From Wenzhouxiangellaceae bacterium (GTDB lineage: Bacteria > Pseudomonadota > Gammaproteobacteria > Xanthomonadales > Wenzhouxiangellaceae), in contig JAGXKW010000006.1 of the NCBI GenBank assembly GCA_018334995.1, forward strand, positions 1 to 64,000: a DNA stretch of 64,000 nt, read 5' to 3'. The notes beneath the pieces were generated by a model, which did no database searches, was not told the DNA's origin, and saw only the letters and a program-made list of their open reading frames with translations. Shown piece by piece: positions 1 through 64,000 of this stretch (positions are counted from its first letter, which is position 1; every line of letters begins with the position of its first letter). The translations under genes and the position numbers were made by a program.

Positions 1-181
1 GAAGCCCCTCCCACAAATTCCAGCGGATAGCGCTCGCAGTGCCGGCCACCGGACAAGAACACCGACCGAAACCAGGCCCGCACCGCCCTCATGGCCCCAA
101 ACTGAAACCCACTTCAGCATCCCCAGCCGCGAAGCTGCCAACGTACATTAGACTGGCCTGCTATCCGCAGGACCGAATGCA

Positions 182-1564
182 ATGACCGTTTCCGTTCCGC
201 CCCCGCCGAAGCCGACCGGCTCCGGATTGGGCTACGAAATTCGCCGCACGCTGCTGCTCGCCGGTCCACTGATCGTCGGCCAGCTGACCAGTTTCGGCAT
301 GAACTTCGTCGATACCGTGATGGCCGGCCGACTCGGGCGCGTGGACCTGGGCGCGATCGCGATCGGGTCTTCGGTCTGGGCGGCCGGGTTGCTGTTCGTG
401 CTGGGCGTGCTGATGTCGGTCTCGCCGGCGGTCTCGCAGCTCGACGGCGCCGGACGGCGGCTGCAGGCCGGCGAGATGACGCGCCAGGCGCTGTGGATCG
501 CGCTGGCGATCTCGGCGCTGCTGGCGCTGGGCGCGCGCAATGCCGGCTGGGTGATGGCTGCGCTGGAAGTCGAGCCCTCGGTGGCCGGGCTGGCGCTCGG
601 CTATCTCAAGGCGATGAGCTGGGGCGCGCCGGCGCTGACCCTGATGTTCGCGCTGCGGTTCTTTTCCGAAGGCACCGGCCATACCCGCCCGACCATGTAC
701 ATCGGCGTGCTGGGCATCGTATTCAACGTGCCGCTGAACTATGTGCTGATGTTCGGCAAGCTGGGCTTCGAGCCGATGGGGGCGGTCGGCTGCGGCTGGG
801 CCACCGCGCTGGTGTTCTGGCTGCAGTTCGTTGCGCTGGCGTTGTACATCAAGTCTCGCGAGCACTACGCGGCGTTCGAGCTTTATCAGCGCTTCAGCCG
901 GCCCAGCCTGCGCGAAATCCGTGGTCTGCTGCGCGTCGGCCTGCCGATCGGCGTGACCATCTTTTTCGAGGGCAGCCTGTTCGTCTCGGCCGCGCTGCTG
1001 ATCGGTACGCTGGGCGCGCTGCCCATCGCGGCCCACCAGGTAGCGATCAATTTTGCTTCCATGGCCTTCATGGTGCCGCTGGGCATGGCCGGCGCGATCA
1101 CAGTGCGGGTGGGCAACGCGATCGGACGCGGCGACCCCCAGGGCGCGCGCGTGGCCGGCCTGGTCGGCATTGGCCTGGCCGCGGTGTTCGGGCTGTTCTC
1201 GGCGAGCGCGATGTTCCTGCTGCCCGAGTGGATCGCACGCATTTACACGTCCGAGCGCGAGGTCATCGAACTGGCCGCCAGCCTGCTGATGCTCGCGGCC
1301 ATATTCCAGCTTTCCGACAGTCTGCAGGTGGCCTCGGCCGGCGCACTCAGAGGCTACAAGGACACCCGGCGGCCGATGGTCTACAGCGTGTTGTCCTACT
1401 GGGCGATCGGGCTGACCATCGGCTGGTGGCTGACCTTCGAGCGCGAGTGGGGCGCGGCCGGCATGTGGGTCGGTCTGATCGCCGGCCTGACCGTGGCGGC
1501 GGTGCTGCTGGGCACGCGCTTTCTGCGTCTGTCGCGCGCGATGGAGAAAACCGCCGGTCCCTGA
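182..1564 (+). CDS. MATE family efflux transporter
   Basis: 460 aa ORF; LLLAGPLIVGQLTSFGMNFVDTVMAGRLG N-terminal motif typical of NorM/MATE, many TM segments. Confidence 0.93.
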   Translation: MTVSVPPPPKPTGSGLGYEIRRTLLLAGPLIVGQLTSFGMNFVDTVMAGRLGRVDLGAIAIGSSVWAAGLLFVLGVLMSVSPAVSQLDGAGRRLQAGEMTRQALWIALAISALLALGARNAGWVMAALEVEPSVAGLALGYLKAMSWGAPALTLMFALRFFSEGTGHTRPTMYIGVLGIVFNVPLNYVLMFGKLGFEPMGAVGCGWATALVFWLQFVALALYIKSREHYAAFELYQRFSRPSLREIRGLLRVGLPIGVTIFFEGSLFVSAALLIGTLGALPIAAHQVAINFASMAFMVPLGMAGAITVRVGNAIGRGDPQGARVAGLVGIGLAAVFGLFSASAMFLLPEWIARIYTSEREVIELAASLLMLAAIFQLSDSLQVASAGALRGYKDTRRPMVYSVLSYWAIGLTIGWWLTFEREWGAAGMWVGLIAGLTVAAVLLGTRFLRLSRAMEKTAGP

Positions 1565-1724
1565 CTTTCGGCCCTTGCGGCGGCCGCGGGGCCCGCCCAG
1601 GATGCTCGGCACGGCTTGTCGCTAACCGGCACAATACGGTGTGGCCGGTTCTGCGGCTTGATCCGGCCTTGATGCGGATCGTCGATGATCGAAGCAGTCC
1701 CCAATCCAACCTGGATGATGACCA

Positions 1725-3587
1725 ATGAACGACAAGAAGGGCAATTTCCTCGTGCGCGTCTGGCGCGGCTTCTGGAACGGGCTCACGGCGTTTCGCATCG
1801 CCGTGTTCAATATCCTGTTCCTGATCGTGCTCGCACTGGTGGTGCGTATGCTGCTGGGCCCGGGTGACGCGATCACGGTCGAGGAGGATTCGACGCTGGT
1901 CATCGCGCCGAAAGGACTGATCGTCGAGCAATATACCGGTTCGCCCTCGGAGCGGGCGCTCAACGAGGCGCTGGGCCAGCAACTGCCCGAGACCCGACTG
2001 CGCGACATCGTGCGCGCGCTGGAACTGGCCGCCGAAGACGACGACATCACCCAGGTCCTGATCGGCACCGACCGCCTGCTGGGCGTGGCGCCGGGCACCT
2101 TTACCGAGCTTGCCGCGGCGTTCGACAAGTTCCGGCAGACCGGCAAGCCGGTCTACGCCTACGGTAGCAGCATGGGCCAGAGCACCTACGGCCTGGCGTC
2201 GCTGGCCGACGAGGTCTGGCTCAACCCCGACGGTACGCTGATGATCGAGGGCTACGCCTACTACCGCAACTACTTCCGCGAAGGGCTGGAAAAGCTGAGG
2301 GTCGACGTCAACCTGTTCCGGGTCGGCGAATTCAAGTCGGCCATGGAGCCGTTCATCCGCGATTCGATGTCCGAAGCCGACCGCGCCGCGGCCGAGTATT
2401 TCATCACGGGCTTGTGGCGGGAATACCTGGATATCGTCGCCGGCCACCGCGGCATTCCGGTCGAGCGCTTGCTGGAAATCACCGAAGACATGGTGGCGCT
2501 GCTCGAAGACGCCGACGGCAATCCCGGGGAGATGGCGCTGGAGGCCGGGCTGGCCGATCGCCTGCTGACGCGGCCGGCCGCGCGCGCCGAATTGGCAAGC
2601 ACCGGCGCACCGGACAAGGAAAAGGGTTTTCGCCAGATCGGCATGCGCAGCTATCTGAAGGTGCCGCGCAAGCTCGACCTCGATGGCGACCGGGTCGGCA
2701 TCATTGTCGCCCAGGGCGCGATCACCGAGGGTGACCAGCCGCCGGGCACCATCGGCTCCGAATCGCTTTCGAAGCTGTTGCGCAAGGCCCGGCGCGACGA
2801 CGACCTCGAGGCCGTGGTGCTGCGCATCGATTCCGGTGGCGGCAGCGCGTTCGCCTCTGAAGTCATTCGCCAGGAAATGCTGGCACTCAAGGAATCGGGC
2901 AAGCCGGTGGTCGTCAGCATGGCCAACGTCGCCGCCTCGGGCGGCTACTGGATCGCCATGGGGGCCGACGAGGTCTGGGCCTATCCCAACACCATCACCG
3001 GATCCATCGGCATTTTCGGTTTCCTGCCCACGTTTCAGGATTCGCTGGACGCCATCGGCGTGCATACCGACGGCTTCGGCGTGACGCCGCTGGCCGGCGC
3101 GTTCCGGGTCGATCGGGAATTGCCGGAATCGGCCCGGCGCGTGCTGCAGTCGGTCATCGAGCACGGCTACGAACAGTTCATCGAGCTGGTGGCCGAATAC
3201 CGCGGCAAGACGACCGACGAAGTCGACGACATCGCCCAGGGGCGGGTCTGGACCGGCACCCAGGCGCGCGACCGCGGCCTGGTCGACCAGCTCGGCACGC
3301 TGGAAGAAGCAGTGGCCGCTGCCGCCCGCATCGCCGGCATCGCCGAGCGCTACGACACGGTTTACGTGGCTCCGAGCATGAGCCCGTTCGAGCGGTTCTT
3401 TGCCGACATGGGTGCCCGCGCGCTGGCGTGGTCCGGGCTGGAGCGGGCGATCTCGCGCGCAGCCTGGTGGCCGGGTAACGATCTCTACCGGCGCATGCTC
3501 GGCCAGTTCGCCGAAATCGAGGCCGCCAGCAGCGCACGCCGCCCGGCCGAGCCCATGGCCCACTGCCTGTGCGAACCGCCGATGTAG
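1725..3587 (+). CDS. sppA: Signal peptide peptidase SppA, 67K type
   Basis: 620 aa; N-terminal TM; tandem S49 domains; VLRIDSGGGSAFASEVIRQE and VSMANVAASGGYWIAMGADEVWA motifs. Confidence 0.95.
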   Translation: MNDKKGNFLVRVWRGFWNGLTAFRIAVFNILFLIVLALVVRMLLGPGDAITVEEDSTLVIAPKGLIVEQYTGSPSERALNEALGQQLPETRLRDIVRALELAAEDDDITQVLIGTDRLLGVAPGTFTELAAAFDKFRQTGKPVYAYGSSMGQSTYGLASLADEVWLNPDGTLMIEGYAYYRNYFREGLEKLRVDVNLFRVGEFKSAMEPFIRDSMSEADRAAAEYFITGLWREYLDIVAGHRGIPVERLLEITEDMVALLEDADGNPGEMALEAGLADRLLTRPAARAELASTGAPDKEKGFRQIGMRSYLKVPRKLDLDGDRVGIIVAQGAITEGDQPPGTIGSESLSKLLRKARRDDDLEAVVLRIDSGGGSAFASEVIRQEMLALKESGKPVVVSMANVAASGGYWIAMGADEVWAYPNTITGSIGIFGFLPTFQDSLDAIGVHTDGFGVTPLAGAFRVDRELPESARRVLQSVIEHGYEQFIELVAEYRGKTTDEVDDIAQGRVWTGTQARDRGLVDQLGTLEEAVAAAARIAGIAERYDTVYVAPSMSPFERFFADMGARALAWSGLERAISRAAWWPGNDLYRRMLGQFAEIEAASSARRPAEPMAHCLCEPPM

Positions 3588-3675
3588 CGGTAGCGGGAAG
3601 TCGCCACGGCCGGGTCGCGGACAATGAATACCATGGATATTTCGTTGCCGGATTATATAGAACAGTAGAGGCCGT

Positions 3676-3702
3676 TTCGCCGCCGGCAAAGCCGGCGGCG
3701 AA
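3676..3702. terminator. Perfect 12-bp hairpin with AAA loop (TTCGCCGCCGGC-AAA-GCCGGCGGCGAA), terminator-like without a clear U tract
   Basis: Direct reading of the inverted repeat downstream of sppA. Confidence 0.5.
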
Positions 3703-3836
3703 CCCGGTTTTAGGGGTGTCAGACGGTTGAAAAACTCGCGTAACCTGGAAAACGCTGGTTTCCTGCGACCCTGGAAGAATGCATCTGTCACGCACTCGAC
3801 CTGAATGCGCGACTTCGAACCGGCGTGTTGCGGTGG

Positions 3837-4337
3837 TCACCGCTCTGCGCCGGGCACTTCGGCCGGCGGCAGATAGCCGTCCATGCGCGCCAGCGCTTCG
3901 AGCTGCGGCAGATCCCGGCCGATGACAACCTGCCGGCGCTGGAGGTCGCGCCGCACGTCGGCCGGGAGCGATTCTTCTTGCAGCCGCCGCTTGATCTTGG
4001 CGGCTTCGGCCCGCATTTCGGCCAGCATCCGGCCCAGGCTGAGAGCGCTTTGGTACGCGGCGCCGGTGCAGGCTGCGGCAGCCTGCTCCCCGTCCAGGCC
4101 CGCGTGGAAGCCGTGCAGCGGTACGCAGTCTTCGGCCAGTGCGGATGCCCACGCTTGCCTGGCCTCATCGGTGCAGGCCGCGTCGACTCCGCCGATCCAT
4201 TGCCCCGGCGGCTGCCGATCCTGGGCCGCCTGTCGGGCGGTTGCCCGCGCGTCCCCGCACTCGGTTCGAGTGGCGCATCCGGCCAGCAGCGCAAGGGCTC
4301 CGGCCACGGCGGCCGGGATGAGAAAGCATCTGGTCAT
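3837..4337 (-). CDS. Hypothetical lipoprotein
   Basis: MTRCFLIPAAVAGALALLAGC lipobox; start placed at an internal Met of the 4391 ORF, leaving space for the divergent gene. Confidence 0.7.
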   Translation of the reverse strand: MTRCFLIPAAVAGALALLAGCATRTECGDARATARQAAQDRQPPGQWIGGVDAACTDEARQAWASALAEDCVPLHGFHAGLDGEQAAAACTGAAYQSALSLGRMLAEMRAEAAKIKRRLQEESLPADVRRDLQRRQVVIGRDLPQLEALARMDGYLPPAEVPGAER

Positions 4338-4381
4338 ATCGCGTAGACTTCGCATGGAATCGCGGCAAGGATAGCAGCAGC

Positions 4382-5413
4382 TTGGATCCATTTACCCAGG
4401 GCGTGTTCGGCAGCTTGTTCGCCCAGGCCGGCGCGCGCCGCAAACACCTCCGGCCGGCCGCTGCCGTCGGCTTCGCAGGAGGCATGGCGCCGGACCTCGA
4501 TGTGCTCATCCGTTCTTCGGCCGACAGTCTGCTGGCGATCGAATACCACCGCCATTTCACGCATGCACTGGCATTCATACCGATCGGCGCCATGCTGGTC
4601 GCGCTGCTGGCCTGGCCGCTGGTACATCGCTGGCGGCCGGACGTCAAGTTCGCCCGGGTATTCCTGTGGAGCGCGCTGGGGGTCGGCTCGCACGGATTGC
4701 TGGACGCCATGACCTCCTACGGCACGCGCCTGCTGTGGCCGTTCAGCGAGGCGCGCGTGGCCTGGAACGTCATCAGCGTGATCGACCCCGTGTTTACGCT
4801 GCCGCTGGTGCTTCTGCTGGGCGTGGCGGTCTGGAAGCAAAGCCGCAGGGGCGCGCGCATCGCCGCGCTCTGGGCCGTGTTCTACCTGGCGCTCGGCGCG
4901 CTGCAGCAGCATCGCGCCGAGAACATCGTCGCTCACTGGGCCGACGACGCGGGCATCGAGGCCGACCGCGTGATCGCGAAGCCGTCTTTCGCGAACCTGG
5001 TGCTGTGGCGCGGCCTCGTCGACGAAGGCGAGCGCATGCACCTGGTCGCCGTGCGCATTCCGCCGGGTCGCGACGCGCTGGTCTGGCCGGGGCCCGCCGT
5101 GCCGCATTATGGTCAAGGCAATGGCGACGGCCGTTGGCCGGACGACAGCCGGCTGGCTCGGGACCTGGAACGCTTCCGGCATTTTTCCGGCGACTGGCTG
5201 TTTCGCTACTCCAGCTACGACGAACAAGACACGATCTTCGTCGGCGACCTCCGTTACGCCATAGACCCGGCCAGCCCGCGGCCGCTGTGGGGCATTCGGC
5301 TGGATCCCGACGACCCGGCGCGGCCGGTCCGGTTCGAGCGCCCCGCGCAAGTTGTCGAATCCGAACGCGAGGCATTCTTCGAGCGCCTGCTGGGACGCGA
5401 TCCGCCACCTTGA
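4382..5413 (+). CDS. YdjM-like membrane-bound metal-dependent hydrolase
   Basis: MDPFTQGVFGSLFAQAG..., HRHFTHAL, GVGSHGLLDAMTSYGTRLLWPFS motifs; TTG start. Confidence 0.85.
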   Translation: MDPFTQGVFGSLFAQAGARRKHLRPAAAVGFAGGMAPDLDVLIRSSADSLLAIEYHRHFTHALAFIPIGAMLVALLAWPLVHRWRPDVKFARVFLWSALGVGSHGLLDAMTSYGTRLLWPFSEARVAWNVISVIDPVFTLPLVLLLGVAVWKQSRRGARIAALWAVFYLALGALQQHRAENIVAHWADDAGIEADRVIAKPSFANLVLWRGLVDEGERMHLVAVRIPPGRDALVWPGPAVPHYGQGNGDGRWPDDSRLARDLERFRHFSGDWLFRYSSYDEQDTIFVGDLRYAIDPASPRPLWGIRLDPDDPARPVRFERPAQVVESEREAFFERLLGRDPPP

Positions 5414-5474
5414 CCGTTCGCGACGCATGGTCCGCGAGCTGGAATCATTGCCGAGTGTGAAAGCTGAAAAGCAG

Positions 5475-5554
5475 GACACGAAGGGCACGAAGAAGGCACG
5501 AAGTTCACGAAGAAAGTCTCCGGATTTTGAAACTTCGTGGCCTTCGGTAGGCGA
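5475..5554. repeat. Short-period repeat element, (CACGAAGnn)n with opposing CTTCGTGgCCTTCG
   Basis: gacacgaagggcacgaagaaggcacgaagttcacgaag ... cttcgtggccttcgg. Confidence 0.75.
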
Positions 5555-5575
5555 AGGAAACCGGGCCGGTAAACA

Positions 5576-5609
5576 ATAATCTGCGAGAATCTGTGTAATC
5601 TGCGGTTTC
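5576..5609. repeat. Short-period repeat element, (AATCTGCGn)n, 9-bp period
   Basis: aataatctgcgagaatctgtgtaatctgcggttt. Confidence 0.75.
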
Positions 5610-5691
5610 ATGGTTTTTCGTCCACGGTAGCAGTGCCGAGGTATCCGGATCATCAGGTAATCATTCATTGTTTCCAAAGACGGTCTTTCCA

Positions 5692-6732
5692 ATGAATTTC
5701 AAGAGCGACAACGAAGCGCCCGCCCATCCGCTGATCCTCGACGCAATCGCGGAGGCTAATCGCGGCATGGCGACCGCGTATGCCGAAGACGCCTGGAGCC
5801 GCCGGCTGGACCGTGCGTTTTCAAACCTGTTCGAAACCGACTGCAGCGTGCTGCCGCTGGCCACGGGCACCGCGGCCAACTCGGTGACGCTGGCGGCCGC
5901 GTCGCCGGTGTGGGGTGCGGTGATGTGCCATCGCCAGGCGCACATCGCCAACGACGAGGGCGGCGCGCCGGAGTTCTACACCCACGGGGCCAAGCTGGTG
6001 CTGCTGGACGGCGCGGACGGCAAACTCCGGGCCGATGATCTCGGCCGGGCCATCGACGCGGCCGGCACGCATGGCGTGCACAACGTCAAGCCGTCGGTGG
6101 TGTCGATCACCCAGGCCACCGAATGCGGCACCAGCTACCGGCCCGACGAGATTTCCGCCATCGCCGAGGCGGCCCATGCGCGCGAGCTGCCGCTGCACAT
6201 GGACGGCGCGCGTTTCGCCAACGCGGTGGCCTGGCTGGACGCCACGCCGGCCCAGGCGACCTGGAAGTCGGGCGTCGACGTGCTGTCCTTCGGCGCGACC
6301 AAGAACGGCGCGCTGACCGCCGAGGCGATCGTGGTGTTCGGCCACCCGGAATGGCTGGAGGCCATGCACCGCATGCGCAAGCGCGGTGGTCACCTGCTGT
6401 CGAAGATGCGCTATGTCTCGGCCCAGCTGCTGGCGATGCTGGACGCCGACCTGTGGCTGGAACTGGCCGGCCACGCCAACGCCATGGCCGCGCGCCTGGC
6501 CGAGGCCATCGAGGCGCATCCCGAAACATCGCTGGCCTGGCCGGTGGAAGCCAACGAGGTGTTCATGCGCTGGCGTCCGGAAAAGCTGGCAGCGCTCAAG
6601 GCGCAGGGCTTCGAGTTCCACATCTGGCCCGGCCACGACGACCTGGCGCGGCTGGTCTGCTCGTTCGCAACCCAGCCCGACGACGTCCGGCGGCTGGTCG
6701 ACGCGCTCGAATCCGGCGCTTCCGCATCGTGA
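5692..6732 (+). CDS. Low-specificity L-threonine aldolase / beta-eliminating lyase
   Basis: MNFKSDNEAPAHPLILDAI, PLHMDGARFANA, DVLSFGATKNGA (PLP-Lys) motifs. Confidence 0.92.
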   Translation: MNFKSDNEAPAHPLILDAIAEANRGMATAYAEDAWSRRLDRAFSNLFETDCSVLPLATGTAANSVTLAAASPVWGAVMCHRQAHIANDEGGAPEFYTHGAKLVLLDGADGKLRADDLGRAIDAAGTHGVHNVKPSVVSITQATECGTSYRPDEISAIAEAAHARELPLHMDGARFANAVAWLDATPAQATWKSGVDVLSFGATKNGALTAEAIVVFGHPEWLEAMHRMRKRGGHLLSKMRYVSAQLLAMLDADLWLELAGHANAMAARLAEAIEAHPETSLAWPVEANEVFMRWRPEKLAALKAQGFEFHIWPGHDDLARLVCSFATQPDDVRRLVDALESGASAS

Positions 6733-7211
6733 CCGGCGTAGCCGGCCCAGCGACCCCGAGCGAGTGCGACTGGCTGGTCGACGTGCTGACCCGGCAGATT
6801 CCACTGGGCGGAAACATGCAGCTGTCGATCGCGCGGCTGGACGCGCGCGGCATCGAGCTGCACGCACCGCTGGCGCCGAACGTCAACGACAAGGGCACCG
6901 CGTTCGGCGGTGCGCTGGTGTCGCTGATGATCCTGGCCGGGTGGTCGCTACCCCGGCTGCTGCTGCGGCGCGCCGACCTGGCCGCCGATCTGGTCATCGG
7001 CCGATGCGAAGTGCGCTTCGTCGCGCCCGTCGAAGCCGGATTCGCAGTGCACTGCGACTGGCCCGACACGGCCGCAATCGGCGATTTCTTCGATCAGCTT
7101 CGGGCCCGCGGCCGCGGCAAGCTGGACCTGGCGCCGCGGATCGTCGCCGCCGGCGAGGTGGCGGCGACGCTTTCGGCCCGGTATGCTGGGCTCGACAAGC
7201 GCAAGATGTAG
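6729..7211 (+). CDS. YiiD C-terminal-like putative thioesterase (hotdog fold)
   Basis: GTG start overlapping the upstream stop; IPLGGNMQLSIARLDARGIELHAPLAPNVNDKGTAFGGALVSLMILAGW. Confidence 0.8.
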   Translation: MTGVAGPATPSECDWLVDVLTRQIPLGGNMQLSIARLDARGIELHAPLAPNVNDKGTAFGGALVSLMILAGWSLPRLLLRRADLAADLVIGRCEVRFVAPVEAGFAVHCDWPDTAAIGDFFDQLRARGRGKLDLAPRIVAAGEVAATLSARYAGLDKRKM

Positions 7212-7246
7212 ACTCCAGACGGAATGGATCAACCAGGGATTGCTCG

Positions 7247-7666
7247 ATGAAACCAATCTTTCAGTCGGTCCTGCTGCTCGGCCTGGCCCTGGTGGCCGGC
7301 TGCGGCGCCATGAGCGATCGCGACCTGTTGCGTACCGAGACCATGGACCGCTACGAGGCGACCGTGCGCTGGAACCAGTTCGACGCCCTGGTCGATTTCA
7401 TGCACCCCGAATGGCTGGAGGAAAACCCGGTCGCTTCGCTGGATGTCGAGCGTCTGCACCAGTTCCGCGTCAGCCAGTATTCCGTGCGCCAGGTGCTGAG
7501 CGCGCCCGATGACGGCGTCGACCGGCTGGTGCAGCTGCGCATGTACAACAAGCACACGGCCCGCGAGCAGGTCGTCGAATACGTCGAGGCCTGGCGCTGG
7601 GACGAAGAGCGCGGGCGCTGGATGCTGCATTCGGGTCTGCCGGACGTGACGGACGGAAGGTTCTGA
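7247..7666 (+). CDS. Hypothetical lipoprotein
   Basis: MKPIFQSVLLLGLALVAGCGAM lipobox; 139 aa soluble domain. Confidence 0.75.
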   Translation: MKPIFQSVLLLGLALVAGCGAMSDRDLLRTETMDRYEATVRWNQFDALVDFMHPEWLEENPVASLDVERLHQFRVSQYSVRQVLSAPDDGVDRLVQLRMYNKHTAREQVVEYVEAWRWDEERGRWMLHSGLPDVTDGRF

Positions 7667-7728
7667 CGCGCGCGCCGACAGATTCAAGACCGTCGATGAC
7701 CGGTTGGAAATTCGGGAGGCAGGAAAAA

Positions 7729-8370
7729 ATGCGAACGATAGCGGTACTGAACGCGAAGGGCGGCTGCGGCAAGACGACCGTAGCGACCAATCTGTGCGCT
7801 GCGCTGGCCTGGGAGGGCTACCAGGTCGCCCTGGGCGACATGGACCCGCAGCAGTCCTCGGCGGACTGGGGCCGGATCCGGCCCGAGGAATATCCGGAAG
7901 TCATCAGCATCAATTCCGCAGACGGCCCCATCCGCGCGCCGGCCGACACCGATTTCCTGGTGCTCGATTCCGCGGCCGGCATCCACGGTCCCGAGCTGGG
8001 CAACCTGGTCCGGCGCGCCCAGACCGTGCTGATCCCGGTGCTGCCTTCGTTCGTCGACATGAACGCCGCGCACCGCTTCCTCGGCCACCTGTTCTCGCTC
8101 AAGCCGATCGCCGAGGGCGAGGCCAGGGTCGGACTGGTCGCCAACCGGGTCAAGCCGCATACCATCGTCTATCGCGAGCTGAAGGGTTTCCTCGGTGGTT
8201 ACAAGGCCCCGATCGTCGGCCAGCTGCGCGATTCCATGAATTACGTGCGCGCGTTCGAAAGCGGGCTGTCGGTCAATGATTACCCGCCCTACCTGGCCGA
8301 GCAGGATTGGGACGAATGGGCCACCATCCTCGAATGGATCACGTCGAGAAAATCCCGGGGAAAAGCGTGA
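7729..8370 (+). CDS. ParA/MinD-like ATPase (orphan; no adjacent ParB)
   Basis: MRTIAVLNAKGGCGKTTVATNLCAAL deviant Walker A; DMDPQQSSADW; start at an internal Met of ORF 7696. Confidence 0.88.
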   Translation: MRTIAVLNAKGGCGKTTVATNLCAALAWEGYQVALGDMDPQQSSADWGRIRPEEYPEVISINSADGPIRAPADTDFLVLDSAAGIHGPELGNLVRRAQTVLIPVLPSFVDMNAAHRFLGHLFSLKPIAEGEARVGLVANRVKPHTIVYRELKGFLGGYKAPIVGQLRDSMNYVRAFESGLSVNDYPPYLAEQDWDEWATILEWITSRKSRGKA

Positions 8371-8430
8371 CGGACCTGCTGGCGCAAGTGTTCACGCGCC
8401 TGTCAGGTCCGTGATTTTCGTTTTTTGATT

Positions 8431-8590
8431 GAAACCGCAAATGAACGCGAATAAACGCAAATTACTGATGAGACAACAGCGCAATCTGATCAGCGCTTTT
8501 CAGACGCTTCCGGATTGGTACCCGGTCTGATTCGATGTTCACGCATGATTTCAGGCTTTATTTGCGTTCATTCGCGTTCATTTGCGGTTC
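8431..8590. repeat. MITE-like element: about 31-bp near-perfect terminal inverted repeats made of a 10-bp period (CGCAAATGAA/CGCGAATGAA)
   Basis: Left arm 8431-8462 gaaaccgcaaatgaacgcgaataaacgcaaat; right arm 8560-8590 atttgcgttcattcgcgttcatttgcggttc. Confidence 0.85.
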
Positions 8591-8680
8591 AAAAAGGTTT
8601 TCGGGCCGTCCGGCGACGATCGCTGAACGCTGTCGCGTCTTCTACGTGACCAGGTGTGGTTTTAATCGGGATAAACGGGT

Positions 8681-9667
8681 TTGAGGATCGGATCGCATTG
8701 CATTGACCCGGCGCTGGGGCTGGCGCCGATGGCCGGTGTCACGGACAAGCCGTTCCGGTTGTTGTGCCGGCGCATGGGCGCGGGGCTGGCGACCTCGGAG
8801 ATGACCTCGGCCAATCCGCAGTTGCGCGGCAGCCGAAAGTCGATCGAGCGGCTGGATCATGCCGGCGAGCCGGGGCCGATCAGCGTGCAGATCGCCGGTA
8901 CCGAGCCGGAACAGATGGCCGAGTTCGCCCGCTACAACGTCGATCGCGGCGCCGAGATCATCGACATCAACATGGGCTGTCCGGCGAAAAAAGTCTGCAA
9001 GGCGTGGGCCGGATCGGCGCTTATGCGCGACGCGGGCAAGGTCGAGGCCATCCTTCGGGCGGTGGTCGGCGCAGTCGACACTCCGGTCACGCTCAAGATC
9101 CGCACCGGCTGGGCGCACGACGCGAAGAACGCCCCGGTCGTCGCCCGCATCGCCGAGGATGCCGGGGTCAAGGCGCTGGCGATCCACGGCCGCACCCGCG
9201 ACCAGAAGTACCAGGGCAGTGCCGAGTACGACACCATCGCGGCGATCAAGCAGGCCATCTCGATACCGGTGTGGGCCAACGGCGATGTCGATTCGCCCGA
9301 AAAAGCCAGGCAGGTGCTCGACCATACCGGCGCCGATGGTCTGCTGATCGGTCGCGCCGCCCAGGGCCGGCCCTGGCTATTCGAAGAGATCCGATATTTC
9401 CTGGATACCGGCCGGCGTCTGCCGGAGAAGTCGCCGGCCGAGGTCGGCGCCATACTGGGCGAGCATCTCGAGGCGTTGCACGCCTTCTACGGTGAGGATC
9501 GCGGTGTGCGCATCGCGCGCAAGCACCTGGGGTGGTACGTCAAGGCACACCCGGGGCGCGAGGTCTTTGTGCAGCAGGTGAACCGGCTCGACGATGCCGC
9601 CGCCCAGATCGCCCGAACGCGAGCGTATTTCGAGCGGCTGGACGATGTTCTGGGCGCGGTCGCCTGA
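8681..9667 (+). CDS. dusB: tRNA-dihydrouridine synthase (DusB-like)
   Basis: LAPMAGVTDKPFRLLCRRMGAGL, MGCPAKKVCKAWAGSALMRD, GADGLLIGRAAQGRPWLF; TTG start. Confidence 0.92.
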   Translation: MRIGSHCIDPALGLAPMAGVTDKPFRLLCRRMGAGLATSEMTSANPQLRGSRKSIERLDHAGEPGPISVQIAGTEPEQMAEFARYNVDRGAEIIDINMGCPAKKVCKAWAGSALMRDAGKVEAILRAVVGAVDTPVTLKIRTGWAHDAKNAPVVARIAEDAGVKALAIHGRTRDQKYQGSAEYDTIAAIKQAISIPVWANGDVDSPEKARQVLDHTGADGLLIGRAAQGRPWLFEEIRYFLDTGRRLPEKSPAEVGAILGEHLEALHAFYGEDRGVRIARKHLGWYVKAHPGREVFVQQVNRLDDAAAQIARTRAYFERLDDVLGAVA

Positions 9668-9786
9668 TTCCGACGCCGGCATCAGGCCAAAAACCGCGGC
9701 CCGGCTTCGATCCCTCTGGCGGGCGACTTGCACCGCGACGACAGACCTGCTTCAATCGGGGGCCGTTGCCGACAAGAGACCCGAGC

Positions 9787-11262
9787 ATGGATTCGATTCA
9801 CGACCCCGACGGCACGCGCCTGCCGATCAAGCTGGATTCCACCTCCAACGGCGAGTACGAGCCGATCCCGCTCGACGCCGCCGGCGAACTGGCCAACCGC
9901 ATGGCCCACGAGGCTGCCGGAGAGAATGCCAGGCGCCTGGACCGCACGCGCCGCGATTTCCTGGTTTCGAGCTGCGGAGCGGCCTCGACGCTGCTGGCGT
10001 TCAACGCCGCCAACGCGGCGGTCGGACGCACCGGTGGACTGTTCGCGCTGGCCGACGAGGCGGCGCTGGACGAGAATGCCGCGCAGGCGGCACTGAACGG
10101 CGACGAGTTCATATTCGACGTCCAGGGGCATTTCGTGAACCCCACCGGCGCCTGGCTTCAGCACGTACCCGAGGACGCGAAACCGCTGTCGGGCATGCCG
10201 GCGGCCGGTTGCGCCCTGGGCGAGGGCCCGGGCGCGCGCTCGTATCTGAAGTGCCTTGGGCCGGACGCGTTCGTCAAGGACGTGTTCATGGATTCCGACA
10301 CCGACGTCATGGTGCTGTCGTTCGTGCCGAGTACCCGCGAAGGCGAGCCGCTGACCATCGAGGAGGCCGCGGCCGCGCGCGATATCGTCGCCAGCCTGGA
10401 AGGCACGCATCGGTTGCTGCTGCACGGCCGCGTCAATCCCAACCAGGCCGGCGATGTCGACGACATGCGGCGGCTGCGCGACGACTTCGGCATCCAGGCC
10501 TGGAAAACCTATACCCAATGGGGGCCGGACGGCAACGGCTATTTCCTCACCGATGCCGACACCGGCATCCCGTTCCTCGAGACCGCGAAAAGCCTGGATG
10601 TGCCGGTCGTGGCCATCCACAAGGGCATCCCTTTCGGCGAGCAAAGCTACCGGCATTCGCTGTGCACCGACATCGGTCCGGCGGCGAAGAAGTATCCCGG
10701 CCTGAGCTTCCTGATCTACCACTCCGGCTTCGTGCCGGGCCAGCCGGAGGGTCCGTACGATCCCGAGCGCAACGAAGGCATCGATTCGCTGGTCAGGACG
10801 GTCGTTGAACACGACCTGAAAGGAGGCAACGTCTACGCCGAGCTGGGCTCGACCTGGCGCTTCCTCATGCGCGACCCGGATTCGGCCGCCCACGCGCTGG
10901 GCAAGCTGCTGAAATACCTTGGCGAGGACAACATCCTGTGGGGCACCGACTCGATCTGGTACGGCTCGCCCCAGGACCAGATCCAGGCCTTTCGCGCCTT
11001 CCAGATCAGCGAGGAGCTTCAAGAGCGCCACGGCTATCCGGCACTCACGCCCGAAGTCAAGCGCAGGATCTTCGGCCTGAATGCGCTCAGGCCCTACCGC
11101 CTGGAAGCGGGCGTGCTCGAGCATCACCTGGGCAACGACGCCGTCGAAATCGCCCGGGCCGAATATGCCCCGGTGGCGGACCCGCATTACCGGACCTTCG
11201 GCCCGAAAACGCGGCGCGAGTTCATGAACCTGATGCGCTGGACCGGCGGCGAAAGGGCTTGA
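9787..11262 (+). CDS. Amidohydrolase family (TIM-barrel) protein with Tat-like signal
   Basis: RRDFLVSSCGAAS Tat-like motif; GHFVNPTGAW, WGTDSIWYGSPQDQIQAFR, metal-hydrolase layout. Confidence 0.8.
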   Translation: MDSIHDPDGTRLPIKLDSTSNGEYEPIPLDAAGELANRMAHEAAGENARRLDRTRRDFLVSSCGAASTLLAFNAANAAVGRTGGLFALADEAALDENAAQAALNGDEFIFDVQGHFVNPTGAWLQHVPEDAKPLSGMPAAGCALGEGPGARSYLKCLGPDAFVKDVFMDSDTDVMVLSFVPSTREGEPLTIEEAAAARDIVASLEGTHRLLLHGRVNPNQAGDVDDMRRLRDDFGIQAWKTYTQWGPDGNGYFLTDADTGIPFLETAKSLDVPVVAIHKGIPFGEQSYRHSLCTDIGPAAKKYPGLSFLIYHSGFVPGQPEGPYDPERNEGIDSLVRTVVEHDLKGGNVYAELGSTWRFLMRDPDSAAHALGKLLKYLGEDNILWGTDSIWYGSPQDQIQAFRAFQISEELQERHGYPALTPEVKRRIFGLNALRPYRLEAGVLEHHLGNDAVEIARAEYAPVADPHYRTFGPKTRREFMNLMRWTGGERA

Positions 11263-11355
11263 CTCTTCCGTCTTCCTGTCTTGCGCGCGGCAGTTCGGTC
11301 GCCGGCAAACGGGCCGGAGCCCATGGATAATCGAATCGAGCTAGAATGAAAGACG

Positions 11356-11447
11356 ATTCCTCGGGGCGGCGATTCTTCGCCTGAGACATCCAGTCGGATG
11401 GACCCGTTGAACCTGATCCGGTTAATGCCGGCGTAGGGACAGGAACC
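11356..11447 (+). ncRNA. TPP (THI-element) riboswitch
   Basis: cctcggggcggc ... gcctgaga ... acccgttgaacctgatccggttaatgccggcgtaggga matches the THI box consensus. Confidence 0.96.
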
Positions 11448-11535
11448 CGAAAGCGTCCGGCGTCCTCGCGCCCGGCCGCTTCCAGAAATCCCTCGTGCAT
11501 ACCGGGTCTCCACTGGCTTTTGACGGAGACTCAAC

Positions 11536-13653
11536 ATGAAAACCCTTTCACTGCTGGCCGCGCTTTCGCTGACCGTTCCGCATGCCGTTTCGGCCCAGGC
11601 CGGGCCGCCGTTGCGGATCGGGGACCCGATCGTGGTGACCGCCGATTTCCGCCAGCTCGGTCTGTTCGATCTCAGCGGCAGCGCCACCGTGATCGACGGC
11701 GAGACCCTGCGCCAGCGCAGTGCCTCGCATATCGACCGGGTGCTGAACCTGGCCCCCAACGTCAATTTCGCCGCCGGCGCCTCGCGCGGAAGATTCTTCC
11801 AGATCCGCGGCATCGGCGAGCGCAGCCAGTTCGTCGAGCCGATGAACGCCTCGGTCGGCCTGCTGGTCGACGGCATCGACATGAGCGGCATCGGCGGCGC
11901 GGCCACGACCCTGGACATCGAGCAGGTGGAGGTGCTGCGCGGCCCGCAGGGCACGCTGTTCGGGGCCAATGCGCTGGCCGGGATGATCAACATGGTCTCC
12001 GGCAGCCCCACCGACGTATTCACCGGCCGCTTCGAGACCCGGGTCGCCGAGCACGGAACCCGCACCTTCGAAGGCGTGCTTTCCGGCCCGGTCAGCGACA
12101 CGCTCGGCTACCGCGTGGCGTATTCGAATCACAAAAGCGACGGCTACCAGAACAACGCCTTCCTGGGCGTCGGCGACACCGCCGACTTCGATGAGCAGAC
12201 GCTGCGCACCAAGCTCTCATGGCAGCCGCACGAAGACCTGAACGTGGACCTGACCGGGCTGTACCTGGACGTCGACAACGGCTTCGACGGCTTCTCGCTG
12301 GACAATACCCGCACCACGTTTTCCGACCAACCGGGCCACGACCGCCAGGAAACGCTGGCCGGGTCGGCGCGGGTGAACTGGAAGGCGCATGACGCGTTCA
12401 GCGTGGAGGCCTTGCTCAGCCATACCGACGCCGACCTCGAATACGGTTTCGACGAGGACTGGAGCTTTGTCGATTTCTGCGATGCGTTCGACTGCCTGGC
12501 GCCGGCATTCTCGTCGTTCGACAACTACATTCGCGACAACCGCAATACCACGCTCGACCTGCGCATGATCTCCGATACCGGCCGGGACGAGGCCGGTTGG
12601 GTCGTGGGCGCGTACTACCGCGACCAGACCCAGGAACTGCGTCGGGTCTATACCTTTCTGCCCGAAGATTTCCTGCGTGATTACGACACCGAAAACCGGG
12701 CCGTGTACGGCCAGTTCGATCTTCCGCTGGCCCGGCGGATGAAGCTGGTTGCCGGGTTGCGCTACGAGCAGCGCGACGCCGACTATGTCGACAGCGATGG
12801 CGCGGTGTTCGCCCCGGACGAGGACATGTGGGGCGGCCGGCTGGCGCTGGAGTACCGAACCGCCGGCGGCGGTCTCTGGTACGCGCTGGCCTCGCGCGGC
12901 TACCGGGCCGGCGGCGTCAACAGCGAATCGGCCGTTCCCGACGACCAGCGCGAGTTCGACACCGAAACGATGTGGAACTACGAACTCGGGGTCAAGACCC
13001 GCCTGCTGCAGGATCGGATCGACCTGCGCGCGGCCCTGTTTTTCCAGGATCGCGACGACGTGCAGACCGACCAGTCGCTGGTGCTGCCGATCGAGGGCGA
13101 ATCCTGTCCGTGCCGGTTCATCGATTTCGAGACCAACGCCACGGCCGCGCAGAGCTACGGCCTGGAAGTCGAAATCAACTGGCGCGCCAGCCGCTGGTTC
13201 GAGGCCTACGCCAGCCTGGGCTTGCTCGACTCGCAGTTCGACGACTTCCTGAATTTTTCCCACGTCGACGCCGACCCCGAAAACGGCGTGCCGTTCGACA
13301 TGGACGGCCGCGACGTGCCGCATGCGCCGAATTACCAGGCGGCCCTGGGCGGGATCTTCCAGTGGTCCGACCACTGGTACGCGCGCGTCGAGGCCGAAGC
13401 CAGGGACGCCTTCTTCTTCTCAAGCCGGCACGAAGTCCGCTCCGACGCCTACGAGCTGTTTCACCTGCGCCTGGGCTACCGCACCCCGCGCTGGGACCTG
13501 GCGGTGTGGGCGCGCAACCTCACCGACGAAGACGTCAAGACGCGCGGCTTCGGCGGATTCGGCAACGATCCGCGCAAGGGCTACGTCGTCGAGCCGTACT
13601 TTCAGTTCGGCGCGCCGCGTGTGGTCGGCGCGAGTGCAAGTTATGTCTTCTGA
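11536..13653 (+). CDS. TonB-dependent receptor, predicted thiamine/thiamine-precursor uptake
   Basis: Signal peptide; plug and barrel motifs (VEVLRGPQGTLFGANALAGMINMVSG); directly downstream of the TPP riboswitch; C-terminal F (SYVF). Confidence 0.92.
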   Translation: MKTLSLLAALSLTVPHAVSAQAGPPLRIGDPIVVTADFRQLGLFDLSGSATVIDGETLRQRSASHIDRVLNLAPNVNFAAGASRGRFFQIRGIGERSQFVEPMNASVGLLVDGIDMSGIGGAATTLDIEQVEVLRGPQGTLFGANALAGMINMVSGSPTDVFTGRFETRVAEHGTRTFEGVLSGPVSDTLGYRVAYSNHKSDGYQNNAFLGVGDTADFDEQTLRTKLSWQPHEDLNVDLTGLYLDVDNGFDGFSLDNTRTTFSDQPGHDRQETLAGSARVNWKAHDAFSVEALLSHTDADLEYGFDEDWSFVDFCDAFDCLAPAFSSFDNYIRDNRNTTLDLRMISDTGRDEAGWVVGAYYRDQTQELRRVYTFLPEDFLRDYDTENRAVYGQFDLPLARRMKLVAGLRYEQRDADYVDSDGAVFAPDEDMWGGRLALEYRTAGGGLWYALASRGYRAGGVNSESAVPDDQREFDTETMWNYELGVKTRLLQDRIDLRAALFFQDRDDVQTDQSLVLPIEGESCPCRFIDFETNATAAQSYGLEVEINWRASRWFEAYASLGLLDSQFDDFLNFSHVDADPENGVPFDMDGRDVPHAPNYQAALGGIFQWSDHWYARVEAEARDAFFFSSRHEVRSDAYELFHLRLGYRTPRWDLAVWARNLTDEDVKTRGFGGFGNDPRKGYVVEPYFQFGAPRVVGASASYVF

Positions 13654-14308
13654 TGCGCTTGCGGTGCAGCCCGGCCCGCCCGCAGGCTGGCTGGAGGCGT
13701 TCGCCGAGCGCGCCGCGCAGATGTCGGGCTGGGAGGTCGCCGCGGTACTGCTGGCGGTGGCCTACCTGCTGCTGGCGGTGCGCCAGAACCGTCTTTGCTG
13801 GGTGGCCGCGTTCATCAGCACGGCGCTGTACACCCTGCTGTTCTGGCAGGTCCAGTTGATGATGCAGTCGGCGCTGAACGTCTACTACATGGTCATGGCG
13901 GTGTACGGCTGGTGGCACTGGCGCCACGGCGGCCAGAACCGCGCCGATGGTACCGGGGCGCGGCTTCCGATCAAGCGCTGGAGCGGACGCCGGCATCTGC
14001 TGGTGCTGGGACTGATCGCGGCCTGCGCGCTGATTTCGGGTGCGCTGCTGGACGCCAACACCCGCGCGGCCTGGCCGTATCTCGATTCGGTCGTGACCTG
14101 GGGCGCGGTGGTGACCACCTGGATGGTGGCGCGCAAGGTGCTGGAGAACTGGGCCTACTGGATGGTCATCAACAGCCTGGCGATCTTTCTGTTCATCGAC
14201 CGCGGCATGGTGCTCACCGCCGGGCTGCATGCGTCCTATCTGATCATCTCGGTGTTCGGCTGGACAAGCTGGTACCGGGATTATCGGAAACATGATCGGG
14301 TGCATTGA
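13643..14308 (+). CDS. PnuC-family transporter (likely thiamine, PnuT-type, from context)
   Basis: ALNVYYMVMAVYGWWHWRHGG, VVTTWMVARKVLENWAYWMVINSLAIFLF; overlaps the TonB receptor stop. Confidence 0.9.
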   Translation: MSSDALAVQPGPPAGWLEAFAERAAQMSGWEVAAVLLAVAYLLLAVRQNRLCWVAAFISTALYTLLFWQVQLMMQSALNVYYMVMAVYGWWHWRHGGQNRADGTGARLPIKRWSGRRHLLVLGLIAACALISGALLDANTRAAWPYLDSVVTWGAVVTTWMVARKVLENWAYWMVINSLAIFLFIDRGMVLTAGLHASYLIISVFGWTSWYRDYRKHDRVH

Positions 14309-14344
14309 TCGATGCGCGGGCGCCGGCGGGCTTCGAGGCCGGAA

Positions 14345-14408
14345 CCGGTGGCAACGGGTCGCCCTGGTTCGACGCGTGGCGAGGCCCGCGGCGACCCGTT
14401 GCCGCCGG
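14345..14408. promoter_or_regulatory. Long intercistronic stem-loop (19-bp stem with one G-U; 14-bp perfect core GGCAACGGGTCGCC / GGCGACCCGTTGCC)
   Basis: Direct reading of the inverted repeat, arms 14345-14363 and 14390-14408. Confidence 0.8.
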
Positions 14409-14492
14409 CTCCGGCAGGCCGCGGCATCCTGGCGCGGTCCGCTCGTTGCAATCCCGGGGACTGGCCGGACGATCTGACCAGACGAGTGCTTG

Positions 14493-15254
14493 ATGGACAC
14501 TGACATGCCGGCACCAACATACACCGAGATCGAGCGACTGCTCGACGGCTGGCGCGATTGGGGGCTTTCGCTTACCGGTCGGCCGCGGGTCCTTGCGCCG
14601 GTGCCCGGCGGCAGGACCAACCGGAACTTTCGGCTCTCGGCGCCGGGCCTGGATCATGACCTGCTGCTGCGCCTGAACCACCCCGACCCGGCGCGGCTGG
14701 GCATAAACCGCGCGCTGGAACGGGAGATCCTTTCGGCGACCGCCGGTGCAGGCATCGGTCGGGCGTTCGGTCACTGGGACCCGGCAGGACGTTTCGTGCT
14801 GTTTCCCTGGCTCGAGGCGCGCCCCTGGACCGCGGCCGATCTGGCGCGGCCGGAGCAGCGTGAGCGATTGTGGCCGCGGGTCGAGCAGCTTGGAAAAATC
14901 GAGCTGGATTGGCCAACGCGCTCCTATCACGGTTATCTCATGCACTACTGGCGCCAACTGGAACGCGCCGGCGGAGTCGACGCGGCACTGGGCGTGGCGT
15001 GGCGTGAATTCGAACCGCGGCTTCGTTCGTTCGACACGGCGCCTTGGCCGGCACGGCTGGTGCATCACGACCTGATTCCCGAAAATATCCTGGATGCCGG
15101 CCAGCGGCTGTATCTCATCGACTGGGAATACGCCGCGCCGGGGCATCCGGATATCGATGTCTGGTCGGTGGACCCGGCCGCGGTAGCCGAGCCGTTCGTC
15201 GCCGAAATGATGGCCTGGATCAACGACCTGTGGGAGCGTCTGATCGCAGTCTGA
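14493..15254 (+). CDS. Choline/aminoglycoside-type phosphotransferase, probable thiamine kinase
   Basis: VPGGRTNRNFRL, LVHHDLIPENIL, YLIDWEYAAPGHPDIDVW kinase motifs; thiamine-operon context. Confidence 0.82.
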   Translation: MDTDMPAPTYTEIERLLDGWRDWGLSLTGRPRVLAPVPGGRTNRNFRLSAPGLDHDLLLRLNHPDPARLGINRALEREILSATAGAGIGRAFGHWDPAGRFVLFPWLEARPWTAADLARPEQRERLWPRVEQLGKIELDWPTRSYHGYLMHYWRQLERAGGVDAALGVAWREFEPRLRSFDTAPWPARLVHHDLIPENILDAGQRLYLIDWEYAAPGHPDIDVWSVDPAAVAEPFVAEMMAWINDLWERLIAV

Positions 15255-15264
15255 TTAGGGTCCA

Positions 15265-15345
15265 TTAACCACGAAGAACACGAAGGAATGTTCGGGAAGC
15301 AGTTCCGCTTTTAACCTTCGTGTGCTTCGTGCCCTTCGTGGTCAA
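15265..15345. repeat. Short-period inverted repeat element of the CACGAAG family
   Basis: ttaaccacgaagaacacgaagg (15265-15286) versus ccttcgtgtgcttcgtgcccttcgtggtcaa (15315-15345). Confidence 0.85.
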
Positions 15346-15381
15346 TGATGTTTATCAGAATCAACAGCGGGATCAGCAGGA

Positions 15382-17475
<2,094 letters not shown>

Positions 17476-17721
17476 CTACCCGCCGGCGCGAGGCGGGACA
17501 TGCCTTTCGCGCGCGATCGCCCGGGCTCGCGATACCGCGCTTTCTGCCTGGCCGGTCGTCTGTGCGTCGTCTCGGCCGTCGTCCCGGCTGTGGAGCCGGC
17601 AGGTTCATTCGAGAACTTCCGCGATGTGTGTCACGATTGAGTCCTGTGCCGGAAGCATTGCGTTCAGAATTGCGGGCATGGCGATGTATGCTTGCATCCC
17701 TTCGACCCCGGACCGCCGCGC

Positions 17722-18348
17722 ATGACCGATCGAAAAAGCAAAAACGGGGCCGCGCCGGAATCATTCGAGCCGCTCGACGAGCACGAGGTGACGCGGCTGC
17801 TGCACGAGGTCCGCGAGACGCCGGAGCTGTTCGACCAGGTGCTGCCGCTGGTCTACGACGACCTCAAGCGCATCGGCCACAACCAGCGCCGGCAGCTGGG
17901 TGCGGGCCTGACGATGCAGACCACGGCGCTGGTGCACGAAGCCTGCCTGAAGCTGCGCGATCATGCCTCCGGAGACCTCGAGAACAGGCTCCATCTCAAG
18001 CGCCTGGCGGCGATGGTGATGCGCCAGCTGATCTTCGACTACGCACGACGGCGGCAGTCGGCGAAGCGTGGCGGCGGCCAGCCGCATACCCGCGTCGAAG
18101 AGTGCCAGGTGCCGGCCGACGCGCGCGACGCCGAACTGATCCTGGCGGTCGAGAAAATCCTCGACGAGATGCGCCTGAGCAATCCGCGCATGGCCGAAGC
18201 GATCACCGCGCGTTTCTTTGCCGGCTATTCGATCGACGAGATTTCTCGGATCATGGGAATCTCCAGCCGCACGGTCACGCGCGACCTGACGCGTGCGCGG
18301 GCCTGGCTGAAAACCGAACTGGCCGATTTCGAGCCCGGCAACCGCTGA
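17722..18348 (+). CDS. ECF-subfamily RNA polymerase sigma factor (TIGR02999-like)
   Basis: EVTRLLHEVRE...LPLVYDDLKRIGHNQRR, TMQTTALVHEACLKL, YSIDEISRIMGISSRTVTRDLTRARAWL. Confidence 0.9.
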   Translation: MTDRKSKNGAAPESFEPLDEHEVTRLLHEVRETPELFDQVLPLVYDDLKRIGHNQRRQLGAGLTMQTTALVHEACLKLRDHASGDLENRLHLKRLAAMVMRQLIFDYARRRQSAKRGGGQPHTRVEECQVPADARDAELILAVEKILDEMRLSNPRMAEAITARFFAGYSIDEISRIMGISSRTVTRDLTRARAWLKTELADFEPGNR

Positions 18349-18381
18349 ACCACCTGGCGGTGTGTGCGCCGGAAGGCCGTG

Positions 18382-19305
18382 CTACACCGACTGGGCTTGC
18401 GTCGAAGGCGGCCGGATCGCGGCGACGGCCTGTTCGAGCACGTCCCCGCAATCGCCCTGCAGCTTGAACTCGAGCAGCGCGTCGGCGCGGGTCAGGCCGT
18501 TGTTGATCGCCACGATCGGGAGTCCGCGCTCTGCGGCCAGGCGCGCCAGCCGGAAGCCGGACCAGACCACCAGCGAGGTGCCGACGATAAGCATGGCGTC
18601 GGCGCCCTCGACCCGCCGGTCGGCTTCGGCCAGGCGCTGGCGCGGCACCGATTCGCCGAAGAACACCACGTCGGGTTTCAGCGTGCCGCCGCAGCCGGTA
18701 CACGCGGCGATGCGAAACCCGGGGTAGGCGCGCTTGTCGTGACGAACGTCGAGCTCGGCGTCGCCGTCGGGGTTGATGCCCAGCACTTCCGGCGCCCAGT
18801 CCGGGTTGAGCCGTTCCAGGCGCTGCTGCAGCGCATCGCGGCTGGAGCCCTGGCCGCAATCCAGGCACAGTACGCGCTCGAGCCCGCCGTGCAGTTCGAT
18901 CAGCGCGTCGTGGCCGGCGCGCTGGTGCAGGCCGTCGACGTTCTGGGTGATCAGGCCGGCCGTTTTTCCGCTTTCGGCCAGCGTGGCGAGCGCGGTATGG
19001 GTGCGCCCCGGCCGGGCCTGGCGCATCACCGACCAGCCGAAATAGCTGCGCGCCCAGTAGCGGCGTCGCATCACCGGGTCGTTGATGAAATCCTGGTAGA
19101 AGATCGGCTGGCGCCGGCGCCAGCGCCCGGATTCGTCGCGATAGGCCGGAATGCCCGAACCCGTGGAACAACCGGCGCCGGTCAGCACCGCGATGCTGCG
19201 GTGGTTGTCCAGAAAGCGCGCCAGCTCGGCCACGCTGCCATTGCGGACCGCCACGTCGGGATCGGTTCTCAGCTCCGGAATTCGTGCCGCGCGTACCTGA
19301 GTCAT
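18382..19305 (-). CDS. SIR2-family NAD-dependent protein deacetylase
   Basis: VLTGAGCSTGSGIPAYRD, GLITQNVDGLHQRAG, HGGLERVLCLDCG, CGGTLKPDVVFFGESVP. Confidence 0.95.
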   Translation of the reverse strand: MTQVRAARIPELRTDPDVAVRNGSVAELARFLDNHRSIAVLTGAGCSTGSGIPAYRDESGRWRRRQPIFYQDFINDPVMRRRYWARSYFGWSVMRQARPGRTHTALATLAESGKTAGLITQNVDGLHQRAGHDALIELHGGLERVLCLDCGQGSSRDALQQRLERLNPDWAPEVLGINPDGDAELDVRHDKRAYPGFRIAACTGCGGTLKPDVVFFGESVPRQRLAEADRRVEGADAMLIVGTSLVVWSGFRLARLAAERGLPIVAINNGLTRADALLEFKLQGDCGDVLEQAVAAIRPPSTQAQSV

Positions 19306-19394
19306 CGAAACAGGATAGCGAGGCGGGATGAAGAACGGGCGACCGCGTCGGGCCGCCCGATTCTTGATGCCGGTCCGGCGCGTTCCGGCCGGAC

Positions 19395-21482
19395 TCAGAA
19401 GCGCACGCGCACGCCGCCGGTGACATTCAGCCCTGGACGGGGCGCGAAGTCCTTGAGGAACGAGGTGTGCACGCGCTGGGTCTGGTCGAGCAGGTTGTCG
19501 CCCTTGACGAAGAATTCCACTTCGCTGCTGTCGACCACCAGCCGGTAGGCCAGGTTGGCGCTGAGCGCATCGTAGCCGCCCGTCCGGGTTTCGAACTCGG
19601 CCACCTCGTCGACCTCGAAGACCCGCTGATAATTGACGTTGGCGCGCAGGTTGCCGCGGTGCCAGTCGATGCCCGTGCCGATCCGGCCCGGCGACAGTCG
19701 CGGCACTTCGCCGTTGCCGGCCTTGAGGTCCGCCTCGACCGAATCGGCGAAGACGCGCCATTCCAGGTCGCCGACCGCGGTGTCTTCGAACAGGAGACTG
19801 GCCTGGGCTTCGGCGCCCCAGAAGTTGGCGTCGGCCTGGCTCCAGACCTGCACCGGCAGGTCGTCCTCGATTTCGCCGGTATCGGCCAGAAAGACGAAGT
19901 CGTCGATATTGTTGTAGAACAGGTCCAGGCGGACGTGGAAAACGCCGCTGTGCTTGTGGATGCCGAAATCGATGTTGTTGGACGTCTCCTTGCCCAGCAT
20001 CGGGTCGCCGATCTCGAACGCCTGGGTGGCGATGTGCGGGCCGTTGGCGAAAAGTTCTTCCTGCGTCGGGCTGCGCTCGGAGCGCTGCCAGTTCAGGCTG
20101 GTCTGCCAGTCCTCGTCGAGCCGCCACAGCGCACCGGCGCTGACCGATACCGAGCTGAAGTCGCGCCTGGCGATGCCGTCCATGCTCAGGCCGTCATCGA
20201 GGCGGACTTCGTCGTCCTGGTAGCGCAGGCCGGCCGAGAGCTTGAACGGGTCCAGGTCGAATTCCTCGACCAGGAACAGCCCGAGCGATTCGGTGGTCGC
20301 CGGCGGCACGAAGGCCTCGTCGCCGATGGCTTCGAGCTCGGTGTCCTCGTACTGCACGCCGAACACGCCGGACAGCCGCCCGACGGGCCGGTGGTGCGCC
20401 TCGGCGCGGAGTTCGGTGGCGTCGATGTTGAACGTGGTGCCGACTTCGTCGCCCTCGAACTCGATGTGCTGGTAGTCGTTGGTCACCAGCTTGAAGTTCA
20501 ACTCGTCGATGGCCGACACCGGCTGGTACAGGCCAGCCTTGAACTCGTAGCGCTCCTGTTCCAGCCCGATCGAGACGCTTTCTTCCTCTTCCTCGCCCGC
20601 GTGTTCGTCGTCGTGCGCTTCGTCGTGTTCGTCCGATTCTTCTTCGTGCGCGTGGCCGGCCCCGGGAATGCCGTAGTCGGTATCGAAGCGCTTGTAGGCC
20701 AGTCCCGCGAAGCCCCAGTCGCCGACCAGCGAGAATCCGACCGAGCCGCCTTCGCTCTCCTGCGCGCTGTTTTCGAGCCGGCCGCGGACCTGCTCTTCGC
20801 GCTCTTCTTCGTCGAGCTCGGCGAGCAACTCCGGGCTCAGCGCGAAGCCGGGAATCTCGTAGTCGTCGGTGTCGCGCTTGAAGCCGTCGAAATGAAACTG
20901 GAAGGCGCCGACGCCGCCGTCCAGGCGCGCGACGCCGGTGCGTTCGTCGGCAACGCTGTTGGCGCGCAGTTCAACCGCGCCGCCGAATTCCTGGCGCTGT
21001 TCGGGGATGCGGTTGTCGATCAGGTTGACCACGCCGGCGCTGGCGGTGGAGCCGTAGAGCAGGTTGGACGGCCCGCGCAGGATCTCGATGCGATCGACCA
21101 GCAGCGGCTCGGTCGAAACGGCGTGGTCGGGGCTGAGCGCCGAAGCGTCCAGCGAGTTCAGCCCGTCCTCGGTGATGCGGACCCGCGAACCGCCCAGGCC
21201 GCGGATGATCGGCCGGCCGGCGCCGGGACCGAAATAGGTGCTGTGAATCCCCGGTTCGGACTCCAGGGTCTCGCCCAGCGTGGCTTCCTTGCGGTCGTCC
21301 AGGTACTCGCCGGCCAGAATCTGTACCGGGCGGGTCGAATCCAGCGCGGTGCCGCCCTGCGGCAGAATGCGGACTTCCATCGCCTCGAGTTCGACGACTT
21401 CGGGGTCCTGGGCCACGACAGCGGCGAATGGGCCGGCGGCGACGGCCAGCGCAATGGCTTGGGTCAATGGTCTGAGATGCAT
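19395..21482 (-). CDS. TonB-dependent receptor with His/Asp/Glu-rich loop, ZnuD-like zinc receptor
   Basis: Plug motifs (IIRGLGGSRVRITEDGLNSLDASALSPDHAV); GHAHEEESDEHDEAHDDEHAGEEEEE loop; C-terminal RVRF. Confidence 0.92.
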   Translation of the reverse strand: MHLRPLTQAIALAVAAGPFAAVVAQDPEVVELEAMEVRILPQGGTALDSTRPVQILAGEYLDDRKEATLGETLESEPGIHSTYFGPGAGRPIIRGLGGSRVRITEDGLNSLDASALSPDHAVSTEPLLVDRIEILRGPSNLLYGSTASAGVVNLIDNRIPEQRQEFGGAVELRANSVADERTGVARLDGGVGAFQFHFDGFKRDTDDYEIPGFALSPELLAELDEEEREEQVRGRLENSAQESEGGSVGFSLVGDWGFAGLAYKRFDTDYGIPGAGHAHEEESDEHDEAHDDEHAGEEEEESVSIGLEQERYEFKAGLYQPVSAIDELNFKLVTNDYQHIEFEGDEVGTTFNIDATELRAEAHHRPVGRLSGVFGVQYEDTELEAIGDEAFVPPATTESLGLFLVEEFDLDPFKLSAGLRYQDDEVRLDDGLSMDGIARRDFSSVSVSAGALWRLDEDWQTSLNWQRSERSPTQEELFANGPHIATQAFEIGDPMLGKETSNNIDFGIHKHSGVFHVRLDLFYNNIDDFVFLADTGEIEDDLPVQVWSQADANFWGAEAQASLLFEDTAVGDLEWRVFADSVEADLKAGNGEVPRLSPGRIGTGIDWHRGNLRANVNYQRVFEVDEVAEFETRTGGYDALSANLAYRLVVDSSEVEFFVKGDNLLDQTQRVHTSFLKDFAPRPGLNVTGGVRVRF

Positions 21483-21534
21483 GTCTTGTTGGTCCTTTGC
21501 TCGGATACGATGCTTGGATTCGGCAGAAGAACGT

Positions 21535-21548
21535 AATGTTATAACATT
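21535..21548. promoter_or_regulatory. Candidate Zur box, perfect palindrome AATGTTATAACATT
   Basis: 14-bp palindrome about 53 bp upstream of the ZnuD-like receptor; matches the TGTTATAACA core of proteobacterial Zur sites. Confidence 0.75.
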
Positions 21549-21681
21549 CAATATGGCCGTGCAATGCAATTCTCGGCCGTCGCGCTTCGGGACGCACCGA
21601 CCGACTGCGAGGGGCCGTGCGCTCACGCGTTCTGGACGCGCGATGCGCCATCCTCAGATACGAAGCAAACGAGGCAATCGA

Positions 21682-22212
21682 ATGAAACGCAGAGATATTG
21701 CGATCGGTATCGGACTGGGTGCGCTGGGCGGCGGCATGATCTTGCGCGCGGTCGCCGACGAGCGGCCCGATTCGACCCGATTGCAGAACGAGGACGACAT
21801 GAGCAGCAAGACTATCGAAGAATGGAAGCGGATCCTGCCCAGGGAACGCTTCGACATCCTGTTTCGCGATAAGACGGAGCCGGCCGGGTCCAGCCCCCTG
21901 AACGACGAAAAGCGCGGCGGCACCTACATTTGCGCGGCCTGTTACCAGCCGCTGTTTTCCAGCGACGACAAGTTCGATTCGGGCACCGGCTGGCCGAGCT
22001 TCACCCGGCCGATCAGCGACGAGGCCATCGACACCAAGAAGGATTTCAAGCTGATCTGGCCGCGCACCGAATACCACTGCTCCAACTGCGGCGGCCACCA
22101 GGGCCACGTGTTCGACGACGGCCCGGAACCGACCGGCCAGCGCTGGTGCAACAACGGCCTGGCGCTGGAATTCGTGGCCGAGGGTGAGGAGCTGCCGGAG
22201 CTTCGCGCGTGA
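21682..22212 (+). CDS. msrB: Peptide-methionine (R)-S-oxide reductase MsrB (exported)
   Basis: CAACYQPLFSSDDKFDSGTGWPSF, CSNCGGHQGHVFDDGP, RWCNNGLAL; N-terminal signal/TM. Confidence 0.95.
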   Translation: MKRRDIAIGIGLGALGGGMILRAVADERPDSTRLQNEDDMSSKTIEEWKRILPRERFDILFRDKTEPAGSSPLNDEKRGGTYICAACYQPLFSSDDKFDSGTGWPSFTRPISDEAIDTKKDFKLIWPRTEYHCSNCGGHQGHVFDDGPEPTGQRWCNNGLALEFVAEGEELPELRA

Positions 22213-22799
22213 TGCGGGCAATCGGCTTGATCGCCATGCTGGCAATCGGCGCCGTTTCGTCCGCCGCGGCCGACGACACGCGTGTGGCCACCTTCGGCGG
22301 GGGCTGCTTCTGGTGCATGGAGCCGCCGTACGACGAACTCGACGGCGTCGTTTCCACCACCTCCGGCTACATGGGCGGCGACGTCGACGATCCGAGTTAC
22401 GAGCAGGTCACGCGCGGCGGCACCGGCCACGTGGAGGTCGTCCAGGTCGAATACGACCCGGAAATCGTCGATTACTCCAAACTGCTCGAGATCTACTGGC
22501 GCAACGTCGATCCGCTGACCGACAATCGCCAGTTCTGCGATGCCGGGGAAAGCTACCGCCCGGTGATCTTCGCCCACGGCGAGCGACAGGAAGCGCTCGC
22601 CCGGGCGTCGAAGCAGGCGTTGATCGAGTCCGGTCGCTTCGAGCGTCCGATCATCGTGCCGGTCGAGCCGGCGAAGGAGTTCTGGCCGGCCGAGCAATAC
22701 CACCAGGACTACTACCGCAAGAATCCGGTGCGCTACAAGTACTACCGCTGGCGCTGCGGTCGCGAGCAGCGCCTGGAAGAGCTCTGGGGCGAGTCCTGA
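22209..22799 (+). CDS. msrA: Peptide-methionine (S)-S-oxide reductase MsrA (exported)
   Basis: ATFGGGCFWCMEPPYDELDGVVSTTSGYMGG; signal peptide; overlaps the msrB stop. Confidence 0.95.
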   Translation: MMRAIGLIAMLAIGAVSSAAADDTRVATFGGGCFWCMEPPYDELDGVVSTTSGYMGGDVDDPSYEQVTRGGTGHVEVVQVEYDPEIVDYSKLLEIYWRNVDPLTDNRQFCDAGESYRPVIFAHGERQEALARASKQALIESGRFERPIIVPVEPAKEFWPAEQYHQDYYRKNPVRYKYYRWRCGREQRLEELWGES

Positions 22800-22850
22800 T
22801 TTCATCACCCCGCGCTTGTCGGGGCGCGGCAGCGTTCGCGGCAATCGAAT

Positions 22851-22876
22851 CAACCCGGCTCCGGCCGGGTTTTTTC
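22851..22876 (+). terminator. Rho-independent terminator
   Basis: caacccggctccggccgggttttttc. Confidence 0.85.
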
Positions 22877-22973
22877 GTCTTCGGAATACCTGGATGCAAT
22901 CGCGGTCTTTGTATTCGCTCCGTGTTGTCCGGTCTGGTTCATTGATGCATGTTAAATGCTAAATTAGGCAAAG

Positions 22974-22987
22974 TTGATATTTGTCAA
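22974..22987. promoter_or_regulatory. Candidate FNR/Anr-type box TTGATATTTGTCAA
   Basis: One mismatch to TTGAT-N4-ATCAA; 81 bp upstream of the octaheme cytochrome start. Confidence 0.6.
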
Positions 22988-23068
22988 TCCGGTGCCGTGC
23001 CGGCTATTCGATAATTGCAGCCGCCCTTGAAGGGAACCTGTCCATCTGTTGCAGGCAAAGGAGCTGCC

Positions 23069-24664
23069 ATGAGCCACATCATCGACGAGAACGCCCCACC
23101 CGCACCGCATCCGAAGGCGCCCGCACTGCTGATCGGCCTGTTCGTTTCGACATTTCTGCTGCTTCCGATACTGGCTTCGGCCAGCGATTCCGGAAGCGGC
23201 GGTTACATGTTGCCCCAGGCCGAGATCGAGCAGTTCGCCCAGCAAGCCGAAGAAAACGGCGTCGACATCCACGAGCAGGTCTTCGGCGAGCAGCCGTACG
23301 AGGGTACCGCCGACTGTCTGCGCTGCCATGAATCCGAGGGCACCGAAATGCTCGATACCGGCCACTTCAAATGGGCCGGCAAGGTCGAGAACATCGACGG
23401 CCTGGAAGGCATGACCCTGGGCAAGCGCGACCTGATCAACAACTTCTGCGTTGCGGTCGACACCAACGAGGCACGCTGCACGCAGTGCCACGTCGGTTAC
23501 GGCTACGACGACAAGAACTACGATTTCACCAATCCCGAAAACGTCGACTGCCTCGTGTGCCACGACCAGTCCGGAACCTACAAGAAGGCCAAGAAAACGG
23601 CCGGCCTTCCGGACCCGAGCGTGGACCTCAATCGGGTGGCGATGAGCATCGAAGCCGGATCGAAGCCGAAGCGCAAGAACTGCGTCGGTTGCCACGCGTT
23701 TGCCGGCGGCGGCGACAACGTCAAGCACGGCGACATTTCCACCGCCATGCTCGATCCGAGCCGGGACCATGACGTGCACATGGGCGTCGACGGCGCCAAC
23801 TTCTCCTGCGTCGAGTGCCATGCCGCCAATCACGACCCGAAGACCGGTGCGGTCAACCACGGCATCGCCGGCCAGGAGCTGCATTCGGTGCACGAGGGCG
23901 AGATGCGGCAATGCACTGACTGCCACGGCAGCCAGGAAGTCGTCCACCGCGGCACGCCGGTGGAGAACACACTGTTTTTCGACGACTGGCACGAGCGGCT
24001 GGCCTGCGAGACCTGCCATATCCCGGCAATCGCCAAGGAAGTGTCGACCAAGACCGAATGGTACTGGTCCGATGCCGGCCAGGACATCAGCCCGATTCCG
24101 ATCGATCCCGATGGAGGCCGCCCCGCATACGACAAGAAGAAAGGCTCGTTCAATTGGGAACTCGACGTCCGGCCTGTGCTCCGCTGGTACAACGGCAAGT
24201 GGGACCGCAAGGTGGTCGGCGTGACCGACGGCTACGACGAGGTGCCGATTCCGCTGGCGACGCCGCTCGGCGACCGCAGCGATCCCGACGCGATGATCCG
24301 GCCGTTCAAGCTGATGGTCGGCGACCAGCCGGTGGACACGGCCAACAAGATCGTGATGGTGCCGCACCTGTTCGGCAAGAAGACCGGCCCGAACCCGTAC
24401 TGGGGCAAGTTCGACTGGAATCTTGCGCTCGAAGACGGCGCGCTGTATACCGGCCAGCCCTATAGCGGCGAATTCGGTTTCGTCGATACGACGATGCTCC
24501 TGACCGTCAACCACCAGATCGCGCCGGCCGAAGACGCGTTGGGGCAGGGCGGTATCGTCGACGGCTGCATGGACTGCCACGACCCGGGCGGCGAATACGT
24601 CGATTGGGAAGAACTGGGCTGGACCGGAGATCCGCTCAGGGGCGGTACCCATTCACCCGAATGA
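23069..24664 (+). CDS. Octaheme c-type cytochrome, tetrathionate reductase (OTR) family-like
   Basis: Eight CxxCH motifs (CLRCH, CTQCH, CLVCH, CVGCH, CVECH, CTDCH, CETCH, CMDCH); N-terminal signal/anchor. Confidence 0.9.
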   Translation: MSHIIDENAPPAPHPKAPALLIGLFVSTFLLLPILASASDSGSGGYMLPQAEIEQFAQQAEENGVDIHEQVFGEQPYEGTADCLRCHESEGTEMLDTGHFKWAGKVENIDGLEGMTLGKRDLINNFCVAVDTNEARCTQCHVGYGYDDKNYDFTNPENVDCLVCHDQSGTYKKAKKTAGLPDPSVDLNRVAMSIEAGSKPKRKNCVGCHAFAGGGDNVKHGDISTAMLDPSRDHDVHMGVDGANFSCVECHAANHDPKTGAVNHGIAGQELHSVHEGEMRQCTDCHGSQEVVHRGTPVENTLFFDDWHERLACETCHIPAIAKEVSTKTEWYWSDAGQDISPIPIDPDGGRPAYDKKKGSFNWELDVRPVLRWYNGKWDRKVVGVTDGYDEVPIPLATPLGDRSDPDAMIRPFKLMVGDQPVDTANKIVMVPHLFGKKTGPNPYWGKFDWNLALEDGALYTGQPYSGEFGFVDTTMLLTVNHQIAPAEDALGQGGIVDGCMDCHDPGGEYVDWEELGWTGDPLRGGTHSPE

Positions 24665-24728
24665 TGAGGTAGTCGTCGTCTGCCTTCTCCCGGCATGATC
24701 CCGCCGCGAAGACGACGACATGGCATGG

Positions 24729-24760
24729 AAAGCCCGGGCGCCAGTCGCCCGGGTTTTCTT
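24729..24760. terminator. Rho-independent terminator (aagcccgggcgccagtcgcccgggttttcttt)
   Basis: GC-rich stem followed by a T-rich tract between convergent genes. Confidence 0.8.
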
Positions 24761-24813
24761 TTACAAGCTGCGGCTACCGACAAGCGCGCTCGCATTCATG
24801 GTCGGCATACACC

Positions 24814-26325
24814 TCAAGCCGATTTGGCCGACCGGCCGGCGCCGGGCGCGGGGGATTGGCAGTATTGCGTCAGGAACCGATCATGTGCGGGTACCTTTCG
24901 AACGCGCTCGGCAATGTCTTTCCCGACGCGCGAAATCATCGCTTTCAGCTGCCCTTCGTCCAGCGTATCCACGACCGGGTGATAGCTTTCCGGCAGAACG
25001 CTCTGACCCACCAGGACCGCGGTCCAGGAAACTTCGGAAAACAGTTCGTCGCCATCACGGAACACATGTCCCTTGCGCGAGAAAAGCTCGATTCTGTGGC
25101 GCAGTGAATCCGGCACTTCCATTTCGCGGCAATCGATCCAGTAGTCGGCATCGGTGCGCCGGTTGGCGTGGTAATGGAGGATGATGAAGTCGCGGATATA
25201 CTCGATTTCGGCCTTGGTCTCGCGATTGTATTGCGCGACCTCGGCCGGCTCGATGCGCTCGCGCGGGAACATCTTGATCAGGCGGATGATGCTGTTCTGG
25301 ATCAAGTGGATGCTGGTCGATTCGAGCGGCTCCAGAAATCCGCTGGCCAGCCCCAGCGCCACGCAGTTGCGGTTCCATTGCTTCAGGCGCCGGCCGGTCC
25401 GGAAACGCAGCGTCCTGGGGTCGGTGATCGGCTGACCCTCGAGGTTGTCGAGGAGCGTTTTCGCGGCCGCGTCTTCATCCATGTAGTCGCTGCAATACAC
25501 CAGCCCGTTGCCGACCCGGTGCTGGAGAGGGATCTTCCACTGCCAGCCGCAGCGGCGCGCCGTCGAGCGCGTATACGGTGGTGCCGGACCCGTCGATTCG
25601 GTCTGGACCGCGATGGCCCGGTCGCTGCGCAGCCAGTGCGACCAGTCTTCCCAGCCGGTATCCAGTGCCTGCTCGATCAGCAGTCCGCGAAAACCGCTGC
25701 AGTCGATGAACAACTCGCCGGGCACCGCGGTCCCGTCTTCCAGGATCACCGATTCGATGAAGCCGGATCCCGGGTGCTGCACGACTTCGACGACCTTGCC
25801 TTCGCGACGGGTCACGCCCATCTGTTCGCCGAGCCGGCGCAACAGCGCCGCATAGCCGGCGGCATCGAAATGATAGGCATAATTGGGTTTTCTGCCGCCG
25901 GTGTCGCCGAATCGATTCGCGCGCGCAAGCGCCGCCTCGAGGCTGAAATCGTCGAGCGCGGCAGTCTCGCCGAGTTGCCTGGCCCGCAGCCAGTAGTGGT
26001 GGAATCGAGCGGCCCAGTTATCCACGCCGTGCGGGGCAAACGGATGAAAGTAGCGTTCACCCAGCGCACCCCAGTTCTCGAATTCAATCCCCAGCTTGAA
26101 CGTACCGTTGACCTCGCGCAGGAAACCCGCCTCGTCGAGTTCGAGCAGAAGATTGAAGTTCCTGATCTGCGGTATCGTGGCCTCGCCGACGCCGACCGTG
26201 CCGATTGCATCGGATTCGATCAGCGTCACGTCCAGCGCGCGCCCGAAGGTCTTGGCCAGCGCGGCCGCCGCCATCCAGCCCGCGGTGCCGCCGCCGACGA
26301 TCACGACTTTGCGGATATTGCTCAT
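24814..26325 (-). CDS. Flavin-dependent tryptophan halogenase family protein
   Basis: VVIVGGGTAGWMAAAAL, GVGEATIPQI, GTFKLGIEFENW (catalytic Lys region), GWQWKIPLQHR (WxWxIP), FLEPLESTSIHLIQ. Confidence 0.95.
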   Translation of the reverse strand: MSNIRKVVIVGGGTAGWMAAAALAKTFGRALDVTLIESDAIGTVGVGEATIPQIRNFNLLLELDEAGFLREVNGTFKLGIEFENWGALGERYFHPFAPHGVDNWAARFHHYWLRARQLGETAALDDFSLEAALARANRFGDTGGRKPNYAYHFDAAGYAALLRRLGEQMGVTRREGKVVEVVQHPGSGFIESVILEDGTAVPGELFIDCSGFRGLLIEQALDTGWEDWSHWLRSDRAIAVQTESTGPAPPYTRSTARRCGWQWKIPLQHRVGNGLVYCSDYMDEDAAAKTLLDNLEGQPITDPRTLRFRTGRRLKQWNRNCVALGLASGFLEPLESTSIHLIQNSIIRLIKMFPRERIEPAEVAQYNRETKAEIEYIRDFIILHYHANRRTDADYWIDCREMEVPDSLRHRIELFSRKGHVFRDGDELFSEVSWTAVLVGQSVLPESYHPVVDTLDEGQLKAMISRVGKDIAERVRKVPAHDRFLTQYCQSPAPGAGRSAKSA

Positions 26326-26353
26326 TGATGTTCCCTTTTCAATGAAGTCACCT

Positions 26354-27364
26354 TCAGCGGTTGAGCCTGTTTCTCAGGAGCATGCGCCACTGTCGAATCA
26401 GGTCGTCGTCCGGCTCGCCGAGAATCCCGCGGCTGTGCTCCGGAATATGGTCCAGGCCATCTTCGGGCGGATCGAATACGTAGTGCTCGAACAGACACCG
26501 CCAGGCCTCGCGCTGGCGCGCCGGAAGATGGCGCAGGTTCACCAGGGCGTGCATCAGCGCATCGCCGGGCGCACCCATGTGTTCGGCGGTATCGCGCCAC
26601 CAGTGATTGATGAGGACATTCAACGGCGACAGGGCATTGACCTGGTGCCACCACATGCTGGGGATGTAGATGGCGTCCCCGGGTTCGAGCTCGGCCCATC
26701 GCGACCGCTCCAGCGCATCGGCGTAGCGCGGAAATTTTTCGAAGTCCGGATCGTCCGGATCGACCAGGCTGACCTGCTGTCCGGCCGGCGTCAGGTCGAT
26801 CGGGCCCAGGTAGAGATTGGCGAGCTGGTCGGGCGGGAACAAGGTGAACTGCCGGACCCCGGCGCACACGCAGGCGATATTGTCCATTACGTCGTGATGC
26901 GCGGCCACCCTGGAGCGATTGCCGATCCATATTCGCACCGTCGCCGCCAGTTCGCCGGTCGGCAGGCTGTTGTCGGGCTTCACGCCGGGCAGGCAATGAT
27001 CCAGCGCCATGGACCCCATGTAGACGGTCGGGGCAGGCGATTGATCGGCCGCTTCCCGGATGCGCGACAGCACCTCGTCCAGGCGCGACCTGACCTGCTG
27101 AAAATTGAGCCCCGAGATGTCATCGTTGTAAAAGATCCTGCCGTCGGCGTCCGAAGGCCCCAGGAACGCGGTGACCGGCGCACCCTCGTAATGAGACAGC
27201 AGGTAGCGCTCTATTTCGGCACGATCGTCCGCGGCCTCGACCAGCGGCCAGCGTGAGCACAGGCCCCGAAAAACCACCGGTTCCGGTTGGCCGTTGGTGG
27301 CAGCCAGGACCTGGTCTGGATCTGCGTCTTCGACCACGGCGATCTTGCTGCCGTATCGGCTCAT
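26354..27364 (-). CDS. Cupin-like (Cupin_8/JmjC-like) domain protein
   Basis: PVVFRGLCSRWPLV, RVAAHHDVMDNIACVCAGVRQFTLFPP, LEPGDAIYIPSMWWHQVNAL. Confidence 0.9.
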   Translation of the reverse strand: MSRYGSKIAVVEDADPDQVLAATNGQPEPVVFRGLCSRWPLVEAADDRAEIERYLLSHYEGAPVTAFLGPSDADGRIFYNDDISGLNFQQVRSRLDEVLSRIREAADQSPAPTVYMGSMALDHCLPGVKPDNSLPTGELAATVRIWIGNRSRVAAHHDVMDNIACVCAGVRQFTLFPPDQLANLYLGPIDLTPAGQQVSLVDPDDPDFEKFPRYADALERSRWAELEPGDAIYIPSMWWHQVNALSPLNVLINHWWRDTAEHMGAPGDALMHALVNLRHLPARQREAWRCLFEHYVFDPPEDGLDHIPEHSRGILGEPDDDLIRQWRMLLRNRLNR

Positions 27365-28098
27365 GAAGCGGCGGCCATCAGGGCGCGGTTCTTGCGCTGG
27401 ATCAGTTTCTCGAGATTCGGCTGCGAGGCCAGCATCATGTAGATGGCGTGCAGAAAGCCGTCTTTGTGCAGCGATTCGAGCGCGGCACCGTTCAGTGCGG
27501 CAAGGCGGGTTTCGTCGATCGTATGGAGTCCTTTCAACAGCTGGCTCGAGCCGTCTTCGAATTTCAGGTCCAGCGACACCGACTCGATCAATTCCATGCC
27601 CACGAGCGTTTGCGAAAACGGCGGGATGGCCTTGTGACCCTCATGAATGGCCATCAGGATCGAGGTCATGCGTTCCAGCCATTCGCTCTCGCCGCCATGC
27701 GGCAGAAACAGCGGCATGCCTTCCGACTCGCTTACGCTTGGATGATCGAGATCGATATGGACGACCGGCTCCTGCGTGGGCACGCCGTCGACGGTCTGTT
27801 CCTGGAAGCCGATCAGCAGTGGCTGGCGTTCCACGCTGTGCGGAAGGTAGTCGGCGTCCCAGCGTCCTTCGTGCAGGTACAGGTTTTCCCGGTCCGAGAA
27901 ACCGAATAGCGCAACGGGTTCGAAATGACCGGTTTCCCGGTTCTTGAACAGGAACAGCGGATATTCGTTCTGCAACACGAGCAATTCGTCGGGAAATACC
28001 CGCGCAATATTCGAGTCGTAGCCGTGGCCCGGGCGAAAGGTCGGTTTCACGCGGAGGTTCTTGTGCGAAACATTGTCCAGCAACACGTGGTTGGTCAT
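27361..28098 (-). CDS. SapC family protein
   Basis: VLLDNVSHKNLRVK, IARVFPDELLVLQNEYPLFLFKN; 4-bp overlap with the cupin gene. Confidence 0.9.
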   Translation of the reverse strand: MTNHVLLDNVSHKNLRVKPTFRPGHGYDSNIARVFPDELLVLQNEYPLFLFKNRETGHFEPVALFGFSDRENLYLHEGRWDADYLPHSVERQPLLIGFQEQTVDGVPTQEPVVHIDLDHPSVSESEGMPLFLPHGGESEWLERMTSILMAIHEGHKAIPPFSQTLVGMELIESVSLDLKFEDGSSQLLKGLHTIDETRLAALNGAALESLHKDGFLHAIYMMLASQPNLEKLIQRKNRALMAAAS

Positions 28099-28130
28099 GG
28101 TGCTCTCCGGGAGAAATATGCGGCCGGCAT

Positions 28131-29702
28131 TCAGCCGGCCACCGACATGCCCTGCTGCGCGATCTGCTCCAGCAAAGCGCGGTGCGAAGGAAGCCTTGCA
28201 AGAAACTGATTGGACATTCGAACATTCCCGTCGAGCAGTTCGCGTGCCCTTTTGAGTTTTGCCTGGTCGGGCCGAATTCGGGTGCGCGCAGATTCCGGAT
28301 TCATGCCGTAGAGGACGTACTGGTAGCTGGCCGCGGAAAAGATTTCGTCGACTTGCGGCAGGTCGGACAGCCCGGGCGGACGAAAGCGCCAGAGTTCGAG
28401 CAGATCCAGCAAGCTGTCCGGAATCGTTGCGCGCGAACGATTTTCGCGCCAGTAATCCGAATTGTCGCGTCGGCTCAGCACATAATGCAGCTTGAGGAAA
28501 TCGATGATGCGGTCCCAGCGATAGCGGAACCTGTCGTTGAAGCGCCGCGCGACGATGTCCATGGTGCTCCGGTTGGCGGGAAGTTCCTCCACGATCATGC
28601 GCGCGGACAGTTCGACCATCACCAGTGCGCTGGCTTCCAGCGGCTCGATGAATCCGGCCGACATGCCGACCGCCACGCAGTTGCGGTGCCAGAAATGTTC
28701 CCGGTACCCGGGTGCAAAGGAAATCTTGCGCGGCGACTGGAGCGATTCCGACGGCGCCCCGACCGATCGCAGGTAGTCTTCGAGGGTCGAGGCGGCATGG
28801 TCATCGTTTTCGTGCCGGCTGGAGTAGACGTAGCCGATGCCGCGCCGTGATACCAGGCCGATGTCCCAGATCCAGCCCGCAGACCGGGCCGTCGAGATCG
28901 TCTGCGACGCGATGGGCACGCCGGATTCGGCATACGGGGCCTGCACGGCGAGCGCGGTGTCGTTGAACAGGACGTCGGATCGGTCGATGAACGGAACGCC
29001 GAAATGATCCCCGAGCAGCATCGAACGCATGCCGGAGCAGTCGACGAAAAGATCGCCTTCCAGGCTGCCGTGAGAGGCGGTCTGCAGCGACGCTATATCG
29101 CCGTTTTCGGCACTGTTGATGCCCGTGATGTGGTCCTGGACATGCCGAACGCCGAGGTTGCGAGTGCAGTGCCCGGTGAGCAGCGCTGCGAATTTGCCCG
29201 CATCCAGGTGATAGGCGTAATTGACCACGCCGGCATATTCCGGTGTCTGCGCCTGCTTGGGGCCGAGTTCTCGATCGCAGATCATGCCCTGCGGGCTGAC
29301 GGCATCGGTGAACGACAAGCCAGGGCATTCCTGAAGCCAGCAGGTGGCCGCTTCGTCGCCGGGATAGCCTGCCGGCGCCGTGAACGGGTGATAGTAGATA
29401 TCTTCGTCGCCGCCGGTGACCCAGTCGACGAAACGCGTGCCCTGTTTGAACGTGGCCGAACACGCATCGAGGAACAGCGATTCGGGAATGCCCAGTTGCT
29501 GCAGCGTAGTGCGCATCGTCGGCCAGGTGCCTTCCCCGACGCCGATGGTGCCGACCCGCGGCGATTCCACGAGCGTGACCTCGACCGCGGCATCGGAACG
29601 GCGCGCATTGCCCGCGGCGATCAGGCCGGCGGTAATCCAGCCGGCACTGCCGCCGCCTACGACAACGACGCGACGGATTGCAATTTCGGTTTCGGCATCC
29701 AT
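28131..29702 (-). CDS. Flavin-dependent tryptophan halogenase family protein, divergent
   Basis: VVVVGGGSAGWITAGLIA, GVGEGTWPTMRTTL, ATFKQGTRFVDW, GWIWDIGL (altered WxWxIP), FIEPLEASALVMVE. Confidence 0.93.
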   Translation of the reverse strand: MDAETEIAIRRVVVVGGGSAGWITAGLIAAGNARRSDAAVEVTLVESPRVGTIGVGEGTWPTMRTTLQQLGIPESLFLDACSATFKQGTRFVDWVTGGDEDIYYHPFTAPAGYPGDEAATCWLQECPGLSFTDAVSPQGMICDRELGPKQAQTPEYAGVVNYAYHLDAGKFAALLTGHCTRNLGVRHVQDHITGINSAENGDIASLQTASHGSLEGDLFVDCSGMRSMLLGDHFGVPFIDRSDVLFNDTALAVQAPYAESGVPIASQTISTARSAGWIWDIGLVSRRGIGYVYSSRHENDDHAASTLEDYLRSVGAPSESLQSPRKISFAPGYREHFWHRNCVAVGMSAGFIEPLEASALVMVELSARMIVEELPANRSTMDIVARRFNDRFRYRWDRIIDFLKLHYVLSRRDNSDYWRENRSRATIPDSLLDLLELWRFRPPGLSDLPQVDEIFSAASYQYVLYGMNPESARTRIRPDQAKLKRARELLDGNVRMSNQFLARLPSHRALLEQIAQQGMSVAG

Positions 29703-29714
29703 GCAAAAGATGAT

Positions 29715-29734
29715 GCCGCTGCAGGGGCAGCGGC
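29715..29734 (-). promoter_or_regulatory. Intercistronic hairpin between TonB receptor and halogenase (GCCGCTGC-agGG-GCAGCGGC)
   Basis: 8-bp perfect inverted repeat with 4-nt loop. Confidence 0.6.
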
Positions 29735-29759
29735 GTCAAGTAAAGGCACTCCAGCGGTT

Positions 29760-32700
29760 TCAGAATCGGTAGCGAACGCCAAAGTTGTATCGAGCGCCGT
29801 ACTGGTTGGCACGGAGCATCTGCTCCGAATACCGGCTGAATATCCGCTGCGTTTCCTTGTTGATGTTCAAACCTTCGACGAAGACCGAGAGATTTTCGTT
29901 GAAGTTGTAGGTCAGGTTGATATCGATCGGAGCGAACGATTCCGTGAACACCGGGGCGCCGAACTGATCGAATCCGCTCAGGAACTCGTCGCGCCAGTTG
30001 TAGGCGACACGGCCCGAAAAGCGCTCGGTTTCGTAGAACAGGACCAGGTTCGCCGTATCGCTCAGGCCCGGCAGGGCAAAGCTCTGGTCGACGACGTTGG
30101 GGTCGGCGTCGACGTCGCCTTCGACCAGCGTCGCGTTTGCCTGGACGCCCCAGCCGCTTCGTCCGAACAGGTGCTGCACGGCAAATTCGAACCCGTACAG
30201 GTCGCCCTCTTCGGCGTTTGTCGTGGTGGTGACGCGGAAGAGCGCCAGCGGATCATCCGGGCTCTGGCGAATCGGCGCGTTCGGTTCGGCACCGCGGATG
30301 GCGTTCATCCGGCGGAATACAGCCGCATTGTCGGGGTTGATTCCTTCGGCGGCCAGTTCCTCACGCGCCTGTTCGGCCAGCGGGCCCAGGAACGGATCGC
30401 GAAGGCCTTCGAAGGTCCGTTCGACCGTGGTCGAAATCAGGAAGTTGTCGACCAGTTTGTTGAAGAAGCCGACTGAAGCGTAGCTGCCTGGTGCGTAATA
30501 CCATTCGAGAGAAAGATCGAAATTGTCCGAGACGAATGGCTGCAGGTCCGGATTGCCCGAGCTTACGCTCTTGCTGCCGATGTTCGGGGCCCCGTCGAAA
30601 CTGCGGTTCGGGCCCAGCGCGCCGATCGGCGGGCGCGAAATCGAACGCGAATACGCCGCACGCGCAATCACGTCGGGTACGACTTCCAGGGCGAAAGCGA
30701 AGCTGGGTAGCCAGAAGTCGCTGCTGCCGGTGCCTCTTCGCAGCTGCGGTTCGCCGACGAAATCGTAAGTGAATTCGTCGCCTCCGACCCAGACGATGGC
30801 CTCGGGCGGCCGTTCCTGGCCGAACGATACGGTCTCGGCCGTTTCCCATCGCAGGCCGACCGACGCGTTGTAAGGCATGCCGTTGAAGGTGTCCTCGAAG
30901 TCGGCCCTCACGTATGCCGCGTCCAGGTCTTCGTTGACGGACGACTGACCGCTGTTGCCCAGTGGTCCCGGCCAGAACAGACCGCGCTCACCGGACGGGT
31001 CCTGGAAGTCTTCGGTCCAGAAATTGGTGTCCGGCCAGTAGCAGCAGGGGAAATTGTCTGCGCCAACGGTCTCGAATCCGTTGATCAGGAAGCCGAGCGG
31101 CGCGGTGAAGAATTGTTCGAAAGCAAAGTCGCCGCCGTTTCCGAAATCGTCGAGCAGGCCGCCGAAGCTGCCTTCGGTGAATGCTTCATCGTCCCAGTAC
31201 TGCGCCGACGTGAGCCAGAATCCGGCCGGCAGGAGGCCTGAAAAGGCGTTGATCTGGTCGAATTCCTGCTCGGTGCGGTCATAGCCGAAACTGATCGAAT
31301 CCAGGGCGCCCCCGGACAGATTGGACCAGGTACCGCCAAGCTGAAGCTGCTTGATGTCGTTGTCGTTGTTGACGTTGAAGGCCTGCCCGAACAGTGATCC
31401 GATGTCCTGGCGCAGGAGCCCTTCCTGCGGGCCGCCGTCGGGTCCGGTGCTTCTGAACGAGACATCGAACAGCGGAACGCCGGCGCCCGGATAACGCACG
31501 GTCTGCCGGTCGATGGCCGCCGTGAACGGGCCGGCGCCGTCGACGAAACCGCACCAGTCGCAGGCGGTGTTGCCGATGATCAGGTTGGCCGAACTGCCTG
31601 GACGCCCGTTGATGTCGCCGCCGCGCAGCTCGGAGGACGAAGCGTGGTAATCCGCCGTGAAAGCAAGGCTGTCGGTGGCCTGGAACTCGACGTTGAAGCC
31701 GATCTGGTTGTTTTCCTTGATCGTGTGGTCGCGGGCGACGTTGGTCGAGAAGTCGCCGCACGCCTGGCTGACCTCGGTCACCGTGCCGTTTTCGTTGATG
31801 GTCGCGTCGATGTTCGGGCATTCGAACCAGACGCCGACGCTGTTGCGGTCGGCTTCCCGTTCGACGCGCGAGTAGGTGTAGTCCAGCGTGGCCGTGATGC
31901 GGTCGGTGGGCGCGAATTGGAGCACCAGTTGGCCGTTGATGCGCTCGCGCTGGAGGTCGCTCCAGCCGTAGCCGATGTTCTGCGGATGCCAGAAGACACC
32001 GTCTGTGCGCTGGTTATTGTTGGTGACGTTTCCAGCTGCAAACGGGTTGTTGATCGCGCCGGCGGTCGCTGCAGTGGCCGGCGACCAATTGGCGACCTCC
32101 GCATTTTCTTCGCGGTTGTCGCGTTCCTGGTATGCGCCGCTCAGAAAGATACCGAATTTGTCGTCGAAGAAGGTCTGGCTGTACAGTCCTTCGATTTCCG
32201 GGGTCACTTCGTCGAGATTGCCGACGTCGGCGTCGGTCGAAGAAGTCTCATGAACGGCCTTGCCGCTGATGACGGCACGAAATCCCGGGCGGTCGAGCGG
32301 ACGTGGCGTCAGAATGTTGACCGTGGCGCCGATGCCGCCGCTGGGCAGCTCGGATTGGGGGGTCTTGTATACATCGACGGCAGAAATGCCCATCGTGGCC
32401 AGGTCGGCAAAATCGAAGGAGCGGCTGCCGGCCGTGGGCATGGACCGGCCGTTCAGCGTGACCAGGTTGAATTCGGGTCCGAGGCCGCGGACTGTGATTT
32501 GCGAACCTTCATTGTTGTTGCGATCGATGGCAACACCGGGAATGCGCTGAAGGGATTCCGCCAGATTCTGATCCGGGAAATCGCCGATGTCCTCGGCCGT
32601 GATTGAATCGACCACGCCGATGGAATTGCGCTTGCGGCCCATTGCCCGCATGACGCTGCCCCGGTAGCCGGTCACGACCATTCGGTCGACTGCGGCTTCG

Positions 32701-32897
32701 TCCTCGACTTCGCGCGGTCCGGCCATTCCTGTGGTTTCGGCCGATTGCCGTTGCGGCTCCTGGTTTCGCTCGTTGGTATCCGACGACTGGCGATCCTGCT
32801 CGTTGTCCTGAGCGAGTGCCGGCATGACGGCGGCGGTATGCAAGGCCATCGCGATACCCGTGGCCAGCGCCGTGCGGCGCAGATTGATTCGTCCCAT
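29760..32897 (-). CDS. TonB-dependent receptor (large, carbohydrate-type)
   Basis: 1045 aa; DFPDQNLAESLQRIPGVAIDR, TVRGLGPEFNLVTLNGR, C-terminal GVRYRF. Confidence 0.96.
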   Translation of the reverse strand: MGRINLRRTALATGIAMALHTAAVMPALAQDNEQDRQSSDTNERNQEPQRQSAETTGMAGPREVEDEAAVDRMVVTGYRGSVMRAMGRKRNSIGVVDSITAEDIGDFPDQNLAESLQRIPGVAIDRNNNEGSQITVRGLGPEFNLVTLNGRSMPTAGSRSFDFADLATMGISAVDVYKTPQSELPSGGIGATVNILTPRPLDRPGFRAVISGKAVHETSSTDADVGNLDEVTPEIEGLYSQTFFDDKFGIFLSGAYQERDNREENAEVANWSPATAATAGAINNPFAAGNVTNNNQRTDGVFWHPQNIGYGWSDLQRERINGQLVLQFAPTDRITATLDYTYSRVEREADRNSVGVWFECPNIDATINENGTVTEVSQACGDFSTNVARDHTIKENNQIGFNVEFQATDSLAFTADYHASSSELRGGDINGRPGSSANLIIGNTACDWCGFVDGAGPFTAAIDRQTVRYPGAGVPLFDVSFRSTGPDGGPQEGLLRQDIGSLFGQAFNVNNDNDIKQLQLGGTWSNLSGGALDSISFGYDRTEQEFDQINAFSGLLPAGFWLTSAQYWDDEAFTEGSFGGLLDDFGNGGDFAFEQFFTAPLGFLINGFETVGADNFPCCYWPDTNFWTEDFQDPSGERGLFWPGPLGNSGQSSVNEDLDAAYVRADFEDTFNGMPYNASVGLRWETAETVSFGQERPPEAIVWVGGDEFTYDFVGEPQLRRGTGSSDFWLPSFAFALEVVPDVIARAAYSRSISRPPIGALGPNRSFDGAPNIGSKSVSSGNPDLQPFVSDNFDLSLEWYYAPGSYASVGFFNKLVDNFLISTTVERTFEGLRDPFLGPLAEQAREELAAEGINPDNAAVFRRMNAIRGAEPNAPIRQSPDDPLALFRVTTTTNAEEGDLYGFEFAVQHLFGRSGWGVQANATLVEGDVDADPNVVDQSFALPGLSDTANLVLFYETERFSGRVAYNWRDEFLSGFDQFGAPVFTESFAPIDINLTYNFNENLSVFVEGLNINKETQRIFSRYSEQMLRANQYGARYNFGVRYRF

Positions 32898-32987
32898 AGG
32901 TTCCTACCCCGTGTTCTTTTTTGGCCGCTTGCGGCTGGTTGATTTTTTCGTGCTTTATCTAAAAGCGCCACCCGAGTAAAATATAAA

Positions 32988-33001
32988 TGACAGCGCTGAC
33001 A
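32988..33001. promoter_or_regulatory. Candidate LacI-family operator TGACAGCGCTGACA
   Basis: Shared with 36832-36845; palindromic CAGCGCTG core upstream of the TonB receptor. Confidence 0.7.
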
Positions 33002-33113
33002 TCCGGATTAGATACCAACTCGCCCCCCGATGTCAAATCCATTGCTCGAAGAATTTCGAAATGGATGATTTTTCGCGGCGCCCGAATTGTTCCGACACGC
33101 CGCGGCCAGCCGG

Positions 33114-35612
33114 CTATCGAGGGCAGCGCAGCGTCGCGGTGTCTGCGGCGCCGGGCTCGATCTGGACATCGGCGAAACTCAGTTCCAGCGGTTCGCCGGT
33201 TGCCAGCGTGAAGATCCGGGTGACCCGAGCCAGATCGGCCCCGGCCTCGGCAAAGCACCCCAGGTCAACGCCGATTCGTTGCCAGCGCCCGGTTTCCCAT
33301 GCCTCCATTGCGGGCGCCAGGGCGACGCCTCCGCTGCAGGATTCGCCGCATTCGATCGCGAGTGCCAGGTCGTCCGGCGCTTCGGCTTCCAGCCGCAGAT
33401 CGAATGCCAGCGCCGCGCCTCGCTCCAGCAGGCCGGACAGGTCCTGCGGCGCTGGCGCCGCCAAAGCGAGCGCGGCCGGGCCTTCGCCCGTCCAGATCGC
33501 GCGTCGCGCATCCCCCTGCAGGTGACGATCGGTCGGTTCGATGCGCAACGCGTCGGTTCCGCCGGACTGCCCGTCGAGTACGACTTCGGGCACGCCCCGC
33601 TGGTGCAAAACCAGGCGCCACGGCGCCCGGGCCGCGCCGTCGAACGCTGCCATTGTCGACGCGTTCTCGGCGGCGTCGACCCCTGGCGTCAGGCCGGTTT
33701 CAGGCAGCCGTGGCAGGTCCGGGCCCTCACCGTATTCCAGCCCGTGGCCGAAGTCGAACAGTACGGCGATTTCTCCGTCGGGCCCGGCTTCAGGCTCGGC
33801 CGGCCAGGCGAACGGCAGCCTGCCGGTGGGCTGGAAACGCGGGCCTCCGTTGCCGTCGCCCAGCACGACGTCGGCAACGCCGCCGCCCTCGGTGCCCGGC
33901 AGCCAGGCGGCCACGAATGCGTCGGACTGGTTGATTTCCGGGTTGACCCACAACGGTCGCCCGGACAGAAAGACGGTCACGACCGGCGCCTCGAGGCGGG
34001 CGAGCCGCTTGAGCAATGCCAGGTCGGATTTGGCCCCGGACTGGTATTCGAGCGTGGTTCGATCGCCGCGGCCCTCGGCATAGGGATCTTCGCCGATGAC
34101 CGCAATCACCGCATCGGGCGCGAAGTCGTCCGCGCCGGATTCGCCCCGGTGCACCTTTCCACCCGCGGCGGCGACCTGTTCGGCAATGCCCTCGTGAATC
34201 GACTGGCCGCGCGGAAAGCTTTCGTTGATGCCGGTCACGCCCTGCCAGTCCAGGGTCCAGCCGCCGGATTGCTTGCCGATGTCGTCGGCGCCCTCGCCGA
34301 CGACCAGGATGCGTCCGCGCGGATCGATCGGCAGGGCCCGGCCGTTGTTCTTGAGCAGGACCAGCGATTGCCGGACGGCACGCCGGGCCAGCTGCGCGTG
34401 GGCCTCGGGATCGGGCAGAGCACGCCCGCCCTCGATGCGGCGGTCGAACAGGCCGGCGCGTTTCTTGACCCGCAGGATCCTGCGGACCGCATCGTCGAGA
34501 CGTTCCAGCGACAGGCGACCGTTGCGGGCATGCGCGATCATGTTCGTGCGGAATTCGCGCCAGGCCTCGGGCACCATGAACATGTCCACCCCGGCTTCCA
34601 GCGCTTCCACGCAGTCGGTGACGGTGCAGCCGGGCAGCTGCCCGTGTCCGTTCCAGTCACCGACCACGAACCCGTCGAAACCCATCCGGCCCTTCAGTGC
34701 GTCGGTCAGCAGGTAGCGGTGGCCGTGCATCTTTTTGCCGTTCCAGGACGAAAACGAGGCCATCACGGTTTGCGCGCCCGCCTCCAGGGCGGCCTCGTAC
34801 GGGTACCCGTGAATGGCAACCAGGTCGCGCTCGTTCAATTGCGTATCGCCCTGGTCGATCCCGTCACGGGTACCGCCGTCGGCGACGAAATGTTTGGCCG
34901 TGGCCAGCACCCGGCCCGGCGCCAGCCAGTCGCCGTCCATTGATCCCTGGAGGCCGATGACGGCCGCGCGGCCCAGTGCGCTGACCAGTTCCGGATCGCT
35001 GGAGAAGCTCTCGTAGGTACGACCCCAGCGCAGGTCGCGGGCCACTGCCAGCGTCGGCGCGAAGTTCCAGTCGATGCCGGTCGCCGCCACCTCGGCCGCC
35101 GTGGCGCGAGCGATGGCTTCGACCAGGCTGGCGTCGCGCGCGGCGCCGAGCCCGATGTTGTGTGGAAAAACGGTCGCGCCGCGGACGTTGCTGTGCCCGT
35201 GGACCGCGTCGGTACCCCACAGCAGCGGAATCGCGGGACGCCCCTCGGGTCCGGGCTGCAGCGCTGCGGCGTGGAAATCGGCAGCGAGTTCGGACCAGGC
35301 CGCGACGGGGGCTTCGCGATCGCGTCCGGGGAAGGAGCCGCCGCCGTTGAGTACCGAGCCGAGCCCGAATTCATGAACCTCTTCGGGCGTCACGTACTGG
35401 ATTTCGGCCTGGATGATCTGGCCGATCTTGTGCTCCAGCGTCATGCGCTCGAGCAACGCTTCGACGAAGGCTTCGACTTCCGGGTCCTGTTGCGCTTCCA
35501 GGTGCGGCCAGTGCTGCGGGTCGGCGGCCCGGGCGCAAAGGCCGGAAACCATGAGCATTGCGGCTGCGGCAAGACGCGGCAGGCCGCTCGAAATTCGGTC
35601 GACGTGATTCAT
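33114..35612 (-). CDS. Glycoside hydrolase family 3 (exo-beta-glucosidase)
   Basis: LLWGTDAVHGHSNVRGATVFPHNIGLGAARD, GFDGFVVGDWNGHGQ (nucleophile), signal peptide; start at MNHVDRIS. Confidence 0.95.
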   Translation of the reverse strand: MNHVDRISSGLPRLAAAAMLMVSGLCARAADPQHWPHLEAQQDPEVEAFVEALLERMTLEHKIGQIIQAEIQYVTPEEVHEFGLGSVLNGGGSFPGRDREAPVAAWSELAADFHAAALQPGPEGRPAIPLLWGTDAVHGHSNVRGATVFPHNIGLGAARDASLVEAIARATAAEVAATGIDWNFAPTLAVARDLRWGRTYESFSSDPELVSALGRAAVIGLQGSMDGDWLAPGRVLATAKHFVADGGTRDGIDQGDTQLNERDLVAIHGYPYEAALEAGAQTVMASFSSWNGKKMHGHRYLLTDALKGRMGFDGFVVGDWNGHGQLPGCTVTDCVEALEAGVDMFMVPEAWREFRTNMIAHARNGRLSLERLDDAVRRILRVKKRAGLFDRRIEGGRALPDPEAHAQLARRAVRQSLVLLKNNGRALPIDPRGRILVVGEGADDIGKQSGGWTLDWQGVTGINESFPRGQSIHEGIAEQVAAAGGKVHRGESGADDFAPDAVIAVIGEDPYAEGRGDRTTLEYQSGAKSDLALLKRLARLEAPVVTVFLSGRPLWVNPEINQSDAFVAAWLPGTEGGGVADVVLGDGNGGPRFQPTGRLPFAWPAEPEAGPDGEIAVLFDFGHGLEYGEGPDLPRLPETGLTPGVDAAENASTMAAFDGAARAPWRLVLHQRGVPEVVLDGQSGGTDALRIEPTDRHLQGDARRAIWTGEGPAALALAAPAPQDLSGLLERGAALAFDLRLEAEAPDDLALAIECGESCSGGVALAPAMEAWETGRWQRIGVDLGCFAEAGADLARVTRIFTLATGEPLELSFADVQIEPGAADTATLRCPR

Positions 35613-35646
35613 TGCAACCCCGTGATGACAGGTGGGCCGATCAGGC

Positions 35647-36729
35647 TCAATCGGGTGGCGGCGCGGTCGTGGCGCGCTCGACAAGCGGCGCGTCGAAAAC
35701 CTCCACGCGCGAACCGAGACGTTTACTCCCCGCATGGCCGTGGATGTCCAGGTTTTCGTGCAGGTTTTCGGCCAGGTTCTCCAGCAGAAGTTCGGTGGCG
35801 CGCAACGCCATGTGGCGGATCGGCTGATGGACGGTGGTCAGCGGCGGCCACAGCGTTCGTGAAAGCGGCGTGTCGTCGAACCCGGCGATGGACAGCTGTT
35901 CGGGAATGCGCCAGCCACGCTCCAGCGCGACCTGCAAGAGTCCCGCCGCCATTTCGTCGTTGCTGGCGAAGATTGCGGTGGGCGGGTTCTCCATGTCGAG
36001 AAAATAGGCCCCGGCCCGGCGCCCGGATTCCAGGTCAAATCTGCCTCCCACGACCAGTTCCCTTTCGAAATCCAGGTCCTTGCGCAGCAGCCCCAGGCGA
36101 TAGCCTTCGAGCCGGCTCTGGGTGGCGCCGTGCTCCGGATGCCCGCTGATGAAGCCGATTCGCCGGTGCCCCAGGCCGGTCAGGTGGGCGACCACCTGGG
36201 CCGAGGCATGCCGGTCATCGACTGAAACGCCCAGGCCCGGCCGGCCATCCAGCGGCGATACGCGGGCGTAGGGCAGGCCGATCGCTTCCAGTGCATCCAG
36301 TACCGCGACGACGTCGCCGACCGGTGGAATCAGGAGCAAGCCGTCGACGCGCGACTGGGAAACGAAACGCGTGACGCTTTCGGCAAGATCCGGTTCGTCG
36401 GGATTCGGAGCCTGCAGCGAAAGCGCGTAACCGGCTCCGTTGCACGCCTCCAGCACGCCGGTGATCGTGCGAAACAGGTAGTTCGGGCTGGGATTGTCGT
36501 AGATCAGGCCGATCATGCGCGACTGGGTCCCGGCCAGCCCGCGGGCCGACGGGTTGGGCGAGTAATCCAGCGCCCGCACGGCGGCCTCCACCCGGGCGCG
36601 CGTCGACGGGCGGACGCTCGGCTCGTTGTTCAGCACCCGCGAGACGGTCTTGATCGAAACCCCCGAGCGTTCGGCCACGTCGTTGATCGTGATCCTGCCG
36701 GTGGTCGGCCGCTGTCTTTTCTGATGCAT
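35647..36729 (-). CDS. LacI family transcriptional regulator
   Basis: TINDVAERSGVSIKTVSRVLNNEPSVRPSTRARVEAAV HTH; sugar-binding domain; start at MHQKRQRP. Confidence 0.95.
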   Translation of the reverse strand: MHQKRQRPTTGRITINDVAERSGVSIKTVSRVLNNEPSVRPSTRARVEAAVRALDYSPNPSARGLAGTQSRMIGLIYDNPSPNYLFRTITGVLEACNGAGYALSLQAPNPDEPDLAESVTRFVSQSRVDGLLLIPPVGDVVAVLDALEAIGLPYARVSPLDGRPGLGVSVDDRHASAQVVAHLTGLGHRRIGFISGHPEHGATQSRLEGYRLGLLRKDLDFERELVVGGRFDLESGRRAGAYFLDMENPPTAIFASNDEMAAGLLQVALERGWRIPEQLSIAGFDDTPLSRTLWPPLTTVHQPIRHMALRATELLLENLAENLHENLDIHGHAGSKRLGSRVEVFDAPLVERATTAPPPD

Positions 36730-36831
36730 CACCCGCAATTCCGGATTGGGTTGTGGACAGGCATATCGTCGGGGAACGAAGTGACGTTGCCGCCCTCCGC
36801 GCAAGACGCATCAGTCGATGATAATTCAAAA

Positions 36832-36845
36832 TGACAGCGCTAACA
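36832..36845. promoter_or_regulatory. Candidate LacI-family operator TGACAGCGCTAACA
   Basis: 13/14 identical to the site at 32988; upstream of the LacI gene. Confidence 0.7.
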
Positions 36846-36906
36846 AATTTTTCCGCCAAACGGTGTTTCTCAGCTCGCAGCTCGACGCCGTCGCGCCCAC
36901 GCAGCT

Positions 36907-38397
36907 TTATCCATGGGATGGCTGGTACTGGGCGTCTCGGGACAGATCCTCGAGCGTTCGTCCCTTGGTTTCTTGCACGAACTTTCTGACGAAGACGTAG
37001 GCGATCAACCCGAACGTGGCGTAAATGCCGTACGAGAAGCCGAGCCCGATACTCGCCAGCATGATCGGGAACGTCATGGTGATCAGGAAGTTCGAACCCC
37101 ATTGCACCAGCCCGCAAAACGCAAGCGCGGCGCCGCGAAACTGGTTCGGGAACATCTCGCCCAGCATGACCCACATGACCGGGCCCCATGAGAATGCGAA
37201 AAACGCGATATAGGCATTGGCCGCCAGCAGGGCATAAAGGCCTTTGTTTCCTTCGAGCAGCAGGTCGCCGCTCGCGTCTACGCCGGCCGTGCCGAAAAGT
37301 ATTGCAAGCACACCAAGCATCACGGCCTGACCCAGCGCTCCTGCAAGCAACAGTGGCTTCCGTCCGACCTTGTCGACAAGCGCTATGGCCACAAAGGTAA
37401 AGATGACATTGACCGAGCCGCTGATCACGTTCTGCAAGAGCGCGTTCTCTTCGGTGAAGCCGGCCGCCTGCCAGAGTGTGGCGCCGTAATAGAACACGAC
37501 ATTGATGCCGGTGAACTGCTGCAATGCCGCCAGTCCGACGCCCACCAGGACAATGGGATGGATGCGGCCCGTGTATTTATTGACGATGTCGCTCAGGCTG
37601 GGCTTGCTGCCTTCGATCAGCGTCGATTTGATGTCATTTACCTTTGCCTGTGCATCAACGGTATCGGACAGCTTCTGAAGAACACCCCTGGCCTTGTCCA
37701 GTTTGCCGACTGCGACAAGATAACGCGGCGATTCCGGAATGAAGAAAAGGGCAATCAAAAAGATGGAAGCCGGAATGATCTCCATCCAGAACATCCATTG
37801 GTATGTTTGAAAACCGCCCCAGAGCACTGCGCTGGCGCTGCCCGAAATGCCGGCCAGCCAGTAATTGCTGATGAACGCGGTAAAAAGTCCGATCACGATC
37901 ATCAGCTGCTGCAGCGTTGCCAGGCGTCCCCGGATCCTTGGTGGCGCAATCTCGCTGATATACGCCGGAGCCAGAATGCTTGCGGCACCGACCGCGAAGC
38001 CGCCGAGAATGCGGGCAAAGACAAACTGAAGGGAATCTGCCGCTATGCCCGAACCCCACGCACTTGCGATGAACGCGATCGCCGTCATCATCATGACCGG
38101 TTTTCGGCCGATCCTGTCGGCAAGGTTTCCGGCAAAAAAGGCACCTGCGGCACAGCCCAGCAGCATCGAAGCCACATTGAAGCCGGTGCCGACGGCATCG
38201 GAATCGAAGGCGAGCTGCAGGGCTTGCACCGTACCGTTGATGACGCCACTGTCGAAGCCGAACAGGAAACCGCCGATCGCAGCGACGACGGACAGGAACA
38301 AAACCCGTCCTATATTCCCGGCACCTTCAATCGCTGTTTCGTTTGCTTCTTTCATGTCTGCCCCCTGGTTGGATTCATGATTCATGCTGATCGGCAT
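36907..38397 (-). CDS. MFS sugar porter (sugar:H+ symporter family)
   Basis: GGFLFGFDSGVINGT, NLADRIGRKPVMM, PESPRYLV, internal duplication typical of sugar porters. Confidence 0.95.
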   Translation of the reverse strand: MPISMNHESNQGADMKEANETAIEGAGNIGRVLFLSVVAAIGGFLFGFDSGVINGTVQALQLAFDSDAVGTGFNVASMLLGCAAGAFFAGNLADRIGRKPVMMMTAIAFIASAWGSGIAADSLQFVFARILGGFAVGAASILAPAYISEIAPPRIRGRLATLQQLMIVIGLFTAFISNYWLAGISGSASAVLWGGFQTYQWMFWMEIIPASIFLIALFFIPESPRYLVAVGKLDKARGVLQKLSDTVDAQAKVNDIKSTLIEGSKPSLSDIVNKYTGRIHPIVLVGVGLAALQQFTGINVVFYYGATLWQAAGFTEENALLQNVISGSVNVIFTFVAIALVDKVGRKPLLLAGALGQAVMLGVLAILFGTAGVDASGDLLLEGNKGLYALLAANAYIAFFAFSWGPVMWVMLGEMFPNQFRGAALAFCGLVQWGSNFLITMTFPIMLASIGLGFSYGIYATFGLIAYVFVRKFVQETKGRTLEDLSRDAQYQPSHG

Positions 38398-38701
38398 CCT
38401 TTATTTTTGGAAAACAGCAAAACTGTAGCGCTCGGAATTCGGATCTCGTGCGTTGAAAGCGCCGGAAGTATAAACCGCAAGTTTCCCGATTTCCAGCAGT
38501 ATCCCAGCCGACGCCGGGCCCGGTCGGCCTGATTGCAGCGAGCAAGGCGCGCCGCCTTTTCTTCGCAGGGAACAGCCAGTCGCGCAGTAGATCGGGCGGT
38601 CAACGAGGCGGGAAAGAGCCGCCTGCATCCGCCAGCTCTGGCAGCACCGCCGTGGTCGACCGGGCTCCGGTAACGTTTTCCGAGAGCAGGGTGCTACACT
38701 T

Positions 38702-39760
38702 TTGCGCGTGAATGACATGCGCGAAAAACGTTCTACCAAAGGTCGTCCGAACTCGCTGGATATCGCCCACCGGGCCGGTGTTTCCCAGGCGACCGTTTCG
38801 CGTGCACTGCGCGGCAGTCCGCTGGTCAGCGAGGCGACCCGGCGGCGGGTGGTTGAAATTGCGCGCGAACTGAACTACAAGGTTGACAAGAGCGCCTCCA
38901 ACCTGCGCACCCAGCGCTCGAATACGCTGGCGCTTCTGTTGTTCGAAGATCCGACTGCCGACGGTCCGGCGATCAATCCGTTCTTTCTCTCGCTACTGGC
39001 CTCGATCACGCGTGCCTGCGCCCAGGTGGGCCAGGACTTGCTGATTTCGTTTCAGCAACTTTCCGACGACTGGCAGGCCGATTACGAGAGTACGCACAAG
39101 GCCGACGGGCTCATCCTGCTGGGATACGGCGACTTCATCGAGTACCGGAGCAAGCTTGATCGCCTGAATCGCCGCGGCGCCCACTTCGTTCGTTGGGGCT
39201 CGGCCCATCCCGGGCAGGCGGGACCTGTCATCGGTTGCGACAACGTGGGCGGCGGACGCGAAATGACCCGGCATCTGGTCTCGCTGGGACGCCGGCGGAT
39301 CGCGTTCATCGGTACCAAGACCAAGCAATATCCCGAGTTTCGCGATCGCTATGCTGGCTATTTTCGCGTGCTTCGGGAATCGGGACTCGATATAGATCCC
39401 GAGATGCAGGTCGACGCGATCACCACCGAAGAATCGGGATACGCGGCAATGAAGTCGCTGATTGACAAGAATGCGCCCTTCGATGCGGTATTCGGCGCCA
39501 GCGACCTGATCGCTATCGGTGCGATGCAGGCGCTGCTCGAGGCCGGCTACGATATTCCGGGCCAGGTCGCCATTGCCGGCTTTGACGACATCCCGGCAGC
39601 GGCTTATGCCCGCCGCCCATTGACCACCATCCAGCAGGATACCCGCCGCGCGGGCGCCATCCTGGTCGAAAGTCTGCTGCACTTGATCAATGATGAACCG
39701 GTCAAAGGTCGTACCATCCCCGGTAAACTGGTGGTGCGTGATTCATGCGGGGCCCGATGA
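38702..39760 (+). CDS. LacI family transcriptional regulator (MalR-like from context)
   Basis: SLDIAHRAGVSQATVSRALRGSPLVSEATRRRVVEIARELNYKVD HTH; C-terminal effector domain. Confidence 0.94.
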   Translation: MRVNDMREKRSTKGRPNSLDIAHRAGVSQATVSRALRGSPLVSEATRRRVVEIARELNYKVDKSASNLRTQRSNTLALLLFEDPTADGPAINPFFLSLLASITRACAQVGQDLLISFQQLSDDWQADYESTHKADGLILLGYGDFIEYRSKLDRLNRRGAHFVRWGSAHPGQAGPVIGCDNVGGGREMTRHLVSLGRRRIAFIGTKTKQYPEFRDRYAGYFRVLRESGLDIDPEMQVDAITTEESGYAAMKSLIDKNAPFDAVFGASDLIAIGAMQALLEAGYDIPGQVAIAGFDDIPAAAYARRPLTTIQQDTRRAGAILVESLLHLINDEPVKGRTIPGKLVVRDSCGAR

Positions 39761-39806
39761 GTGTCTGCTGATTAGTGACCTCATTAGTAAAAACAAATCT
39801 GGTTTT

Positions 39807-41477
39807 TCACTGCAGCATGGCGAGAAGTTCGGAGTTGGTCACCGCTGCGTCGAGCATGAAGACGGCGACGCCGTGCGCGGGGACCTCGTGGACCAGCGTT
39901 TGTCCGGGCACGATGTCGATGGTTTCTTCGTCAAGTGCCGAGCGCCAGGTCCCGGCTTGCAGGCCGCTAGCGATCTCGAACGTTTCGGGCGCATCGCCCT
40001 TGTTGAGCATCACCAGCACGATCTGACGGATGTCTTCGTGCTGGAAGACGCGGTAGAACGCGGCCCGATGGCCTTCCAGTTCGAGCATCAGCTGCACGCC
40101 TTTCTGCAGCGCGACGGACTCGGCGCGAATGGTGGCGATGCGTCGCAGGCTTTCCCGGATCGGATTCCCGCGGGCCTGTTCGATGCGGTCCCGGCCGAAG
40201 TAATTGCGGTTGCCGGCGTGCTCGGCGCGGCCGCGCATGAAACCGGTCTCGGAGCCGTAGTAGACCACGGGGATGCCGCGTGCAGTGAACAGCCAGTTGT
40301 TGGCGTCGATGAAACCGGAGTCGCTGGCGTCGATTCTGGCCATGTCGTGGTTGTCGTAGAAGGTCGCCAGTTCGTAGGCATTGTGGTACGGGTTGTCTTC
40401 CAGCATCAGCGCATCGGCCAGCTCGGCATAGTCTGAATCGGGGTTCTCGAAGACCTCCTGCATGGTCCGGCGCATGGGAAAGTCGAGCACGCTGACGCCG
40501 CCGTTTTCCGGCAGCGTGTGCTCGGCGATCACCGCCGGGTCGTAGTCGAAGGCCTCGGCGAACATGAAGAAGCCGGGATGTTCGGCACGGATGCGGTCGG
40601 TGACCGTCTTCCAGAACCGGTGCGGGGCATATGGGATCGTGTCGATGCGGAAGGCGTCGGCGCCCTGGTCGATCCAGTGCAGGTAGGCCTCGACCAGGTA
40701 ATCGACCACGTCCGGGTTGTCGGTATCGAAATCGGCCAGCTGGGCAAGCCCCGGCTCGTTGTTGTACCAGGCGTGGCGCGGATCCCCTTGCGGGTCGAGC
40801 TCGGCCGGCGGCAGGTTGCCGTGGTCGGCCAGCAGTTCTCCATCGGCCGAGAACACCTGGCCGAAGCCGGGCTGTTTTTCGGGCATGGTCCAGCCGGGCG
40901 AGGAATGGTTGCCGACGATGTCCAGCACCAGTTTCAGGCCGTTGTCTTCCAGCACCCGATCGAGGTCGGAGAAGTCCATGTCCGGGCTCGGCAGGTGTTC
41001 GTCGAGTGAAAGGAAATTCGTGCCCCAGTAGCCGTGGTAGCCGGTCTTGCCGTGATCGGTGAGCACGCTGTCGCAGGAGATTTCGTCGCCGCCGGTGAAC
41101 GCCTGGTTCGGGTTGTCGACTACCGGCGTGATCCAGACCGCGCCGAAGCCCATCTCTGCGATATACGCGGCGTTGTCGGCCAGGCCTCTGAAATCGCCGC
41201 CGAGGTAACCGATATTGGCCGTCACCCCGTCGCATTCGGGCAGCGGGATGTCGAACGTCCGGTATTCGCCGCCCTGGTCGGGCTGATCGTTGGTCTCGTC
41301 GCCGTTGACGAAGCGGTCGGTGACGACGAAATACACTGAGCGCTCGGCAAACGGCTCCAGCGTGCCGTAAAGGCTCGGCGCTCCGCTTTCACCCGATTCC
41401 GATTCCACTTTCCGCGAGCCCGGTGTTTCGTTCGTGCATCCGGTGAACACCAGGAGCAGCGAAATCGCGCATGACAT
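39807..41477 (-). CDS. Alpha-amylase family (GH13) lipoprotein
   Basis: MSCAISLLLVFTGC lipobox; YFVVTDRFVNGD, DIVGNHSS, DAFRIDTIPY, FYDNHDM; upstream MNADERRWI is repeat-derived so start moved to 41477. Confidence 0.9.
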   Translation of the reverse strand: MSCAISLLLVFTGCTNETPGSRKVESESGESGAPSLYGTLEPFAERSVYFVVTDRFVNGDETNDQPDQGGEYRTFDIPLPECDGVTANIGYLGGDFRGLADNAAYIAEMGFGAVWITPVVDNPNQAFTGGDEISCDSVLTDHGKTGYHGYWGTNFLSLDEHLPSPDMDFSDLDRVLEDNGLKLVLDIVGNHSSPGWTMPEKQPGFGQVFSADGELLADHGNLPPAELDPQGDPRHAWYNNEPGLAQLADFDTDNPDVVDYLVEAYLHWIDQGADAFRIDTIPYAPHRFWKTVTDRIRAEHPGFFMFAEAFDYDPAVIAEHTLPENGGVSVLDFPMRRTMQEVFENPDSDYAELADALMLEDNPYHNAYELATFYDNHDMARIDASDSGFIDANNWLFTARGIPVVYYGSETGFMRGRAEHAGNRNYFGRDRIEQARGNPIRESLRRIATIRAESVALQKGVQLMLELEGHRAAFYRVFQHEDIRQIVLVMLNKGDAPETFEIASGLQAGTWRSALDEETIDIVPGQTLVHEVPAHGVAVFMLDAAVTNSELLAMLQ

Positions 41478-41479
41478 TA

Positions 41480-41510
41480 TCCATCTGCGTTCATCTGCGT
41501 TCATCCGGGG
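41480..41510. repeat. Short-period repeat element (ATCTGCGTTC)n, 10-bp period
   Basis: tccatctgcgttcatctgcgttcatccgggg. Confidence 0.8.
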
Positions 41511-41529
41511 TTCCTTTGAAAGAATTTCA

Positions 41530-43032
41530 TCAATCCGCAGGCGCCTGCGCAGGCGGCTTGATTTCCTGCGCCGCGAAAGGCCGCAGCCGCAGCACGGTCA
41601 GCCCGGCGATGAACAGGCTGATCGCGCCGATGACCAGCGCGTAGATGGGCTGACCGTCGAACAAGGTCTTGAGCATAAAACCCAGCACGCTGGCGGCGAC
41701 CAGTTGCGGGATGACGATGAAGAAATTGAAGATGCCCATGAAGGTGCCCATCTTTTCGGTCGGCACGGAATCCGACAGCATTGCGTAGGGCAGCGACAGA
41801 ATCGAGGCCCAGGCAATCCCGACGCCGACCATCGACAGCAGCAGCCAGTACGGGTTGGTGATGAACAGGATGGACAGCAGGCCCAGTCCCCCGATCCACA
41901 GGTTGGTCATGTGGGTCTTCCTCAGGCCGATGCCGCGGACCATTAACGGGATGACGATGGCGGCCAGCGCGGCGAAGCCGTTGTAGGCGCCGAACAGCAC
42001 GCCGACCCAATTGGCACCGTCATTGTAGGCGGCCGACTGCGGGTCGCTGGACCCAAAGTGCACTTCGGCCACCGCGGCGGTGGTGAAGATCCACATCGCG
42101 AACAGCGCAAACCACGAAAAAAACTGAACCAGCGCCAGCTTGCGCATGGTCTCGGGCATGCCGTGCAGGTCGGCCATGATCGAAGTGAACAGGTTCTCCG
42201 GCCCGTTGCGCGAAAGCCACAGCAGCGCCAGCCCGTACACCGTAATGCCCGAAGCCAGCAGGTAGAGCTGCCTGTCCAACCCCGCGAAATAAACGCACAC
42301 GCCAAATGCGATGCCCACGCCCAGCCAGGTCTGGCCGTGGCGGCGCGCCTGGGCCGGATCCGGCCGGTGCGGCATGACCGGCCTGGCGTCGCTGAATGCC
42401 GTGAGTTTTTCGGGCGGGTATTCGCGCGTGCTCACCACGGTCCAGCCGATGGCGATGAAAAGCACCACGCCACCGGCATAGAAGGCGTACTTGACGGTAT
42501 CGGGCACCATGCCGGGTTCGGCGGTGTTGGCCACCCCGAACGAGGCGAGTATCCAGGGCAGAAAGCTGGCGACGATCGCGCCGACACCGATGAAGAAGCT
42601 CTGCATGGCGTAGCCGGCCGGACGCTGCTCCGGTGGCATCTGGTCGGCGACGTAGGCCCGGAAAGGCTCCATCGAGATATTGATCGAGGCATCCATGATC
42701 CACAGCATGCCGGCGGCGACCCACAGCGTCGGCGAGTTCGGCATCACGAACAGGGCCAGCGTCGTGAATACAGCGCCGACCATGAAGTACGGCCGCCGGC
42801 GACCGAAGCGCGTCCAGGTACGATCGGAGTAATAGCCAACGATGGGCTGGACGATCAGGCCGGTCAACGGCGCGGCGATCCAAAGGATCGGGATCGCGTC
42901 GATCTCGGCGCCCAGCGTCTGGAAGATGCGGCTGACGTTGGCGTTCTGCAGCGCGAAGCCGAACTGGATGCCCAGGAAGCCGAAGCACATGTTCCAGATC
43001 TGCCAGAAAGACAGCTCGGGTTTATCGTTCAT
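41530..43032 (-). CDS. MFS/GPH-type maltose/oligosaccharide transporter
   Basis: FGFLGIQFGFALQNANVSRIFQTLGA, PIVGYYSDRTWTRFGRRRPY typical of MalT/SLC45-like carriers in maltose loci. Confidence 0.9.
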   Translation of the reverse strand: MNDKPELSFWQIWNMCFGFLGIQFGFALQNANVSRIFQTLGAEIDAIPILWIAAPLTGLIVQPIVGYYSDRTWTRFGRRRPYFMVGAVFTTLALFVMPNSPTLWVAAGMLWIMDASINISMEPFRAYVADQMPPEQRPAGYAMQSFFIGVGAIVASFLPWILASFGVANTAEPGMVPDTVKYAFYAGGVVLFIAIGWTVVSTREYPPEKLTAFSDARPVMPHRPDPAQARRHGQTWLGVGIAFGVCVYFAGLDRQLYLLASGITVYGLALLWLSRNGPENLFTSIMADLHGMPETMRKLALVQFFSWFALFAMWIFTTAAVAEVHFGSSDPQSAAYNDGANWVGVLFGAYNGFAALAAIVIPLMVRGIGLRKTHMTNLWIGGLGLLSILFITNPYWLLLSMVGVGIAWASILSLPYAMLSDSVPTEKMGTFMGIFNFFIVIPQLVAASVLGFMLKTLFDGQPIYALVIGAISLFIAGLTVLRLRPFAAQEIKPPAQAPAD

Positions 43033-43078
43033 TCGGTGGTCTCCACGCTATGGTGACCGGAAGTGTTTGCGATTGTCC

Positions 43079-44950
43079 TCACGGGTTTCCGGCCGAGTCC
43101 TGCGCGAGTACCGCAAACGACAGCGGCGCGAGTTCGACGTCGATGTCACGGCCATCGGCCTCAAAATTCTCCAGCCCTCGCTGGAATGCTACCTGCCAGC
43201 GGCCGCTTTGGATCTCGACCCGCACTTTTCCGTTGTGCCTTTCGGTGGCGGTGTTGAGCACAACCAGGGTCTCGCTTCCCGCATGACTGCGGGTGAAGGC
43301 GAAGATACCGGGCTTGCCTGCGGCTTCGAGCACCTTCTGCTCGCCGCGGCGCAACGCCGGGTCGCTGGAACGCACGCGCGCCATCTCGGCGATCGCCCGG
43401 TACAGCGGATGGTCGGTGTCGAAATTGTCCTTGGCGGTGGTCGCGTCGGTGCCTATGAGGCGGTTGTCATTGTAGATATCGACCTGGCTCTCGAACATGT
43501 CCTCGCGCGCATCCTGGTCGCGACCGTCGCCGGTGAATCCCTGTTCGTCGCCGTAGTAGATCACGGGAACGCCCCGTGAAAACATCATCAACGCGTGGCC
43601 GAGAATGGTGCGATTCAACAATTCGCTGTCCTCGGCATCGTTGCCCAGTGCTGCCAGCAGCGCGTGGCCGATGCGCCCGTCGTCGTGATTGCCGATGAAG
43701 GTCGGCAGGATCAGCGCGCCCCGACCGTCCCCCCGGTACAGGTTGTCCTTCGCCAGAACCGCGGCCAGCTCGGCCGGTGGCGCGGTCCCGGTCGTGATCC
43801 GCTGCGCAACGTCGCGGAAAGCGAAATCCAGCACCGCCGGGAATTCGACTTCGCGCGTGAAGCGCGCCAGTGCGGCCGGTTCGAGCTCGTAGGATTCGCC
43901 GAACAGGTAGAAATCCTCGATGCCCGCGGCGCGCGCGTGGGCCAGGATCTCGGGATTGAAACGCTGCCAGAACGCATCGTCGACGTGCTTGGCGGTGTCG
44001 ACGCGAAACCCGTCGATTCTGAATTCGCTGATCCAGTACTTGTAGATCTCGAGCATGCCGTCGACCACGCGCGGGCGCTCGGTGAACACGTCGTCGAGCC
44101 CGGAGAAATCGCCGTACAGCGCGCTTTCGCCCTCCCAGTGGGAATTGCCGCGGTTGTGGTACTGGACCGGGTCGTTGAGCCAGGCCGGCACCTTGATATC
44201 GGTCTCGTGTTCGGGAATGAAGACCTGGTAGGCCCAGTTCGGATCGGAGAGACGGGCGAAGTTTTGTTCGGTCTGGTTTTGCGGGGCGTCGCCTTCGAAC
44301 TCCGGGTTGATCAGCTCGCCTTCCGGTCCGCCGCGCGTGGTCCATGGGTAGTCGGCGATTGAACGATAACCGCAGTCGGACCACCAGGTGCGTGCCTGTT
44401 CGTTGGCTTTGGCGCACCCGCGGTACTGGATCACGTCGGCGGTGTGGTTGACCACGATATCCATGATGATCTTGATGCCGCGTGCGTGCGCGGCCTCGAC
44501 CAGGCGGCCGAATTCCTTTTTCGTCCCAAGGTGCGGGTCGATATCGGTGAAGTCGGTGATCCAGTAGCCGTGGTAGCCGGCGCTGGTGTCGTTCGGCGGG
44601 CCCTGGACGGGCTTGTTGACGAACACCGGGGTGATCCAGATGGCCGTGACGCCGAGGCCCTGGATGTAATCCAGTCGATTGGTCAGGCCGGCGAGGTCGC
44701 CGCCGTGGTAGAAGCCCTTGTGGGTCGGGTCGAACCCGTGGCTTTCCGGCCCGCCGTCGATACCGCCCGTGTCGTTGGTTGCATCACCATTCGCGAAGCG
44801 GTCGGGCATGACGAAGTAGATGATCTCGTCCTCGATCCTGCGCTGCGAATCATCGGTCGCGGCAGCGGTAGCGGCAGCGAACAGGAACGGTGCCAGTAGC
44901 AGCGCCGCACATACAAAGGCATGTATAAGTACGATCCGGGTACGTATCAT
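43079..44950 (-). CDS. Alpha-amylase (GH13), secreted
   Basis: Signal peptide; IIYFVMPDRFANGD, DIVVNHTAD, DGFRVDTAKHVD, PTFIGNHDDGR. Confidence 0.94.
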   Translation of the reverse strand: MIRTRIVLIHAFVCAALLLAPFLFAAATAAATDDSQRRIEDEIIYFVMPDRFANGDATNDTGGIDGGPESHGFDPTHKGFYHGGDLAGLTNRLDYIQGLGVTAIWITPVFVNKPVQGPPNDTSAGYHGYWITDFTDIDPHLGTKKEFGRLVEAAHARGIKIIMDIVVNHTADVIQYRGCAKANEQARTWWSDCGYRSIADYPWTTRGGPEGELINPEFEGDAPQNQTEQNFARLSDPNWAYQVFIPEHETDIKVPAWLNDPVQYHNRGNSHWEGESALYGDFSGLDDVFTERPRVVDGMLEIYKYWISEFRIDGFRVDTAKHVDDAFWQRFNPEILAHARAAGIEDFYLFGESYELEPAALARFTREVEFPAVLDFAFRDVAQRITTGTAPPAELAAVLAKDNLYRGDGRGALILPTFIGNHDDGRIGHALLAALGNDAEDSELLNRTILGHALMMFSRGVPVIYYGDEQGFTGDGRDQDAREDMFESQVDIYNDNRLIGTDATTAKDNFDTDHPLYRAIAEMARVRSSDPALRRGEQKVLEAAGKPGIFAFTRSHAGSETLVVLNTATERHNGKVRVEIQSGRWQVAFQRGLENFEADGRDIDVELAPLSFAVLAQDSAGNP

Positions 44951-46977
44951 GGCTGTTCACCGACCGGCGTGAGCCGAAGGGCGGTGCCGCCGCCGGGCGC
45001 AAGTCTGAGCTCCAGCACGTCACTTGCGTTGACGCGTCGTGACTCGATACGGATGTCCTCGGGGTTGTCGTCCCAGTGCGCGTTGGGCCCATCGCGGTAG
45101 ATTTCTGCGGTATAGATCGTGCCCGGGTCGAGAAAGCCCAGCGGGGCGCGCAGGTGGCGGCCGCGTTCGTCGGTTATGGCGCCGAGGTACCAGTCGTCGC
45201 TGTTCCGGTCCTTGCGCGCGATGACGACGAATTCGCCGATTTCCCCGTCCAGTGCGCGGGTGAATTGCCAGTCGGCCGGCACGTCCTTGATGAACTGGAA
45301 TGCATCAGGCCTGGCTTCGTAGTTTTCCGGCAGGTCGGCGGCCATCTGCAGCGGGCTGTAGATGACCACATACAGCGCCAGCTGCTTGGCCAGCGTGGTC
45401 GGGATGTTGCGCTCCGACCTGGCCTCCTCGCTGCCCAGGTCGAAAATGCCAGGGGTGAAGTCCATCGGCCCCGACAGCATCCGGGTGAACGGCAGGATGG
45501 TGGTGTGTTCCGGTCCGTTACCCTCGGACCAGGCGTTGTATTCCTGCCCGCGTTGGCCCTCCCGCGTCAGCCAGTTCGGCCAGGTGCGGCGCAGTCCGGT
45601 GTCCTTGACCGGTTCGTGGGTATTGATGCCGATCCGGTGCTCGGCGGCGACTTCGAGCACGCGCTGCATGTGGTCGACCATGTACTGGCCGTGTTGCCAT
45701 TCGAGCTTGAGTTCACCGTTCTCGTGGCGGCGGATGCGCCCGTTTTCCTTGACGTAACCGGTCTTGATATTGCGCACGCCGTGGGCTTGCATGAAGGCCA
45801 TGGCGTCCTCGAGCTGGCGCTCGTAGTTCTCGATGCCGCCGGAGGTCTCGTGGTGGCCGATCAGGCGCACGCCCTTTTTTTCAGCGTAGCGCGCGAGCGC
45901 GTCGATGTCGTAGTCGGGATAAGGCGTGGTGAAATCGAACTGATCTGCATTTTTGATCCAATTTCCGTCCCAGCCTAGGTTCCAGCCTTCGACCAGCACG
46001 CCATCGAAGCCGTGTTCGGCGGCGAAGTCGATATAGCGCTTGGTGTTCTCGGTCGTCGCACCATGCGCCCCGCCGGAAGCCCAGGTGGATTTGCGGATGT
46101 GCAGTTCCCACCAGATCCCGACATACTTGCCGGTTTCGATCCAGGAGACATCGTCAAGCGTGTTGGGTTCGTTCAGGTTCAGGAATATGTCGGCGGTCTC
46201 GATCAGCCGGGCGGCGGTGTCGGTGACCTGCAGCGTACGCCAGGGTGTGACGAACGCACCTTGCGTCCTGACCTTGCTGCCGTCGGACCAGGGCACCAGG
46301 TCGGCTTGCAGCACGTTGTTTCCCACGTGCTGCAGCGTCATCTCGCTGTAGTCGAGCAAAGCGGCCTCGTGGAAACTGAGATACAGGCCCTGATCGGTCT
46401 TCATCGTCAATGGCGTGACGGCTTTCCAGATCGCCGATACCGGACCCTCGCGATACAGATACTCGTAGCGGTTGGGCAGGTAGGCGCCGGTCCACCAGGC
46501 ATGATGGTCGCCGGTCAGCGCGAACTGACTGCGTTCGTTGACGACCCTGCGCTCATCCTTTTCGGCGTTTGCCACGATTTGGTAGCGGAATCCGACGCCT
46601 TCGTCGAACGCGCGGAAGACGATGCTGACCAGGCGTTTCCCGTCGCGGCCCAGGTCGACCGTCAGCTCGTTGAAGTGGTTGCGTACCTCGGCGGTCGCGC
46701 CCCACGGCTGCGTCCAGGTTTCGTCCACGTTCCTTTTGCGCTGGTCCAGCAGTTCCAGGTCCTCGGCCAGCGACGGTTCGTCGGCTAGATCCAGGCCCAG
46801 GCGAGACAATTCGATGACGGCTTCGCCGAAGCGCTGTACCGAATAGTACGGCGCGCCGTCGCGCAGTTCGAATTTCACCGCCAGAACGCTGTTCGGCGAG
46901 GCGACCGTGGCGGCCGGCACCGGGGCCGCGAGCGCAAAAAGAATCAGCAGGAGGACGCCGGATAAGAATGGTTTCAT
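44947..46977 (-). CDS. Glycoside hydrolase family 97 (SusB-like alpha-glucosidase)
   Basis: VLVEGWNLGWDGNW, GVRLIGHHETSGGIENYERQLEDA, GINTHEPVKDTGLRRTWPNWLTREGQRGQEYNAW. Confidence 0.95.
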   Translation of the reverse strand: MKPFLSGVLLLILFALAAPVPAATVASPNSVLAVKFELRDGAPYYSVQRFGEAVIELSRLGLDLADEPSLAEDLELLDQRKRNVDETWTQPWGATAEVRNHFNELTVDLGRDGKRLVSIVFRAFDEGVGFRYQIVANAEKDERRVVNERSQFALTGDHHAWWTGAYLPNRYEYLYREGPVSAIWKAVTPLTMKTDQGLYLSFHEAALLDYSEMTLQHVGNNVLQADLVPWSDGSKVRTQGAFVTPWRTLQVTDTAARLIETADIFLNLNEPNTLDDVSWIETGKYVGIWWELHIRKSTWASGGAHGATTENTKRYIDFAAEHGFDGVLVEGWNLGWDGNWIKNADQFDFTTPYPDYDIDALARYAEKKGVRLIGHHETSGGIENYERQLEDAMAFMQAHGVRNIKTGYVKENGRIRRHENGELKLEWQHGQYMVDHMQRVLEVAAEHRIGINTHEPVKDTGLRRTWPNWLTREGQRGQEYNAWSEGNGPEHTTILPFTRMLSGPMDFTPGIFDLGSEEARSERNIPTTLAKQLALYVVIYSPLQMAADLPENYEARPDAFQFIKDVPADWQFTRALDGEIGEFVVIARKDRNSDDWYLGAITDERGRHLRAPLGFLDPGTIYTAEIYRDGPNAHWDDNPEDIRIESRRVNASDVLELRLAPGGGTALRLTPVGEQP

Positions 46978-47044
46978 CGATCACTCGAATTAGTGGGTTT
47001 GTCCTGGATCATGCTAGAAGCCTCCAGGCCGCGCGACAACGACC

Positions 47045-47058
47045 TGCAAACGTATTCA
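47045..47058. promoter_or_regulatory. Candidate MalR-type LacI operator TGCAAACGTATTCA
   Basis: Same core as the sites at 53461 and 53479; lies between divergent GH97 and halogenase genes. Confidence 0.65.
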
Positions 47059-47126
47059 GGCGCAAAACGTGCGCCCGGGGTTGCGATCGAAGCTTCGAGG
47101 AATGAAGATTGCAGAAAACGAAAGCA

Positions 47127-47164
47127 CGTCGTTTCGAAACGACGGAACGACGAGACGACGAAAC
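47127..47164. repeat. 18-bp perfect palindrome CGTCGTTTCGAAACGACG followed by (GACGACGA) 8-bp-period repeats
   Basis: cgtcgtttcgaaacgacggaacgacgagacgacgaaac immediately upstream of the ATG. Confidence 0.8.
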
Positions 47165-48682
47165 ATGCCTGACCAATCCGATAACCGAATCCGCCGTGTC
47201 GTCATCGTGGGTGGCGGCACCGCCGGCTGGATGACCGCTACGGCCCTGGTCGACGCGGTCGGGCAGGCCTGCGAGGTGGTCCTGATCGAGTCCGAACAGA
47301 TCGGCATCGTCGGCGTCGGCGAGGCGACCATTCCACCGATCAAGCTTTTCAACCAGAAGCACGGTCTCGACGAGTCCGAGTTCCTGCGCGAAACAAAAGG
47401 AACGTTCAAGCTCGGCATCGAGTTCGTCGGCTGGACGCGGCAAGGCCATCGCTATTTCCATCCGTTCGGAAAGTACGGCGCCGAGTTCGACGCCGTGCCG
47501 CTGCATCACCATTGGCTCAAGGCGCGCACGCACGGCAAGGCCGAGGATCTCGGCGAGTATTCGATGGCCTGGGCCGCGGCGCGCAGAGGCCGCTTCACGC
47601 ACCCGCTTCGCGATCCTCGCCGCGTGCAGTCGACCTTCGACTATGCCTATCACTTCGATTCCGTCATGTACGGGCAATACCTGCGCAGCAAGGCCGAAGC
47701 GCGCGGCGCCAGGCGCATCGAAGGCAAGGTGGTCGACGTTGCGCTGACCGGCGAAAGCGGGCTGATCGAAAGTCTCAAGCTCGAAGACGGTCAGCGCATC
47801 GAGGCCGACCTGTTCGTCGACTGCTCCGGCTTCCGCGGGCTGTTGATCGAACAGGCGCTGGAGACCGGTTATATCGACTGGACGCACTGGCTGCCGTGCG
47901 ACCGCGCCGTCGCCGTGCCCTGCAAACACGGCGGCGAAGGATTGACTCCGTACACTCGCTCGACCGCGCACCGGGGCGGCTGGCAATGGCGCATCCCTCT
48001 GCAGCACCGTGTCGGCAACGGCCACGTCTACTGCAGTGATTGCGTCAGCGATGACGAGGCGGCGCAGGTGTTGCTGGAAAACCTCGAAGGCGAAGCGCTG
48101 GACGAACCCCGACCGCTGCGCTTCAAGACTGGTCGACGCAAGAAATTCTGGAACCGCAACTGCGTCGCCATCGGACTGGCCGCAGGCTTCATGGAGCCGC
48201 TGGAGTCGACCAGCATCCACCTGATCCAGACGGCCATCAACCGCCTGCTGGCGCTGTTCCCGGAGCGCGGTGGATTCGAGCTCAGCGCGGCCGAATTCAA
48301 CCGCCTGACTGCCACCGAATACGAGCGCGTACGCGACTTTCTGATTCTGCACTATCACGCCAACGAACGCAGTGACAGCGGATTCTGGCGCCGCCGCGCC
48401 GCGATCAACGTTCCTGATGCGCTGCAATACAAGATCGACCACTTCAAGGCTTATGCGCGCATCGTGGCGGCCCCGCTGGAACTGTTCCAGAATCCCAGCT
48501 GGCTGGCGGTGATGGTAGGGCAACTCGGTGAGCCTGCACGCTACGATCCCATGGTCGAGCAGCGCCCGCAGGTTGACTCCGAGCGTTACCTCGAAAGCCT
48601 ACGGCGCGTCACTGCCGAGGCGGCAGAGGCCATGCCCAGGCATTCCGATTTTGTTTCGAAGTTGATGTCGAATTCGACCTGA
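47165..48682 (+). CDS. Flavin-dependent tryptophan halogenase family protein
   Basis: VVIVGGGTAGWMTATALV, GTFKLGIEFVGW, GGWQWRIPLQHR, FMEPLESTSIHLIQ; start at MPDQSDNRIRR. Confidence 0.95.
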   Translation: MPDQSDNRIRRVVIVGGGTAGWMTATALVDAVGQACEVVLIESEQIGIVGVGEATIPPIKLFNQKHGLDESEFLRETKGTFKLGIEFVGWTRQGHRYFHPFGKYGAEFDAVPLHHHWLKARTHGKAEDLGEYSMAWAAARRGRFTHPLRDPRRVQSTFDYAYHFDSVMYGQYLRSKAEARGARRIEGKVVDVALTGESGLIESLKLEDGQRIEADLFVDCSGFRGLLIEQALETGYIDWTHWLPCDRAVAVPCKHGGEGLTPYTRSTAHRGGWQWRIPLQHRVGNGHVYCSDCVSDDEAAQVLLENLEGEALDEPRPLRFKTGRRKKFWNRNCVAIGLAAGFMEPLESTSIHLIQTAINRLLALFPERGGFELSAAEFNRLTATEYERVRDFLILHYHANERSDSGFWRRRAAINVPDALQYKIDHFKAYARIVAAPLELFQNPSWLAVMVGQLGEPARYDPMVEQRPQVDSERYLESLRRVTAEAAEAMPRHSDFVSKLMSNST

Positions 48683-48869
48683 ATTCAGCCTGGATTCGAC
48701 TCGATTGCAAGTTCAACTTCAAAAGCGGTTTCGCCTTTGGCTTTGGAATTTGGATCGTGGATAAAAAGATAGTCTCTCACATCTCGCCGGCGTGCCAAAC
48801 CAGGGCGCAGGCCGAAGCCGACTTTGCCCGGCTGCCAGCAAGCACCCGACCGGCCGGGTAAACGCGAAC

Positions 48870-50396
48870 TCAGATTTTCGCGGCCGGGCAATGCCGCTTG
48901 AGAAACTCCTCATGCATCGGCATGTTTCGCACCGTGCGCTTGACCGCCCGCCTGGTCTGGCTCATGAATTCCGTGAGTTGTCCGGTGTTCATGGCCCCGG
49001 TTGCGGCGTGACAGGATCGCGGCGGGATGTCCTGGCCGAGCAATACCTGCAGCCAACTCTGCTCGGTGAACAGTTCGTCGGCCTCGCGCACGATCTGGCC
49101 GGTGGCGCGGAAAAGTTGCATCTTTTGCCGCAGTGACTCGGGAATGTCCGTGCTCAGGCGTTCTTCCCAGAACGCCTCGCCGATGCGGCCGTTGGCGTGG
49201 TAGTGCAATATCAGAAAGTCGCGGATGCGCTCGTACTCATGCGTGGTCTGCCGGTTGTATTCCTCGGCCAGACTCTGGTCGAAGGCCGTATCGGGGAACA
49301 GCGTGAGCAGCCGGCTGATGCCGGACTGGACCAGGTGGATGCTGGTTGACTCCAGCGGCTCCATGAAGCCTGCGGCCAGTCCGATGGCCACGCAGTTGCG
49401 CTTCCAGAAGCTTTTGCGGTGGCCGGTGGTGAAACGCAGCAGCCGCGGCTCGGCCTGCGGTTCGCTGTCGAGGTTGTCCATCAGCATGGCCACGGCTTCA
49501 TCGTCGCTGATATAACGGCTGCAGTAAACGTGGCCGTTGCCGGTGCGGTGTTGCAGCGGGATGCGCCATTGCCAGCCGGCCTTGCGCGCGATGGCGCGGG
49601 TGTACGGGACGATGGGCTCGGTGCGCGCCGTGGGGACGGCCGCGGCCCGGTCGCAGGGCAGCCACCCGGTCCAGTCGGTATAGCCGGCCTTCAGCGCATG
49701 TTCGATCAGCAGGCCGCGGAAGCCCGAGCAGTCGATGAACAGTTCGCCGGTGATCCGGCGCTCGTCGTCGAGCGCGAGCTGGCTGATATTGCCGGTCTCG
49801 CCGTCGAGCTGGATATCCCGCACCCTGGCTTCGGCACGTTTGACGCCGCGTGCCTCGGCGTATTTTCGAAGGTACGCGGCATACAGCGAGGCGTCGAAAT
49901 GGAAGGCGTAGTTGATGCCGCTGGGTACTGGGGCCTCGCCCGGTTTGATGCGCGCGAATCGATTCTCGCTCGCGGCTTCTGCATTGAGCGAATATGACCA
50001 GAGATCGCGGCCGAATCCTTCGTCTCGGGCCCGCAGCCAGTACTGGTGGAACGGCAGGATGTCGTGGCCGTGGCCGATTTCGCCGAATGCGTGAATGTAG
50101 GAGTGATTGAAGCGCGTCCATCCGTCGAACCGGATGCCCAGCTTGAAGCTGCCCTGGGTGGCGGCGATGAACTCGTCTTCATCCAGACCGAGATAGCGAT
50201 TTATCAGGCGGATCTGCGGGATGGTCGCCTCGCCGACCCCGACCGTGCCGATCTGTTCGGATTCGATCAGGGTGATATTCATGGCGTGGCCGAAGGCGCG
50301 GCTCAGCACTGCTGCGGTCATCCAGCCGGCGGTGCCGCCGCCGACGATCACGATGTTGCGGATTCGAGTTTCGGAAATTTCGGAATTCGAAGTCAT
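48870..50396 (-). CDS. Flavin-dependent tryptophan halogenase family protein
   Basis: IVIVGGGTAGWMTAAVLS, GSFKLGIRFDGW, AGWQWRIPLQHR, FMEPLESTSIHLVQ. Confidence 0.95.
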   Translation of the reverse strand: MTSNSEISETRIRNIVIVGGGTAGWMTAAVLSRAFGHAMNITLIESEQIGTVGVGEATIPQIRLINRYLGLDEDEFIAATQGSFKLGIRFDGWTRFNHSYIHAFGEIGHGHDILPFHQYWLRARDEGFGRDLWSYSLNAEAASENRFARIKPGEAPVPSGINYAFHFDASLYAAYLRKYAEARGVKRAEARVRDIQLDGETGNISQLALDDERRITGELFIDCSGFRGLLIEHALKAGYTDWTGWLPCDRAAAVPTARTEPIVPYTRAIARKAGWQWRIPLQHRTGNGHVYCSRYISDDEAVAMLMDNLDSEPQAEPRLLRFTTGHRKSFWKRNCVAIGLAAGFMEPLESTSIHLVQSGISRLLTLFPDTAFDQSLAEEYNRQTTHEYERIRDFLILHYHANGRIGEAFWEERLSTDIPESLRQKMQLFRATGQIVREADELFTEQSWLQVLLGQDIPPRSCHAATGAMNTGQLTEFMSQTRRAVKRTVRNMPMHEEFLKRHCPAAKI

Positions 50397-50415
50397 ACAC
50401 GGCCTTCAATCCTGA

Positions 50416-50447
50416 ATGACCCGCCTCCGATTCCGAAGGCGGGTCAT
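50416..50447 (-). promoter_or_regulatory. Intercistronic hairpin between TonB receptor and halogenase (11-bp stem ATGACCCGCCT / AGGCGGGTCAT)
   Basis: Direct reading of the perfect inverted repeat. Confidence 0.75.
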
Positions 50448-50475
50448 CATGCGCGATCCGAGGAGATTCGTCCAA

Positions 50476-53358
50476 TCAGAATCGGTAGGAGGCGCCAAGC
50501 AGGAAATTGCGCCCGAAGATCTGGCGATCGATGATCAGTCGTTCGTCGAAACTTTCAAAGGTCGTGAAGGGTTCGTCGGTCAGATTGTTGCCCTGTAGCG
50601 TGATCGTCAGGTTCTCCAATGGGCCAGTATTGAAGGAATATCCGATCTGGGCATCGATGATGGATTCTTCCTTGGCCGAACGTTGAACCCGGGTAGCGCT
50701 GAGGCCGAATACCTCCGACAGGAATTCATCGCGGTAGCGGTGGGAAACGCGCGCCTGGAAGCCGTTTCGCTCGAAGTAGACCGTCGAATTGATCACCCAC
50801 TCCGAAAGGCCTGGAATCGTGATGTCGTCCGGATTGTCGCCCAGCTGAACACTGCTGTCGGTGTAGGACACACTGGAGATCAGCCCGAATCCTTCCAGCG
50901 GCTCGATGAACGGGCCCAGCGGAACGGATGCGGTGAACTCCGCGCCGAGGATATCGCCGTCGCCATTGTTGGTCGGTCCCGAGACAGTACCCAGCGGCGT
51001 GCCGAGATCCTCGGCCTGTTCGGGGGTAAGGAAGTCGGGGATGAAGGCCGAGAAGTCCGCCAGGAAAGAATCGTTGGGGTTGATGAAGTCCTCGAGATTC
51101 TTGTAGTAGCCGGCCAGGGCGATATAGCCGGCGTTGTCGGCAAAATACTTCTCGAAAGAGACGTCGACGGTATTGGCAATCAACGGGCGCAGACCGGGAT
51201 TTCCGCCGCCGGCGCTGAAGAACGATTGGTTGGGATCCGTGGACGTGAGCTGGGTGAAGTCGGTCCCGAGGCTCAGTCCGGCATTGAGTTGATCCATGCG
51301 GGCGCGCGCCATGACGCGCGATGCACCCAAACGCCCGATCAGGTCGTTGCCCAGGTCGAAGCTCAGGTTCAGGCTCGGCAGGAACTTGTTGTAGCTGTCG
51401 CCCCGGGTGGTGGGTACGAACCCGCCTTCCACGGTACCCGCGCCGGTATCAGCGCCGGCAACGCGGAACCCGGTAGACGACTGATCGGTGTAGACCCACT
51501 GCAGCCCGACGTTGCCGTTGACCGGGATGTTGGCAATCATGGTATCCACGTCCAGCCGAAAGAAAGTCGTGACCACGTCTTCTCGGACCTGCCAGTCCTG
51601 CGGAACGTTGAAGGAAGACAGCTGCACGTCGACCTGGTCATAGACGTTTTCAAGCAAAAACCGCGGATCCCAGTTGATCATGCCGGGAATGCCGATGAAG
51701 CCAAGATCGACTGTCCCGTCGCGCAGCGCTTCTTGTGGAATGGGCGCCGATGTGGCGCCGTTCGGAGGCGTCAGGAATGTCTGGCGAATGGTGCGATCCT
51801 TGTCGCGTCGGCTGAAATCCACTCCCAGCATGGCCTGGCTGAAAGGGCCGGTGATGAATTGTCGATCGACGTGGAATCGCGCATGGGCCAGCCAGTCATC
51901 GGTTTCCGGATTGTTGATGAACCCCGCCTGGGTCAGTGGATTCGGCTGTGCGCCGGCCCCCCATCCCTGTGGGTCGGTCAGTACGAACAGGTTGGGGTTG
52001 GTGAAGTCGATGTCGGGATCGAACTGGAATACACCGTTGTCGGCGATGTTGAAACCCACCGACACCGGATTTCCCGTCTGTGCCGGGCCGGTCCCGGCGT
52101 AGGACTCGACCAACGAATCCTCGCGCTGGGCGCTGGAGAAGCTCACGTCCGACTCGACGCCCCACAAGCCGTTGATCTGGAAACGGTTGTTCCAGCCTAA
52201 AGTGAACAGCTCCGCATCGCGCTGGTTGACGTCGTTACGCATGACCGGATGCACGTTATCGAATCGGCCCTCGGTCACCAGTCCGTCGACCACGGTCTGC
52301 GGCGGTGCCAGTTGGGCCGAGGACCAGAACAGCGGAAACTCGATGCCACTGAGCAGCTGTTCTTCCTCGAAGTCGGAATACGACCAGTCCAGCGTCGACT
52401 GGAAGTTGGCGGCAGGTGCCCACTCGAACGTCCCGATGAGACCGATTCGCTCGAGCTCGTTGGCCTGCGAGAAAGGCTTGGCGCCGCCGGGCACGAGGTT
52501 ACCGTCGCCGTTCGTGGGGTAGCCCCAGGCGTTGAAGCGGCGGATCTGGTTGGGTGTGGATTGGATGGCCGCGCCGAACATGACGCCGAAGGTATCGTCG
52601 GCAAACTGGTCGATGTACGTCACACTGGCCCGATAGCCCTGGTCGTCGCCGCCGGGCACCAGTGTGTCTTCGTCGGTGAATTCGTAGCGTGCGTTGGCGG
52701 CAATGGTCTGCTCGCCGGCCGCCAGCGGCCGAATCGTGCGCAGATCGACGGTACCGGCAAGTCCCTGCCCAATCAACGTGGCGTCCGGCGTCTTGAATAC
52801 GACCACGCTGCCGAGCAGTTCGGCCGGGTACTGGTCGAACTCCACGCCGCGGTTATCGCCCGTGGTGACCTGTTCGCGGCCGTTGAGCAACGCCGTGGAG
52901 AAGTCCGGCCCAAGTCCACGAATGCTGATGGTCTGGGAGCGGCCGTCGGTGCGTTGCGAGGTCAGCCCTGGCAGGCGCGCCAGCGATTCGGCGATGCTCA
53001 CATCGGGCAGCTTGCCGATGTCCTCGGCGTAGACCGCCTCGACGATGGAGGTATTGTTGCGCTTGGTTGCAACCGATTTTTCCACGCTGCGGCGGAAGCC
53101 GACGACCGAAACATCGTCGAGTCTGGCAGCTTCCTCTTCCCGATCGGCACGGATCCGGTCCGGATCAGCGCTTTCCTCGTTCTCGGCAGCGACCGGCTCT
53201 TCCTGCGCCATGGCATGCGGCACGGCGCCCAGGCAAGTGGCCAGCGCCATGAACAACACCGTGCGACGCGGGTGATGGCCGGATCCAGTCAGGCCGTCGC
53301 GTACGGTATTTCGGATCTTCAGATCTTCGCTATTCGAATTTGGAGAACGTTTTTTCAT
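50476..53358 (-). CDS. TonB-dependent receptor (maltodextrin-type from context)
   Basis: 960 aa; LPDVSIAESLARLPGLTSQRTDGRSQTISIRGLGPDFSTALLNGREQVT; C-terminal GASYRF. Confidence 0.96.
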   Translation of the reverse strand: MKKRSPNSNSEDLKIRNTVRDGLTGSGHHPRRTVLFMALATCLGAVPHAMAQEEPVAAENEESADPDRIRADREEEAARLDDVSVVGFRRSVEKSVATKRNNTSIVEAVYAEDIGKLPDVSIAESLARLPGLTSQRTDGRSQTISIRGLGPDFSTALLNGREQVTTGDNRGVEFDQYPAELLGSVVVFKTPDATLIGQGLAGTVDLRTIRPLAAGEQTIAANARYEFTDEDTLVPGGDDQGYRASVTYIDQFADDTFGVMFGAAIQSTPNQIRRFNAWGYPTNGDGNLVPGGAKPFSQANELERIGLIGTFEWAPAANFQSTLDWSYSDFEEEQLLSGIEFPLFWSSAQLAPPQTVVDGLVTEGRFDNVHPVMRNDVNQRDAELFTLGWNNRFQINGLWGVESDVSFSSAQREDSLVESYAGTGPAQTGNPVSVGFNIADNGVFQFDPDIDFTNPNLFVLTDPQGWGAGAQPNPLTQAGFINNPETDDWLAHARFHVDRQFITGPFSQAMLGVDFSRRDKDRTIRQTFLTPPNGATSAPIPQEALRDGTVDLGFIGIPGMINWDPRFLLENVYDQVDVQLSSFNVPQDWQVREDVVTTFFRLDVDTMIANIPVNGNVGLQWVYTDQSSTGFRVAGADTGAGTVEGGFVPTTRGDSYNKFLPSLNLSFDLGNDLIGRLGASRVMARARMDQLNAGLSLGTDFTQLTSTDPNQSFFSAGGGNPGLRPLIANTVDVSFEKYFADNAGYIALAGYYKNLEDFINPNDSFLADFSAFIPDFLTPEQAEDLGTPLGTVSGPTNNGDGDILGAEFTASVPLGPFIEPLEGFGLISSVSYTDSSVQLGDNPDDITIPGLSEWVINSTVYFERNGFQARVSHRYRDEFLSEVFGLSATRVQRSAKEESIIDAQIGYSFNTGPLENLTITLQGNNLTDEPFTTFESFDERLIIDRQIFGRNFLLGASYRF

Positions 53359-53460
53359 AACGGGGCCATTTTGGATTCATTGAAGAATGCCGACGAAACT
53401 GTCACCGGCTTGTAATAGCTTCGGCATGCTAGACATTCGGACGGCCCACGAACAATCGTT

Positions 53461-53492
53461 TGCAAACGTATGCACGGATGTATACGTTTGCA
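53461..53492. promoter_or_regulatory. Two oppositely oriented candidate MalR-type operators, TGCAAACGTATGCA and TGTATACGTTTGCA
   Basis: Sites 53461-53474 and 53479-53492, centres 18 bp apart, between divergent TonB receptor and GH13 genes. Confidence 0.75.
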
Positions 53493-53608
53493 TTGGTTGA
53501 CCGCACTATGAACTTCTGTCCTGGCCGGGTTTTTTTTGATCGACTGGATCTGAATACGATTGCAGACTATCGGCGCGATGCGCGTTCACGGGTAAGCTTG
53601 GTACCGCT

Positions 53609-55288
53609 ATGGCCGAGGTGCATTCAGACAAGTCGTCCGCTACGGAAGAACGCGCTGCAAGGCAGGCGCAGGCCGCGGCATGGTGGCGCGGTGCGGTGAT
53701 CTACCAGATCTATCCGCGCAGCTTCCAGGACAGCAACGGTGACGGCGTGGGCGACTTGCCCGGCATCATTTCGCGCATGGACTACCTGGCTGATCTCGGC
53801 GTCGATGCGTTATGGATCGCACCGTTCTTCAAGTCGCCGATGGTCGATTTCGGCTATGACGTGGCCGATCCGCGTGATGTCGATCCAATGTTCGGTACGC
53901 TGGCAGATTTCGACGAGCTCGTTGCCCAAGCCCATGCGCGAGGACTGAGAGTCATCATCGATCAGGTCCTCAGCCACACTTCGGTGGAACATCCCTGGTT
54001 CCAGGAAAGCCGAAGCTGTCGCGACAATCCGAAAGCCGACTGGTACGTCTGGGCCGATCCCGGACCCGACGGCACGCCGCCCAATAACTGGATGGCGCTG
54101 TTCGGCGGCGTGGCCTGGCAATGGGAACCCCGGCGGCAACAGTACTATCTTCATAATTTCCTGACGGCACAACCGGATCTCAATTTCCACAATGATGATG
54201 TGCGCCGCGCTGTGCTCGATGATCTGCGGTTCTGGCTGGATCGCGGCGTGGACGGCTTCCGGCTCGATGCAATCAACTTCTGTTATCACGATGCCCGGTT
54301 GCGCGACAATCCGCCGAAGCCAGCCCACCTGCGCACCGGGCGCGGTTTTTCGCCGGACAACCCTTACGCCTACCAGTATCATGACTACAACAACACGCAA
54401 CCGGAAAACCTGGAATTCATGGAAGACATCCGGCGATTGCTCGACGAGTATCCGGGCACCACGTCGCTGGGAGAAATTTCGTCGGAAGATTCGGTCGCGA
54501 CCATGGCCGAGTATTCAGGTGAGCGGCGCCTGCACATGGTCTACAGCTTCGAACTGTTGACCGAAGACTTCTCCGCATCCTATATTCGCGAAACAATTGC
54601 GCGCCTGGAGCGCAAGCTGACCGACGGCTGGCCGTGCTGGGCGATTTCCAACCATGATGTCGAGCGCGTTGCGAGTCGCTGGGGCCGCGGTGATTACTCG
54701 GCCGACCTCGCAACCATGCTGAGCGCTTTGCTGGCCTCACTGCGCGGATCGATTTGCATCTACCAGGGCGAGGAGCTCGGGCTGCCCGAAGGCGATGTCC
54801 CGTTCGAACAGATGCGCGATCCATACGGCATCGCATTCTGGCCTGACTTCAAGGGCCGCGACGGATGCCGCACGCCCATGCCGTGGGACGATTCGGTCAA
54901 TGCCGGTTTCAGCGCCGCCACGCCGTGGTTGCCGGTGATGGCGGAGCATCGTTCGCTGTCCGTCGCGTGCCAGGCGGCCGATCCGGATTCGGCCCTGAAC
55001 CGATTCAGAAGACTGCAGCAATGGCGTCGCAGCCAGCCTCCATTGGCCCGCGGCGACATTCGCTTGCTCGACACCGACGAGCCGGTACTTGCATTCGTGC
55101 GCGGAACGGAGACTGAATCGATGCTTGCGGTATTCAACCTATCGGCCGGGCCCGTTCGCGCCACGCTTCCCGAATCCTTCAGGGACTACTCGGCCGTCGA
55201 ATGCCCCGGCCCGGTCAACGGTATCGTCTCCGACCGCAGCGTCGAACTCCCGCGCCACGGCGCCGCCTTCGCCCGCCGACGGGAATAG
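53609..55288 (+). CDS. Alpha-glucosidase (GH13, oligo-1,6-glucosidase type)
   Basis: WWRGAVIYQIYPRSFQDSNGDGVGDLPGI, DQVLSHTS, DGFRLDAINF, AISNHDVERVASRWG. Confidence 0.96.
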   Translation: MAEVHSDKSSATEERAARQAQAAAWWRGAVIYQIYPRSFQDSNGDGVGDLPGIISRMDYLADLGVDALWIAPFFKSPMVDFGYDVADPRDVDPMFGTLADFDELVAQAHARGLRVIIDQVLSHTSVEHPWFQESRSCRDNPKADWYVWADPGPDGTPPNNWMALFGGVAWQWEPRRQQYYLHNFLTAQPDLNFHNDDVRRAVLDDLRFWLDRGVDGFRLDAINFCYHDARLRDNPPKPAHLRTGRGFSPDNPYAYQYHDYNNTQPENLEFMEDIRRLLDEYPGTTSLGEISSEDSVATMAEYSGERRLHMVYSFELLTEDFSASYIRETIARLERKLTDGWPCWAISNHDVERVASRWGRGDYSADLATMLSALLASLRGSICIYQGEELGLPEGDVPFEQMRDPYGIAFWPDFKGRDGCRTPMPWDDSVNAGFSAATPWLPVMAEHRSLSVACQAADPDSALNRFRRLQQWRRSQPPLARGDIRLLDTDEPVLAFVRGTETESMLAVFNLSAGPVRATLPESFRDYSAVECPGPVNGIVSDRSVELPRHGAAFARRRE

Positions 55289-55403
55289 AAACCGCGCTCG
55301 GGACGGCGATCCTCGACAACCGAAAGCCGCCTTTTGTTCTTGATCGTCTCGGGGCGCTGTGCAGCGAATCCTCGATGTTGTTTCCAGGCTGCCGGCGCCT
55401 TGA

Positions 55404-56036
55404 TCAGTCGGACAGCAGGTTGACGCAATCGCGCGCCAGCGCGGCGATGCGCGGCCAGTCATGGTCGCGAACGGCCTCGGCGGGCACCATCCACGATCCG
55501 CCCACCGTCAGTACGTTTTTCTGGCGAAGATAGTCGGCCGCGTTGCTGCCGGAGATGCCGCCGGTGGGACAGAAGCGCGCATCCGGCAACGGACCCAGCC
55601 AGCTTTTCAGCGTCGCGACGCCGCCGGCGGCTTCGGCGGGAAAGAACTTGAAGCGCTGCCAGCCGAGCTCCACTCCGGCCATGACTTCGCTGGCCGTTGC
55701 CACGCCAGGGACGAACGGTATCGAGGCCTGCTGCGCGGCGCGGTATAGCGCTGTGGTTGCGCCAGGCGATATCGCGAACGCCGCACCGGCCCGTTCCACC
55801 TTTTTCAAGTCGTCCTCGACAAGCACCGTGCCGGCGCCGATGATCATGCCGGGTACCGCATCGCGCATCCTGCCGATGGCCTCCAGTGCTACGGGCGTGC
55901 GCAACGTGACCTCGACCACCGGCAGACCGGCCTCGAACAGCGTCTCGGCCAGCGGGGCGGCGGCCTCCAGGTCGTCGATGGTCAGCACCGGCAGGACCGG
56001 GGCCCTGCTCAGCATCGCGTCGATATCTTTATTCAT
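55404..56036 (-). CDS. eda: KDPG/KHG aldolase
   Basis: PVLTIDDLEAAAPLAETLFEAGLPVVEVTLRT, GAGTVL, KFFPAEAAGGVATLKSW, FCPTGGI. Confidence 0.96.
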   Translation of the reverse strand: MNKDIDAMLSRAPVLPVLTIDDLEAAAPLAETLFEAGLPVVEVTLRTPVALEAIGRMRDAVPGMIIGAGTVLVEDDLKKVERAGAAFAISPGATTALYRAAQQASIPFVPGVATASEVMAGVELGWQRFKFFPAEAAGGVATLKSWLGPLPDARFCPTGGISGSNAADYLRQKNVLTVGGSWMVPAEAVRDHDWPRIAALARDCVNLLSD

Positions 56037-56078
56037 TGGGCACTCCGGTGGTGATCGATATTGGCCTGGATATTATTT

Positions 56079-56110
56079 CCCGGAAACCGGAAACCGGAAA
56101 CCGGAAACCC
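56079..56110. repeat. Short-period tandem repeat (CGGAAAC)n, 7-bp period
   Basis: cccggaaaccggaaaccggaaaccggaaaccc abutting the glk stop codon. Confidence 0.9.
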
Positions 56111-57106
56111 TCACCCCCGATCCTTCAGCGCGAGCGCCGCGCCCAGCAGGCCGGGTTCGGGATGGGTGACCAGCACCACCCGGACTTCCTCCAGCCAGGC
56201 GGCGAAGCGGCCCTTGTCGAGGAAGCGCTCGGCGAAGGCGCTCGTGCGCAGGAAGTTCGCGAAGCGCGGCGCCATGCCGCCGGCGATGCCCACGGTCTGC
56301 GCACCGTGGATCAGCGCACAGTCGCCGGCGAAGCTGCCGAGAATGGCGCAGAACCGCGCCAGGGCGCGCCGCGCCATCACGTCGTCGCCGACCAGCGCGC
56401 GCTGCACGATGTCGGCCGGGCTGGCCAGGCGTTCGCGCGGCGTCTCGGATTTCGCCGGCGGCGCGCCGGAAAGGGCGGCGTGGATGCGTGCCAGGCCGTT
56501 GCCGGAAAGCACGCGCTCGATCGAAACGCGACCATGGCGCGCGTGCAGCCATTCGTGCAGCATGCGTTCCTCGCTGCCCTGCGGCGCGAAGCTGACGTGC
56601 CCGCCTTCGGTTTCGATGACGTGCCACGATTCGGTATCGAGGCAGGTGATCAGCGCCACGCCCATCCCGGTGCCCGGACCGATCACGCTGATCGGCGCGC
56701 GCGGTTCGTCGTACCGACCACGATGGATGACGATCTTTTCGTCGTCGCGCAGGGCCGGAATCGCGCGCGCGGCGGCGCCGAAGTCGTTGATGATGAGTAG
56801 ATCGTCCAGTTCCAGCTCGGTCTTCAGTTCGCCGCGGCTGAACGACCAGGCGCGGTTGGTCAAGCGGATTTCCTCGCCGGTCGCCGGGCAGGCCACGGCG
56901 ATTGCCGCGCGCTTGATGGCGTCGCGGTCCGGCAGTTGCGAAAGGTAATGGCGCGCGGCGTGCTGCAGGCTGGCGAAGCTGTCGGCGCTCAGCCTGCTGG
57001 TGTCGTGCAGGTGCGGCCGCTCGCTGTCGATATCGGCCAGCGCGAAACGCGCGTTGGTCCCGCCGATGTCGGCGATCAGGACCCGCTCGGAATCGCGTTC
57101 GCTCAT
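56111..57106 (-). CDS. glk: Glucokinase
   Basis: [54 protein letters not shown]. Confidence 0.95.
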
Positions 57107-58929
57107 CCCGCGGTTTCCGTGCCGAACAGGATGCTGGCGCCGGATTCGGCGTCGCCGACGCCGGCGCGCATGGCGCCGAACAGCTCGCGGCCGGTGCCGC
57201 TGCGGTTGGCTTCCAGGTTCATCGGCCGGGCGTCGCGCCTGCGCAGTTCGGCGGGTCCGGGCTGACAGTCCAGCCGCCCGGCCTCGGCGTCGACGGTCAC
57301 CATGTCGCCGTCATGCAGCATGCCGATGGCGCCGCCGGCAGCGGCCTCGGGCACGACGTGAATGGCCGCAGGCACCGAACCCGAGGCCCCCGACATGCGG
57401 CCGTCGGTGACGATGGCCACGCGCTGGCCGCGGTCCTGCAGCACCTGCAGCGTGGGCGTGAGCTTGTGCAGTTCGGGCATGCCGTTGGCGCCCGGGCCCT
57501 GGCCGCGGATCACCGCCACGAAGTCGCCCTCCAGCGTTCCGGACTTGAAGGCGGCCAGCAATTCCTCCTGCGAATCGAAGATGCGGGCCGGCGCCTCGAT
57601 CCGACGGTGTTCGGGCGCGACGGCCGAGATCTTGATGATGGCGCGGCCCAGGTTGCCCGTGAGCAGCCGGATGCCGCCTTCGGGCGAGAACGGCGCGGCC
57701 GCGCCGCGCAGGATTTCCGGGTCGCGCGATTTTTCCGGTGCGGATTTCCAGGCCAGGCGGTCGCCGTCCAGCGTCGGCTCCTGCGCCTGGTCATAGAGGT
57801 CGCCGCCGTGCACGGTCCGGAGGTCGGGGTGCAGCACGCCGGCGTCCAGCAGTTCGCGAATCACGAAGCCCATGCCGCCGGCGGCGTGGAAATGATTGAC
57901 GTCGGCCTGGCCGTTTGGATACAGGTGCGCCAGCAGGGGAGTGGCGCGCGAGATCTCGTCGAGGTCGTTCCAGTCGATGATCAGCCCGGCCGCGCGCGCC
58001 ATCGCGACCAGGTGGATGGCGTGGTTGGTCGATCCGCCGGTCGCCGCCAGCCCGACCATCCCGTTGACGATGGCTTTTTCATCGACGCTGTGGCCGATCG
58101 GCGTGTATTCGGCGCCGTGCGCGGTGATGTCGCAGGCGCGCTCGGCGGCGGCCAGCGTCAGCTGTTCGCGCAACGGCGTGTTCGGATTGATGAAGGCCGC
58201 CCCGGGCAGGTGCAGGCCCATGACCTCCATCAGCATCTGGTTGGAATTCGCGGTGCCGTAGAAGGTGCAGGTGCCCGGGGCGTGGTAGGACTGCGATTCG
58301 GCCTCCAGCAGGTCCTCGCGGCTGGCCTTGCCCTCGGCATGGGCCTTGCGCACGCGCGCCTTCTCGCTGTTGGGCAGGCCCGACGGCATCGGGCCGGCGG
58401 GCACGAGAATCACCGGCAGGTGGCCGAACGCCAGTGCGCCGATCACCAGCCCGGGCACGATCTTGTCGCATACGCCCAGCAGCAGCGCGGCGTCGAAGGT
58501 GTTGTGCGACAGGCTCACCGCGGTGGCCTGGGCGATCACGTCGCGCGAGAACAGCGACAGCTCCATGCCGGGTTGCCCCTGGGTGACCCCGTCGCACATT
58601 GCCGGTACGCCGCCGGCGAATTGTGCAGTGCAGCCCTTGCCGCGTGCGGCAAGCTTGATCAGACCCGGGAAGCGTTCCAGCGGCTGGTGCGCCGAAAGCA
58701 TGTCGTTGTAGGCCGACACGATGCCGAGATTGGGCGCCTTCAGCGCCTTGAGCCTCGGCTTGTCTTCGCCCGAGGCGGCGAAGGCATGGGCCAGGTTGCC
58801 GCAGCTGATCGAGCTGCGTGCCGGACCCCGGTCGCCGGCCTGGTCGATCCGCTCGAGGTAGCGCGCGCGGGGTTCCGCGGAGCGGGCGCGGATCCTTTCG
58901 GTGACTCGTTCGATGGTCTTGTGCATCAC
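57103..58929 (-). CDS. edd: Phosphogluconate dehydratase
   Basis: [70 protein letters not shown]. Confidence 0.97.
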
Positions 58930-59621
58930 GGGCTCCAGTGTATTTCAAGCGGCAGGTCCGGCCGGGCAAAAAGCGCTGCGACGGGAAATTGCAGGCGATC
59001 GCCGCTGTCGATCGCGCGCCTCAGCGTTGCCCGCTTGCGCTCGCCGCGGATCAGCAGCAACAGGCGCCGGCTGGCGGCAATGGCCGGGAAAGTCAGCGAG
59101 ACGCGCACGAACGGCGCATCCGCGGGCAGCGGATCGGGATGCACGATGGCGACCGGTGAATCGCATGCCGGGTCCAGCGCATCGGCCAGTTCCGGCGCGC
59201 CGGGAAACAGCGAGGCGAAGTGACCGTCCGCGCCCATGCCGAGCAAGCAGGCGTCGAACGGCAGCTCGATTTCGCCCAGCGCCGTCCGGGCTGCATCCAG
59301 CGACGGCCGGTCGCCGGGATTGCGCGGCGTCAGCGAGGCGAACCGGGCGTCGGCGCCGGCGAACGCTTCGCGCAGGGCGCTGAGGTTGCAGGCGGGATGG
59401 TCGTGCGGCACCCACCGTTCATCGCCCGGAATCAGGGTCGTGTGCGGCCACTGCAGGCGCATTTCGGACAGCTGGCGATAGACCGGTATGGGCGTGGAAC
59501 CGCCGGCCAGTGCGAGAGCGGCCCGTCCACGTGCGGCCAGGGCCTCGCTGCAGGCCTCGGCCAGCGTGCGCGCGGCCGTGCGGGCCAGGGTTTCGAAGTC
59601 CGGATGTTCGATCCACTGCAT
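58926..59621 (-). CDS. pgl: 6-phosphogluconolactonase
   Basis: [50 protein letters not shown]. Confidence 0.95.
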
Positions 59622-59667
59622 CAGGCCCGTACCTCGTGATTTCGATCCGGCGTCGCCGCGGCCAATG

Positions 59668-61128
59668 CTATTCGCGCCAGCTGTGACCGTGGCGCTCGGT
59701 CATGGCGACCGCGCTGGACGGCCCCCAGGTGCCGGCCTGGTATTGTTTCGGCGCGAGTTCGCGCGTGTGCCAGCCTTCGAGGATGGTATCGACCCAGCTC
59801 CAGGCCGCCTCGACCTCGTCGCGCCGGACGAACAGCGTGCCGTTGCCCTCGATGGCGTCGAGATACAGGCGCTCGTAGGCGATGCGCCGGTTTTCCTGGT
59901 CGAACGCGCTGTGCCGGTCGAGGTCCAGGGCGACCTGCGACAGGTGCACGCCGTTGCGGTCCAGTCCGGGTTTCTTGTTCATCAGGCACAGCGAGATGTG
60001 TTCTTCGGGCTGCAGCCGGATGATCAGCGAATTGGGCTTGAGGCTGCCGGCCGCGCCGGAGAATATCGAGTGCGGCACCTGCCGGAACTGGATGTAGATC
60101 TCGGTCACCCGCCGGGGCAGCCGCTTGCCCGTGCGCAGGTAGAACGGTACGCCGGACCAGCGCCAGTTGTCGATGTGCGTCCGCAGCGCGACGAAGGTTT
60201 CGGTGCTGCTGTCGCTGCCGAGCTCTTCGAGATAGCCGGGCACCGTTTTGCCGTCGATCGCGCCGGTAGTGTACTGCCCGGCCACGCTGTTGGCCTCGAG
60301 GTCGGACCCGCTGATGGGCCTGAGGGAATTGAGCACCTTGAGCTTTTCGTTGCGCACCGCGGTGGGCTTGAAGCGCGAAGGCGGTTCCATTGCCGTCAGA
60401 CACAGCAGCTGCAGCATGTGGTTCTGCACCATGTCGCGCATCGCGCCGTATTCATCGTAATAGCCGGCGCGCTCTTCCAGGCCCACGGTTTCGGCCACCG
60501 TGATCTGCACCTGCTCGATGTGCCGGGCATTCCAGATCGGTTCGAAAAGCGCGTTGGAAAAGCGCAGTGCCAGCAGGTTCTGGACGCCGTCCTTGCCCAG
60601 GTAGTGATCGACCCGGTAGACCTGGTCCTCGGCAAACGCCTGCCCGACGCCTTCGTTGATTTCGGTGGAACTCTGCAGGTCGTGACCGATGGGTTTTTCC
60701 AGCATCACGCGCGTGCCGGGATCGTCGAGCCCGGCCTCGGCCAGCGCCGAGCAGATGGTCGGGTACCAGCGCGGTGCCGTGGACAGGTGGAACAGCACGT
60801 CGCCGTCGTTGCGCCTGCGCTTGATCTCCCGGACAAGCTTTCCGGTCGACGTTTTCGCGGCCAGATCCACCGGCCGGTATTCCAGGCGCCCCAGCAGCCG
60901 ATCGAGGGCGTCGCCGTCGTCTGCGCCGGCGTGGGGTTCCAGCGTCTCGCGCGCTTGCTGCACGAAGGCTTCGGTGTCCAGTTCGGATCGCGCGCAGCCA
61001 AGCACTTTCAGGGCCTCGGGCAGAAGTCGGTCGCGCTCCAGGCCGAACAGCGAGGGCAACAGCATGCGCTGGGCGAGGTCGCCGGTTGCGCCGAAGATCA
61101 CCAGCAGATTTGCAGGTCGGGTCGTCAT
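59668..61128 (-). CDS. zwf: Glucose-6-phosphate 1-dehydrogenase
   Basis: LVIFGATGDLAQRMLLPSLF, YRVDHYLGKDGVQNLLALRF, MVQNHMLQLLCL. Confidence 0.97.
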   Translation of the reverse strand: MTTRPANLLVIFGATGDLAQRMLLPSLFGLERDRLLPEALKVLGCARSELDTEAFVQQARETLEPHAGADDGDALDRLLGRLEYRPVDLAAKTSTGKLVREIKRRRNDGDVLFHLSTAPRWYPTICSALAEAGLDDPGTRVMLEKPIGHDLQSSTEINEGVGQAFAEDQVYRVDHYLGKDGVQNLLALRFSNALFEPIWNARHIEQVQITVAETVGLEERAGYYDEYGAMRDMVQNHMLQLLCLTAMEPPSRFKPTAVRNEKLKVLNSLRPISGSDLEANSVAGQYTTGAIDGKTVPGYLEELGSDSSTETFVALRTHIDNWRWSGVPFYLRTGKRLPRRVTEIYIQFRQVPHSIFSGAAGSLKPNSLIIRLQPEEHISLCLMNKKPGLDRNGVHLSQVALDLDRHSAFDQENRRIAYERLYLDAIEGNGTLFVRRDEVEAAWSWVDTILEGWHTRELAPKQYQAGTWGPSSAVAMTERHGHSWRE

Positions 61129-61216
61129 CGAGGAATCCTTGTCGTTGGGTCAAGCCTCTGCAGTGCGTCCGATTTCGCCATCCGCTGAATCGGTGAATGC
61201 GGTTCAAAGCGCGAGC

Positions 61217-62539
61217 TCAATTGCGAGTCTCCCGATTGCCGGTTCCATTATCGGCCTCGCGGCGCTTGATGTGCGCCAGCAGCACGAAGGTGACCGCGCC
61301 GGCCAGCGTGAGCGTGAACGGAAAAAGCAGCACGAACCGGCCGCGGCCGGGTTCCATGCTTTCCAGCCACTGGTACAGGCCCACGCCGACCAGCGGTGCG
61401 ATCAGGCCGCGGATGCCGGTGAGCGTGACGTGGATCCCCATGTACAGCGTCGAGCGGCCGTCGCTGGCGAAATCATTATGGCCCAGGTTCCAGCCGAGCC
61501 GGCCGCCGGCGAAAGCGGCCCCCAGCATCAGCGCGCCCAGCCAGAACAGCCAGACCTGGCCGAAGATCGCGCCGGGGACGAACAGCGCCATGGTCGCGAC
61601 GAACATCCAGGAGTGCCAGGCGCGGTATTCCAGGATATGCACCTTGTCGAGGTAGCGCGCCCAGACCGGCGTGAACGTTGCCAGCGCCAGCAGCGGAATG
61701 GTGGTGGTGATCAGCACCTGCATCAGGCGCGACACGCCCAGCTGTTCGGTCAGGATCACCACCAGCAGCGCGATGACCATCAGGTTGCCGGCGCCGAACA
61801 CGAACATGGTCGCCATGTATCGGCGGTACCAGACATCGGTTTTCAGCACGTCGATCGCATCGGCAATCCGCGCTCGCCCCTGGCCGCGGGCGTCGGTCTC
61901 CTCGCGCAACAACCGGCCGTGGCCGCGCACCGTGAAGCGCCGGTAGCGCCAGGCGGCGATAAATCCCATCAGCGCGGTGATCGGAAGCACGCCGCGCCAG
62001 GCCTGGTCGTGGAACTCCATGGCAACGCCGGTCACGGCCGCGGTGCCGGCGATCAGCAGCGAATAGGTCACGGCGATGCGGCCGGTGATCGTCGCGCGCA
62101 CGTGGCGCGGGAAGTTGGCGCGCCAGATCGCCGCGCGCAGCGTGACCACGCCGGCCCAGCACAGGCGCGCGGCGATCATCCAGAACACCAGCCAGATCAG
62201 CCCGGCGGCATTGACCGGCGACAGCGCGATCATCAGGGCGCAGCCGGCGCATGCGGCCATCAGCGCCGAAACCCAGCGCGTCTTGTGCCGGCCGTGCGCG
62301 AGGTTCGCGAACGCCAGGCTGGCCACGTTGGCGAAGGCCGGCGCGCCGGCGACCATGGCCACGGCCAGGTTGATCACTGCCGGGGCGGCGGCCCCGGCGA
62401 AACCGATCTTGACGATCACGCCGAGCAGCCCGCCTTCCAGCGCGCCCAGCGTGACCGCCATCAGCGCATTGACCTGCACCTCGCGCGGCATCAGCGTTCG
62501 GGCGACGAATGGCAGCTTGTTGCGGCTTGGAGACACCAT
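61217..62539 (-). CDS. MFS transporter
   Basis: Multiple TM segments; GALEGGLLGVIVKIGFAG; C-terminal GTGNRETRN may be repeat-derived. Confidence 0.82.
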   Translation of the reverse strand: MVSPSRNKLPFVARTLMPREVQVNALMAVTLGALEGGLLGVIVKIGFAGAAAPAVINLAVAMVAGAPAFANVASLAFANLAHGRHKTRWVSALMAACAGCALMIALSPVNAAGLIWLVFWMIAARLCWAGVVTLRAAIWRANFPRHVRATITGRIAVTYSLLIAGTAAVTGVAMEFHDQAWRGVLPITALMGFIAAWRYRRFTVRGHGRLLREETDARGQGRARIADAIDVLKTDVWYRRYMATMFVFGAGNLMVIALLVVILTEQLGVSRLMQVLITTTIPLLALATFTPVWARYLDKVHILEYRAWHSWMFVATMALFVPGAIFGQVWLFWLGALMLGAAFAGGRLGWNLGHNDFASDGRSTLYMGIHVTLTGIRGLIAPLVGVGLYQWLESMEPGRGRFVLLFPFTLTLAGAVTFVLLAHIKRREADNGTGNRETRN

Positions 62540-62673
62540 GGGGCCTGCGTGGGCGAATGGAATTTTCCGCCCGGCGGCGGAAAGTCCTTGATCCGGGGCT
62601 CGAAAGCGCCATATGGTACGTTACGGAGAAGTCTACGACTACGCCCAAAACCATGACCCCACAGGAGCGCAAC

Positions 62674-63225
62674 ATGAACACATCGATCATCCGGCTGGTC
62701 GCGGCCGTCTTTCTGGTCGGATCGCTGGCCGCCTGCCAGAGCGAGGACAGCGAGCGCGAGGTCGAGGAAGCCGAACGGGCGGTAGAAGAGGCCGCCGAGA
62801 AATCGGCCGAGGCCGCCGGGGAATCCGCCGAGGCCGCCGAGCAAGTCTACAAGGACACGATGGAAGCCACCAAAGAGGCGGTCGAAGAAGGCAGGGCGTC
62901 GGCCGAAACCACGCTGAACCAGATGCAGTCCGAGGGCCAGAAGGCCTGGCAGGAGGCCATGCAGGCCGCCAACGAGGCCAACATGAAGGCCCGGAACATG
63001 GTCAGTTCGGGAATGGAACGGGGCAGCGAGGCATGGGACGAAGCCCTGGCCGAGGTGCGCGAGGCGCGCGATGAGGCGCAGGATGCGCTGGAAGAAGCGC
63101 GCGAGTACTCCGATGAACGGTGGGATTCCTTCAGTGCCCGGGCCCGGGCGGTCCTGGACGAGGCCGCTCGCACCCTGGATGATCTGGCCGAGGACGAAGA
63201 ATCCTCCGACGATACCGATTCGTGA
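62674..63225 (+). CDS. Coiled-coil, Ala/Glu-rich lipoprotein
   Basis: MNTSIIRLVAAVFLVGSLAACQS lipobox; long Glu/Ala heptad-like region. Confidence 0.8.
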   Translation: MNTSIIRLVAAVFLVGSLAACQSEDSEREVEEAERAVEEAAEKSAEAAGESAEAAEQVYKDTMEATKEAVEEGRASAETTLNQMQSEGQKAWQEAMQAANEANMKARNMVSSGMERGSEAWDEALAEVREARDEAQDALEEAREYSDERWDSFSARARAVLDEAARTLDDLAEDEESSDDTDS

Positions 63226-63282
63226 TCCAGGCGATCTCCGGATAACTCGGCGCGGCGGCCGGCCTGCCGGCCGCCGTGCTGA

Positions 63283-64000
<718 letters not shown>

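Follow-up and report, generated by a model that had tools for sequence, protein, structure and literature searches.

Behind a predicted carbohydrate receptor of a Wenzhouxiangellaceae bacterium lie genes for two halogenase-family flavoproteins, a SapC-family protein and a cupin, and with the receptor gene they make up an operon that is real, widely conserved and travels with its receptor. We propose, at about an even probability, that these four genes form a protein-modification module that is dedicated to the receptor and acts in the cytoplasm before export. The proposal is based on gene content, gene order, the tracking of receptor and module, catalytic residues, independence of the sugar and operator-like sites; from these we infer the substrate (the receptor), the chemistry (bromination, chlorination or hydroxylation), the role of SapC, the timing and the residues concerned. 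Coordinates refer to the window, the whole 64,000-nucleotide stretch of DNA that was analysed, except where a locus label (L and a number) precedes them.

The five open reading frames run along the minus strand from 32897 to 24814, with intergenic gaps, 5′ to 3′ along the operon, of 57, 32, −4 (an overlap of 4) and 28 bp; an earlier note on this DNA had these ends, strand and gaps right to the base, and the operon-like spacing that it pointed out is confirmed. The leading gene encodes a TonB-dependent receptor of 1,045 amino acids (29760–32897) that matches TIGR01782, the Xanthomonas/Caulobacter carbohydrate type, with 599 bits against an NCBIfam cut-off of 310, from residue 70 to 1045 and over the whole model. 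By inspection it carries a signal peptide and a Ton-box-like DRMVVTG; the same inspection reveals no evident signal peptide for SapC or the enzymes. Next come FDH-A (28131–29702), a flavin-dependent halogenase family protein whose nearest solved structure is 2PYX; a SapC family protein of 245 amino acids (27361–28098); a Cupin_8 protein (26354–27364) related to the FIH/JMJD5 protein hydroxylases; and FDH-B (24814–26325), another member of the flavin-dependent halogenase family, which is of the Xcc4156/BrvH type. The identities assigned in the earlier note all agree with Pfam scores far above cut-off: 631 and 392 bits for the two halogenases (Trp_halogenase, PF04820), 201 bits over the full length for SapC (PF07277; cut-off 28.9 bits) and 234 bits for Cupin_8. 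Just beyond the 3′ end of the operon, on the plus strand, lies a gene for a multihaem cytochrome c-like protein (23015–24664).

Upstream on the same strand are genes for an ExoP-type GH3 exo-beta-glucosidase directly adjoining the receptor gene (33114–35735; Glyco_hydro_3 and Exop_C in Pfam/NCBIfam), a LacI-family regulator (35647–36804) and an MFS sugar porter (36907–38397; TIGR00879 in Pfam/NCBIfam). These neighbours and the TIGR01782 match bear out the earlier description of the receptor as carbohydrate-type, and the GH3, LacI and MFS genes suggest that it may import a carbohydrate. For TGNNARCGYTNNCA, which we take to be the LacI-type operator consensus, the 64 kb hold two matches where 0.2 are expected, and none of 100 shuffles gave two. 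One operator-like palindrome, TGTCAGCGCTGTCA (32988–33001, minus strand), lies some 90 bp ahead of the start of the receptor gene and the other, TGTTAGCGCTGTCA (36832–36845, minus strand), just upstream of the LacI gene; the stricter TGNCANCGNTGNCA has only three sites in the genome. The LacI protein is likely a local repressor and, because the palindromes at the receptor and at its own gene match, it may control the receptor–halogenase operon in response to sugar. The locus thus contains everything that defines a TonB-type carbohydrate-utilisation locus: TonB-dependent receptor, GH3 enzyme, MFS sugar porter, LacI regulator and shared operator-like sites.

All four halogenases and the single SapC gene of the 2.98-Mb genome are inside the window, where the earlier note was silent on two further halogenases and a second TIGR01782 receptor. 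This receptor (50476–53358, minus strand; NCBIfam) is linked to halogenases only: the third halogenase (48870–50396, minus strand; Pfam) is directly downstream of it, and the fourth (47069–48682, plus strand; Pfam match 47195–48568) is convergent with the third. No SapC or cupin gene is found at this halogenase locus (47069–50396). GH13 genes (39807–41504, 43079–44950 and 53609–55288) and a GH97 glycosidase gene (44947–46977, minus strand; Pfam), an alpha-glucan locus marker, identify the surroundings by sequence as an alpha-glucan locus, which also has MFS and LacI genes.

When loci of up to 20 kb were taken around 80 SapC genes, these proved to be of two kinds, standalone and inside receptor operons. 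In the operons the order is fixed and on one strand (receptor, FDH-A where present, SapC, Cupin_8, FDH-B) at 27 of 27 first-surveyed receptors of the clade, 13 with FDH-A and 14 lacking it, and annotated chromid copies in Sphingobium and Sphingomonas confirm it. Because the same-strand order recurs in all of these, the arrangement is not a product of chance, and the earlier claim that the set recurs beside TonB receptors in other proteobacteria holds. A receptor-centred profile search of 398 genomes, with a profile built mainly from module-linked receptors, found 60 clade receptors, 44 of them with SapC within 4 kb at a median gap of 215 bp; chance would give about 0.007 per receptor and less than one over all 60. 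Of the 16 receptors that lack a nearby SapC, two precede an FDH pair and the remaining 14 or so stand without either gene; in one genome that has such a module-free receptor, no FDH turned up at E 1e-30. As far as these sequences tell, a clade receptor can therefore do without the module.

The module itself varies. Partial or rearranged forms occur in Catenovulum, Niveispirillum, Novosphingobium and Pseudoalteromonas, and a receptor–SapC–FDH–FDH variant adjoins GH20 chitobiase genes (L082, L085 and L112; in L078 SapC is convergent); Shewanella chitin/GlcNAc loci presumably carry such genes as well. The cupin is missing from the GH20-linked set and SapC from FDH-only loci. By our own count, a TonB receptor lies no more than about 5 kb from about 34 of 47 halogenase loci in 61 relatives, and several of the others adjoin GH97, GH13 or pullulanase genes. 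Cupin_8 matches, where strong, are also mostly found beside receptors or halogenases. The viral contigs searched yielded no relative. At one locus the second halogenase after the receptor is split by a frameshift, with SapC and the cupin missing, perhaps a decaying module (L213:11642–13130). Another has a halogenase with two upstream receptors of OMP_b-brl_4 / CarboxypepD_reg type, apparently outside TIGR01782 (L143:9114–17126), and Pseudoalteromonas chromids (L203, L205–L209) bear clade receptors that have no halogenase, SapC or cupin nearby and lie directly downstream of GH16 where annotated.

What stays constant across these loci is the receptor. The neighbouring enzymes differ from locus to locus: GH3/GH16 (beta-1,3-glucan type), GH94, GH20 (chitin/GlcNAc), GH43/GH115/xylanase, alpha- and beta-galactosidase, and agarase. 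Because they point to unrelated sugars, the common factor is, on the gene content, the receptor and not the sugar, which makes an aryl glycoside, one target offered in the earlier note, less likely. Operons that are paralogues within a genome (L041/L042, L044/L045 and L038/L039) have only 33–57% identity between corresponding genes. In the window operon and in L039, L042, L044 and L045, the nearest relatives of the receptor, SapC, the cupin and FDH-B lie together in a single foreign operon; L041 nearly agrees and L038 is mixed. Over all operon pairs, identity correlates with that of the receptor moderately for SapC (Spearman 0.58) and FDH-B (0.46) and weakly for the cupin (0.27) and FDH-A (0.15). 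For the most part, modules thus accompany their own receptor, one module per receptor, as they should if it is the receptor that they serve. Of the earlier proposal that the enzymes act with the receptor, what stands is that the set is linked to the receptor, and modification of the receptor has indirect support.

Shared regulation and joint transfer could by themselves bring these genes together around no shared target, as would fit the LacI-type palindromes that precede both the operon and the LacI gene, and the several operon copies on chromids, but strict order and very short gaps maintained over deep divergence, together with the mutual tracking of module and receptor, leave this explanation very little probability. 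Alternatively, the enzymes might work on a small molecule, which could be indole, an aromatic group of the glycan taken up, or a halogenated compound produced for signalling or defence in the presence of the sugar. BrvH and the Xanthomonas enzymes are able to brominate indole, as the free compound, and its derivatives in vitro, yet with low activity on indole, and their authors doubt that it is the natural substrate; they do not accept Trp, their active site is open, and peptide substrates have been suggested (PMC5945002, PMC7336383). The operon has no biosynthetic or export genes, and the module occurs with loci for unrelated sugars. We regard a small-molecule substrate as distinctly unlikely.

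The catalytic residues of the proposed receptor-modifying module are intact. GxGxxG and the catalytic Lys and Glu are present in FDH-A and FDH-B (K77/E335 of FDH-B and the equivalents), and alignment shows that Lys and Glu are kept in every halogenase of the SapC operons. The WxWxIP motif reads GWQWKIP in FDH-B and GWIWDIG in FDH-A. Both proteins are by sequence members of the halogenase family, with halogenation as their predicted activity. The HxD...H iron triad of the JmjC-type barrel (H156, D158 and H240 here) is kept in 38 of 38 aligned Cupin_8 copies, and by analogy with its relatives the protein would hydroxylate a protein residue. Several multi-halogenase clusters pair an intact enzyme with one that has lost Lys and Glu (L151:8434–9933, L152:9979–11490, L153:10716–13007, L154:9090–10607, L155:9228–10775 and L102:2278–3786), the latter possibly pseudo-enzyme partners.

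A variant of this chemistry is suggested by QhpG, a halogenase-like flavoprotein that dihydroxylates peptidyl Trp in a partner protein (PMC7876137). If the flavoproteins were peptidyl Trp/Tyr hydroxylases of this type in vivo, the receptor or another exported protein would be oxidised and not halogenated. The IP of WxWxIP is missing in many FDH-A-type enzymes, an FIH-like hydroxylase is encoded alongside, and FDH-A has a QhpG match of 36.5 bits (E 2.5e-9), although this is far below the NCBIfam cut-off of 240; with FDH-B at 19.8 bits, neither protein is a member, and both may work like QhpG all the same. Against oxidation stand the retention of the halogenation Lys and Glu and the bromination carried out in vitro by FDH-B-type relatives, and we see only a slim chance that it is the in vivo reaction.

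For SapC, no solved relative was found by sequence, the predicted model is poor (pLDDT 55) and gave no match in a Foldseek search, and the literature yielded no assigned function for the family. Standalone SapC genes often adjoin giant open reading frames (more than 2,600 amino acids up to the locus edge; Gly/Thr/Asp-rich and nearly Cys-free), with HlyD, TolC-like, TpsB or SecA-like genes beside them. Open reading frames of at least 2,000 amino acids lie within 2.5 kb of 12 of 52 standalone SapC genes, 0 of 30 operon SapC genes and 0 of 60 control loci that were halogenase- or receptor-centred, not random (Fisher p 5e-5). Eight standalone loci (L055, L060, L062, L064, L065, L067, L072 and L103) place SapC by giant secreted-type open reading frames or TPS exoproteins with T1SS/two-partner secretion genes; some of the HlyD proteins at such loci have a GAF domain, and a SecA-like protein of 660 amino acids is encoded directly downstream of one standalone SapC (L053:10466–12448). 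Exported surface proteins thus appear to be the common factor of standalone and operon SapC.

Because SapC adjoins giant exported-type proteins, its client need not be the receptor. The module might modify another surface component (an outer-membrane lipoprotein, a surface glycan or a secreted protein) or the TonB/ExbBD partner, a step required in any cell that expresses receptors of this kind, and the roughly 14 of 60 clade receptors that lack the module fit this account. A shared target, however, would not need modules that are duplicated and that mostly track single receptors per genome, and no other gene class is always present; we judge such a target unlikely.

Within the receptor, Trp357, Trp561 and Trp703 were weighed as candidate targets. 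They are invariant in 27 of 27 first-surveyed linked clade receptors and less common elsewhere, and a model of low confidence (pLDDT 39, read only for its alternation of short and long turns) puts all three in long turns, the kind that faces the outside of the cell in TonB receptors. Co-variation looked decisive when the module-free L173 proved to have none of the three while keeping most other clade residues, but Trp357 and Trp703 persist in Pseudoalteromonas chromid receptors that have no module nearby. A W[FYLM] motif at 357, defined post hoc and therefore a candidate only, occurs in 38 of 39 SapC-linked and 4 of 55 other receptors; this association comes down to about four independent switches, a tree-based sign test is not significant, and other clade-signature residues associate with the module equally well. 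The halogenase-linked receptors as a whole share no Trp, the receptor loops are not enriched in Trp, and the three Trps may equally serve sugar binding. The earlier suggestion of a modified Trp on the receptor thus keeps the invariance in its favour and loses the co-variation.

Against the module reading as a whole count the roughly 14 module-free receptors, the Trps kept in Pseudoalteromonas, the want of a Trp shared by linked receptors, the coming and going of parts and the weak correlation of cupin and FDH-A with the receptor. If the module does serve the receptor, SapC would bind the newly made, unfolded precursor in the cytoplasm or pass it to the enzymes; the targets of FDH-A and FDH-B would be aromatic side chains, to be halogenated or oxidised, and the FIH-like Cupin_8 enzyme would add a hydroxyl group to a residue. 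The precursor would then be exported and fold in the outer membrane, its modified residues most likely in long surface loops, where they could tune ligand capture, stability, or phage or toxin recognition. A broader version, that many proteobacterial sugar receptors are halogenated or hydroxylated before export by a cis-encoded module and that SapC is a general handler presenting unfolded exported clients (receptors, giant T1SS/TPS proteins) to modifying enzymes, is more tentative and on balance doubtful. In the limited library searched we found no report of halogenation, hydroxylation or SapC binding for any module member, and no paper that treats a halogenase and SapC together with a TonB receptor.

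Xcc4156/BrvH-type halogenases have been crystallised and have no known native substrate, and the operon points to the cognate receptor as one testable substrate. Were the receptor the substrate, SapC could be assigned to the handling of exported proteins, a new level of control would be added to nutrient uptake and perhaps to phage recognition, and the loci would be a source of protein-halogenating enzymes.

TonB receptors inside carbohydrate-utilisation (CUT) loci are familiar from Xanthomonas and Caulobacter, and there, as here, a TIGR01782 receptor stands with a glycosidase, a LacI regulator and an MFS transporter; the halogenase/SapC/cupin module is the extra element of the window locus. 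FDH-A aligns end to end with 2PYX (545 bits), which we take to be a Shewanella frigidimarina halogenase-like protein, and both have WxWxIG; the entries of the solved relatives 2PYX, 9LTB and 9LU2 are titled only tryptophan halogenases. The word 'halogenase' is absent from the text of the CUT-locus paper (PMC1790865), and the Xcc4156 and BrvH papers mention neither TonB nor SapC (PMC7336383, PMC5945002). FDH-B aligns end to end with Xcc4156 (PDB 6Y1W, 592 bits) and BrvH (PDB 6FRL, 472 bits) and shares their catalytic Lys, Glu and WxWxIP; those enzymes were examined singly with model indoles, whereas FDH-B belongs to a receptor operon. Of the solved structures, FIH (factor inhibiting HIF) comes nearest to the Cupin_8 protein, which is also related to JMJD5 and shares with these hydroxylases the HxD...H iron site and the LFPPDQ and PGD..YIP..WWH motifs, with Arg, in our alignment, at the position of FIH's 2OG-binding Lys; unlike them it is bacterial and sits in a receptor operon, and its activity is predicted. 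The halogenase relatives, FIH and QhpG are, by analogy, precedents and not proof for the proposed chemistry. The maturases QhpG, LodB and GoxB are flavoproteins that act on Trp inside a partner protein, as proposed here; they serve tryptophylquinone enzymes, whereas this operon matches them only distantly in sequence and holds no quinone enzyme.
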